From Bdellovibrionota bacterium (GTDB taxonomy: Bacteria > Bdellovibrionota > UBA1018 > CAUJDS01), in the NCBI GenBank assembly GCA_963169695.1, contig CAUJDS010000022.1, positions 1-46,971 on the forward strand: a stretch of DNA of 46,971 nucleotides, read 5' to 3'. The position numbers and the translations under genes are program-made. Positions 1 to 46,971 of this stretch are shown piece after piece; the first letter of the stretch is position 1; each line of letters begins with the position of its first letter. The notes below the pieces were generated by a model, which searched no databases, was not told where the DNA came from, and worked only from the letters and a program-made list of their open reading frames with translations.

Positions 1-2
1 CT

Positions 3-821
3 CTCTTTCAATTGAGAGAGCGGTTATCTGTCGAGCAAGGTATTCCACATATTTCGTCTTATAGCTTTTTGCCAAGTCCTGACCTGCAAGCTAAGCACTT
101 AGCCTCGTGGAAGGGCTGCAAATGGAAAGACTTCAGGTTCGATGAAAATGAGAAAGTTTTATTTGCCCCCTTTATCAAAAATTTCAACTGCGGATTGGGT
201 CCAAAGCCATACCACCTCTGGCAAGACGTGCTTCCTCCCTACCTTGAGGGCCTCGTTACCGACCGCACGACGCTTCTTATTTGGCGCGTACAAACGCCCG
301 AGCAAGAATCTGTCTTGCGATTGAAATTCCCTGAGGCGGTTTCCCTTAAAGAGCTGGCCGGAGTTTTTGCCAAAGAGCTTAACCGAGAAGTGTCGCTACT
401 AGCCTCACTTTCGTTGGTGCTTGTTTCACTCATTCTTTGGATTTTTTATCGTAAAGACCGGATCTTTCTCGTTACATTGATTCCATTTGCCTGGGGATTT
501 GGATTGGTCTATTTGGCGATCGCCGCCGGATGGCTTCAATTGAGTTTTATCAGCCTCATCGCTCTCATGGTGGTCTTTGGATTCAGTATCGATTATGGCG
601 TATTCTCAGCCGAAGCCCTTCAGCGAAATGACGACAAGGATATCTGGAGCGTTCTCTTTTGTTCTGCTTTGAGCACCGGGACGGGATTGATTCCACTATT
701 ATTTTGTGATCATCCGGTTCTAAAAGACCTTGCGGGGACCATGGTTCTTGGCACGCTGGGGACCTTAGGGGGGACTTTCTTTGGCGTTCCAAGTTTTTAC
801 GCCTGGAGGTCGGCTCGATGA
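3..821 (+). CDS. MMPL/RND-family exporter, C-terminal part (5' end outside window)
   Basis: The frame is open from base 3 with no stop upstream, so the gene starts outside the window; 273 codons of the C-terminal half are visible. Hydrophobic segments cluster in the last 145 residues (five likely membrane helices), one carrying the FGFSIDYGVF motif typical of the helix-4-like Asp/Tyr segment of RND/MMPL transporters. Aryl polyene and flexirubin clusters regularly encode one MMPL protein thought to move the lipid-linked pigment to the outer membrane. The stop overlaps the ATG of the next gene (ATGA at 818-821), so the two are translationally coupled. Family call is firm; substrate is inferred from the neighbouring pigment genes. 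Confidence 0.8.
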   Translation, partial: LFQLRERLSVEQGIPHISSYSFLPSPDLQAKHLASWKGCKWKDFRFDENEKVLFAPFIKNFNCGLGPKPYHLWQDVLPPYLEGLVTDRTTLLIWRVQTPEQESVLRLKFPEAVSLKELAGVFAKELNREVSLLASLSLVLVSLILWIFYRKDRIFLVTLIPFAWGFGLVYLAIAAGWLQLSFISLIALMVVFGFSIDYGVFSAEALQRNDDKDIWSVLFCSALSTGTGLIPLLFCDHPVLKDLAGTMVLGTLGTLGGTFFGVPSFYAWRSAR

Positions 822-2404
822 AGCGTCTCTTCTTGGGCCTGGTTGGACTCCTGGCGATGTTGGCAAGCCTTTATCATTTAGGTCTGCTTCAAACGGACTT
901 GCAACCACCTGACATTCACTACAAAGAGAATCCGCATGCTTCAGGTACGTTGCAAATAGATCGATTTGGGATGCGGCATGTTTTTTTGTTAGGGGCACCC
1001 TTCGGAATCGGTGTGGAATATTCTCGATTAACGAAGGACTTGATGGAAGAGCAGGAGAAGAGACTGATTGCCAAGATGGAGGGCTTCTTTCATTATCCTT
1101 GGCTGATCAAAGCATTTATAGCAGCCTCTGCCCTCTATTTCTCAGGGCTCGATCAAAAAATTAAGCCCGAGCATCGCGAACAAATGTTTGGCGTTTCTAA
1201 AGGTGCTTCCACTGCTTTCAACACCTTAGGAACTCCTTATGCCCGTCAGATCGCATACCATGGCCTGCATGAAATCGGGCAAATGATGATCGATCAGAGC
1301 TGGGCGACTATGGGATGTACCGTAATGCTATGGCCTAGCAAAAACGGATCCATCGTAGGGCGAAATTTTGATTTTGATGCGGATCGAATTTTTGATGACA
1401 AGAAAATTTTGAAGTGGGTATTTCCAAACGAAAGATTAGCCTACCTCTCAGTTACTTGGGCCGGGATGGTAGGAGTGGTAACGGGGGTAAATGAAAAGGG
1501 CGTGTACCTTTCTCTCAATGCCGCTGGAAGTGATGACTGGCGAAGAATAGGTACACCTACTACCCTGGTTGTCCTGGATGTTCTTGAGAATGCTCGGTCA
1601 GCAAAGGAAGCGTTGCAAATCATTGAGGCGGCTCAAACTTTTATTACCGATATCTTCGTGGTAGCTGACGCTAGTGGGAGCACCTATCGAATAGAAAAAT
1701 CTCCAAGTCGGTCTGCGATACTTCAAATCACCCAACCAACTGCTCTCACCAATCACCTTCAAGACCCGATATGGTCGAGTGATACGGTCAATGCTGAGCG
1801 AAAGCGGGAGTCGACCTCCCTGCATCGTCTAGCTCGCGCGACCGAACTTCTACAAAGTTATAGTGCCGCAGAGACACCCTCCACTGGACAAATGATCCGT
1901 TGGCTACGCGATAGGAAGGCCCTTCATGCCGAGTCTTTAACGCTTGGTCACCCTTCAGCCATCAACCCTTTGATAGCCGTACATGGAGTGGTCTACGACA
2001 CCCTTCGCGGTGCATTTGCCGTAAGCCTATATGACTCATTGAGAGGCGCCTTTGTCGAATACGACTTAAGTAAGAGTTTTGAAGCAAAGCGCCCGGTCAT
2101 TTTACGCCAACACCTGCCAGATCCGGAGGTCAGCCACGAGCGCTACGAAGCGCTGTTACAGGATCGTAGTCTCATATCGAAATCAGGGGTCCTGCTCAAG
2201 AAGCATCAGTGTGATTCGGCTCAACACCTCTTGCTGAGTCTTCATGACCGAAGGCTAGCTGAGGAGATTTTAGGTGACCTAAGCTTATGCCTCGAGGACA
2301 GAAAAGCGGCAATGACTCACTGGCAAGAGGCGCTATCACTAAGACCGGGCTACCAAAAGGATCGATTGCGAATTGAATTGAAGATAAAGGAGCTTGGTCC
2401 TTGA
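818..2404 (+). CDS. C45-family Ntn acyltransferase/hydrolase (acyl-CoA:6-APA acyltransferase-like)
   Basis: A 528-residue protein with a short N-terminal hydrophobic segment (about residues 3-24; anchor or signal). The Ntn-hydrolase signature is clear: MGCTV with the likely nucleophile Cys167, followed by GRNFDFD at 181-187, as in C45 autoproteolytic acyltransferases of the penicillin acyltransferase type. If processed like its family, cleavage before Cys167 would create the active N-terminal Cys. The last 80 residues look like helical TPR-type hairpins, an unusual extension. Such proteins recur in flexirubin/aryl-polyene loci, where they may acylate or release the polyene; that role is inference. 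Coupled to the MMPL gene by a 4-nt overlap and to the next gene likewise. Confidence 0.75.
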   Translation: MKRLFLGLVGLLAMLASLYHLGLLQTDLQPPDIHYKENPHASGTLQIDRFGMRHVFLLGAPFGIGVEYSRLTKDLMEEQEKRLIAKMEGFFHYPWLIKAFIAASALYFSGLDQKIKPEHREQMFGVSKGASTAFNTLGTPYARQIAYHGLHEIGQMMIDQSWATMGCTVMLWPSKNGSIVGRNFDFDADRIFDDKKILKWVFPNERLAYLSVTWAGMVGVVTGVNEKGVYLSLNAAGSDDWRRIGTPTTLVVLDVLENARSAKEALQIIEAAQTFITDIFVVADASGSTYRIEKSPSRSAILQITQPTALTNHLQDPIWSSDTVNAERKRESTSLHRLARATELLQSYSAAETPSTGQMIRWLRDRKALHAESLTLGHPSAINPLIAVHGVVYDTLRGAFAVSLYDSLRGAFVEYDLSKSFEAKRPVILRQHLPDPEVSHERYEALLQDRSLISKSGVLLKKHQCDSAQHLLLSLHDRRLAEEILGDLSLCLEDRKAAMTHWQEALSLRPGYQKDRLRIELKIKELGP

Positions 2405-2925
2405 AAGCGAAATACTTCCTCACGACAATACTTACCTTGCTGATTGCATCTTGTGCCGGACCTCGAGTGCATACCAGTGATCCCAATCGCAAGAGTCTCT
2501 TTCCTAATGGTATCTACTACCATCAGGTCTCTATCTTGCTTACCAATCAACGCAAGATAACTCTCAATGGCGTTCAAAAAGTCACACCCGAGGGAGTCCT
2601 TCTTACGGCGCTAGGACCTTTCGGCATCACAGTACTAGAAGGAACTTACCAAAATGCGAGTCATAAATCACAAGTCACGCTCTACCGTTCGGAATTGGAA
2701 AAGCATCGAAAGACCATTGAAAATTATTTTGAACTTCTTTGTGAAATTTACCGCTTACCATTTCGAAATGGTCAATTGTGGCAAATAAAAGAATTGCAAT
2801 CGGGACTTCAATGGAAAGGACTTAAGTCTATCCACTATGATTCCAACCAAATGGTGGATGAAATGGAAATGAAAGATAACGACATCGTCGTTCAGGTGAA
2901 GGTTACTCATTATGATCTTCATTAG
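2401..2925 (+). CDS. Small outer-membrane-type lipoprotein, DUF3261-like
   Basis: TTG start overlapping the previous TGA (TTGA, 2401-2404). The N-terminus is a lipoprotein signal: charged start, hydrophobic stretch, then LLIASC lipobox with Cys at residue 18. The mature part of about 155 residues is a beta-rich single domain with no catalytic motif that I recognise. Aryl polyene clusters usually encode a DUF3261 lipoprotein beside MMPL and LolA genes, and size, position and signal fit that family, though I could not confirm homology. It probably assists export or outer-membrane placement of the pigment lipid. Confidence 0.6.
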   Translation: MKAKYFLTTILTLLIASCAGPRVHTSDPNRKSLFPNGIYYHQVSILLTNQRKITLNGVQKVTPEGVLLTALGPFGITVLEGTYQNASHKSQVTLYRSELEKHRKTIENYFELLCEIYRLPFRNGQLWQIKELQSGLQWKGLKSIHYDSNQMVDEMEMKDNDIVVQVKVTHYDLH

Positions 2926-3106
2926 ATTGCTGCAAAGGGTCGCGGCCTTTTTATTTTTTCTCCTAGCTCTGACCATGCTCTATTCTCATCTCATCTTGGG
3001 CAAAAGTGCTAGCCAATTGAATCCATTCTATTTTTATCTAAATATTGCAGTTGATGGTTGGCTCGCTTGGATCCTTCTTCGCTCCGCGCGCCGTCTGGCA
3101 TCGTAG
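2912..3106 (+). CDS. Small two-helix membrane protein, unknown function
   Basis: 64 residues, with hydrophobic stretches at about 8-29 and 42-57, so probably two membrane helices with a short loop. The ATG lies 14 nt inside the end of the lipoprotein gene, in keeping with the tightly overlapping style of this operon. Its last 98 nt overlap the 3' end of the convergent glycosyltransferase/acyltransferase gene. No family recognised. Short membrane proteins do occur in aryl polyene loci, but an assignment would be a guess; it may also be a non-coding frame. Confidence 0.4.
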   Translation: MIFIRLLQRVAAFLFFLLALTMLYSHLILGKSASQLNPFYFYLNIAVDGWLAWILLRSARRLAS

Positions 3107-5051
3107 AGAAAAAGGGGAAAAAATTCAGCCACTGATGCGGGTGGTTTTTGACAATCACTTCTAGGCTGGCAGCAAAATCCTTGCAGTAGCGATATAAACT
3201 CTCTTCTCGATTGGTGCCACGCTTAAGCTCTACCCGAATGGGAGAGAGCGCCTGAAAATGATAGTGAGGCTCTTTAACCTCGCGATAGCCAAAGGATTGG
3301 ACGATGGATATTCCAGACATGCTAGCTAGCAAAAATGGCATGCTGTCAAAAAATGCAAGCCCACCAAGAAAGGGCACCAATTGATAGCGCGAGGGACCTG
3401 GCCTATCTCCCATTAGAGCAACTGCTTCACCTTCTTGAAGCTTGCGGTGCACGCTTACCAGCGAATTTTCTCCATCACGGGTATTCATTAGCGCGATATG
3501 TGATTCTTGTTTTCCTATAACCTTTTGTAGAGTCACACCCGAGTTTTCGAATCGAACCAAATGTATTTTGCGTCGAAAACCGTGATTGGGTAAGAAAGCA
3601 TTGGCGACATCCCACGCTCCAAAGTGAGCTCCGAGAGCGATCATGCCCACTCCCTGGTCTAAGTCACTCGTCAAATTTTCCATGCCGTTAGAGGTTCCAC
3701 GAATGACTTTATTGGTGTCCGTTGCAATATAGATTCGATCCAGAAGGATTTGGGCAAGGCTAAAGAAATGTCTAAAGACATGACTTTGCCTCTTAAAAAA
3801 CCCCACATTCGGATTGATGCGCTTCCAATATTCATTAGATGCTCTTCGGGCCTGCGGAGCAAAAAGATAGAAATAAGGAATGACAAATCTGGCACAGAAG
3901 TAGGCAATAGGTAGTCCAAGTTGAATCGCGATACCTTTCAAAAAGGCATTGCCCATTCGTCCACCACGAATTCTTCCAGTCCACCTCAGAGAATGGCTGT
4001 TTCTCCACAGCGCACCAAGAAGAAAGACAAGCATGGTGGAACCACCGAGGAAACTTCCTACTAGCGTCCAACCCCACCAAAGCCGCTCGAGATCCCCAGC
4101 TTGTGGCGATAGCCAAGATCCTACTTTCAACTCTATAGCAATGAGAGGTGCTAAGAAGAAAGGATTTGAAATCTGTGTCCCGAGAAAAAGAAGAGGGAAA
4201 CTGAGCCTACCCAAAAAGCTAACCGCTGCTGCAATTAGCGCATGAAGGCCTAAGAGGGGAGATGCACCAATCCAAACCCCCAACCCCAAGGACAGCGCAT
4301 TTCGGACGGGACTTTTGCTTCCCTTCATCAGTGCCACTATGACAAGGACAGCATTAAGAGCAGAAATGCGAGCGTTATCATAGCCTTTTCTAAAGTGGCT
4401 TACGCGTTCGTGTTGAGGCGGATAGTAAACTCGAATAGGAACCTCGACGACGGGGACTTGCTTCCAAATCAATCGTATAAGCACTTCGATCTCAAAATCA
4501 TAGCGAGCAAGAAAGAACTTCATGCTTTGAAGAAAGAAGAGGGGATAAATACGAAAGCCACTTTGAGAATCCGAAACGGGCACTTCCGTTTGGTACCGAA
4601 CCCAGAAATTTGAAAAAGCTCTGCCAAATCTTGAAATCTGAGGAACCTCGGAATGAGCAATGGATTGAAATTCCCGCTTCCCTATAAAAAGAGCGTGTGG
4701 TTTTTTTTCTAAGGAGTCATAGAATAGAGTGAGATCTTCCGGAAAATGCTGTCCGTCCGAATCGATAGTCGCCAGATGCGTGTAGCCTTGTCCGATGGCA
4801 AATCGGATAGCGGACTGCAAAGCCCTTCCTTTTCCAAGATTTCTGGTATGCCGGATAATCTGTAGTCTACCGGATTCTAAATGCGGCTGAAGGTATCGAC
4901 TAGCTTCTAAGCTTTTTTGAATGGGGTCATCCGATCCATCGTCTACGACGATATGAGGAAAGGCATTCACTTGAAGGGACTCTTGCACGACTGCTAAAAG
5001 GGTTGAAGCGTTATTGAAAGTGGGAAAACAGACAGCAAGTCGAATCAGCAT
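3009..5051 (-). CDS. Glycosyltransferase family 2 - DUF2062 - LpxL/HtrB acyltransferase fusion
   Basis: 680 residues from the ATG at 5051, chosen because the GT2 fold begins at once (LAVCFPTFNN) and the start sits 1 nt after the upstream stop. Residues 5-235 are a GT2 domain with the DSD metal motif at 97-99. Residues 245-350 form a membrane segment like DUF2062 (NALSLGLGVWIGASPLLGLH). From about 370 to 670 there is a lipid A late acyltransferase domain with HX4D (His476-Asp481). Fused glycosyltransferase/acyltransferase proteins are known in aryl polyene and flexirubin clusters and should build the lipid anchor at the inner membrane. The DUF2062 insert gives an unusual three-part layout. The 3' end overlaps the small convergent ORF by 98 nt. 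Confidence 0.85.
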   Translation of the reverse strand: MLIRLAVCFPTFNNASTLLAVVQESLQVNAFPHIVVDDGSDDPIQKSLEASRYLQPHLESGRLQIIRHTRNLGKGRALQSAIRFAIGQGYTHLATIDSDGQHFPEDLTLFYDSLEKKPHALFIGKREFQSIAHSEVPQISRFGRAFSNFWVRYQTEVPVSDSQSGFRIYPLFFLQSMKFFLARYDFEIEVLIRLIWKQVPVVEVPIRVYYPPQHERVSHFRKGYDNARISALNAVLVIVALMKGSKSPVRNALSLGLGVWIGASPLLGLHALIAAAVSFLGRLSFPLLFLGTQISNPFFLAPLIAIELKVGSWLSPQAGDLERLWWGWTLVGSFLGGSTMLVFLLGALWRNSHSLRWTGRIRGGRMGNAFLKGIAIQLGLPIAYFCARFVIPYFYLFAPQARRASNEYWKRINPNVGFFKRQSHVFRHFFSLAQILLDRIYIATDTNKVIRGTSNGMENLTSDLDQGVGMIALGAHFGAWDVANAFLPNHGFRRKIHLVRFENSGVTLQKVIGKQESHIALMNTRDGENSLVSVHRKLQEGEAVALMGDRPGPSRYQLVPFLGGLAFFDSMPFLLASMSGISIVQSFGYREVKEPHYHFQALSPIRVELKRGTNREESLYRYCKDFAASLEVIVKNHPHQWLNFFPFFSTMPDGARSEEGSKRANHQLQYLDKNRMDSIG

Positions 5052-5052
5052 A

Positions 5053-5811
5053 TTAAGTGAAATCCTCGACGGAGCATTTTTGCATTTGCTGGATGATAGT
5101 AGTTGAGAAAGATTCGATGCTGGGATGGTCACTAGGGTGAACGAGACGAAGGCTCTGAACTCGAATGGGATACTTGAACGATATGGCTAATTTACCTTTT
5201 GGCCAGGCATGATCGGTACCCTTCAATACAACGGGAAGAACAGGCAGCGAATAGTGATAAGCAAATCGAAACAGCGACCTATCCATTCTTTGAACTCCAC
5301 GAAAGCCCGGTGGACATCGGGTCATTTCAGGAAATCCCAAGACCGGTCTGAAATCCTCAAGGTGATTCGAAAGTGATTCCAACGTAGCTAAATAACTACT
5401 GGGCTGATGTCGCATGATCTTGATATGTCCCATCGATCGAAGCATGAGTCCTAAGAACGGAACTCTAAAGAGGGCGTCCTTGGCTAAGATTCGAATGCCA
5501 CTGATCCGAGAGAGTAAGATAAATACATCTAAGTGAGAACGATGGTTGGCAAGAATCAAATAGGGATGGTCTTGGGGCAGAACCAGGTCTACTTTCATTT
5601 TTTTGGTCCACGGTTGTGTCCACAGGAGGATCCTTACACCATTTCGAAAGCCTCGAAAGGATCGATCTTCCCAGGCCTTTCTACGCGCGCCACGAAAACA
5701 CTTCGAGAGGGCTTGAACCGGAAAAAACCATAGAAAACTCGTAACTCCGCCAACCCCTGCAATAGCGATAAGTAGATAAAGGTACTGTAAGAATTTTAGG
5801 ATGCTAGACAA
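5053..5811 (-). CDS. 1-acyl-glycerol-3-phosphate acyltransferase-like (PlsC family)
   Basis: 252 residues. An N-terminal membrane helix (about 8-32) is followed by the PlsC catalytic NHRSHLD motif (His90-Asp95) and, near residue 160, FPEMTR in place of the usual EGTR block. The family moves acyl chains from acyl-CoA or acyl-ACP to a glycerol or sugar acceptor at the inner membrane. The TTG start at 5811 is supported by an AGAGG ribosome site 7 nt upstream. It lies 1 nt before the GT2/LpxL fusion and is probably co-transcribed with it, pointing to synthesis of the lipid part of the pigment rather than bulk phospholipid. Confidence 0.82.
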   Translation of the reverse strand: MSSILKFLQYLYLLIAIAGVGGVTSFLWFFPVQALSKCFRGARRKAWEDRSFRGFRNGVRILLWTQPWTKKMKVDLVLPQDHPYLILANHRSHLDVFILLSRISGIRILAKDALFRVPFLGLMLRSMGHIKIMRHQPSSYLATLESLSNHLEDFRPVLGFPEMTRCPPGFRGVQRMDRSLFRFAYHYSLPVLPVVLKGTDHAWPKGKLAISFKYPIRVQSLRLVHPSDHPSIESFSTTIIQQMQKCSVEDFT

Positions 5812-5871
5812 ACAAATGCCTCTTTTTTCAGAGATTTACTATCGCTCCTGAGTTGTGTAAACGTGGATTAC
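5812..5871. promoter_or_regulatory. Divergent promoter region between the PlsC-type and ketoreductase genes
   Basis: A 60-nt gap between two head-to-head units. On the minus strand TTTACA (5861-5856), a 17-nt spacer and TAAATC (5838-5833) make a moderate sigma70-like promoter for the acyltransferase unit, with a leader of about 15 nt. I see no convincing plus-strand match, although a promoter for the ketoreductase unit must lie nearby. Confidence 0.3.
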
Positions 5872-6618
5872 ATGACTCAACAAGTTCTTTATGCACTCGT
5901 CACCGGCGCCTCCAAGGGAATTGGCCAAAAAACCGCCCTTCAGCTTGCACGCGACGGTTTTCATGTGATTGCACACTACAACCGATCTCGGGATGGGGCT
6001 GAATCTACCCTCGCAGAAATCCATGCATTGGGTGGCAAGGGATCGCTCCTCTGCTTTGACCAGACCGATTCTGCGCAGGTCATGAGGGAACTGGATGGCT
6101 TCTTTGAGTCACACAAAGACGGAATCCTCGCCGCGTGCATTAACAACGCTGGTGCCAACCAAGATACCCTCCTGGGACTGATGAGTGACAAAGCCTTCGA
6201 CGACGTACTCAAAGTGAACCTCTATGGATGCTTCTACGTGATGCGATGGGCAGCACGTAAAATGATTTCTCAGCGGTCAGGATGCATCGTCAACTTGTCA
6301 TCCCTGGCTGGCCAAGTAGGTAATCCAGGGCAGGCCAATTATGCGGCATCTAAAGCCGGCATTATTGCTCTTACCAAGACGCTTGCCATGGAGCTAGGTG
6401 GACGAAACGTACGAGTCAATTGTGTTAGTCCAGGGTTGATCGAAACCGAAATGACAGAGGGACTCAAAAGCCTTGGTCTCCTTATTGAACGAATCCCATT
6501 GAAAAGAATGGGGCGTGCCGAGGAAGTGGCCAACGTTGTTTCCTTTCTCTGTTCGCCAGCAGCGAGCTACGTGACAGGCCAAACCCTATCCGTCAATGGC
6601 GGTCTGTACTGCGCATGA
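5872..6618 (+). CDS. 3-oxoacyl-ACP reductase (FabG-like SDR) of the pigment cluster
   Basis: A classical short-chain dehydrogenase of 248 residues from the ATG at 5872 (a GTG at 5863 is an alternative; neither has a strong ribosome site). It shows the nucleotide motif TGASKGIG, NNAG, catalytic Ser in NLSSLAG, and YAASK with the Tyr/Lys pair; it ends in VNGGLY, as FabG does. It should reduce the 3-keto group on the ACP-bound polyene intermediate with NADPH. The stop overlaps the next start (ATGA), and ketosynthase and ACP genes follow, which ties it to the pigment pathway and not to housekeeping fatty acid synthesis. Confidence 0.88.
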   Translation: MTQQVLYALVTGASKGIGQKTALQLARDGFHVIAHYNRSRDGAESTLAEIHALGGKGSLLCFDQTDSAQVMRELDGFFESHKDGILAACINNAGANQDTLLGLMSDKAFDDVLKVNLYGCFYVMRWAARKMISQRSGCIVNLSSLAGQVGNPGQANYAASKAGIIALTKTLAMELGGRNVRVNCVSPGLIETEMTEGLKSLGLLIERIPLKRMGRAEEVANVVSFLCSPAASYVTGQTLSVNGGLYCA

Positions 6619-8141
6619 ATGCTCTCTCGGATACGAAGTGGGACGCGGTCCTCATAGGATCGGGAATTTCTAGTCTTACGACAGCACTCCTTTTGCAAAA
6701 ACGTGGCATGAAGGTCTGTGTCTTAGAACGCATTCAAAAACCTGGAGGCTACCTTCATAGTTTCTATCGGTTTGGACATTGCTATGATACCGGAGCGCAT
6801 TACCTTGGCGCTATGGAACCCGGGCAGTCTTTTTGGAAACTGCTGAACTACCTCGGCGTCTACGACGAAGAGCTTTTTGTTCCATTGAATCCAGAGGGTT
6901 TTGATCATTTCACTTTTCCGGATTTTGAGTATGCTTTTCCGAAATCCTACGAGCGCGTTACCAATAGCCTTCAAACCCTCTTTCCGTCAGAACGGGCGGG
7001 ACTTGTTTCCTTCTTTGCAGAAATCCGAAGATTGGCCTTCCTGTTTCCGACGTACAGCATGCAAGAAAAGTACGATCAAAATGCGCTAATCCAGGCGCTA
7101 GAATTGCCACTTTGGACCTTGATTCAAAGGCACATCAAAAATCCACAGCTCCAAGCATTGCTTTGCGCTCATTGCGGATTGCATGGAGTGCATCCTGAGA
7201 AAGTTTCTGCGGGTCTTCATGCGCTGATGATGGATTCTTTCATTACGGGTTCTGTTGGGATGAAACGAGGCGGGCAGCCTTTTGCCAATCGATTTGTTCG
7301 AAAAATCCGAGAAAACGGAGGCACCGTCCAGACAGAATGCGAAGTCCTCGAACTTCGAAGCAATAAGGGAAGCGGCACCATTGATGAAGTCATCACCTCG
7401 CAAGGTTCCTTGACATCCAATTGGGTCATATCAGGAATTCACCCCAAACTTCTCTTACCTCTCGTTCAAGGCGCATCATGGAAGCCCTTGTTTCAGTCCC
7501 GAATAGAGCGATTGGAAGAATCCTTCGGATTTATGGGCGCTTATGGCGTGGCTAAAAATCTTGATTCGGTAGACCCGCTTAAGAATTACTATGTTTTTGG
7601 TAGTGCTGAAGTAAATGATTGGTTTCAGCTGAGCGGAGATAAGCCAAAGATCAATGCCGCATTCATTGTCGGTTCGCGCCGTGGCGCAAAGGACGATCAG
7701 TTGCCTTATGCTGCCCATTGGCCAGGGCATATTCAAACCTTTGAAAAATGGTATGGAACAAAAACAGCCAAACGAGGCCAGGATTACCTGAACCAAAAAC
7801 AAGAGCTTGGCGAAGAAGCTCTTACGTTTATAGCAAGGAGTTCAGCATGGCGAGCCCTTCCAACTCAAAATCTCCAGATGGCTGTATCCACACCCCTTAC
7901 CAACCTCGCTTACAACGGATCACCCGACGGTACGGGCTACGGAATCCTTCACACACTTGATCACACCGGCATGCGAGCATTGGGTCCCCGAACTAGCATT
8001 CGCAACCTTCTCTTGACCGGCCAAAATACCCTTTTCCCTGGCTTGCTGGGTGCCTCCGTCTCTGGTCTACGCACAGCCGGAAGCCTGGTAGGAATTCGAG
8101 ATTTCATTCGAGAGATTCGTCTGGTAGAGACCCCATTATGA
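6615..8141 (+). CDS. CrtI/RetSat-like FAD-dependent oxidoreductase
   Basis: 508 residues with an N-terminal FAD-binding beta-alpha-beta motif (VLIGSGISSLTTALLL) followed by the ERxxKPGGY block seen in phytoene desaturase, carotenoid isomerase and retinol saturase relatives. The C-terminal FAD segment TGQNTLFPGLLGASVSGLRT is also typical. These enzymes desaturate, saturate or isomerise conjugated chains. Related genes accompany flexirubin-type clusters; here it could set double-bond state or geometry of the polyene, which is inference. It overlaps the ketoreductase and ketosynthase genes by 4 nt each. Confidence 0.78.
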   Translation: MNALSDTKWDAVLIGSGISSLTTALLLQKRGMKVCVLERIQKPGGYLHSFYRFGHCYDTGAHYLGAMEPGQSFWKLLNYLGVYDEELFVPLNPEGFDHFTFPDFEYAFPKSYERVTNSLQTLFPSERAGLVSFFAEIRRLAFLFPTYSMQEKYDQNALIQALELPLWTLIQRHIKNPQLQALLCAHCGLHGVHPEKVSAGLHALMMDSFITGSVGMKRGGQPFANRFVRKIRENGGTVQTECEVLELRSNKGSGTIDEVITSQGSLTSNWVISGIHPKLLLPLVQGASWKPLFQSRIERLEESFGFMGAYGVAKNLDSVDPLKNYYVFGSAEVNDWFQLSGDKPKINAAFIVGSRRGAKDDQLPYAAHWPGHIQTFEKWYGTKTAKRGQDYLNQKQELGEEALTFIARSSAWRALPTQNLQMAVSTPLTNLAYNGSPDGTGYGILHTLDHTGMRALGPRTSIRNLLLTGQNTLFPGLLGASVSGLRTAGSLVGIRDFIREIRLVETPL

Positions 8142-9361
8142 TAGAGGAAGTTTGGATTACTGGGGTGGGAGCAATCAGCCCCCTCGGTCATTCGCAGGAT
8201 GCGATATTTGATGCATTAATCTCCAACCAATCTGGTGTTCAAACTTACCCCGAGTGGCGGAATCTCAAGGGACTCCATTCTTTTTTGGGGTCGCCTGCAA
8301 AGCCTTTTTCAGTGGACGAAATTCCAAGAGTCAAACGGCGTTCCATGTCTCGAATGTCAGAAATGGCCACACTTGCAACCATTCAGGCACTCAAGTCTGC
8401 AAATCTCACTCTGGCCAATCAAGAATCGGATCGTGTCTTGTTTTGCATGGGATCAACCTCCGGCTCTCCCTATATGTTGGAAGAGTACTATCGAAAGTAC
8501 TTTGAGCGCGGAGGCCCAGAAGGTCAGCTATCGACGTCCTTTTTCAAGGTCATGAATCATTCCGTAGCGGCCAATGTGACTTCTGCTATGGATTTCAAAG
8601 GGCCCCTCCTGGCACCATCAAGTGCATGCAGTACTTCCTCTCAGACCGTAACGTTGGCGTGGGAACTTTTGAGAAAGGGAACCTACGATTGCGTGGTCGC
8701 TGGTGCTGCTGATGAGCTCCATTCTACTACCGCAGCTATTTTTGATACCGTCATGGCTGCTTCGCGTGGCTACAATGATAGGCCTGATGAAGCGCCTCGC
8801 CCTTTTGATCAGCATCGGGATGGGCTTGTCGTAGGGGAAGGCGCGGGTATTTTGGTCCTTGAACGAGCTACCACCGCTCGAGATCGAGGGGCAAGGCCGT
8901 TGGCAATTTTGGAAGGAGCTTCCTATCGCGTAGACGGATCCCATATGACTCAGCCTCAGCCAGACTCTATGGAAGCTACTTTGAGAAACGCACTTTCGCG
9001 AGCTGGGATAGAGGCAAAAGCAGTAGATTATGTCAGCGCGCATGCAACGGGCACCGTCCAGGGAGATGCATTAGAGTCTCAAGCCATTGGTCGAGTCATG
9101 GGGGACTCGGTACCGGTGAGTAGTCTCAAGGGGCATTTTGGACATACCCTTGCGGCGTGCGGCACCCTAGAGGTCATCAGTGCCATGGCGATGATGGATC
9201 GAGGCTTTGTTATTCCTACAAGAAATCTCAAGAATATCGACCCACAGTGCCAGCATCTCAACCTCCCTAAAGAGCCACTGAAGAAAGCCCTTCATCGTGT
9301 GATGATCAATAATTTTGCATTCGGCGGAATGAACAATTCCATTATTCTCAGAAAAGTTTAA
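8138..9361 (+). CDS. Beta-ketoacyl-ACP synthase (FabF/KAS-II-like)
   Basis: 407 residues with a complete condensing triad: Cys164 in SSACSTSS, His302 in SAHATGTVQGD and His336 in LKGHFGHT. The fold and C-terminal NNFAFGGMN motif are those of KAS I/II. It should perform decarboxylative condensation of malonyl-ACP with the growing aryl-polyene chain. It starts inside the preceding stop (ATGA) and is followed 53 nt later by the ACP. A second full ketosynthase lies at 14719-15822, so this may be one half of a pair, although both carry active sites. Confidence 0.9.
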   Translation: MIEEVWITGVGAISPLGHSQDAIFDALISNQSGVQTYPEWRNLKGLHSFLGSPAKPFSVDEIPRVKRRSMSRMSEMATLATIQALKSANLTLANQESDRVLFCMGSTSGSPYMLEEYYRKYFERGGPEGQLSTSFFKVMNHSVAANVTSAMDFKGPLLAPSSACSTSSQTVTLAWELLRKGTYDCVVAGAADELHSTTAAIFDTVMAASRGYNDRPDEAPRPFDQHRDGLVVGEGAGILVLERATTARDRGARPLAILEGASYRVDGSHMTQPQPDSMEATLRNALSRAGIEAKAVDYVSAHATGTVQGDALESQAIGRVMGDSVPVSSLKGHFGHTLAACGTLEVISAMAMMDRGFVIPTRNLKNIDPQCQHLNLPKEPLKKALHRVMINNFAFGGMNNSIILRKV

Positions 9362-9378
9362 ATAACAATTTTAGGTTG

Positions 9379-9405
9379 TTGACTTAATAAGTGGGTTTAT
9401 ATTAT
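9379..9405 (+). promoter_or_regulatory. Possible promoter for the acyl carrier protein gene
   Basis: TTGACT at 9379-9384 and TATTAT at 9400-9405 with a 15-nt spacer; TTGTTG three bases earlier gives an 18-nt spacer. A start site here would fall almost on the ATG at 9415, which itself lacks a visible ribosome site, so the message could be leaderless. The short spacer keeps this weak. Confidence 0.25.
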
Positions 9406-9414
9406 CTCAAATCT

Positions 9415-9717
9415 ATGGAAACGCAGCAAACCACGGCGGCAGGGTTGCCCGAAGATGTGGTGGCACAAGTCAATGCGGTTATGATGGAAGGATTTGCACT
9501 AAAAGCAGATCAACTTCTACCCACCGCTCATTTGTACGAGGACCTAAAGCTCGATAGCTTAGATGCCATTGACATGATGGTTCATATTGAAGACCGCTTC
9601 AAAATCAAACTGGACGGCGATAAATTAATGGAAGTAAGAACCCTTGCTGATATTTATCAATTAGCAGCTGACGTTCTTTCCAAAAAGTCGTTTGAAGGCC
9701 CTTCAGCGGTACACTAA
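9415..9717 (+). CDS. Acyl carrier protein
   Basis: 100 residues from the ATG at 9415 (the GTG at 9391 is in frame but adds residues unlike an ACP). The phosphopantetheine site LDSLDAIDMM is intact and is followed by the acidic helix of the ACP four-helix fold. It should carry the growing polyene for the two ketosynthases, ketoreductase and dehydratases around it. A 53-nt AT-rich gap separates it from the ketosynthase, so it may be expressed separately and more strongly. Its stop overlaps the stop of the convergent dehydratase gene by 4 nt. Confidence 0.9.
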   Translation: METQQTTAAGLPEDVVAQVNAVMMEGFALKADQLLPTAHLYEDLKLDSLDAIDMMVHIEDRFKIKLDGDKLMEVRTLADIYQLAADVLSKKSFEGPSAVH

Positions 9718-10166
9718 ACTTCACTTCTTCCGTAGAGTTTGATCTGGGCATCCAAGAACCTCTGCCCGCCAGAAGATACCCAGCCTCGAATCATCACCAT
9801 TGGACTGAGCACACGGACGACTTCCATACCAATCTTCAAAGGTTGACCAGGGAAACAGTGTCGATGAAACACTTCCTCATCGACCTCCATTTGATTGACG
9901 CCAATCATAAAAGCTTCCTTCAAGTTTGCCGAACCTTGAAGGACCTGAGGATCTGTTAGAAGAAAGTGAAGGGCGGCCAGTTGGGCCAGCATTTCCAAAA
10001 CAGCAGTACAAATAAATCTCCCATCCATGTCCCAATAGGGGAGCGCGGAATCTAAGTGGACTTCTGATTCACTGGTCTCTGCCCCGGTCCGCTCAATCGA
10101 ACTCACCCAGGCCATCTGACCTCGGTGAGGAAGGAGGGACGCGACATCGAGAAGTGTTCGACTCAA
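9714..10166 (-). CDS. Hotdog-fold 3-hydroxyacyl-ACP dehydratase-like protein (ApeP-like)
   Basis: 150 residues. The start (LLPHRGQMAWV) and the helix with VLEMLAQLAALH resemble the hotdog dehydratases of aryl polyene clusters (LPHR...; LIExxAQ). It would remove water from the 3-hydroxyacyl intermediate to create the next conjugated double bond. The TTG start overlaps the TGA of the ligase remnant (TTGA, 10166-10163), so it is the last gene of the minus-strand block that begins with the ketosynthase at 15822. It differs in sequence from the FabZ-like protein at 15847, so the cluster probably has two dehydratases. Confidence 0.7.
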   Translation of the reverse strand: MSRTLLDVASLLPHRGQMAWVSSIERTGAETSESEVHLDSALPYWDMDGRFICTAVLEMLAQLAALHFLLTDPQVLQGSANLKEAFMIGVNQMEVDEEVFHRHCFPGQPLKIGMEVVRVLSPMVMIRGWVSSGGQRFLDAQIKLYGRSEV

Positions 10167-10822
10167 GTCAAATCTCCTGCCTTCATCTCTTGAAGGGCCC
10201 TTCGATCGAGCTTCTGGGCGGCATTGTAGGGCAGTTGAGGGATGAGCTGAATCTGTTCCACCCCCAAGTTCACACCAAATCTCGCGGCAAAATACTTCCG
10301 AAGGTCGTGAGGGAGTGCCTCCAAAGCTAACTTGGAACTGGAACCCGCCTCAAGAAATATCAAAAAATCCTCTCCAAGCCTTTCATCTTTTACTTTGGTA
10401 ACTGCAATAGTAGATTGAAAAAAGGCGTTTAAGTCGTCCTCAATTTTCTGCACCGAAAATTTAGAACCGCCTCGATTGAGCCAGTCATCTACGCGCCCTT
10501 CAAAAAACCACCTTCCATCCGGCCCGTGAGAGACCTTGTCCGCAACTTCGATCCACTCGGGGCGATACAAAACGCCACCTTCTACATAACCCCAACTAGT
10601 GGAAGGCCCTCGAAAAGCGTATCCTCCCGATTCCACTCCTTTAAATTCCAACCCCGTTAGAGGAAACCCCATATCGCCGTCCCGAAGCGGTTTGCAACCT
10701 GGCCCTAGGTGCGTGATACCGGGACTGGCCTCGCTGCAACCATAGCCGACGGATGGATACTGAACTTGAAGAACTGTCCTCACATCATCAAATAGCTTTG
10801 TGCTAACCGCAGCCCCGCCCAA
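10163..10822 (-). pseudogene. Acyl-activating AMP-ligase, C-terminal piece after an in-frame TGA
   Basis: 219 residues if restarted at the TTG at 10822. The content is the C-terminal half of an ANL-superfamily ligase: the adenylate-forming motif is recognisable as VGYGCSEASPG, followed by the hinge/ribose-binding GRVDDWLNRGG and the catalytic Lys region AAQKLDRRAL at the end. It is in the same frame as the N-terminal piece (10853-11344); only one TGA codon (10855-10853) separates them, and the codons between the stop and this TTG read as normal ligase sequence (PSYSALLGG). It is thus one gene with a nonsense codon, unless TTG reinitiation or read-through rescues it. The gene should activate the aryl acrylate starter. 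Confidence 0.7.
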
Positions 10823-10852
10823 AAGTGCGGAATAAGAAGGGATGGGTGCTTG

Positions 10853-11344
10853 TCAAACTTCTCTCACGCGAGATACCAAGTCATAGAAATGTGCTGGAGT
10901 ACCAAGTGTCAGGGTAGGTTCTTCCAAAACTTCGAGCCACTGTTCGAGTGCTTTTGTGCCGTAACGTCCACCGGGACAAATGAGATTCCACCCATACTGA
11001 TCAGCCATGAGATAACCGAGGAGCAATCCGAAGACGTGGAAGGGCTGGGGGAAGCAGAACAGATTCTTCATTTTCTTGGCATCATAGTGACTCGCGATAA
11101 GACTCAGCGCCAATTGGATTTGCTTTTTTTCATAGAGCACCAATCTTGGCTCGCGAGATGCTGTCCCGGATGTTTGGATTCCAAAGCAAGGGGCGTCCAA
11201 GGACCCCAAAAGCTTGGCGGTAGCAGCCCCTAATTCCACCCCAGGAGCAAGCAGGATCATCAAACGGTCTGGCGAACGGAAATTATTCCAAATGCGGTCT
11301 CGGATTTCGGAGTGATGAAATCCATTCCATACTTCTACCTGCAT
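10853..11344 (-). pseudogene. Acyl-activating AMP-ligase, N-terminal piece ending at an in-frame TGA
   Basis: 163 residues from the ATG at 11344, 3 nt after the halogenase stop. The P-loop-like ANL motif is present as QTSGTASREPRLVL, and the following region (FPQPFHVFGLL, TLGTPAHFYDL) matches acyl-CoA/acyl-ACP synthetases. The reading frame stops at TGA (10855-10853) followed by CAA, then continues with coding sequence in the same frame. The joined protein would be about 393 residues, near the size of short MenE-like ligases. Expected job: ATP-dependent activation of the cinnamoyl/coumaroyl starter for loading on the ACP. A sequencing error, a recent null mutation or a two-polypeptide ligase are all possible. 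Confidence 0.7.
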
Positions 11345-11347
11345 GTA

Positions 11348-12541
11348 CTAGATGACCCCGTGCTGAAACAAAGGATTTTCTTCGTTCCAGACATCTCCCG
11401 CTACGACGCCTGTAAACGCCTGATAGAGGTGTGGGCGGTTGAGTGTTTTTCGCATCTGAGCCACAAATTCGCGTTGATAGAACATGGAAATAATCCCACG
11501 GAAGCGCTTTATTCCCAATGCCATATGATCCACATACGACTGACCCAAAGGAAGCAATCCATCTTGGTGGCCAGGCGTCAGTGCTTGCAAGATCAACTCA
11601 GATGCCTTCCTTGCGGCAGAAATACCCAGATGCACACCCGATGAAAAAATGGGGTCAATAAAGGTAGAAGCGTCTCCCACTAAGATCCAATTTTTTCCGA
11701 AGAGCTGCTCAGAAAACTGAGAATAGTTGGCGACTGTGCGGAGCTCTCCCACAAGTTCAGAATGAACCATCGCCTGCTGAAATTCTTTGCAAAGATTCAA
11801 TTGCTCCTGGAAAAAATCCCAATCAGGCCTTTTATTTGGAAAATTTTTGGATGAAAAGACGACACCCACGGAGGCCATATCTCCCAAGAAAGGAATAATC
11901 CATGACCAAGCACCATCGTTCAATACGGTAATGGTAATATCGCCCTCATGTTTTCCTGAATAACGCTTGATTCCCTTAAAATGTCCAAACACCCCGGCAT
12001 TATTAAAATCCGATCGACTGACCTTCTGATTCCTTCGCGTCGCGACATGAGCACTTCTCCCAGAACTATCAACAAGGAACCTGCCTTGTAGCTCACGTCG
12101 ATCCGTACGAACCCGAACGCCTTCATCATTCTCGACAACCTCGAGAACGGACTCCGGTTGGAAGACTTCAGTGCCTAGACTTTCCGCATGACGGAGCAAA
12201 TCATGATCGAATTCTTTTCGAGGAACTTCGAACGCGAATGCCAGATCTTCAACGCCACAGTCCGAAAAATTGAAATAAATGTCTTCCGAACTCTGGTGCG
12301 AGTAAAATCGCGCACCGTACTTGACGATGTATTTTCCACTCTTCAGTTTATCAAAAAATTTCATCGCCTTAAAATGAGGAATGCTCGCCGGAAGGAGGGA
12401 TTCCCCGATTCGAAATCGCGGAAACTCCAGCTGCTCAACCAACGCGACATCGAGGCTTGGATTTTGAACCTTAAGAAAAGACGCCGTGGAAGAACCCGAA
12501 GGCCCTCCTCCAATTACAATCACATCATAGGTACGCTTCAT
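11348..12541 (-). CDS. Flavin-dependent halogenase
   Basis: 397 residues from the ATG at 12541, chosen for its ribosome site (GGAAGAGG upstream) and for the FAD motif that begins at once (VIVIGGGPSGSS, GxGxxG at 11-16). Two halogenase marks are present: WSWIIP at 212-217 fits the WxWxIP motif, and FIDPIFSSG at 294-302 fits the FxxPxxSxG motif. GESLLP at 46-51 and Lys74 in VKYGARF match the flavin site and the likely active-site lysine of this group. It should chlorinate or brominate the aryl head group, as in xanthomonadins (brominated) and chlorinated flexirubins. It overlaps the ammonia-lyase gene by 17 nt and needs a separate flavin reductase, not seen here. A related monooxygenase or reductase is the main alternative. 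Confidence 0.75.
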   Translation of the reverse strand: MKRTYDVIVIGGGPSGSSTASFLKVQNPSLDVALVEQLEFPRFRIGESLLPASIPHFKAMKFFDKLKSGKYIVKYGARFYSHQSSEDIYFNFSDCGVEDLAFAFEVPRKEFDHDLLRHAESLGTEVFQPESVLEVVENDEGVRVRTDRRELQGRFLVDSSGRSAHVATRRNQKVSRSDFNNAGVFGHFKGIKRYSGKHEGDITITVLNDGAWSWIIPFLGDMASVGVVFSSKNFPNKRPDWDFFQEQLNLCKEFQQAMVHSELVGELRTVANYSQFSEQLFGKNWILVGDASTFIDPIFSSGVHLGISAARKASELILQALTPGHQDGLLPLGQSYVDHMALGIKRFRGIISMFYQREFVAQMRKTLNRPHLYQAFTGVVAGDVWNEENPLFQHGVI

Positions 12542-14108
12542 AAAACGCCTCTTCCTTAAACAAAGCATTGCCCAACAATTTCTTCTCAAGCGCAGCAAGC
12601 GGGTAGTCCAATCGTTGATCTTTGGTAACCATTGGACAAACCTCCCGAATCATCGAATACAGCTCCTGGTGGTGAGCTCCATGCAATTGGATTCCGCGAA
12701 GGTCTAGCGCCTGTGCCAGTGCAATCCCTTGGAGGGCAGCCATTTGATACATCGGAGAAATGAGATCTACACTCAAGGTACAGCTCGACATGCCTAGGCT
12801 TACTTTATCTTGATTGTGAGATTCGGAGGATCGCGAGTGTATCGTTACAGGGTTGGATTGCGCCAGAACCTGCGAAGCAATGGCTGACATGGATTGATGG
12901 AGCCCTTTGAGACCATGGCTCGCAGAAGCTTCGAGGGAAGACATATGTTCAACCGCAACCAGATTGCTAGGCAATCCCATATTAGTCTTTGAGTCAAAAA
13001 GTAGCATCATTTGACGATCCATAAGGTCCGCCAATTGACCCCAATTCATTCGAAGGTAATCGATGCCATGCCCAATATATCCACCGTAAAAATTGCCACC
13101 CGTTCGAATTTCGCCGCGCCAGTCAACCAATGGATTGTCCGATACTCCATTCAACTCCGTTTCAAACCAGGTACGGCAGAGCTCCAATGTATCGAAGACA
13201 GGGCCTAATATCTGAGGAACGCATCGCAATGAATAGCGATCTTGCACGGCGTGTTGCAGCGCGGGACCCGATTGAAAATTCAGGGTTTTCCGAAAATCCA
13301 GGTGATCCTGATCTTCGGTCTCTAAATAGCTTCGAAGTGTCTTAGCGATTAGCGACTGCCCGCGATGTCGCTTGGCGGATTCGTTGACCAAGGTCGAAAA
13401 AGAATCCGTGTCGCCGTGTAGGACCAGCGTCGTCCAACTCGTAAAAGTCACACAGAGTTCTAGTAGATTTTCCCAAATCTGAAGAAGGTAGAGCGACGAA
13501 CCCACCATAGCTGAGGTCCCATTGACCAAGGCGAGTGCTTCCTTCGGTTTAAATTGATAGGCAGGCACGCCCTGTTTTGCATGAACCTCGGAAGTCGCAA
13601 CGAGCTTTCCACCGACATGCACTTGGCCGCCACCCCGAAGTACATCTGCAATATAGGCGAGCGGAACAAGGTCTCCGCTAGCGCCAAGTGAACCATTGCG
13701 TGGAATTGCTGGAATCCAGTCGCGTTTGATAAATTGCAGCATGGCTTCAAGAAGTTGGTAGCTCACGCCAGAGTAGCCGCGCGAGAGAGACACAACCCTT
13801 GCCAAAAAAATCCCTCGACTTACCTCGAGTGGAAGCAATTCACCTGTCCCACAGAGCAAATAGGACACTAAATTGTCTTGAAGACGTTCCATCAGTGGCG
13901 GAGAAATGCCTCCGTTGCTATTGGCGCCAAAGCCAGTATTGACTCCGTAGATGGGAACACCCGTTTCCAAGTGCTTCAGAAAAACTTGATGAGACCCCTC
14001 GATACGTGCCCGCATGCCTGGATCAAGGTTGCATTCAGTTCTCGTTTTTGAAAAAATCCAATTCCGCGCATCCCGCTCACGAATACGCTCACCTAAAACC
14101 AGGGACAT
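12525..14108 (-). CDS. Aromatic amino acid ammonia-lyase (HAL/TAL family)
   Basis: 527 residues from the ATG at 14108 (AGAGG 7 nt upstream; a TTG at 14114 is in frame). With numbering from that TTG, the MIO-forming triad is Ala145-Ser146-Gly147 (GSLGASGDLVPLA) and the catalytic Tyr56 sits in IYGVNTGFG. The substrate-selecting pair is Tyr85-Leu86 (NLVSYLLCG): not Ser-His as in histidine lyases nor His-Leu as in Rhodobacter-type tyrosine lyase. With the pigment genes around it, it should make an aryl acrylate (coumarate or cinnamate) as polyene starter. Its stop lies inside the halogenase gene (17-nt overlap). Confidence 0.88.
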   Translation of the reverse strand: MSLVLGERIRERDARNWIFSKTRTECNLDPGMRARIEGSHQVFLKHLETGVPIYGVNTGFGANSNGGISPPLMERLQDNLVSYLLCGTGELLPLEVSRGIFLARVVSLSRGYSGVSYQLLEAMLQFIKRDWIPAIPRNGSLGASGDLVPLAYIADVLRGGGQVHVGGKLVATSEVHAKQGVPAYQFKPKEALALVNGTSAMVGSSLYLLQIWENLLELCVTFTSWTTLVLHGDTDSFSTLVNESAKRHRGQSLIAKTLRSYLETEDQDHLDFRKTLNFQSGPALQHAVQDRYSLRCVPQILGPVFDTLELCRTWFETELNGVSDNPLVDWRGEIRTGGNFYGGYIGHGIDYLRMNWGQLADLMDRQMMLLFDSKTNMGLPSNLVAVEHMSSLEASASHGLKGLHQSMSAIASQVLAQSNPVTIHSRSSESHNQDKVSLGMSSCTLSVDLISPMYQMAALQGIALAQALDLRGIQLHGAHHQELYSMIREVCPMVTKDQRLDYPLAALEKKLLGNALFKEEAFYEAYL

Positions 14109-14110
14109 GC

Positions 14111-14722
14111 TCAAACCTCTCTGTTCAGAACTATTCCATAGCCCAGATCCAACTGAAATGGACCTTTATTACGCAAATTTTCTAGAAGTATTTGATCAGT
14201 AGAAATAATAGAGGCCGACTTGGCGGGTTGGAATCGCACAGACCCCGCGGTCGTATTCAGAATCCAAAGATGAGCCTCCACCAGATCTACCGCGTCTGCC
14301 TCTTGAAAGGATCCCACCACCCATCGGGTCCCAGACGATGAGTCCCATTCACAGCATTCCACTCCTTCAATAAGGCCATGGACCATGGTCGACGGATCCT
14401 TTTGAATGCAAAGGATCCTACCATGCCATTGGGTCCACTGCGCGAAGGGTAAGATTCGAATATTAGGCAACGTATGAACAAACTTAGACGGAGAAGTAGC
14501 GCCTCCCGCTGCAAAGTCTCGATCGGTATAGTTCGATGCCTGGGGGCTGGCCAGAATAATTTCCACGGGCAATTCAACTTTCTCCCGAACCTGCCAAAAG
14601 AGTTCAAAAATCGCCTGAGAAAATCGATCCAATTGATTCGCACGCGGAATCTGCGCGATCCAATCAAAGGGCCTCGTCAAAGGAAACGAAGAACTCCAGG
14701 AATAGTGCTCACCTCGGATCAT
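14111..14722 (-). CDS. Short ketosynthase-like protein (chain-length-factor-like)
   Basis: 203 residues from the ATG at 14722, which overlaps the ketosynthase stop (ATGA) and has GGAG upstream; a longer frame to 14848 would run 130 nt into the ketosynthase gene and is less likely. No Cys-His-His active site is visible. A central SPSKFVHTLPN stretch recalls the SPTxFSxSVHN segment of the beta-ketoacyl synthase chain-length-factor family (ketosynthase N-terminal-like domain) found in aryl polyene loci. It probably pairs with the ketosynthase encoded just upstream. Family match is by eye and weak; function is inferred from context. Confidence 0.5.
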   Translation of the reverse strand: MIRGEHYSWSSSFPLTRPFDWIAQIPRANQLDRFSQAIFELFWQVREKVELPVEIILASPQASNYTDRDFAAGGATSPSKFVHTLPNIRILPFAQWTQWHGRILCIQKDPSTMVHGLIEGVECCEWDSSSGTRWVVGSFQEADAVDLVEAHLWILNTTAGSVRFQPAKSASIISTDQILLENLRNKGPFQLDLGYGIVLNREV

Positions 14723-15822
14723 CCCAGCTCCAGTCGCTGAAACATGCCCAATGCATGGATATTGCCAAACCCAAGAGAGCTTACCAAGACCCGATTCAAT
14801 CTTGCCTGAACCCCGATTGTCCCAAAAGCCAAATGACCTGGAAGACATCCCTCCATCCAGGGTTGATCGGCGATTGGAAATCCCTGCCCCTGACGGAGTA
14901 CCTCACACGCCAAAGTGGCATCGATCAGACTGCTTGCACCCAGCGTATGTCCGAGGATCCTCTTACTTGCAGTAATGCGGGGCCCTTCCTCACCAAAAAG
15001 CTTCTGAAAAGTCTGAGATTCAACCGCATCGTTTAGCTGAGTGGCTGTTGCATGAGCGATCACCCAGTCTGGTTTTGCTGAACCACCACTCATCATTCTT
15101 TCGTACAAACTAACTAAGCCATTCACAGCATGTGTCGGACGAGTGGGACTATCTCCCTGAAGATCACAGTCGACCGCTTCCAAAATCAAATCCGAATGAG
15201 GCTCGCTCGAAAGCAGAATCGCAGCCGCTCCCTCGCCAAGTCCAAGCCCATCACGTTGGACAGAAAAAGGGCGTACCTCTTTTTGAGAAAGCGCACCCAA
15301 CCGATCGAAGCCCTCCACAACAAAACACCTCGCCAAATCAGCTCCTAGGATCAGAACATTTTTTATCGGAAGGGTCTGGAGCCAACGGCGCGCCAATAGA
15401 AGCGCTGAAAGGCCTGATGCGCAGGCATTGCTCACGGTGAGCATACGGTAGGGCTGAAGTCCTTGCGATGTTAGCCAAGACTCAAAGGGCTCCGTGAAAG
15501 GATCCGTCCGAAGGCCTTCACCCGGGTCCTGTTTCCAAATAAAGTCCTCAATCCACCCCTTGGTTGAAGCAAAGAGGACTCCATAGGGTTCTTGCGTCCA
15601 ATCCAATCTCTCTCTTGAGCGAAGGTCTTTAAAGGCTTCGTCGAGGTATCCGCTCAAGGTCCCCCCAGGCCTTCGTGCAATCCTTCTTCCTTTTTCGTCT
15701 CTCTCGAAACACCCCCTAAAAGCTCTCAGCCCAGCAAGGGTCTCCTCTAGGGTAGGCCCCGCGGCCGTACTGCAACCATAGCCGGTAATGTAGGGGTTGA
15801 TTTTGTTGTGTTGAAAGGTCAT
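14719..15822 (-). CDS. Beta-ketoacyl-ACP synthase, second copy
   Basis: 367 residues from the ATG at 15822; the frame extends to 15900, but the extra residues do not look like a ketosynthase start and would overlap the divergent dehydratase gene. The active-site triad is intact: Cys134 (SNACASG), His257 (AHATATQLND) and His292 (LGHTLGAS). It is shorter than the FabF-like paralogue at 8138. It heads the minus-strand block ketosynthase, ketosynthase-like, lyase, halogenase, ligase, dehydratase. It may start the chain on the aryl acrylate or pair with the short protein downstream. Confidence 0.85.
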   Translation of the reverse strand: MTFQHNKINPYITGYGCSTAAGPTLEETLAGLRAFRGCFERDEKGRRIARRPGGTLSGYLDEAFKDLRSRERLDWTQEPYGVLFASTKGWIEDFIWKQDPGEGLRTDPFTEPFESWLTSQGLQPYRMLTVSNACASGLSALLLARRWLQTLPIKNVLILGADLARCFVVEGFDRLGALSQKEVRPFSVQRDGLGLGEGAAAILLSSEPHSDLILEAVDCDLQGDSPTRPTHAVNGLVSLYERMMSGGSAKPDWVIAHATATQLNDAVESQTFQKLFGEEGPRITASKRILGHTLGASSLIDATLACEVLRQGQGFPIADQPWMEGCLPGHLAFGTIGVQARLNRVLVSSLGFGNIHALGMFQRLELG

Positions 15823-15846
15823 CTTAGCTTTGGACTTAGCAAAGAC

Positions 15847-16188
15847 ATGAAAACAATTCCTCTGAATATTGATCCCAAATTGCCTTGGTTTGAGGGACAC
15901 TTCCCAGGAAACCCCATTTTGCCTGGCTTTGCCATTGTGGAGACAAGCATCCAGTGTCTACGAGAGGCCATGGGATTTTTAGGGTCAATGCACTACACCC
16001 TAGTTCAGGCCAAATTTCTGCAACCCGTACGTCCAGGCGATTCTTACCTCGTTTCCCTGGAAGGAGAGGGCCCTGATTTCCTTATTACCTGGAATAAAGC
16101 TTCCAAGAGTGAGTCCTATGTTGCTCAGGTTCGGATAAGGCGAAAAGAGACTACCAAAATCCCATCTCATGAAGCAATCCCTGGCTGA
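15847..16188 (+). CDS. FabZ/FabA-like 3-hydroxyacyl-ACP dehydratase (ApeI-like hotdog)
   Basis: 113 residues from the ATG at 15847; a longer frame to 15808 would run into the divergent ketosynthase. The hotdog catalytic motif is present: WFEGHFPGNPILPGF with the active His, followed by an acidic residue in AIVET at the usual place. Short single-hotdog dehydratases of this kind occur in aryl polyene clusters. It would dehydrate the ACP-bound 3-hydroxyacyl intermediate. It is transcribed away from the ketosynthase with only 24 nt between the starts, and its last 38 nt overlap the end of the convergent beta-lactamase gene. Confidence 0.82.
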   Translation: MKTIPLNIDPKLPWFEGHFPGNPILPGFAIVETSIQCLREAMGFLGSMHYTLVQAKFLQPVRPGDSYLVSLEGEGPDFLITWNKASKSESYVAQVRIRRKETTKIPSHEAIPG

Positions 16189-17023
16189 TTTGCTTTGCGT
16201 ACACTCCACCAAAGCTTCGGGGGCTCATTTTGCGTTGATCCGTGAACGACACAACGGAGATGTATTCTTCACCATTGCCCTCGAGATGAGCAACGAACCA
16301 ACCTATTCTCAAATCAGCAAATTTGCCTACAAATCCGGACCCCGTTTTTCCTGCAATCTCAAATCCCGTCGACGAATGATCCAGAAGAAGCAGTTTCCGC
16401 GTGCGCTCCATGGATACAGCTGATGCTGGCAAGATGCCCTTCCAAAGCTTTTCTAGGAATTCCACCTGTTCATAAGCGTTGATTTTTAGACTCGATCGCG
16501 GTGTTTCCTTAGCGAGCGGATTCGCCGTCAACCACGCAGTCGTAAGTCCGCCAGTTAGGTCTCGATTGCCGAATTCAAATTTCTTAAGGTACTTTTGAGC
16601 GCGCTCAAAGCCAAGCTTAGTCATCATTCGCTGCGAAAACCACACGACAGAATTGGTGATCCAACTCTGTGCATCCTGATCTTGATTCCAAGAACTTATT
16701 CCGTAGTCTCGACCATCCCAAGATAGCTTTTCGTTTTCGTCTGCGAGAACCCCCGAATCAAATGCCATAACAGCCAGTGGGATCTTGAAGGTCGAACAGG
16801 CGGCCACTTGCTCATGACAACGCTTTTCATTATAGGTTTTTTCAAAAACACCCTTGGTAACATTATAGAGGAGGAAGCAGCCATCCACGCCCGTAAAATA
16901 CTTAGACACATCCACTTTCGAAACATGAATGCCTTCAAAATTGTCACTGGGCTGCTCTTCAACAGTCGTACAACCTGCCATGACACTCAGCAAAAGCAAA
17001 AAAGGTAAAAATGTCTTTTTCAT
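16151..17023 (-). CDS. Class D (OXA-type) beta-lactamase, predicted lipoprotein
   Basis: 290 residues. The signal ends in VMAGC, so Cys18 should be lipidated. All class D motifs are visible: S77-T-F-K80 (nucleophile and the Lys that is carbamylated in this class), S125-V-V, F151-G-N (variant of YGN), W164 and K226-T-G. It should hydrolyse beta-lactams from a membrane-anchored position in the periplasm. It is a single gene, divergent from the DUF924 gene and convergent with the dehydratase (38-nt overlap). Nothing around it looks mobile, so it is likely an intrinsic chromosomal enzyme. A penicillin sensor with the same fold is less likely but cannot be excluded. Confidence 0.88.
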   Translation of the reverse strand: MKKTFLPFLLLLSVMAGCTTVEEQPSDNFEGIHVSKVDVSKYFTGVDGCFLLYNVTKGVFEKTYNEKRCHEQVAACSTFKIPLAVMAFDSGVLADENEKLSWDGRDYGISSWNQDQDAQSWITNSVVWFSQRMMTKLGFERAQKYLKKFEFGNRDLTGGLTTAWLTANPLAKETPRSSLKINAYEQVEFLEKLWKGILPASAVSMERTRKLLLLDHSSTGFEIAGKTGSGFVGKFADLRIGWFVAHLEGNGEEYISVVSFTDQRKMSPRSFGGVYAKQISQGLLHEMGFW

Positions 17024-17077
17024 AGATCGGCCCCTTGAGTTGGAAGTATAACCCTCTCAGAAGTTGAGGCAAGTTAC

Positions 17078-17668
17078 ATGACTGATTGGGTTCAAAAAAT
17101 TTATCTCGAATGGTTTGGCGACAGCAATCCTTCTCCGGAAGGACGATCAATCTGGTGGAGAAGTTCACCTGAGTTTGATGAGAGCTTGCGGGTGACTTTT
17201 TTGAGGTTTCAGCGCGAACTGATTTCAGGAAAGCATAGGCAATACCTAGTGACGCCCCAAGGCAGGTTGGCAATGATTATTGCGATCGATCAATTCTCTA
17301 GGAATATGTTTCGAGGCAAGCCAGAAGCCTTCGAAAACGACCACCTTGCGCTTAGCTTTGCGGAAGATGGGCTTCGACTGAGGGACGATCGCAAACTTAG
17401 CCTTATTGAGCGAGTATTTTTCTACCTTCCCTTTGAACATTCAGAGAATATCGAAGTGCAGGAGAGAAGCGTACAGCTATTTCAAAGCCTTCTCCAGGAG
17501 GCTCCTGAGGATAAGAAGGCTAGTTATGAGGACAACCTCCTCTATGCTAAACGTCACCACGAGATCATTCAGCGATTTGGAAGGTTTCCTCACCGCAATA
17601 CCATACTCGGTCGTTCTAGTTCGCCGGAGGAGATTGAGTTCTTGAAGGAACCCATGTCCTCTTTTTAG
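17078..17668 (+). CDS. DUF924 family protein
   Basis: 196 residues. The C-terminal block RFPHRNTILGR...PEEIEFL and the middle IDQFSRNMFRGKPEAF and FFYLPFEHSE segments are diagnostic of DUF924, an all-helical, TPR-like family of unknown function. Length is as usual for the family. It follows 54 nt after the divergent beta-lactamase start and is separated from the next gene by 87 nt, so it is probably transcribed alone. Confidence 0.9.
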   Translation: MTDWVQKIYLEWFGDSNPSPEGRSIWWRSSPEFDESLRVTFLRFQRELISGKHRQYLVTPQGRLAMIIAIDQFSRNMFRGKPEAFENDHLALSFAEDGLRLRDDRKLSLIERVFFYLPFEHSENIEVQERSVQLFQSLLQEAPEDKKASYEDNLLYAKRHHEIIQRFGRFPHRNTILGRSSSPEEIEFLKEPMSSF

Positions 17669-17755
17669 GCAAAGAACTGACAGAATTTTTAATTTGCTTT
17701 GGATTTCTTGGCTTGGTCTATTGAAGATCTCGACTTCAAAATGAGGAACTAAGAT

Positions 17756-18208
17756 ATGAACGGCTTTCCAGGGACTGTCACCACCGTTGGCAAAAAAGTA
17801 GAATACCTCTCCAATGTGCTGTTGGTGCACCAACGTTTTGATGAATACGTAAACCTCTATAGCCAGTTACTCGACGACGAAGTGCAGTACATTGATCCAG
17901 TGCACCAATTTGCAAAAAAAGAAGACGTACTCCAAATGCTTGCTAGGTATGTGCCGAGATCGGCCAACGGAGGATTTGAATTCGACCTTCTTGTGGACGA
18001 ACCAGTCCAAGTTGTATGGCGCTGGAAGATTTGTTTGAAGATTCGGTTCACACCATTTCGCTTTACGATTCATGGATTGGTCCACGCCCGAATCAATCCT
18101 AAGACAGGAAAAATCGCATACCAACGAGAATACTATGACCCCATGGAATCTATTGAAGTCGTTCCTGTCGTAGGATGGTTTTACAAACAGATGTTACGAA
18201 TGGGATAG
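17756..18208 (+). CDS. NTF2/SnoaL-like protein
   Basis: 150 residues with the cone-shaped NTF2-like layout: an N-terminal helix, then DDEVQYIDPVHQ and a long beta-sheet segment with paired aromatic/basic residues (VVWRWKICLKIRF, FTIHGLVHARI) ending in REYYDPME. Related proteins are SnoaL-like polyketide cyclases or binding proteins of unknown ligand. First gene of a three-gene plus-strand unit (next start 24 nt downstream). A GAGGAACTAAG ribosome-site region precedes the ATG. Substrate unknown. Confidence 0.65.
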   Translation: MNGFPGTVTTVGKKVEYLSNVLLVHQRFDEYVNLYSQLLDDEVQYIDPVHQFAKKEDVLQMLARYVPRSANGGFEFDLLVDEPVQVVWRWKICLKIRFTPFRFTIHGLVHARINPKTGKIAYQREYYDPMESIEVVPVVGWFYKQMLRMG

Positions 18209-18232
18209 ACTACCAACTAAGAGGAACGAACT

Positions 18233-19027
18233 TTGTTTATCTTAAAAAAGCTGCTCTTCAAATTTATGGAGCTGGGGCTGGGGCTCAGGACTTGCTTCAC
18301 GCTCGAGACCAAGAATCCACTGTTTGTCAATTTTAAGCTTAGCCCAGAAGAAGTGGCGGCTGTCCAAAAAGAATTGCCCCCAGACTGGGAACTTCAAAAG
18401 GTCCGCTTCACTGAAAGCGAGACCGAGCCCCACTATTGGATCAGTTACAATAGCTACGAAATAATGTATCCGCGCAAAGAGCTGCAACATATTCGGCGCA
18501 TCCGCCTAGAGATCAATACCTTTGTCAAAAACCCTAAAGGTCAGTGCGGGATCTTTGTATTTTCTGGCTCTCCTTTTGTCTCATCTGAGCGCCTTGCGAC
18601 TCCCTTGGATGCCATCTGCGAATTTGCCGAACGCTTAGTTGTTTTTATCTATGGTTGTGGAAAGCTTATACCTTTGAGCTACCAACTCACTTCCAAGGAG
18701 TTGGCGTTTACTTTTCAGGAGGGGCTTCACCACTGCGAGTGGAAAATGGACCTTGGTGGCGATCCATTGACCCAAGTCGAATCAGAGGTGCTTTCTGAGG
18801 ACTACTGGAAGTATAATGACGTGTCCTTTTTTAATTCCGGCAAGACCTTCGATCGCGTCTTTGTCAGCGATGCCTTTCGTAGGGCCCGATTTCATTCGCT
18901 CAAATTTCAAGACTTTCAGAGTCTGACCATTCGAGGGCCTTTTTTCAAAAGATCTCCTGACAGCATTCTCTTTCACCGTGGAGCGATTCCTTACTTAGTA
19001 GATTCCATGAACCGAACTCAAGATTAG
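18233..19027 (+). CDS. Conserved-looking hypothetical protein, possibly lipid or small-molecule related
   Basis: 264 residues from a TTG start with GAGGAAC upstream. I recognise no domain. It is mostly soluble after a short hydrophobic N-terminus (about 3-20), rich in aromatic residues, with no clear catalytic motif. It lies between an NTF2-like gene and a DUF2269-like membrane gene (14 nt gap), with the same strand and close spacing, so the three probably act together. Coding is supported by length, by the ribosome site and by the absence of any better frame. Confidence 0.6.
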   Translation: MFILKKLLFKFMELGLGLRTCFTLETKNPLFVNFKLSPEEVAAVQKELPPDWELQKVRFTESETEPHYWISYNSYEIMYPRKELQHIRRIRLEINTFVKNPKGQCGIFVFSGSPFVSSERLATPLDAICEFAERLVVFIYGCGKLIPLSYQLTSKELAFTFQEGLHHCEWKMDLGGDPLTQVESEVLSEDYWKYNDVSFFNSGKTFDRVFVSDAFRRARFHSLKFQDFQSLTIRGPFFKRSPDSILFHRGAIPYLVDSMNRTQD

Positions 19028-19041
19028 CTCCTGGGGGGACG

Positions 19042-19686
19042 ATGCGATTCAAATCAAAGTACTTCCTCTGGTTCTGCTTGGCGATTATGGCGGGATTTCT
19101 TTTCATTGGGATATTTTTTCCCGAAACACTCCTGAAGTGGCTCAGACACCCTGAGTATTATAACCATGCCAAGTTTATTCATGTACTTTCCGTCACGCTC
19201 TTTTTTTCAAACGCAGTCATCGGTGCCATCTGGGAAACCCGAAGCATGCTCACCAAGCGGATGGAAATCGTTCGCTACACCTACCAAACCGTAGTCTGGT
19301 TGGACGCTACCTTTACGGCACCCTTGATCATCCTTGCGGTCCTTTCTGGGATTATGCTCGGGACTGTTTTGGGTGGTGTTTGGAACATTGGTTGGATCTC
19401 GCTGGCATTTACTTTCTTTTTTATATCCGGAGCGGTCTGGGTCCTGGCGGATATTCCAACTCAGTACAAAATCAACCGCATCTTCAATGAAATCCCCGAT
19501 GCCACCGGAGAATGCCCGCCTAGGTTGATGCGCCTCCTATGGCTTCGTGCCGTTATTTCACTCCTGGGGATTCTGCCACTTATTGCAGCATTCTACTTAA
19601 TGGTGCATAAGCCCGACATTCCTAGCGTCGCAAAATGGCATGGAGACGCCAAGATCCACACCACGTCCGCAAGTCCTAAGAAGTAA
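19042..19686 (+). CDS. Integral membrane protein, DUF2269-like
   Basis: 214 residues with about four or five hydrophobic helices (near 8-25, 48-66, 90-112, 116-137, 168-190). The histidine-containing segment AKFIHVLSVTLFFSNAVIGAIW matches the start of DUF2269-type membrane proteins, which have unknown function. GGGGGGAC-like sequence upstream of the ATG acts as ribosome site. Last gene of the unit that starts at 17756. Confidence 0.65.
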   Translation: MRFKSKYFLWFCLAIMAGFLFIGIFFPETLLKWLRHPEYYNHAKFIHVLSVTLFFSNAVIGAIWETRSMLTKRMEIVRYTYQTVVWLDATFTAPLIILAVLSGIMLGTVLGGVWNIGWISLAFTFFFISGAVWVLADIPTQYKINRIFNEIPDATGECPPRLMRLLWLRAVISLLGILPLIAAFYLMVHKPDIPSVAKWHGDAKIHTTSASPKK

Positions 19687-19719
19687 GGGCATTTTCTTTA
19701 GGGGCTCGCATATTTAAGT

Positions 19720-20385
19720 CTATTTCGCCCGAATAGCTGGACTTCCAGATACTCCCGATGGATTCTCCGACTGAGCACCAACAGAACCCGGGGTCAGGTC
19801 ATCTTTGTTATTGACCGGAATCACCTGAACAATCTCACTACCCTGCAAGACGTAGTTGGCTGGAAGGTCCGCGACACCCGTTTGATTCGCGAGGAACAGC
19901 CTCAGTTTATCTTTTTCGATAAGAATCGTTCTTACTCCATCGATCATTACATAATTTGCGTCTGCGCCGACAATTCCGGGATAGCTGGATACTCGTGTAT
20001 CCACTTCACTCGACTTGAGAATCACGGTTTCTTTTCCACGGACCATTACGTGATTTGCAGGACGATTGGCTAGTCCAGAGTACCGCTTTAAAGCCAAAAG
20101 GTATTGTTCGTCTGGTACTACCAGATAGGGCGTCTTTTTCTTTTTTAATGTCGTCCTACCAACGGCCGGGACTAGTACCGTCTTTTCACCTTCGACCACA
20201 ACAAATTTAGCTTTTTCATTGGCCAGGCCATTGTACTTTTTCTGGATCAAACGACCTGGCTTCTCAAATTGGGCGCTGGAGGACGCGGGGCTGAAACCAA
20301 CAATCGCTGCTAAAGCCAATACCCTTACGCTTGTGTTGAAATAGGATTCACCACCTAAAAGCCCATCCGTCCACTTTTTCACCAC
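19720..20385 (-). CDS. Secreted protein with four internal repeats, unknown function
   Basis: 221 residues. A signal peptide is likely (hydrophobic core near 21-32, SSSA before residue 39). The mature protein contains four related units of about 23 residues at 51-73, 102-124, 135-157 and 168-190, with the shared pattern Y-x-G-L/I-A-x-x-P-A-N-Y/H-V-M-V-x-G-x-x-T-V-L-I. Spacers between units vary in length. Short beta-hairpin repeats like this often make a small propeller or binding surface, but no family is recognised. GTG start at 20385 (a second GTG follows) after an AGGGGG ribosome site. It is isolated, in a stretch with a tRNA gene on one side. Confidence 0.65.
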   Translation of the reverse strand: MVKKWTDGLLGGESYFNTSVRVLALAAIVGFSPASSSAQFEKPGRLIQKKYNGLANEKAKFVVVEGEKTVLVPAVGRTTLKKKKTPYLVVPDEQYLLALKRYSGLANRPANHVMVRGKETVILKSSEVDTRVSSYPGIVGADANYVMIDGVRTILIEKDKLRLFLANQTGVADLPANYVLQGSEIVQVIPVNNKDDLTPGSVGAQSENPSGVSGSPAIRAK

Positions 20386-20636
20386 GACCCCCTAAGAAGA
20401 TATTATATGTACAAATTATTTATTTCTTTGTGAAACTTTGCAATCGGAATGTTGGCCGACGGAGGGGAGGGATTCGCCCTTCCCTTCGCTCGCCTGCGGC
20501 TCACTGCGCTTTCGGGCCAGGACAATTCTCTCAGTCGAGAATTCTGGTTCAATCAAGCTTTTGTGTAATGGCGGAGACGTGAGGGCCATGATGGCCCGAG
20601 CGCCCGACCGCTCCAGTGGAGCGGCTCCGCCATGGA
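20386..20636. other. Non-coding, palindrome-rich stretch downstream of tRNA-Ser
   Basis: No credible gene. On the tRNA strand it lies just 3' of the tRNA. It holds several perfect inverted repeats: 20524-20543 (7-bp arms AATTCTC/GAGAATT), 20583-20597 (GGGCCAT/ATGGCCC) and 20608-20624 (CCGCTCC/GGAGCGG), plus one that reaches into the tRNA end (20625-20644). It also has a near copy of the tRNA 3' end at 20461-20476. One or more stems may end transcription of tRNA-Ser, though no T-run follows them directly. Confidence 0.55.
20461..20476 (-). repeat. Partial copy of the tRNA-Ser 3' end
   Basis: GGAGGGGAGGGATTCG here resembles GGAGAGGGAGGGATTCG at 20641-20657 in the tRNA (16 of 17 positions with one gap). 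The copy keeps the T-loop/acceptor part only. It may be a relic of a lost tRNA gene or of an integration site. Confidence 0.4.
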
Positions 20637-20644
20637 TGGCGGAG
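20625..20644. repeat. Perfect inverted repeat spanning the tRNA-Ser 3' end
   Basis: Arms CTCCGCCAT and ATGGCGGAG separated by 2 nt. The right arm is the last part of the tRNA acceptor with the encoded CCA. The stem would form in the 3' trailer of the tRNA precursor and compete with the acceptor stem, or guide processing or termination. Confidence 0.6.
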
Positions 20645-20726
20645 AGGGAGGGATTCGAACCCCCGAACGGGTTACCCCGTCTCCGGTTTTCAAGACCGGC
20701 GCTTTCAACCGCTCAGCCACCTCTCC
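20637..20726 (-). tRNA. tRNA-Ser (anticodon UGA)
   Basis: A 90-nt class II tRNA. Acceptor stem GGAGAGG pairs with CCTCTCC, followed by G and an encoded CCA. The D arm is TGGCTGAGCGGTTGAAAGCG, the anticodon stem-loop CCGGT-CTTGAAA-ACCGG gives anticodon TGA, there is a long variable arm as in serine tRNAs, and the T-loop is GGTTCGAATC. It lies 64 nt downstream of serS on the same strand, so the synthetase and one of its substrates may share a transcript. Confidence 0.97.
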
Positions 20727-20790
20727 GAAGGATAAAACATATGAATTTCAAACGTGTATAAGGCTTACTGGGAGCCAGAGGAAAAGTCAA

Positions 20791-25072
<4,282 letters not shown>

Positions 25073-25081
25073 CTCAATTCA

Positions 25082-26596
25082 TTATAGACCTGTTAGAGCG
25101 TGTTTTGCAGCCTCAACCCAAGATGCGGGTAAGAGTCCTACCTGGAGCGTCAAGACCAGCATACAGGCCACGGCAAAGGTACCCCATACAGAAAATTTCT
25201 TAGAGACCTCCGTTACGCCAGTAACAGGATCTCGCATGTACATATAAAGAATGACACGAAGGTAGTAGTAGACCGAAACAGCACTGCATAGCACGCCTAG
25301 TACCACCAGAGGAACTTCTCCCACTTGGACTGCTGAGTAGAAAAGAAAGTACTTTGCTACAAACCCCGCGGTGGGTGGAATTCCAGCCATGGAAAGCATG
25401 AAGACGGTCATTGCAAATGCCAACCACGGGTTTTTGGACGAAAGTCCCGATAGGTCGTAAAGGGTGAGGCCCGTGTCACCGCGCCCGGAGATCATCGAAA
25501 GTATAACGAATGCTCCGAGATTCATCACTGAATAAGATACCAAATAAATCAAAACGGAAGTGTAGCCATCCGGTGAAAAAGCTCCCACCATTACACCCAT
25601 CAGCAAGTACCCGGTATGGGCAATGGAGGAGTAGGCCAACATTCGCTTCAACTGAGTCTGAGACAGCGCAACCAAGTTGCCGATCAACATAGTCAGCGCA
25701 GCACAAATCCATAAAATATCATGAAGAGAGTGCTGAACAACCTCACTCAAACCCTTTCCGTAGCCCAAAGACATAAAAACCCGAACAAAAGCCGCAAAAG
25801 AGGCGGCTTTGAGTCCCGTCGTCATATAGCCCGTGACTGGAGCTGGCGCGCCCTCGTAGACATCAGGCATCCAAGCATGAAAGGGGACGCTAGCGACCTT
25901 AAACAAAAAGCCTGCAATGACAAGCCAAGCTCCGGCAGTAAACAATAATGGCGCCGTTGCGCCAAATGATTGAGCGACCGCAAGTATCGTCTGGATTTGA
26001 GTGGACCCCGTCGCACCGTATATCATGGATACCCCGTACAAAAGCACGGCAGATGCTGCTCCGCCTAAAATAAAATATTTCAGAGAAGCTTCATTAGCTT
26101 TACGGTCGGATCGTCGAAAGGCAACCAAGGTGTAAACACAAAGGGACATCAATTCTAGGCCAATAAAAAACACAATGAGATCGAGCGCCGATGTCATCAA
26201 AATCATTCCAATGCTTGATAGCAAAACTAAGAGGTAATATTCTCCGTGCTGCAACCTCTCACGCTCCAAATAATCTATCGATGCGAGGATCGTAAAAGCT
26301 GCCGAACCCATATAGAGCAAACTCATAAAATGAGCATAGGGATCAGAGATCAGCATATTATTGAAAAGCATGGTCGGCGCGTGATCTAATCGTCCAAGCC
26401 CAGCTATAAAAGCGGCCACTAGCGAGCCGATACAAACAAATAGTGTTCCCCACTTTGCCCACTTTCCTGGCAGCACACAGGTAAAAAGTCCCAACAAAAC
26501 TCCTAGCACCAAAATGCTCCACGGCAAGGTTAACCAGATAGCTTCATTGGAGAGACTAAGAAGCTCTATCCGAAAAGGAAAAGTCACGTTATTCAT
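25082..26596 (-). CDS. nuoN: NADH-quinone oxidoreductase subunit N
   Basis: 504 residues, about fourteen membrane helices. Antiporter-like subunit of complex I in the inner membrane. The proton-path residues are all present: Glu148 (GLELMSL), Lys233 (FLFKVASVPFHAW), Lys263 (TGLKAASF) and the distal Lys in GFVAKYF, together with the HTGY histidine. The start overlaps nuoM by 8 nt. Last subunit gene of the canonical nuo operon. It serves here as the reference for the divergent NuoN paralogue at 38429. Confidence 0.96.
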   Translation of the reverse strand: MNNVTFPFRIELLSLSNEAIWLTLPWSILVLGVLLGLFTCVLPGKWAKWGTLFVCIGSLVAAFIAGLGRLDHAPTMLFNNMLISDPYAHFMSLLYMGSAAFTILASIDYLERERLQHGEYYLLVLLSSIGMILMTSALDLIVFFIGLELMSLCVYTLVAFRRSDRKANEASLKYFILGGAASAVLLYGVSMIYGATGSTQIQTILAVAQSFGATAPLLFTAGAWLVIAGFLFKVASVPFHAWMPDVYEGAPAPVTGYMTTGLKAASFAAFVRVFMSLGYGKGLSEVVQHSLHDILWICAALTMLIGNLVALSQTQLKRMLAYSSIAHTGYLLMGVMVGAFSPDGYTSVLIYLVSYSVMNLGAFVILSMISGRGDTGLTLYDLSGLSSKNPWLAFAMTVFMLSMAGIPPTAGFVAKYFLFYSAVQVGEVPLVVLGVLCSAVSVYYYLRVILYMYMRDPVTGVTEVSKKFSVWGTFAVACMLVLTLQVGLLPASWVEAAKHALTGL

Positions 26597-28157
26597 TCAC
26601 ACCACTCCGATTGAAGCTGAAAGCCGAAGGCTGCAAGACATTGCTGGATGCCGTACAGCGCGATAAAAACCGAGTCACCGAAGGTTCCATCTTGGCGAAA
26701 AAATATCCTGGGAAAAGTCCCATGCCTACAATGAGCAAAAGGATGGGGACCAAAATAATAACTTCTCTAAGATTCAAATCCTTAAGGGACTTATTAGCTT
26801 CGTTCTTGATGGGACCGAACATCACTCGCTGAAACATCCAAAGCATGTAGACTGCACCAAAAATGACGCCAAGTCCTGCCACTCCCGCTATGATGGGGCT
26901 CGCTTTCCAGGTGCCCAGAAGAATCATAAACTCTCCCACAAAGCCATTGGTCCCAGGAACAGCGATCGATGACAAGGTCACGATAAGAAACGCCACTGCA
27001 AAAAGGGGCATGACTTTTGTGATTCCGCCGAATTTATCAATTTCGCGCGTGTGCGCTCGGTCATATATCATCCCTACCAAAAGGAACAAACCGCCCGTGG
27101 AAACACCGTGGTTGAGCATTTGATAAATGGAACCAGAAACGCCTACCGCATTAAGCGAAAAGAGACCGAGCACGATATAGCCCATATGACTCACTGATGA
27201 ATAAGCGACAAGCTTCTTCATATCTGGCTGAACCATTGCTACCAATGCACCATAAACAATTGCAATGGCCCCCAATCCCAAAAAAATCATCTGGTACTGA
27301 GCAACCGCAGCAGGAAACAAAGGAAAAGCAAAACGTAAGAATCCGTATCCACCCATCTTCAAAAGGACACCTGCAAGAATAACACTTCCAGCAGTCGGCG
27401 CCTGAACGTGTGCATCAGGCAGCCACGTGTGAAATGGGAAGAGTGGCACTTTGATTGCAAAAGCCAAAGAAAAAGCCAAAAACATAATGGCTTGAGTCGA
27501 AAACCATCCTTTGCCATCCATTTGCACGCGATAGAGGTCAACGATAGATCCCGAATATTCTCCGAACTGAACCTTATGAAGGTAGACCAAATAAAATATC
27601 GCCACCAACATCAGTAGTGATCCAACCATGGTGTATAAGAAGAACTTCGTTGCAGCATAGGTACGCTCTTTGCCGCCCCAAATTCCAATCAAGAAATACA
27701 TGGGAATCAGCATGACTTCCCAAAAAACGTAGAAGAGAAAAATATCCAAAGATAGGAACGCTCCCAGCATCCCTGTTTCGAGCATCAAGAGTAAGAAATA
27801 GTATTTTGATTCATCTTTCTTAACCGACTGAAAAGAGGCAAGCACCGCTAGGGGCATGAGGAGTGTAGTCAAAAGAATGAGCCAGAGGCTCAATCCATCT
27901 ACGCCCACGTGATAAGAAACTCCCATGGAAGGTATCCAGGTATGTAATTCCATCCATTGAAATTCGCTACCTGCGGGATCGTAATTTTGCACCAGAGGTA
28001 TTGAAAGAAAGAATAGAATCAGCGTGCCAGCCAATGCCCAGTACTTTGGTAGATTTTTTCCGGCTTGAGTCCCCGTAGGAACCAAGGTCCCAGCGATGGC
28101 CCAAACGAGAGGGAAAAACACAAGCACGCTCAAGTAATTTACATCAAGAAACGACAT
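26589..28157 (-). CDS. nuoM: NADH-quinone oxidoreductase subunit M
   Basis: 522 residues, antiporter-like membrane subunit. Key residues are conserved: Glu147 (FWEVMLIPMY), Lys236 (FAIKVPLFPFHTWLPDAH), Lys267 (LLKMGGYG) and the distal Glu in GFVGEFMILLG; the SHMGY and LNHGV histidines are also present. It pumps protons during NADH oxidation. It overlaps nuoL by 14 nt and nuoN by 8 nt. The C-terminus has about 20 extra residues beyond the usual family end. Confidence 0.96.
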   Translation of the reverse strand: MSFLDVNYLSVLVFFPLVWAIAGTLVPTGTQAGKNLPKYWALAGTLILFFLSIPLVQNYDPAGSEFQWMELHTWIPSMGVSYHVGVDGLSLWLILLTTLLMPLAVLASFQSVKKDESKYYFLLLMLETGMLGAFLSLDIFLFYVFWEVMLIPMYFLIGIWGGKERTYAATKFFLYTMVGSLLMLVAIFYLVYLHKVQFGEYSGSIVDLYRVQMDGKGWFSTQAIMFLAFSLAFAIKVPLFPFHTWLPDAHVQAPTAGSVILAGVLLKMGGYGFLRFAFPLFPAAVAQYQMIFLGLGAIAIVYGALVAMVQPDMKKLVAYSSVSHMGYIVLGLFSLNAVGVSGSIYQMLNHGVSTGGLFLLVGMIYDRAHTREIDKFGGITKVMPLFAVAFLIVTLSSIAVPGTNGFVGEFMILLGTWKASPIIAGVAGLGVIFGAVYMLWMFQRVMFGPIKNEANKSLKDLNLREVIILVPILLLIVGMGLFPGYFFAKMEPSVTRFLSRCTASSNVLQPSAFSFNRSGVNE

Positions 28158-30042
28158 ACAAAAGATATCCCATGGTTAATACGAGACCCAAAAGAATCAG
28201 GACACCGTAGGACTGTACAGACCCCGTCTGAATCATCCTGGCATTTTGGCCTGCCCACTGCGAAGCCTTACCAAAGGTCAGTACAATCCTGTCGATGATC
28301 GAAACATCGATCACTTTCCAAAGAAATTGAGAAAAATAATTGAGTGGTTTTACGATCACCCATTCGTACAGCTCATCGACGTACCATTTCTGCGCAAGAA
28401 CACGATAGAGGTTCTTCCACTTCAACTGAATGGCCGAGACATTCTTGAGATTGCTGTAGAGCCTAAAGGCTCCGAAGATACCGAGTGCAGCTCCCGCAAC
28501 ACTGACAGCCATCAACAACCATTCCGTAGAATGCGCTACCGCTTCATTGTGGTGGGCGCTCGCTACTACGGGTTCTAACCAATGCTCCAACCAACTCATA
28601 TGTGGAACTCCAAGGAATCCACCCAAAGCACTCAGTCCGGCAAGAACCATAAGGGGCACTGTCATAATGCTTGGAGACTCGTGGGCATGATGCTCACTTC
28701 TAGATTCCCCATAAAACGCCAGCACAATAAGTCGGGTCATATAAAAGGCAGTCAGGACCGCCGTCAGCGCGCCGAGCAACCAGAGCGCTGAGGATCCGTG
28801 CTCGCTGCTCATTGCCTGCCATAAAATTTCGTCTTTCGAGAAGAAGCCAGAGAAAGGAGGGATTCCACAAATAGCTAGCCATCCAACCATAAATACCAAG
28901 AACGTCTTTGGCATCTGGGACCTAAGTCCACCCATCTTTTGCAGGTCTTGTTCGTGGTGCATTCCATAGATGACACTTCCCGCACCAAGAAACATCAACG
29001 CTTTAAAAAACGCGTGAGTCATAACGTGAAACACACCCGTGGTAAAGGCACCGACACCGCAAGCAAGGAACATGTATCCGAGCTGAGAAACAGTAGAATA
29101 TGCCAAAACCTTTTTTATATCGTCTTGAGCCAGGGCCATCGTTGCTGCAAAAAGCGCAGTCAATGCACCAGTCCAAGCCATGACTTCGAGTGCCATGGGA
29201 GCAAGAAGAAAAACATGGGATAACCTTGCGCAAAGGTAGACTCCAGATGTCACCATCGTAGCAGCATGAATCAGAGCAGAAACGGGTGTGGGACCCGCCA
29301 TTGCATCTGGCAACCAAACATAAAGCGGAATTTGGGCGGATTTTCCAGTACATCCCAAGAAGAGAAGCAAACAGGCGGCAGTGATTGCACCCGAATGAAC
29401 CGATCCAATTTGACTCTGAATCTGTGTATACTCAAGCGATCCGCAGAGGGAATAGAGCATGAACATTCCAAGCAGGAATCCCAAGTCTCCAATCCGATTA
29501 ACGACAAACGCCTTCTTTCCTGCGCTGGCCTTCTCTATGTCCTCATACCAATATCCAATTAAAAGATAGCTACAGAGCCCGACGCCTTCCCAACCCAAAA
29601 AAGTCACGGGCAGAGACGAACCCAAAACCAAAATGAGCATTGCCGCGCAAAATAGGTTTAAATAGCTGAAAAACTTTCCGGGTGTTTCGTCGTGCGACAT
29701 GTATCCAATGGAGTAAAGGTGAATCAGAGTTCCGACGCCGGTGATCACCAAAACAAAAAGCCCGGAAAGCGCATCCAATCGAAACTTAAAATCAATCGCC
29801 AAACCTGGGACATGGATCCAACTAAAAAGCGTCTGCTCGAAAAACCGCTCTTCAGCCGGAAGACTCGTCAGTTGGAAAAATAAGGCCAAGCCTAGCAAAA
29901 AGGATGCGCCAATCGCAGTGCTCGCAATCGCTCCAGTTACCTGGGCAGAAGCCTTCTTTCGACCAACAGGAGCCTGCCCAAGCGCATACCAAAAGCCGTT
30001 GATTAGAAATCCAAACAAAGGAAAATAAACCAGCCATGCCAT
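28144..30042 (-). CDS. nuoL: NADH-quinone oxidoreductase subunit L
   Basis: 632 residues, the distal pump subunit of complex I. Conserved features: Glu152 (LGWEGVGLCSYLLIG), Lys234 (CTGKSAQIPLYVWLPDAMAGPTPVSALIHA with the lateral His259) and Lys in FFSKDEI. The C-terminal region with the long lateral helix and last membrane helix is present (KWYVDELYEWVIV to the end). Length and helix number are normal. Starts 11 nt after nuoK. Confidence 0.97.
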   Translation of the reverse strand: MAWLVYFPLFGFLINGFWYALGQAPVGRKKASAQVTGAIASTAIGASFLLGLALFFQLTSLPAEERFFEQTLFSWIHVPGLAIDFKFRLDALSGLFVLVITGVGTLIHLYSIGYMSHDETPGKFFSYLNLFCAAMLILVLGSSLPVTFLGWEGVGLCSYLLIGYWYEDIEKASAGKKAFVVNRIGDLGFLLGMFMLYSLCGSLEYTQIQSQIGSVHSGAITAACLLLFLGCTGKSAQIPLYVWLPDAMAGPTPVSALIHAATMVTSGVYLCARLSHVFLLAPMALEVMAWTGALTALFAATMALAQDDIKKVLAYSTVSQLGYMFLACGVGAFTTGVFHVMTHAFFKALMFLGAGSVIYGMHHEQDLQKMGGLRSQMPKTFLVFMVGWLAICGIPPFSGFFSKDEILWQAMSSEHGSSALWLLGALTAVLTAFYMTRLIVLAFYGESRSEHHAHESPSIMTVPLMVLAGLSALGGFLGVPHMSWLEHWLEPVVASAHHNEAVAHSTEWLLMAVSVAGAALGIFGAFRLYSNLKNVSAIQLKWKNLYRVLAQKWYVDELYEWVIVKPLNYFSQFLWKVIDVSIIDRIVLTFGKASQWAGQNARMIQTGSVQSYGVLILLGLVLTMGYLLYVVS

Positions 30043-30053
30043 AACGATTACCC

Positions 30054-30362
30054 CTACTCCCGCATCAATCTAAGGTCGTCAGTATTGACGCTTCTTAAGG
30101 TACGAAACATCGCAATTAATAGACCGAGGCCCACTGCCGATTCCGCCGCTGCTACGACCATTATAAAGAAAGTCGCCATCTGCCCCGTCATGTCGTTCAA
30201 GACCGTCGCATAGGTAACAAAGGTAAGGTTTACTGCATTGAGCATCAATTCAATACTCATCAAAATGACGAGGATGTTTTTTCGGATCAAAACGCCCACC
30301 AACCCGATAACAAATAAAATGGCTCCTAATGAAAGGACCAGCCAAGGCTCTATCGGAGTCAT
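30054..30362 (-). CDS. nuoK: NADH-quinone oxidoreductase subunit K
   Basis: 102 residues, three membrane helices. Both membrane glutamates of the proton path are present: Glu38 (MSIELMLNAVNL) and Glu74 (AAAESAVGLGLL). The ATG overlaps the nuoJ stop (ATGA, 30362-30359). Length and sequence are typical of the family. Confidence 0.96.
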   Translation of the reverse strand: MTPIEPWLVLSLGAILFVIGLVGVLIRKNILVILMSIELMLNAVNLTFVTYATVLNDMTGQMATFFIMVVAAAESAVGLGLLIAMFRTLRSVNTDDLRLMRE

Positions 30363-30907
30363 GATTTTATTTCCTTTCGGGATTCGGACTTCTTCCGCAT
30401 GGCGATGGCGACCGTACCTACGATGGCTCCCAATAAAAGCAATGACGTCGCCTCAAACGGTAGGAGGTACTCCGTGAACAAGAGATGCGCGACAACCCGC
30501 GTATTTCCACCCCACGATGCTATGGCTTCTGGTGTGTACTTCCCGGGCTGCGAAAAATAGGTCCCAGACTTAAAGACTCCAACCAATAGACAAAGAAGGG
30601 CAAGCCCAAGCAATGCCACGCTCGACTTTGTCCACCAAGACGTCTCTTTGAACTCGAGCGAAGGATGGTTGGCATTGAGTAACATAATAACAAAGACAAA
30701 GAGGACCATCACGGCACCCGCGTAAACTAGTACCTGCATTGCTGCAATCAGGTGCGATCCCAATCCCGCATAGATTCCAGCTAGTGAAAAAAGCACTAGA
30801 ACCAAACTAAATGCACTCGAAACTGGATTTTTCTTAGTAATGACTAAGAGTGCACAACCAATCGCAAGAGCCGCCAATACATAGAATGCCAAGGGAGAAA
30901 TATTCAT
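30359..30907 (-). CDS. nuoJ: NADH-quinone oxidoreductase subunit J
   Basis: 182 residues, five membrane helices. The third helix carries VYAGAVMVLFVFVIMLL, with the Tyr and the glycine-rich turn that form the pi-bulge gating element of complex I. It follows nuoI by 8 nt and overlaps nuoK by 4 nt. Normal length. Confidence 0.94.
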   Translation of the reverse strand: MNISPLAFYVLAALAIGCALLVITKKNPVSSAFSLVLVLFSLAGIYAGLGSHLIAAMQVLVYAGAVMVLFVFVIMLLNANHPSLEFKETSWWTKSSVALLGLALLCLLVGVFKSGTYFSQPGKYTPEAIASWGGNTRVVAHLLFTEYLLPFEATSLLLLGAIVGTVAIAMRKKSESRKEIKS

Positions 30908-30915
30908 AGTGATTC

Positions 30916-31359
30916 CTACTTATTGCCCCTTTGATCTAAGAGAAAACCCTTATCAAAGACGGTTCGATCGGCCTGACTCATCTCATAAATTGAGCTGAGC
31001 TTGATCGCGTCCTTGGGACATGCTTCCTCACACATTCCACAAAAACAACATCGCAAGACATCAATCTCAAACTTAATGGGATACTTTTCTTTGTCCGAAC
31101 GCTCACCCGCCTCAATATGAATGCACTCTGCAGGACAGACTGTGGGACAAAGCATACAGGCTGTACAATTTTCTACGCCATTTACTGCCTTGATATAGTG
31201 CATTCCTCGATAGCGATCGGAATAAACCCGTCGCTCCTCGGGGAACTGAATGGTCACTTTTTTATCAAAAAGCATCTTACGAAGCGTGATCCAAAGCCCG
31301 GAGATAATCTCCAGTAGGTAATAGGGCTGCAAAAGGCCCTGCTTTTTCTTAATCAGCAT
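30916..31359 (-). CDS. nuoI: NADH-quinone oxidoreductase subunit I (two [4Fe-4S] clusters)
   Basis: 147 residues. Two CxxCxxCxxxCP motifs, at Cys65/68/71/75 and Cys104/107/110/114, bind clusters N6a and N6b, which pass electrons toward NuoB. The N-terminal helix should lie on the membrane. The ATG overlaps the nuoH stop by one base (TGATG). Typical size. Confidence 0.97.
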   Translation of the reverse strand: MLIKKKQGLLQPYYLLEIISGLWITLRKMLFDKKVTIQFPEERRVYSDRYRGMHYIKAVNGVENCTACMLCPTVCPAECIHIEAGERSDKEKYPIKFEIDVLRCCFCGMCEEACPKDAIKLSSIYEMSQADRTVFDKGFLLDQRGNK

Positions 31360-32450
31360 CAGAACATTCCTCGATAAATAAGAAAGGCCGTCAACGCAAC
31401 ATTGAGTAGTGCCAAAGGAAACATGACCTTCCAGCCAAGGTTCATCAGCTGGTCAAATCGAAAGCGGGGAAGCGTCCAGCGTACCCAGACAAAGAACCAG
31501 AGAAAGAATGCCACCTTGGTCATGAAGGAAGCAAACTCTAAACCCACCCGAAGGGCTTCCAATGGAAATCCCGTTAATCCTGAAGCGCCAATCAATCCTG
31601 GTAGCCCTGGCAATAACTGCCAACCACCAAAATAGAGACTTACAATCATGCAACACGCCATGGTCATATTGACGTATTCCGCCAAGAAAAAGAGGGCAAA
31701 TTTCATTGCACCAAATTCCAAATGGAATCCAGCCACAATTTCGGACTCGCCCTCGGGAAGGTCAAACGGAAGCCGATTAGTTTCCGCAAAAACGGCCACC
31801 AAAAAAACCAGAAATCCAAGCGGCTGGATGAAGATCCCATACTTTGGAATCACAACCGGCCCCAGTTGCATTAGGGGTTGGGCCTGGGCCATCACAATGT
31901 CTTGAATCTTGAGACTAGAAAAGGACATCAGGATCCCAATAATAGAAAGTCCCAAACTCAGTTCATAACTGATCATTTGATTAGAACTTCTTAGACTACC
32001 AAAGAGTGCATACTTACTATTAGACGACCATCCCGCCATGATGATGGAATAGACTCCCAAGGAACCAATGGCGAAAATATAAAGAACTCCGACGTCCAAA
32101 TCCGCCAGTTGCAAATGCACCACTTGGCCACTTGGAAGGGTAAGGTTGCTGGCAAATGGCATCGCGGCAAATACCATAAAAGCAGGAATGACAGAGATGA
32201 GTGGTGCCAAATACCAGTAAAAGGTATTGACCATTCCTGGTGGCCGATCTTCCTTAAAAATAAACTTAATCGCATCCGCGAGCGACTGAAGCAGACCCAG
32301 TGGACCAAATCGATTCGGACCGAGACGGTTTTGCATTAACGCCGAACCGCGACGTTCCACCCAAACCATGATCGGTGGAATTTGGAGTAATAGAACGAGC
32401 AGAAATCCCAATTTAATTGCCAACACACCCCAATCAAAAACTTCCATCAC
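31359..32450 (-). CDS. nuoH: NADH-quinone oxidoreductase subunit H
   Basis: 363 residues, eight membrane helices. Contains VERRGSALMQNRLGPNRFGP near the N-terminus, SYEL with the conserved membrane Glu, and the acidic quinone-channel loop AETNRLPFDLPEGESE. These are the elements that couple quinone reduction to the proton pumps. It overlaps nuoG by 4 nt. Confidence 0.97.
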   Translation of the reverse strand: MMEVFDWGVLAIKLGFLLVLLLQIPPIMVWVERRGSALMQNRLGPNRFGPLGLLQSLADAIKFIFKEDRPPGMVNTFYWYLAPLISVIPAFMVFAAMPFASNLTLPSGQVVHLQLADLDVGVLYIFAIGSLGVYSIIMAGWSSNSKYALFGSLRSSNQMISYELSLGLSIIGILMSFSSLKIQDIVMAQAQPLMQLGPVVIPKYGIFIQPLGFLVFLVAVFAETNRLPFDLPEGESEIVAGFHLEFGAMKFALFFLAEYVNMTMACCMIVSLYFGGWQLLPGLPGLIGASGLTGFPLEALRVGLEFASFMTKVAFFLWFFVWVRWTLPRFRFDQLMNLGWKVMFPLALLNVALTAFLIYRGMF

Positions 32451-33871
32451 GCGGCTCCTGATGCGAGAGACTGATTCTTCCAGAGCATGAGCGCCTCAGA
32501 GAGAAGTTTGCTTTCGCCTACCGGAAGGATAGCCCGCACTAAGGTCTGCTCTTTGCCCTGAAAATTGACAACCGTTCCTGTCTTTTCAGCAAAACTTGCC
32601 CCAGGAAAAACGGCCGAAAACTGACCAATCTCTTCCTGCAGAAACACGCCAAATCCAGTGACCTTCAGTGAGCGGTCCAAGCGTGGCAATTCTGCACGTC
32701 CGCCACGAAACACCACCACCTGAGTCTTGCCAGCAGGCAATGTCTGAAAAGGTGCGATGCCTAGTTTTTCAGCTCCATGAAGGTTGGAAGTCTTGCTCTT
32801 GCGTTTCAATAATCCGTCAGAATCTCCGTCACCGTTGGCAGCAGGAAGATTTGGAGTTCCAAAATGGAACACAGGCACTCCTCCCATTTCGGATTTAGCA
32901 AAATGGAGGATCAGCTGAAGCTCTTCTTGGGTTAGATCCGTTCCCACTAAAAACACGGCATCTTTGGATCGAAAACCGCTTTTCCAGCTTGCCATGGTTT
33001 CAAACCAATCTTTTTTGGCCCAGCTATTACCCTCTTGCACCTGTGGGCTCAAGACGCGATCCGGATGATGGATGTATTTGTAATTAAACCTTCCCTCATC
33101 ACAGAGCCAATACCGATTGATCTCCATGTTTTCACGCGGAAGACAGCGGTAGATTTGATTGCGCTCCTCGTGGATTTCCATATTGCATCCGCGAGAACAT
33201 CCTTCGCAAACCGTAGGTGTCTTCTTGAGGTACCAAACGCGCTTATTGAAACGAAAGTCTTTCAATGTCAAAGATCCCGTTGGACAAATATCCGCATAGT
33301 TTCCGGCGTAATCTGTCTCAAGGGCTTTTCCGTCCACGGTGGTGATGTCGACATTGTTTCCACGGTGAATGGCAACCATTTCTCGAATGTTGGCGACTTC
33401 ATCTCCAAATCGAATGCAGCGAGTACAATGAATGCAACGATTCATGTTTTTCTTAATGACTGGGCCCATGTCCAAGTCAACATAGGTTCGGCGCTCTTCT
33501 GTCGATCGCTGGTAAGCACTTCCATGATCGTAAGAATGATCCTGAAGATCGCACTCCCCAGATTTGTCACAAATCGGACAATCCAGTGGATGATTCACAA
33601 GCAAGAACTCCATAACCGATTCTCTGGCCTGCTTTACTCGATCCGTCTTTGTGCTAACCACCATTCCCTCGACGGCCTTGGTGGAACATGCCGTTTGGAT
33701 TTTTGGCATCTTCTCAACATCCACGGCACACATCCGGCATTGAGCGACGACAGAAAGGCCAGGGTGATAACAAAAAACTGGAACCGAGATCCCAGCCCGC
33801 TTTGCGGCCTCGACTAAATTATCACCGTCACGAAATTCTACTTTGATCCCATCAATGGTACAGCTTGGCAT
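32447..33871 (-). CDS. nuoG: NADH-quinone oxidoreductase subunit G (short form)
   Basis: 474 residues, shorter than the roughly 680-900 usual for NuoG. All Fe-S ligands in the N-terminal part are visible: [2Fe-2S] N1b at Cys34/45/48/62, N5 at His94/Cys98/101/107, N4 at Cys146/149/152/196, and the extra N7 motif CxxCxxxCx27C at Cys222/225/229/257. The C-terminal molybdopterin-oxidoreductase-like domain is reduced to about 200 residues, so this protein keeps the electron path but not the vestigial large domain. It starts 2 nt after nuoF. Confidence 0.93.
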   Translation of the reverse strand: MPSCTIDGIKVEFRDGDNLVEAAKRAGISVPVFCYHPGLSVVAQCRMCAVDVEKMPKIQTACSTKAVEGMVVSTKTDRVKQARESVMEFLLVNHPLDCPICDKSGECDLQDHSYDHGSAYQRSTEERRTYVDLDMGPVIKKNMNRCIHCTRCIRFGDEVANIREMVAIHRGNNVDITTVDGKALETDYAGNYADICPTGSLTLKDFRFNKRVWYLKKTPTVCEGCSRGCNMEIHEERNQIYRCLPRENMEINRYWLCDEGRFNYKYIHHPDRVLSPQVQEGNSWAKKDWFETMASWKSGFRSKDAVFLVGTDLTQEELQLILHFAKSEMGGVPVFHFGTPNLPAANGDGDSDGLLKRKSKTSNLHGAEKLGIAPFQTLPAGKTQVVVFRGGRAELPRLDRSLKVTGFGVFLQEEIGQFSAVFPGASFAEKTGTVVNFQGKEQTLVRAILPVGESKLLSEALMLWKNQSLASGAA

Positions 33872-33873
33872 AA

Positions 33874-35148
33874 CTACCCTCTAATCCTCGCTTCAAAGTC
33901 TGAACGAAATTTGGTTACGAAACTTTTCACGGGGCCCGCAGCCGCATCACCCAAAGCGCAAAGCGTCTTTTGGTTGATGTTGTTGGCGATGTCTAACAGG
34001 AGATCTAGATCTTCCAAGCGCCCTTTTCCATCCAGAATGCGCTTGAAAATATTGGCCATCCATCGGCAACCTTCTCGACAGGGCGTGCATTGACCACAAG
34101 ACTCATGTTCGTAGAACTTAGTGATTCGGTAGATCAATCGCACGAGATCGCATCCATCATGGATCACCATGACTCCAGCAGAACCCAACATGCTACCGAT
34201 CTTCATCAATGGATCAATGTCCAATACGACATCGATTTCATCTGGCGTCAATACGGGGGCTGACGAACCTCCAGGAATAACTGCTCGGAGTTTGCGGTCA
34301 TCAAGAATTCCACCACAATAATCGTAGATCAACTCTCGCAGTGTCACGGCCCCCGCAGGCAACTCATACAATCCAGGCTTCTTCACGTGACCGGATACGC
34401 AGAACAGTCGGGTGCCACCAGAATTAGGTAGCTTACCTAACTTGGCGTACCACTCTCCGCCTCGCTGAAGGATGAATGGCACAGCACAAAGTGTTTCCAC
34501 ATTATTAACAACGGTTGGAGAACCAAAGGCTCCCCACGTCGCTGGAAATGGCGGCTTCACTCGTGGTTCGCCCCGCTTTCCTTCTAAAGAATTCAAAAGG
34601 CCCGTCTCTTCGCCACAGATGTAGGCGCCCGCTCCACGATGAACGGTAAGATCAAACTGAAACCCCGAGCCCTGAATATTCGAACCCAAATAGCCAGCTT
34701 GCCTTGCCTCTTCTAGCGCAAGGTCCAAAAGCTTGGCTTCTCTTGCATATTCTCCACGAATATAAATATACCCGTGCTTGGCGCCAATGGCATAAGCGGC
34801 AATGACCATTCCTTCAATAAGCAAATGGGGGGTATACCGCATGAGATCGCGGTCTTTGAAGGTTCCTGGTTCAGATTCATCGGCATTGCAGACCAAATAC
34901 TTTGGTTTGTCGCTCGTCTTTGGAATGAAGCTCCACTTCACGCCAGAGGGAAACCCCGCTCCGCCTCTTCCGCGCAAATTAGACTTCTTAACTTCGTCAA
35001 TCACCTGATCGGGCTTCAAGGCAAAGGCTTTTTTCAAAGCGGAATAGCCATTCATCTGCTTCAGGTAGTACTGCAACCCACGAGCTTCTTCGTTTCCAAA
35101 ATGCTGTATATAAAGCGTTTCACTTCCAGCGTGAGCCGACAACGCCAT
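33874..35148 (-). CDS. nuoF: NADH-quinone oxidoreductase subunit F
   Basis: 424 residues. The NADH/FMN site is clear: [13 protein letters not shown] at 60-72, followed by the [12 protein letters not shown] segment. The N3 [4Fe-4S] ligands are Cys351/354/357 ([12 protein letters not shown]) and Cys397. It oxidises NADH and feeds the Fe-S chain. Starts 1 nt after nuoE. Normal length. Confidence 0.97.
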
Positions 35149-35149
35149 T

Positions 35150-35626
35150 TTACTTCTCCAATCGATCTAAGATCTCGCCGAGACTCTCAGTATCTAAATT
35201 TTCGTGATAATCATCGCCAAGCATCATTGCAGGAGCTGTCCCACACGCGCCCAGACACTCTTCTTCATTGAGGGTGAATTTTCGATCTGCCGTGGTTTCT
35301 CCGCAGCGGACACCAAGACGTTTTTCGCAATATTCGACTAACTCATCCGCTCCCATCAATGAGCAGGCAACATTGGTACAAATTTTCAGGTGATGCTTTC
35401 CGACGGGCTTCAGATTGTACATCGTGTAGAAACTAGCTACTTCACGAACCTGTGCCGGATGAATATCAATATAAATTCCGATTTCATCCAAAACCTCTGG
35501 TGGCAACCAACCGTACTCTTCTTGAGCACGATGCAAAGCTGGCAGAAGCAGAGCGACCTTCGTTGGATAGTGGGGCTCCAACTTCTTCATGTCCTGATAA
35601 AAACCGTCCGAAAGATGCTTACTCAT
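35150..35626 (-). CDS. nuoE: NADH-quinone oxidoreductase subunit E
   Basis: 158 residues with the thioredoxin-like [2Fe-2S] ligand set Cys83, Cys88, Cys124 and Cys128 (CTNVAC...CLGAC) for cluster N1a. Partner of NuoF in the NADH-oxidising module. The start overlaps the nuoD stop by one base. Confidence 0.96.
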
Positions 35627-36900
35627 TAGCGATCTAATTCTCCTGCAATTACATTGATGCTTCCCAATGCGGCCACCATATCACCCAATAGCTTTCCTTC
35701 GACCATGGGGACAAGACCTTGATAGTGCCACACAGAAGGTCCTCGAATTCTCATTCGATGAGATCGCGAACCGCCCTTACTACTAATAAAGAAGCCCAAC
35801 TCACCGTTGCTTGCCTCAAAGGTGGTGTAAGCCTCTCCTGCCGGCACCCGAAACCCTTCCATGAAAAATTTGAAGTGGTGAATCATGCCTTCCATCGTGT
35901 TGTAGACAACTTCTTTATCTGGAATTCGAGTCCGCTTGTCTTCTGACCAAATAGGGCCTTTTTTAATCTTTTCTGCACACTGAATGACAATGTTGAGGGA
36001 CTGCCTAATCTCTTCCATTCGAACGAGGTAGCGATCGTAGCAATCGCCATTCTGGGCAATAGGAACATCAAATTGCACGTCCCGATAGAACATACTGGGC
36101 TGATCGCGTCGTAGATCCACATCAATGCCAGCTGCGCGAGCATTGGGACCTGAGTAGCTAAACTCTAAACACTGCTCCTTATTGAAGACGCCAACTCCGA
36201 CGGTTCTCTTACACCAAATTTTATTTGACGTGAGGAGTTGGTCCATCTCCTCAATAACCTTCAAAGTCTTTTTCGCCCACGCCTTTGCTTCTTTTTCCCA
36301 ACCCTCAGGCGCATCGTGCATGAGGCCGCCAATGCGACAGTAAGACGTTGTCAGTCGAGCACCACAAAGTTTCTCGATTAAGGTGTAGGCCTCCTCGCGT
36401 TGATGAAAACCATAGAGGAAGAAGGTAAAGGCTCCCAGATCAACTGCCGAAATTCCAACGCAGATCAAATGATCAATGACGCGTGATATTTCACAGCACA
36501 TCATTCGAATCCACTGGGCACGCATTGGGAGCTCAACCCCCATGAGGCGCTCTACGGCCATAGCGTAGGTCATGTTATTGGTAAGCGCAGAACAATAGTT
36601 AAGTCGATCCGTATAAACAATGAATTGGTGATAGGTGCGATTCTCGCCGAGTTTCTCTTTGGCTCGATGGGTATAACCAAACTCGGCATAGCTTTTCTCG
36701 ATAACTTCTCCATTGAGTTTAGCCACCAATCGAAGTGCACCGTGCATAGCGGGATGGGTAGGACCTATATTGACGATCATGCGAGATTCTTCCCAAAGAT
36801 CGTCCGGATCGTGCTCCACCGTTACATCATAAGAACCAGGGATTCCCTGCCTCAAAAGATCCTTCGGGATTTGGTCTACGCTGAATGTCTTATTTTCCAT
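35626..36900 (-). CDS. nuoD: NADH-quinone oxidoreductase subunit D
   Basis: 424 residues. The quinone headgroup residues are all present: second His of GPTHPAMHG, Tyr of TDRLNYCS, and Asp of AVDLGAFTFF. The conserved C-terminal ending GELDR is also seen. It forms the quinone site with NuoB and NuoH. One oddity is HRAKEKL where HRGxEKL is usual. It is the reference for the divergent NuoD paralogue at 45706-46842. Gap to nuoC 28 nt. Confidence 0.96.
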   Translation of the reverse strand: MENKTFSVDQIPKDLLRQGIPGSYDVTVEHDPDDLWEESRMIVNIGPTHPAMHGALRLVAKLNGEVIEKSYAEFGYTHRAKEKLGENRTYHQFIVYTDRLNYCSALTNNMTYAMAVERLMGVELPMRAQWIRMMCCEISRVIDHLICVGISAVDLGAFTFFLYGFHQREEAYTLIEKLCGARLTTSYCRIGGLMHDAPEGWEKEAKAWAKKTLKVIEEMDQLLTSNKIWCKRTVGVGVFNKEQCLEFSYSGPNARAAGIDVDLRRDQPSMFYRDVQFDVPIAQNGDCYDRYLVRMEEIRQSLNIVIQCAEKIKKGPIWSEDKRTRIPDKEVVYNTMEGMIHHFKFFMEGFRVPAGEAYTTFEASNGELGFFISSKGGSRSHRMRIRGPSVWHYQGLVPMVEGKLLGDMVAALGSINVIAGELDR

Positions 36901-36928
36901 TCTGGATCCTTGTCCTGTTCTTTTTCGT

Positions 36929-37498
36929 CTATTTCAATAAATCTTCGTTGGGAACCTGAGGCGTTGGAAAAATCTGGTACCCGCGCAGTGGGTAGTCTTT
37001 TCGAAGAGGATGACCTTCCCATCTTTCATCCATCAAAATTCTACGCAAATCGGGATGACCATCAAATTTAATACCAAACATGTCCCAGATTTCTCGCTCA
37101 GCCCAGTTGGCACCCGGCCAAACATCAACCGCGGTGGGCACTGACTCGCCATCCTCTACTTTGACCTTTAGTCGAATACGATTGAACCGCGTGTGCGAAA
37201 ATAGCTGATAAACTACGACAAAACGGGGTCGCTCTGGCATTTCATCTGTCGCAGTAATGTCTGCGAGAAAGTTATATTCAAAGCCCGGATCCGATTTCAA
37301 AAATCTCAAAACCTCTACGATCTCACTTCGCAAAACCCAAACCACTGGGACATCCGTCAAGGCTTCACCAGGAAAATCGACTCGCTCGATCTTTGATCCC
37401 CATCGCGCACGAAGGGACTCGACCTGAGTTTTCCAAAGGTCTCCAAATTTCTGTAGGTGTTCGCCATAAAGGTTGGGAACGTTCGTTCTTACATCCAA
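36929..37498 (-). CDS. nuoC: NADH-quinone oxidoreductase subunit C
   Basis: 189 residues. The family signature EREIWDMFGIKFDGHPDLRR is clear, followed by GHPLRKDYPLRG. Peripheral-arm structural subunit between NuoD and NuoB/I. Separate from nuoD (no NuoCD fusion). Starts 17 nt after nuoB. Confidence 0.95.
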   Translation of the reverse strand: MDVRTNVPNLYGEHLQKFGDLWKTQVESLRARWGSKIERVDFPGEALTDVPVVWVLRSEIVEVLRFLKSDPGFEYNFLADITATDEMPERPRFVVVYQLFSHTRFNRIRLKVKVEDGESVPTAVDVWPGANWAEREIWDMFGIKFDGHPDLRRILMDERWEGHPLRKDYPLRGYQIFPTPQVPNEDLLK

Positions 37499-37515
37499 AA
37501 GAAATTACCTCGCGT

Positions 37516-38013
37516 TCAAATAGTGATAGTGCCGCGTTCTCTACGCTGGGACTGAGTTTCACCTCGTTGAATCATTTCCTGCAATCGCATCAATCCGTTG
37601 ATCACACCCTCTGGCGCGGGAGGGCAACCAGGCACATAAATATCGACTGGAAGGATTGTGTCGATTCCCTGCGCGACGCTGTAGACATTAAAAATTCCAC
37701 CCGAAGAAGCACAAGCCCCAAAAGACATCACGAATTTGGGATCAGCCATCTGGTCATAAACATTGCGCATCACCGGAGCCATTTTAGAATTGACGATACC
37801 AGCAACGATCAGCAAATCACTCTGCCGAGGAGAAAATCTGACGACCTCTGCTCCAAATCGAGACATGTCATAGTCGGAACAAAGCGTAGCCATCATCTCG
37901 ATGCCGCAGCAGCTGGTTCCGAAGGGGAGGGGCCACACGGAATTCTTCCGAAAATAATTTACGACCGCATCAACCCGAGTTGTGAGGTAGCCTGTTGAAC
38001 CGTCTTTAGCCAT
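37516..38013 (-). CDS. nuoB: NADH-quinone oxidoreductase subunit B
   Basis: 165 residues. The ligands of the terminal [4Fe-4S] cluster N2 are Cys35-Cys36 (tandem), Cys101 (FGACASSGG) and Cys130 (VPGCPP). This cluster reduces quinone. Starts 3 nt after nuoA. Normal length. Confidence 0.97.
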
Positions 38014-38016
38014 TTT

Positions 38017-38376
38017 TTATTCCCACTCCAAGGCGCCTTTGAAATAGATATAGAGATATCCTGCTAACAAGACACCAACAAAAGCTACCATTTCATAAAT
38101 GATAAAAGGACCCGCACTAAGAAAATCTTTGAACACAACCGCCCAAGGATAAAAGAAAACCGTCTCCACATCAAAGAGCAGAAAGAGAATTGCCACGAGA
38201 TAAAACCGAACCGAAATACGTTGCTGAGCATTGCCACTCGTAGGAACGCCGCACTCAAAAGGCTGATCCTTCATGGGGTGCGGTGCTTTTGGACCTAATA
38301 GAGCGGAGACAAGCAATGCGCCGCCACCAACCGCCAAACCAGCCAACAAAAGTAGAACGACAGGCAAATACTCCAT
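38017..38376 (-). CDS. nuoA: NADH-quinone oxidoreductase subunit A
   Basis: 119 residues, three membrane helices, with PFECGVPTSGNAQQRISVRFYLVAILFLLFDVE recognisable as the family core (conserved Cys loop and FDxE helix). First gene of the canonical operon, 52 nt after the end of the second complex I-like set on the same strand, so it may be co-transcribed with it; a TATAAC (38408-38403) could be a -10 box for its own promoter. Confidence 0.95.
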   Translation of the reverse strand: MEYLPVVLLLLAGLAVGGGALLVSALLGPKAPHPMKDQPFECGVPTSGNAQQRISVRFYLVAILFLLFDVETVFFYPWAVVFKDFLSAGPFIIYEMVAFVGVLLAGYLYIYFKGALEWE

Positions 38377-38428
38377 ATTAACTGCACTCTTTCAGTAGGT
38401 TAGTTATATCCCTGGGGTATTGCGAATT
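38377..38428 (-). promoter_or_regulatory. Possible promoter between the divergent nuoN-like gene and nuoA
   Basis: A 52-nt gap without a hairpin-plus-T terminator. TATAAC at 38408-38403 would place a start about 20 nt upstream of nuoA, but the -35 region (TAGAAT, 17-nt spacer) is poor. Transcription from the upstream module could also simply continue. Confidence 0.2.
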
Positions 38429-39910
38429 CTACCACAAAACCCATTGAATCGAGCTTCGCGTCCACTGAAGGACACTCTCTGCAAAACAAATGAGCAGGGC
38501 CACAGGTACCATAAGGGAAAGTAAAAAAATCCTTCTGAATCGTGATTCGCCGGAATCCGCAGAAACTGAAACTGGCGAATCGGTCCGCTGAGTCAGAACA
38601 AAAGTAATCTTGCCCAGAACGATGATCCAAAGCACCCAAGAGAAAACGGACGCTGCCCCAAGCACGAGCCGATGCTGCTTCACCACCGAATCAAGAAGGG
38701 TGAATTGACTCAAATAGCCAGGACTTGGAGGAAGCCCAAGAAAGCAGGCCAAAAACACAATAAAGCAGAGCGTTTCAATTGGGCGCTTATAGAATATTCC
38801 ACGGAAATCACTCAAGACCGGACTTTGAGTTGCGTCAAAGAGAAAGGAGTAACTAGCAAAAACTCCTGATACAGAAAAAAGAAGCGTCGTCCAATGATAC
38901 ATCGCGGCAGCAAGACTTTGATGATCAAGAACTACGACGCCTAAAAAGGCAAAGCCCATTTGTGAAAGCATCAGGTAGGATAGCGTTCTCTTCAGTGATT
39001 TCTGATGCATGGAGCCAAGAGCCCCAATGAGAACGGTCAGTCCTGCACAGAACGAAAGGATCTCTCCCCAATTCCCAGGAAAAACAAAGTGGGACGCGTC
39101 GGCCGGATCCTTTCCGGCAAATATCACAATGGTGATTCTTAAAAAGTAGGCAACCGCTGTCATCGGAAAAGCCAACGCCAAGTAAGCGGCACTGGGAGTA
39201 GGGGCACCATCAAAAACATCTACCGTCCAAAAATAAAGCGGGAAAATCCCAAGCTGAAATGCGACGGAAGAAAAAAAACAGGCAAAAACAATGAGCAATT
39301 GACCCGAGTCTAGAGGTGTCTGTGCAAGGATGGATTTGATTTCGTAGATATTGAAAGAGCGGGTCGCTTGATACAAAACGGCCGCAGCCAATAAGAAGAA
39401 GAAGGAGGACAAGACTTGGAAGACTAGCAACTTGTAACCAGCCTCGGCAGAGGTAGCTGACTGCCGATCCGCGCCCAATAGAAAGACAGACAAGGCAACA
39501 AAAGCCTGTAAGCTTACAAAAATCAAAAGAAGATCACCCGCGCTGGTTGCTACAAACTGAGTGAGCACCGCCGCAATCAGAAAGATGAACATCTCTCCAT
39601 AGCGCGATGGAGAGATCTCCTTCGAAAAGGAAACAGCAATTACAGTGAGAACTCCTAGAAAAATAAACAGGAAGTGAAAGAAGATTGAAACTCCATCAAT
39701 CAAGATGGTCTTGTCGTATAGACTCTGGCCCAAGAGCGCATAATCAAAAACCAGGCGAACTCCGGCCGTAAAGAGTCCAAGCAATGCTGTCCAGATGACC
39801 AACCGATACTTCTCAGAGGCGTAGGCAGTTTCGGTTATCACCAACCCAATCAGAGTCAAACAAAGGACGATTTCAGGAATAAGTGCGTTCAGAAGATTCA
39901 TGGCCCTCAC
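38429..39910 (-). CDS. nuoN: Divergent NuoN paralogue lacking proton-channel residues
   Basis: 493 residues from a GTG at 39910 whose bases overlap the previous stop (GTGA); an ATG at 39901 is possible. About fourteen membrane helices. It aligns with NuoN (25082-26596) over helix 5, the VDVFDGAPTP loop and the LGLPPSPGYL region, but the channel residues differ: Glu148 to Gln135, Lys233 to Gln219, Lys263 to Pro249, distal Lys to Gln402, and the HTGY His to Gln. Proton pumping by the usual route should be impossible. The frame is intact, so this is a maintained protein, not a broken gene. Last gene of the second module, 52 nt before nuoA. Confidence 0.9.
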   Translation of the reverse strand: MRAMNLLNALIPEIVLCLTLIGLVITETAYASEKYRLVIWTALLGLFTAGVRLVFDYALLGQSLYDKTILIDGVSIFFHFLFIFLGVLTVIAVSFSKEISPSRYGEMFIFLIAAVLTQFVATSAGDLLLIFVSLQAFVALSVFLLGADRQSATSAEAGYKLLVFQVLSSFFFLLAAAVLYQATRSFNIYEIKSILAQTPLDSGQLLIVFACFFSSVAFQLGIFPLYFWTVDVFDGAPTPSAAYLALAFPMTAVAYFLRITIVIFAGKDPADASHFVFPGNWGEILSFCAGLTVLIGALGSMHQKSLKRTLSYLMLSQMGFAFLGVVVLDHQSLAAAMYHWTTLLFSVSGVFASYSFLFDATQSPVLSDFRGIFYKRPIETLCFIVFLACFLGLPPSPGYLSQFTLLDSVVKQHRLVLGAASVFSWVLWIIVLGKITFVLTQRTDSPVSVSADSGESRFRRIFLLSLMVPVALLICFAESVLQWTRSSIQWVLW

Positions 39911-41421
39911 TTCATCATTGAAAGGACCATCGCGACTGAGGGACGAACCAACTCTAAAAGTGGCCTTGGAAAAAATCCCAATACAATAAGACAGAAGACG
40001 ATGGGCAGAATTAAACTCTTTTCTCGGAGTGAGAGATCGAACACCTCTTTTGAATCACTGCCATGAGCTGCACCTAGAAAAATACTTCGATAAACACTAA
40101 AAAATTGATAGCCAATAAGGAAAACCCCAAGTGCAATCATCGTCATGGGAAGTGGATAAGACGAATAGCTGCCCATCATTATAAGTGATTGCCCAATGAA
40201 GCCGCCTAAGCCAGGCAAGCCCAACATTCCCGCGAAGACCAGAGCCGTAAGTAATGCCAAAAATGGTGTGAAGGCGACCCATCCACCGAAATTGGGTTTT
40301 CCTTCGTCGCTAACAAATGCTGAATGCCCCATTCGATCTCGAACAGATCCCACAAAGAACCCAAATCCCGTCAATGCCAAACCTTGGACAAGGAGCTGAT
40401 AGATAGCACCCACTACACCAGCCGAATCTCGAGATCCAAGGCCTACCAACACCACGCCCATCTGGGTCATGGCAGCGTATGCCATCAGCAATCGCAACTC
40501 TCTTTGTGATACCGCCATAAGCGCTCCGAAGATCACATTGATTGCTCCCAAGGCAACAATCACATGAGACCAACGCGAAAACTCGGCTGGGAATAGGGAG
40601 AGTGCCAAACGGGCAAATACCGCTAGCCCAATTGGAGCAGTGATTGCGCTCAATAGGACGAAAAAGGATGCGGGGCTCTGGGTCGCCTGAAATGTAAACC
40701 AGCCATGAAAGGGCCAGAGCGGAAGCCGACAAGCAATACCCATAGAAAGGAGTAAAAAAGCGATCGAAGCAATGGGAACCTGGGATCCAAATAGGTCGAA
40801 GGTGCCATGGATTCGGTCACCCATGAGATCCTTAATTGAAAAGGAATGCGGCTCGACTGAAAAATAAATAATCACCAATGCCATAAGGAACAAAGCGTTT
40901 CCTAGGGCTGACATCGTTATAAATCGAAATGCCGATGCCTCTCGCTCCTGTCCTCCCCATACAGCAAAAAGAAAATACAAAGGAACCGCGGTAAAGGACC
41001 AGAAGAAGACCATCAGGAAAAGGTCCTGAGATACCACGCTGCCTAGAAAGCCAGTCTGAAGAAGCAGAAACAAGCCAAAAACCCCGGGGGCTCCCTGCTT
41101 GCGATTCCACTCGGACAAAACCAAAAGAGGAAAGACGATGGAAATCAAAATAACAAAAAGTACATTGAGACCATCCAGACCTACGTCGTAGGTCATTGCA
41201 TAGGATCCGACCCAGTTAAAAACTTCATTGATTTGGAGGCCAGGTTGATTGCCGTGTAGCGAACTCACCATGACAATTCCAACTAAAGAACTCATCAAAC
41301 TTGCGGTAATTGCTATCCATCGACAAAGGGTTGAACGACCACCCATCAGTGGAGTGACAACTTCTAGGAGAGCACCCAAGAAAGGAATGGCAATCATGAG
41401 TGAAATGAGATGGCTCGACAC
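39907..41421 (-). CDS. nuoM: Divergent NuoM paralogue lacking proton-channel residues
   Basis: 504 residues from a GTG with GGAGATCG upstream. It aligns well with NuoM of the canonical operon (QDLFLMVFFWSFTAVPLYFLFAVWGG against [26 protein letters not shown]). Substitutions at the pump positions: Glu147 to Ser142, Lys236 to Arg232, Lys267 to Pro263, distal Glu to Gln411, and both conserved His (SHMG, LNHG) to Gln. Everything else that shapes the fold remains. It overlaps the following NuoN paralogue by 4 nt and begins 23 nt after the NuoL paralogue. Confidence 0.9.
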   Translation of the reverse strand: MSSHLISLMIAIPFLGALLEVVTPLMGGRSTLCRWIAITASLMSSLVGIVMVSSLHGNQPGLQINEVFNWVGSYAMTYDVGLDGLNVLFVILISIVFPLLVLSEWNRKQGAPGVFGLFLLLQTGFLGSVVSQDLFLMVFFWSFTAVPLYFLFAVWGGQEREASAFRFITMSALGNALFLMALVIIYFSVEPHSFSIKDLMGDRIHGTFDLFGSQVPIASIAFLLLSMGIACRLPLWPFHGWFTFQATQSPASFFVLLSAITAPIGLAVFARLALSLFPAEFSRWSHVIVALGAINVIFGALMAVSQRELRLLMAYAAMTQMGVVLVGLGSRDSAGVVGAIYQLLVQGLALTGFGFFVGSVRDRMGHSAFVSDEGKPNFGGWVAFTPFLALLTALVFAGMLGLPGLGGFIGQSLIMMGSYSSYPLPMTMIALGVFLIGYQFFSVYRSIFLGAAHGSDSKEVFDLSLREKSLILPIVFCLIVLGFFPRPLLELVRPSVAMVLSMMK

Positions 41422-41444
41422 GAATTACGATCTCCCTTCAGGCA

Positions 41445-43379
41445 CTAAAGTAGGGCGCAATAATACCCCAGCAAGACGAGAATAGATGCAGTTGCCATCA
41501 AAACATACCATTGAACGTCTCCATTTTGCACCGCCTGAAGCGTACGAGAACCAAACTGAATAGACTTTCGCGCGGAGGCATCTATAGCCTTCAAAAAACC
41601 AATATCGGACAATTTGATTCCTCGCGACATACTTACGACTGCCTTCAAAACCAAAGCTGGAGCGGCAAAATGAATGAGCTTCTCTGCTAACCAATATTCA
41701 ATGGAGTAGGCTCCCTGAACCAAGAGTCGAAGTCCATTTTGGCCCAACTCATCCAATCGTAGTACTTTTTCACCCCAGGCCCAAAACCTTGGAAATCGTG
41801 CCATTAAAATGGTCCATCGATGCCGAAGCCCATAGGCCACCCCAATCCCGAGAATTAAGCACGTCGCATAATAGCCGGTGGCCCGAATAAACCGGGGATG
41901 ATCCAGAAAGCTTTCAGTGGCTCCTGCAAAATAGGAAAGGATCCATGCCGAACCGACTCGATCAAAATCTCCCCAAAGCAGACCTCCACTGAGTGACCCC
42001 GTCCAGAGCACCGCCAATCCAAGCAGGAACCAGAGAGCGACAATCACATAGGCCCCCTTAGTCCATGTATTCAGTGCGGATCGCTCGAGAGCTTGGATAC
42101 CAACCTTCCAAACCAGCCATACGCTAAGAAAAAACCCAAAAGCCAAAAGTACCAACTCTACTGATACAGCTTGAAGGGATTGAAACAATTCCATCAGTGG
42201 AGCCGTGCCCACAAAACATACGCCACCACTTCCAAGGATAGAACCCAGGATCACAATAAACCGAATTGGCGTGGCACTGACCTTCGTTTCACCCGGTTGT
42301 TCCTTTTCTGAAACGACCCGGCTCAGGATAAGACTCGCCAGAAGCACTCCCGTAAAATACAAGAACGCTTGCCTTGGCCCAGTGGAAAATAGCATGAAGA
42401 GCACCAAGAGATAGCCGCCGCTTATCCAAGCAACAAAAGACTTTACAACCGAGCGCTGAAAAAGACCGATTGTAAAACTAAAAAGTGACAGACTTACCGC
42501 AATAAGGGCTCCAACTTGCCTCAAGCCCACAGCTTCAATGGCTGGCAGCGTTCTCACAAGAAAGCCCAAGAAGAGCGCTCCCTGGAGGTGTTGAAAAATA
42601 AAACTGCGCTGAAGCAATGCCCCTGGAGGCAACTTTCGAATCCAGCCCAGAAAAGGGAAGGGCCTAAATCCGACAAAAATCCCTGCCAGAAAAAGGGCCT
42701 TACCCCAAACTAGGGCATGGGTGACAACTTCGACCTTATAGACATCCAGTCTTTGATACCCACTCGAATCAAAGGCAATGGCCGATCCAGATACCATTAA
42801 GGTCATGGCTAAAAAAATCTCTCGAATGCTTCGCTCAAAGAAATGACTTTCTTCAATATTCTTGGATGACTGACTGACCCCCCAAAAAACCTGCCCAATA
42901 AGGAAGATGCCCAATCCTAAATAAGCCATCCAGATCGTCGCAGAAATCCACACACCAAGGACACCCACGACAGAAATCACGGTGGCTGCACTTGTGAGAG
43001 GACTTACGGGAGCTGACTTCCGATATTCGGACATCGCAAGGAATAAAAAAGTAACCAAGCTAAGGAAGGTGACAAAAAGAATACCCAAAGGATCGATAAA
43101 AAATCCAAATTGAACTTCATTGTGAGATTGGCTGGATTGCCACCAACGGGCCACCTCGACGAATGCGGCCATTCCCCCGACCCACATCCCATGCCACTCA
43201 AAACAGGCAGCCACCAATAAGAGTGCCATGCCCAGAATGGCGCTCCACGGAGAGAAAGCTCGAAACCTCTTGCCACCCAATACTTGCAAAAAAGCAAGCG
43301 CTGCAGCCAGCGCAAAAGCGCCCACAAAAAGTGGGAAATGTTGGATCGACTCAGCAAGTACCATAGGTGACTCGTTCAA
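41445..43379 (-). CDS. nuoL: Highly divergent NuoL paralogue
   Basis: 644 residues, strongly hydrophobic, from a TTG that overlaps the preceding TGA (TTGA) with AAGGA 7 nt upstream. Homology to NuoL is seen at FIDPLGILFVTFLSLVTFLF (against LDALSGLFVLVITGVGTLIH) and in the C-terminus (VQNGDVQWYVLMATASILVL against IQTGSVQSYGVLILLGLVL). At the channel sites the alignment gives Glu152 to Leu, Lys234 to Gly and His259 to Phe; the FSKDE segment is gone. It is the least conserved subunit of the module, but its C-terminal lateral-helix region persists, so it may still clamp the membrane arm. Confidence 0.8.
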   Translation of the reverse strand: MNESPMVLAESIQHFPLFVGAFALAAALAFLQVLGGKRFRAFSPWSAILGMALLLVAACFEWHGMWVGGMAAFVEVARWWQSSQSHNEVQFGFFIDPLGILFVTFLSLVTFLFLAMSEYRKSAPVSPLTSAATVISVVGVLGVWISATIWMAYLGLGIFLIGQVFWGVSQSSKNIEESHFFERSIREIFLAMTLMVSGSAIAFDSSGYQRLDVYKVEVVTHALVWGKALFLAGIFVGFRPFPFLGWIRKLPPGALLQRSFIFQHLQGALFLGFLVRTLPAIEAVGLRQVGALIAVSLSLFSFTIGLFQRSVVKSFVAWISGGYLLVLFMLFSTGPRQAFLYFTGVLLASLILSRVVSEKEQPGETKVSATPIRFIVILGSILGSGGVCFVGTAPLMELFQSLQAVSVELVLLAFGFFLSVWLVWKVGIQALERSALNTWTKGAYVIVALWFLLGLAVLWTGSLSGGLLWGDFDRVGSAWILSYFAGATESFLDHPRFIRATGYYATCLILGIGVAYGLRHRWTILMARFPRFWAWGEKVLRLDELGQNGLRLLVQGAYSIEYWLAEKLIHFAAPALVLKAVVSMSRGIKLSDIGFLKAIDASARKSIQFGSRTLQAVQNGDVQWYVLMATASILVLLGYYCALL

Positions 43380-43672
43380 TTGCGAATCCTTTTCAGATCA
43401 GAAATAGCTACTCTATTGGATCTTTGATAAATTCGCGCAGCTAGCGCGTACGATACGGCTTGATATACGGCGCCGATCGCCAAGATAAAAATACCAAATG
43501 CCAACCCAGGCTCTTGGGATCCTCCTCCATAGGCAATGAAAACGAAGAGACTCGAAAAACCGAAGAACAAAATTTGGGTTCCCACAATAAACCCAATAAA
43601 GCTTTGGGATGATGCAATCCCTACAAAACCCAAAACCGAAAGAATTACCGAAATGAGATAAATCAAAACCAA
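43376..43672 (-). CDS. nuoK: Divergent NuoK paralogue without membrane glutamates
   Basis: 98 residues, three membrane helices like NuoK. The positions of the two pathway glutamates are Gln33 (IVGTQILFFG against MSIELMLNA) and Ala68 (LAIGAVYQA against VAAAESAVG). The only Glu in the protein is residue 54 in a loop. It starts 6 nt after the NuoJ paralogue and overlaps the NuoL paralogue by 4 nt. Size, topology and gene order support the assignment despite low identity. Confidence 0.8.
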   Translation of the reverse strand: MVLIYLISVILSVLGFVGIASSQSFIGFIVGTQILFFGFSSLFVFIAYGGGSQEPGLAFGIFILAIGAVYQAVSYALAARIYQRSNRVAISDLKRIRN

Positions 43673-43678
43673 TCCTCC

Positions 43679-44137
43679 CTACCGACGAGCCAGAACTCCG
43701 ACTCCAATAATCACCACAAAGAGTAAGATCCCCATCAATTCCAATGAAAGAAACTGATGCCCCACAAGGTACTGCCCGAGTTGAACTAATCCCAAGTTAG
43801 AATTAGGCAAAACAGAAAATAGCGCATGGCCAGAAAACCCAAATCCCAGTAGCGCCAAGAATACAAGACCAAGAAGTAGCGATACAATAAACTTCCTAGG
43901 CTCCACTGCTCGAGACTGGTGAGAATGCAGAAAGCCAAAAAAGAAATACAAAACCCCACTTACTGTCACCAATAAAACTTGAATAAACGCCAAGAAATCC
44001 GATCCGATGCTTAAGTAGGTGCAGCCCAACGCTAAGCCGGAAAGCCATAGTAACCAAAATATGGCTCGAGTGGAGCGAGCAATGATCGCACCAAAACTAA
44101 AAACCACCGCCAAACTTCCAAAGAAAAGAACGTCCAT
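43679..44137 (-). CDS. nuoJ: Divergent NuoJ paralogue
   Basis: 152 residues from the ATG at 44137 (7 nt after the NuoI paralogue); the open frame to 44260 overlaps that gene and adds non-homologous residues. About five membrane helices. The third helix reads QVLLVTVSGVLYFFFG against QVLVYAGAVMVLFVFV in NuoJ, so the gating Tyr is Val and the Ala-Gly turn is Thr-Val. Assigned mainly by order (I-J-K) and topology. Confidence 0.72.
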   Translation of the reverse strand: MDVLFFGSLAVVFSFGAIIARSTRAIFWLLWLSGLALGCTYLSIGSDFLAFIQVLLVTVSGVLYFFFGFLHSHQSRAVEPRKFIVSLLLGLVFLALLGFGFSGHALFSVLPNSNLGLVQLGQYLVGHQFLSLELMGILLFVVIIGVGVLARR

Positions 44138-44144
44138 TTCTGAG

Positions 44145-44669
44145 TTATTCCACTTCTTCCATCGGGCGCATTCGCTCCCATTTTTCACGTTGCTCCTTGG
44201 AAACCCAGCCCCGCCCAAATTGACTAAAGAGGTGTTCCCGCTGATAGTGCGCACCCTCATATCGCTTGGTGTGCTTCAGAGACGCTGGCTCACAGACCTC
44301 TACGCAAAGCCCACAAAGAATGCACCTTCCATAATCAATGTCATAAACTGCGACCCACTTCTTTCCTGTGGCTGGCTGATCTTGGACCTCTATGCGAATA
44401 CAATTGGCAGGACAAACAGCGGAACAGTCTCCGCATCCGGTACAGGCATCTACATCATTGAAAAGCATACCGCGGGACTTGACTGGCAAATCATCTTCCG
44501 TTCTGGAAGACACTGGGTCCGGGTACTGCTCGGTGACTTCTTTGCGATGCTCTCCCCATCCAAACAAATACGGCACAACAACCAGCGAGGACTCCAAGAG
44601 CGACCGAAACCCCCAATAGAGGCTTCTCATATAAGCGTAAATATTTCTGAAAATGGACAATGATATCAT
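44145..44669 (-). CDS. nuoI: NuoI paralogue with both [4Fe-4S] motifs kept
   Basis: 174 residues from the ATG at 44669, which overlaps the NuoH paralogue stop (ATGA); the longer frame to 44741 lies inside that gene. Cys76/79/82/86 (CTGCGDCSAVCP) and Cys116/119/122/126 (CILCGLCVEVCE) keep all eight ligands, with Glu in place of the usual Pro after the last Cys. Electron transfer through N6a/N6b should therefore still work. This contrasts with the loss of pump residues in the membrane subunits. Confidence 0.9.
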   Translation of the reverse strand: MISLSIFRNIYAYMRSLYWGFRSLLESSLVVVPYLFGWGEHRKEVTEQYPDPVSSRTEDDLPVKSRGMLFNDVDACTGCGDCSAVCPANCIRIEVQDQPATGKKWVAVYDIDYGRCILCGLCVEVCEPASLKHTKRYEGAHYQREHLFSQFGRGWVSKEQREKWERMRPMEEVE

Positions 44670-45709
44670 CCGTTGCCCCACATTCCCCAAAGCGTTTGTC
44701 CCAAAAGAGAGAGCAAAGACAATGGAACCAAGACACGCCATGAAAAATTGGTGACATGGTCCACTCGTAAGCGAGGACTAACGCGGCTTTGCCAAAAAAG
44801 AAAAACCATCAGTACAAAGGCCTTTACAATGACCAGAATCGCTTCAAGAAAACTCAAGCTCGTCTGCGACGAACTCCCCACTCCATCGCTAGAAAACTCC
44901 GGCAAATTCCAAGCCCCGCCAAAGGCACCCACCGCAAAAACGCACCACATAAAAAGTCCGTAGAAGCGAAAAATTCGGGTAAAAACAAGCGCGCGACCGG
45001 CTATGCCACGATAAACACCGCCGCTCATTTCTTGAGAGCCCACAGCGGCATCCATCGGCGGGAGGTGGAACATAGCTACTCCCGAGAGATAAAAAACAAT
45101 TCCGGCGAGAAACAGAAAGGGGCTGGAAAAAAGTGTCCAGTGATGAAAAGAAAATCCCTGTATCTCAGCGATAGCTTTCCATTGAAAGCTCCCAACATAG
45201 ACTCCCACGCAAAGGATGCTCAACATTGCTGGAAATAGTGCGACGAGAGATTGCGCCGCCATCCGAATTCCACCGATCCAACTCTCGACCCTTCCTAAGG
45301 ACAAGGCCAACCAAAGTTGGCTCAATGAAGCGATTGCAACAAAGACAAGAGGTAAAAGCAAACTAAGCTCAGTATCAAAGAGCAGGAAATAAGACCCGAG
45401 GGGCAACAATGCAGCCGAAGAATAGAGGACCAAGAATCCCACCAGCCACTGAAGGGTATCAGGAAGGTGATGCGTAGTAAGCGGCCGCTTAGCAAGCAAC
45501 TTGATCAGATCAGCCACTCCCTGAAACATACCCCGCGGTCCGACTAAACTGGGACCAATGCGGGCCTGCAAATCAGCAGAAAATTTTCTTTCGACGTAAC
45601 CCATCAACCCATAGAACGGAGCAAAGATTCCAATCCACACGACCGCCAATCGAATCACGCTATCGAGTAAAGAGGCCGCTAAGGTTTCCAAAAGAGACAC
45701 TCCATTCAA
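44666..45709 (-). CDS. nuoH: Divergent NuoH paralogue with altered quinone channel
   Basis: 347 residues, eight likely membrane helices, TTG start overlapping the NuoD stop by 4 nt. The N-terminal signature is conserved (YVERKFSADLQARIGPSLVGP). The quinone-channel parts are not: SYEL becomes VALF, and the acidic loop AETNRLPFDLPEGESE becomes YLSGVAMFHLPPMDAA, losing Glu, Arg and Asp residues used for quinone binding and coupling. It is unlike HycD/MbhM relatives in order and partners. No in-frame defect. Confidence 0.85.
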   Translation of the reverse strand: MNGVSLLETLAASLLDSVIRLAVVWIGIFAPFYGLMGYVERKFSADLQARIGPSLVGPRGMFQGVADLIKLLAKRPLTTHHLPDTLQWLVGFLVLYSSAALLPLGSYFLLFDTELSLLLPLVFVAIASLSQLWLALSLGRVESWIGGIRMAAQSLVALFPAMLSILCVGVYVGSFQWKAIAEIQGFSFHHWTLFSSPFLFLAGIVFYLSGVAMFHLPPMDAAVGSQEMSGGVYRGIAGRALVFTRIFRFYGLFMWCVFAVGAFGGAWNLPEFSSDGVGSSSQTSLSFLEAILVIVKAFVLMVFLFWQSRVSPRLRVDHVTNFSWRVLVPLSLLSLLGQTLWGMWGNG

Positions 45710-46212
45710 CGATCCAATTCCGAAACTGAAATATCAAAGCTGGTCAATATCGTAGCCAAATCTTCTAATTTTTGGCCAACTAAACTCCCTTGTGCAGCCA
45801 GGAGGTTAGAAAAAGAAGGCACTGAAAATTGTACCCTGACCGGCTTTTTCCCTCCGTCCGAAACCAAAAGGCATCCAACGGGTCCTCGAGGACCTTCAAC
45901 AAATTGCATGCTCTCGCCAGCTGGAAGGACGTAACCCTTTGAGATAGTTGGTCCATCAAAGAAACTTCCCGCAGGCAAAAGATCAGCACACTGCTTAATG
46001 ATTTCAATGCTCTCTTGAATTTCCCTTAAGCGCAGCAAGTAACGATCGTGACAATCGCCCTGGACTCCGTATTCTCCCAATCCGAGTGGGACATGGAAGG
46101 GCGTCTGGTCATAGAATGCGTAGGGATTTCTTTTTCGCAGGTCCCAGGCAATACCAGAAGCTCTTGCGGCAGGACCGCCTAGATTAAAATGCAATGCTAC
46201 TACCTTGTCCAA
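45706..46212 (-). pseudogene. nuoD: NuoD paralogue, C-terminal piece after an in-frame TAG
   Basis: 168 residues if restarted at the TTG at 46212. Reading continues in the same frame from the N-terminal piece (46255-46842), with only TAG at 46257-46255 between them; the codons after the TAG read FNYIFQKRTFGIGV, which aligns with NKIWCKRTVGVGV of canonical NuoD. It contains GDCHDRYLLRLREI and ends SVSELDR, where canonical NuoD ends IAGELDR. Either one nonsense mutation, a read-through codon or a sequence error. The stop overlaps the NuoH paralogue start. Confidence 0.7.
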
Positions 46213-46254
46213 AACCCCAATTCCAAAGGTCCGCTTCTGAAAAATATAATTGAA

Positions 46255-46842
46255 CTAATGGAGGTCGTTGTACTCCTTGATTCGAATGGAGATTTTTTCG
46301 CAAGCCTGTAAAACACGCTCCATGAATCCATCCGTCACATCTCCCTTCACTCCTCCAAGACAGAGAAAATGAAAGGTGAAACGTTGGCCAGTCAAGAGCT
46401 CAAAAAGATCCAAAAGCGTTTCGCGATCTCTCAGAATAAAATGAACGGCCGTTGAAGCTCCCACTGAATTTGCCATTTTTGCTAAGAAGCTCAAGGAACA
46501 AGCGATCCTGGTCAACTCCTCCAAAACCTGGCGTATCCAGACAGCACGTGCTGGTGGAGTAATTCTCAATAGCTCTTCTGCAGCCAAACAATAGGCAAGT
46601 TCGTAGGAAGATGCCGATTCGGAATCAATCCGATCAGTCAGCGGCAGGTGAGAAACCCAAGGCAATTCTTCAAAAAGTCTTTCCACTCCGCGATGTGAAT
46701 ATCCCCTGTTAAAGCGGACGCCTTCAATGATTTCGCCATCCAAGTCCAATGCAAATTTCAAGGGGCCTGGCAGTGATGGGTCAAACGGGCCCAGCTCCCA
46801 TTGCGTCCCTTCCTCTGAAGACGTCCTAGGCATTTCCAACAT
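46255..46842 (-). pseudogene. nuoD: NuoD paralogue, N-terminal piece ending at an in-frame TAG
   Basis: 195 residues from the ATG at 46842 (AGAAGG upstream); a GTG at 46902 and an ATG at 46833 are alternatives. Homology: GPFDPSLPGPLKF against GPTHPAMHGALRL, DRIDSESASSYELAYCLAAEEL against DRLNYCSALTNNMTYAMAVERL, and SVGASTAVHFILRDRE against DLGAFTFFLYGFHQRE. Thus the quinone His is Pro, the Tyr is Ser and the Asp is Ser. [NiFe]-type cysteine pairs are absent as well, so it is not a hydrogenase large subunit. The protein would normally run into the C-terminal piece. Confidence 0.72.
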
Positions 46843-46971
46843 TTTGCCGCCTTCTAAAGGGAAAGTCTCGATCCTCTGAGCTAACATAAAAAGTGGATTC
46901 ACTTAGCCGCCCTACAAAGTGAATTCCAAAAAGATCCGAAAATTCCTCTTCGTAAAGAGAAGCCCGCACCC
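46826..46971 (-). CDS. nuoC: NuoC paralogue, C-terminal end (5' part outside window)
   Basis: 47 residues visible, running off the right edge. The family core EEEFSDLFGIHFVGRL is recognisable against EREIWDMFGIKFDGHP, and PFRRRQ against PLRKDY. Together with the NuoD, H-N paralogues this gives the order C-D-H-I-J-K-L-M-N on one strand, so NuoA and NuoB paralogues may lie further right. It overlaps the NuoD paralogue start by 17 nt (or 8 nt with the ATG at 46833). Confidence 0.75.
   Translation of the reverse strand, partial: VRASLYEEEFSDLFGIHFVGRLSESTFYVSSEDRDFPFRRRQNVGNA

Follow-up and report, generated by a model that had tools for sequence, protein, structure and literature searches.

A second complex I-like gene cluster, with its iron-sulfur ligands conserved and its proton axis and quinone ligands lost, is maintained next to canonical nuoA-N

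We analysed a stretch of 46,971 nucleotides (hereafter the window), which is the entire contig C22 of a Bdellovibrionota assembly, and found that the canonical nuoA-N operon (set 1) has directly upstream of it a second complex I-like cluster (set 2) in which the proton axis and the quinone ligands are lost, the iron-sulfur ligands are retained and, in relatives, all subunits are under strong purifying selection. The residues needed for pumping are gone, while the membrane subunits and the Fe-S wiring have been kept, and we therefore propose that set 2 is selected for some non-pumping job. Our tentatively favoured reading is that it may form a membrane-anchored Fe-S complex that derives from an 11-subunit complex I, does not pump and works together with the canonical enzyme.

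Gene content and genomic position of set 2

Within the window, set 2 occupies positions 38429-46971 on the minus strand and, as the first-pass annotation had described, has no E, F or G gene between D and H. NuoE/F/G are missing from every set-2 copy examined, and the only NuoF of this genome is encoded within set 1, whose 14 genes (25082..38376, minus strand) lie 52 bp downstream of the gene for subunit N2 and retain all key residues. The annotation had listed C to N for set 2 and had suggested looking for A and B paralogues beyond the window: the window ends within C2 at the contig end, and the N-terminal part of C2, together with A2 and B2, was located at the end of another contig of the same genome (G000:C3), the two contig ends sharing 16 identical bases in an exact overlap. 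A true truncation with A, B and C missing is thus ruled out in favour of a contig break, and the cluster comprises the 11 genes A2-B2-C2-D2-H2-I2-J2-K2-L2-M2-N2.

All set-2 genes in the window are on the minus strand. The C-terminal part of NuoC-like C2 (46826..46971) was assigned by reading its frame up to the contig end and is followed by NuoD-like D2 (49 kDa subunit; 45706..46902), both halves of which match Pfam Complex1_49kDa. The split is due to a single in-frame TAG (46255..46257), a correction to the earlier description of the set; it was found in no other genome, internal stops being present in 0/37 other set-2 D genes, and probably reflects an assembly error or recent damage. Downstream lie NuoH-like H2 (44666..45709; Pfam NADHdh, 1.2e-44), NuoI-like I2 (44145..44741), which contains two [4Fe-4S] motifs and probably starts near 44669, and NuoJ-like J2 (43679..44137; Pfam Oxidored_q3, 4e-7, below the cut-off), for which the ATG at 44137 is a likelier start than the longest-ORF start at 44260. 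NuoK-like K2 (43376..43672) matches Pfam Oxidored_q2, NuoM-like M2 (39907..41421) scores above the NCBIfam NuoM cut-off, and NuoN-like N2 (38429..39910) completes the set. Between K2 and M2, the 644-aa L2 (41445..43379) is so divergent that neither Pfam nor NCBIfam recognises it; it was identified as NuoL-like from its place in the gene order and from a comparison of its profile with that of NuoL (97.6% probability over 522 columns), with PDB matches to NdhF/ND5. AlphaFold modelling of L2 from an alignment of just three sequences gave a pLDDT of 46.

Proton axis, quinone pocket and iron-sulfur ligands

Substitutions in the window copy were read from a structure-numbered alignment with E. coli. 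For M2 (E144S, K234R, K265P, E407Q, H322Q and H348Q) and N2 (E133Q, K217Q, K247P, K395Q, H305Q and H224Y), the alignment agreed with what had been noted by eye, namely Glu-Ser, Lys-Arg, Lys-Pro, Glu-Gln and two His-Gln changes in M and Glu-Gln, Lys-Gln, Lys-Pro, Lys-Gln and His-Gln changes in N. Both membrane Glu are gone from K2 (E36Q, E72Y); the first exchange stands as reported, while the second, given as Glu-Ala, leads to Tyr in the window copy, and most relatives have Gln at this position. L2 has lost its central proton axis (E144G, K229G, H254F, H338G, K342A), which bears out the reported Lys-Gly and His-Phe changes and replaces the supposed Glu-Leu by Glu-Gly. The E-channel of H2 carries E157L, E216V, E218S and E228G, with R46, D63 and D295 kept, and J2 carries Y59V. 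The alignment restored no Lys or Glu at key sites, in line with the earlier view of a maintained complex I relative without a proton path.

Across about 31 relatives, only one of the 28 axis positions of H, K, L, M and N is kept in set 2, whereas 34 of the 60 conserved charged residues outside the axis are retained (Fisher p ~1e-6). When all conserved charged and His residues were pooled, no excess loss was detected (35/88 kept versus 126/337 other residues, p = 0.7); the selective effect emerges only when axis and non-axis residues are counted apart, a split defined by mechanistic residues known beforehand. This split speaks against a general loss of charge, and the loss of the proton path exceeds chance, the same residues being missing in about 30 relatives.

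The quinone pocket is altered as well. In D2, the counterpart of Thermus Nqo4 His38 is kept in 0/31 copies and replaced in all 31, and that of Tyr87 is kept in four (only family f3 and genome G057) and replaced in 27; the window copy has Pro and Ser, respectively. LPG-P and DPE motifs stand where the quinone-binding HxxxHG and DY would be. Every canonical or 11-subunit D compared has both residues, save for one alignment gap at the His. Beside cluster N2, B2 and D2 carry the clade-fixed changes I66D and H224P. The four Cys in B and eight in I that bind the three Fe-S clusters are nevertheless essentially invariant: the Cys of cluster N2 are kept in 30-31 of 31 copies and the eight Cys of I in 24/24, the window I2 with its previously noted eight cysteines included, and the 11 reduced copies of f6 keep them too, as does f7. 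Set 2 hence has the ligands for N2, N6a and N6b, as complex I does.

Conservation among relatives and origin of set 2

The block of divergently transcribed mfd, set 2 and nuoA-N recurs in relatives across this bacterial class, whose members are uncultivated, so that the gene order seen in the window is indeed shared by related genomes. Canonical nuoA directly follows the gene for N2 in 32/32 loci in which both are visible, mostly within ~120 bp, and among loci with both ends visible set 2 was never found apart from nuoA-N. Outside the class, absence applies to the full-length form as judged with the D2 profile; the B2 profile gives no clean split there between reduced set 2 and canonical B. 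Set-2 frames are intact in dozens of genomes. In an f6 pair, all set-2 subunits, the shrunken L, M and N included, gave dN/dS values of 0.018-0.052, and an f2 pair gave 0.00-0.10. Such values in close pairs indicate that set 2 is not decaying, and the random decay against which the annotation was to be checked gives way to strong purifying selection. Living lineages represent distinct stages, with f3 intermediate, f1/f2 fully stripped and f6 shrunken in its membrane subunits, L and M being down to about 300 aa.

In a FastTree analysis of D+I+B, set 2 groups with 11-subunit sets (0.96 local support), its neighbours being sets from Binatia, Deltaproteobacteria and Spirochaetia and the set L171. 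In the D tree, D2 and D1 fall on opposite sides of a branch with 100/99 support, which rules out a recent duplication of set 1. A native Bdellovibrio-type complex I (split B-C-D-I operon) was also tested and is not favoured, as those D, I and B sequences group elsewhere. Probably E/F/G were already missing from an 11-subunit ancestor and were not lost later. Set 2 resembles 11-subunit complex I-like enzymes (Moparthi-Hagerhall type; NDH-1 and Fpo architecture) in genes, gene order, Fe-S clusters and lack of E/F/G. However, intact 11-subunit sets keep the quinone His and Tyr that set 2 lacks, as did every third set and broad homologue that we checked, and the third set L068 in genome G002 keeps the proton axis save for M K234. 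The adjoining canonical NuoA-N has homologous subunits, whereas set 2 lacks an NADH module of its own, the quinone ligands and the proton axis.

[NiFe] group 4 hydrogenases, FHL, MBH and MBS have a large subunit, an Fe-S chain and a membrane arm, all shared with set 2, and no quinone site. We rejected a hydrogenase-like reading because D2 lacks the metal Cys: it has no nickel-ligand CxxC pairs, an alignment of 22 D2 sequences shows no invariant Cys, and D2 is closer to NuoD/NdhH than it is to MBH or FHL. Rhodobacter sphaeroides likewise has two sets, the phylogenetically distinct and functional complex I isozymes IA and IE (PMC4859585); unlike these, one of the two sets described here appears pump-dead, and they follow each other head to tail within a single gene block. 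In the 2M, green and five-pump variants (Chadwick et al. 2018, cited through PMC9040806), an additional membrane-subunit copy goes with a gain of pumping subunits, whereas set 2 has lost pumping residues. Only the set 2 of G055 and G057 resembles such variants in having two M-like genes; the window set has a single M2 and lacks the second NuoM that marks 2M complex I.

Possible functions of a non-pumping complex I relative

In the reading we favour, set 2 would be co-expressed with the canonical complex I genes that follow, and partnership with that enzyme would be most likely. The 11 subunits would assemble into a complex in which canonical quinone reduction and pumping are both gone and three [4Fe-4S] clusters are held, N6a and N6b in I2 and N2 in B2. 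Either a soluble carrier or the partner complex may deliver electrons one at a time to I2, B2 would hand them to the remodelled pocket between cluster N2 and D2, and the pump-dead membrane arm would serve as anchor and docking surface. As a whole, and without pumping, set 2 would relay or buffer electrons for complex I or act as its sensing partner. Other duplicated redox machines combine active and inactive halves, and we regard it as possible, with rather less confidence, that set 2 is a pseudo-complex I from an ancient 11-subunit form, an obligate heteromeric partner without pump or quinone site that feeds, buffers or gates the electrons of the active enzyme. Conserved gene order is no proof of physical contact between the complexes, and the sensor, partner and electron-branching roles first suggested cannot be told apart from sequence.

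The conserved Cys could be structural only, and set 2 might then be an assembly partner, a pseudo-enzyme with the shape of complex I that joins the canonical enzyme in a heterodimer or scaffold and whose clusters hold the fold but have no part in physiological electron transfer. Strong constraint on all subunits, even the shrunken membrane ones, the fixed position ahead of nuoA-N and the loss of catalytic residues at quinone and proton ends alike would fit this; we consider it rather unlikely, as all 12 Fe-S ligands stay while almost everything else erodes, reduced f6 copies included, and some lineages should have dropped clusters whose role was purely structural. Slightly more doubtful is an independent non-pumping oxidoreductase that would draw on ferredoxin or a different electron donor and deliver to a new acceptor or a newly bound quinone, with no need for canonical complex I. 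Grouping with 11-subunit sets is consistent with it, since Desulfitobacterium hafniense Nuo is such an enzyme and the type is thought to draw electrons from ferredoxin in Desulfitobacterium (PMC11238625), as is the clade-fixed remodelling at cluster N2. However, the block contains no donor or acceptor gene, with mfd lying upstream, no locus with both ends visible has set 2 apart from nuoA-N, and several genomes have an intact 11-subunit enzyme besides set 2.

Far less probable is continued ion pumping by other residues. M Arg234 is fixed in 31/31 set-2 copies, N Lys395 and Arg247 are kept in most relatives, and the less derived f3 copies retain M K265, E407 and His, so that one weak proton path through M Arg234 and N Lys395/Arg247, perhaps with new charges, might conceivably persist. 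Yet the entire central axis of L is missing, K has neither Glu, the E-channel of H is gone, the remaining axis positions vary between families, and L and M of f6 are shortened to about 300 aa. Least credible of all is that set 2 is a relic in neutral decay beside its replacement: its subunits evolve faster than those of set 1, the window D2 carries a stop codon, and f6 has reduced membrane subunits and two genomes in which no set-2 copy was seen, but the low dN/dS, the intact frames and the one position held across families of the class contradict decay for the clade, so that it may apply to the window species, through its D2, alone.

Complex I is usually viewed as a machine that is kept for pumping, and our search of open-licence papers found no description of a pump-dead form. 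In set 2, pump and quinone ligands have been stripped while strong selection still maintains the membrane body and the Fe-S wire. The series from f3 through f1/f2 to f6 may thus offer a natural dissection of the parts of complex I that a non-pumping role needs, and the idea that one complex I could serve a second one as a structural, regulatory or relay partner becomes directly testable.

Gene content and layout of the second cluster

The window spans the entire contig C22 of genome G000 (46,971 bp), on which a normal 14-gene nuoA-N operon (set 1) occupies 25082-38376 on the minus strand. The second complex I-like cluster (set 2, subunits A2 to N2) lies on the same strand, 52 bp upstream of set 1 nuoA. 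Neighbouring set-2 genes overlap or almost touch, with gaps of -76 to +23 bp, and a simple scan around the set 2/set 1 junction found no terminator- or promoter-like site. The apparent absence of A and B from set 2 arises because the contig stops within C2. The NuoA and NuoB paralogues that the first-pass annotation had proposed looking for beyond the window were located on contig C3 of the same genome, which carries A2, B2 (at its extreme end) and the N-terminal part of C2, with a divergent mfd upstream of set 2. The C3 and window ends share 16 identical bases; together with the C3 genes, this match therefore gives set 2 the composition A2-B2-C2-D2-H2-I2-J2-K2-L2-M2-N2. The genome encodes one NuoF.

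The D2 reading frame (46902 to 45706) contains a single in-frame TAG at 46257-46255, a site that in relatives is mainly Thr or Ser within 'NDLFTFN'. D2 of the window aligns with its relatives both before and after this codon. The profile search recovered 37 further set-2 D genes, all of them free of internal stops. The TAG arose by recent mutation or is an error in the assembly.

Elsewhere in the window, positions 1-19700 hold a gene cluster that is apparently for an aryl polyene or flexirubin-type pigment. It encodes ketoacyl synthases, an aromatic amino acid lyase (12525-14114), a halogenase-like flavoprotein, an amine-oxidase-like protein and a glycosyltransferase/lipid A acyltransferase-like fusion protein (3009-5132). 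Immediately downstream of nuoN lies a gene for a 982-aa TPR-repeat protein (22124-25072), followed by seryl-tRNA synthetase.

Distribution and origin

With M2 as query against relatives, most of the order's genomes showed an orthologue of 34-50% identity beside canonical nuo. Canonical nuoA directly follows the nuoN-like gene of set 2 in all 32 loci with both ends visible, mostly within about 120 bp, and in relatives an opposite-strand mfd lies upstream of A2. The same arrangement occurs in family f7 (genome G055) and in G057 (L173), which belongs to a further family of the class, not within the order. Family f6 has a reduced version of it; we read three f6 loci completely, and 11 of 13 f6 genomes possess the B2 and I2 genes. 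A D2 profile recovered full-form D2 in 38 genomes of the order at 420 bits or more and scored at most 395 bits in the remaining sampled genomes of the phylum; the lower-scoring D genes that we inspected have intact quinone residues and lie in a B-C-D-I operon. Two public records carry set 2, JACPOE010000010.1 (labelled 'Bdellovibrio sp.', groundwater) and JAIEMT010000003.1, both metagenome-assembled; judging from these, the phylum is probably Bdellovibrionota.

Several variant arrangements were also seen. In Bdellovibrio-like genomes of other families of the phylum (loci L179-L193), a small nuoB-C-D-I operon stands alone without adjacent H or J-N, and complex I is apparently encoded in split form. 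A third, 11-subunit complex I-like set occurs elsewhere in about ten of the order's genomes (among them L068 in G002, L171 in G045, L172 in G038 and L174 in G017); the key residues of L068 are intact except K234 in M, and the quinone residues of D are intact in all four. L2 and M2 are apparently fused in one 1060-aa frame at L061 5493-8672 (G013). Set 2 of G057 (L173) and of G055 (L199) resembles '2M' complex I in having a pair of M-like genes, both of which have lost the axis residues in G057.

In a tree of D, all set-2 sequences fall on one side of a 100/99 branch, apart from set 1, with those of family f3 and G057 closest to other groups. In a D+I+B tree built by a faster method, set 2 grouped neither with set 1 nor with the Bdellovibrio-type B-C-D-I genes; it grouped (0.96) with 11-subunit sets of Binatia, Deltaproteobacteria and Spirochaetia and the third set of G045. 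These 11-subunit relatives share the gene order of set 2 and lack E/F/G, and the absence of E/F/G is therefore probably ancestral. The pump and quinone site were probably lost later and stepwise: f3 copies retain K265, E407 and both His of M and the Tyr of D, f1/f2 copies have lost nearly everything, and in f6 C2 and a large part of the arm are gone too.

Proton path, quinone site and Fe-S ligands

We compared 25-31 set-2 copies per subunit with 69-89 homologues of many phyla, either canonical or from 11-subunit sets (E. coli numbering). The list of proton-axis residues was drawn up from what was already known of the mechanism (for example PMC9271201). In M2, E144 is never kept, K234 is always Arg, K265 is Pro in 28/31 and E407 is lost; in the N subunit of set 2, E133 is replaced by Gln or Leu, K217 mainly by Gln and K247 by Arg, and K395 is mostly retained. 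Also lost are E144, D178, K229, H254, H334, H338, K342 and K399 of L2, E157, E216, E218 and E228 of H2, and Tyr59 of J2, and E36 and E72 of K2 are mainly Gln. In the comparison homologues these positions are 96-100% conserved. Many conserved charges off the axis are retained, for example D84, D135, R365 and E464 in M, E104, E154, K158 and D229 in N, and R46, D63, K70, K274 and D295 in H2. Overall, set 2 retains 1 of 28 axis residues, compared with 34 of the 60 conserved charged or His residues off the axis (Fisher p about 1e-6). Pooled over all conserved residues, set 2 showed no excess loss of charge, and the loss is therefore site-specific.

The quinone ligands were assessed by aligning D2 to Thermus Nqo4 (2fug chain 4). 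The His38 position is Pro in 24/31 set-2 copies and another residue, never His, in the rest; the Tyr87 position is Pro in 22/31, and Tyr is kept in only four, from G057 and three f3 genomes. Every D sequence from outside set 2 in the comparison carries the His (with one alignment gap) and the Tyr. The four N2-cluster Cys of B2 occur in 30, 31, 31 and 31 of 31 copies and the eight Cys of I2 in 24/24; the Fe-S Cys are likewise kept in the 11 f6 copies and in B2 of f7 and f8. Two clade-fixed substitutions, NuoB I66D and NuoD H224P, adjoin the N2 cluster.

A maintained cluster and probable partner of complex I

For the clade, the idea that set 2 is a decaying relic is contradicted by low dN/dS: 0.00-0.10 for set-2 genes in an f2 pair (L051/L053) and 0.018-0.052 for every set-2 gene in an f6 pair (G005/G014), including the reduced membrane subunits (L 299, M 327 and N 454 aa). 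Canonical genes of the f6 pair gave 0.006-0.055. Mean identity within set 2 is highest for B2 (66%), D2 (62%), I2 (60%) and M2 (59%), and lowest for L2 (32%).

Known variants of complex I include 11-subunit enzymes whose presumed electron donor is ferredoxin (PMC11238625), paired isozymes that are both functional (PMC4859585) and complexes bearing extra pumps (PMC9040806). Set 2 differs from all three in lacking the proton axis and quinone ligands and yet being maintained, a combination of which we found no description in the open-licence literature.

One alternative is that set 2 is an independent reductase. Such a free-standing enzyme fits less well, and we consider it improbable, because the block contains no partner genes, set 2 was not found apart from nuoA-N in any locus with both ends visible, and it is retained even where a third, intact 11-subunit enzyme is present. 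A purely structural partner of complex I is also unlikely, if slightly less so. We tentatively favour a redox partner. The core preserved by selection is the Fe-S wire, D2 with its remodelled pocket, the membrane body and the position before complex I. The best fit to this is a partner of complex I, redox or structural in its role, that would not pump.
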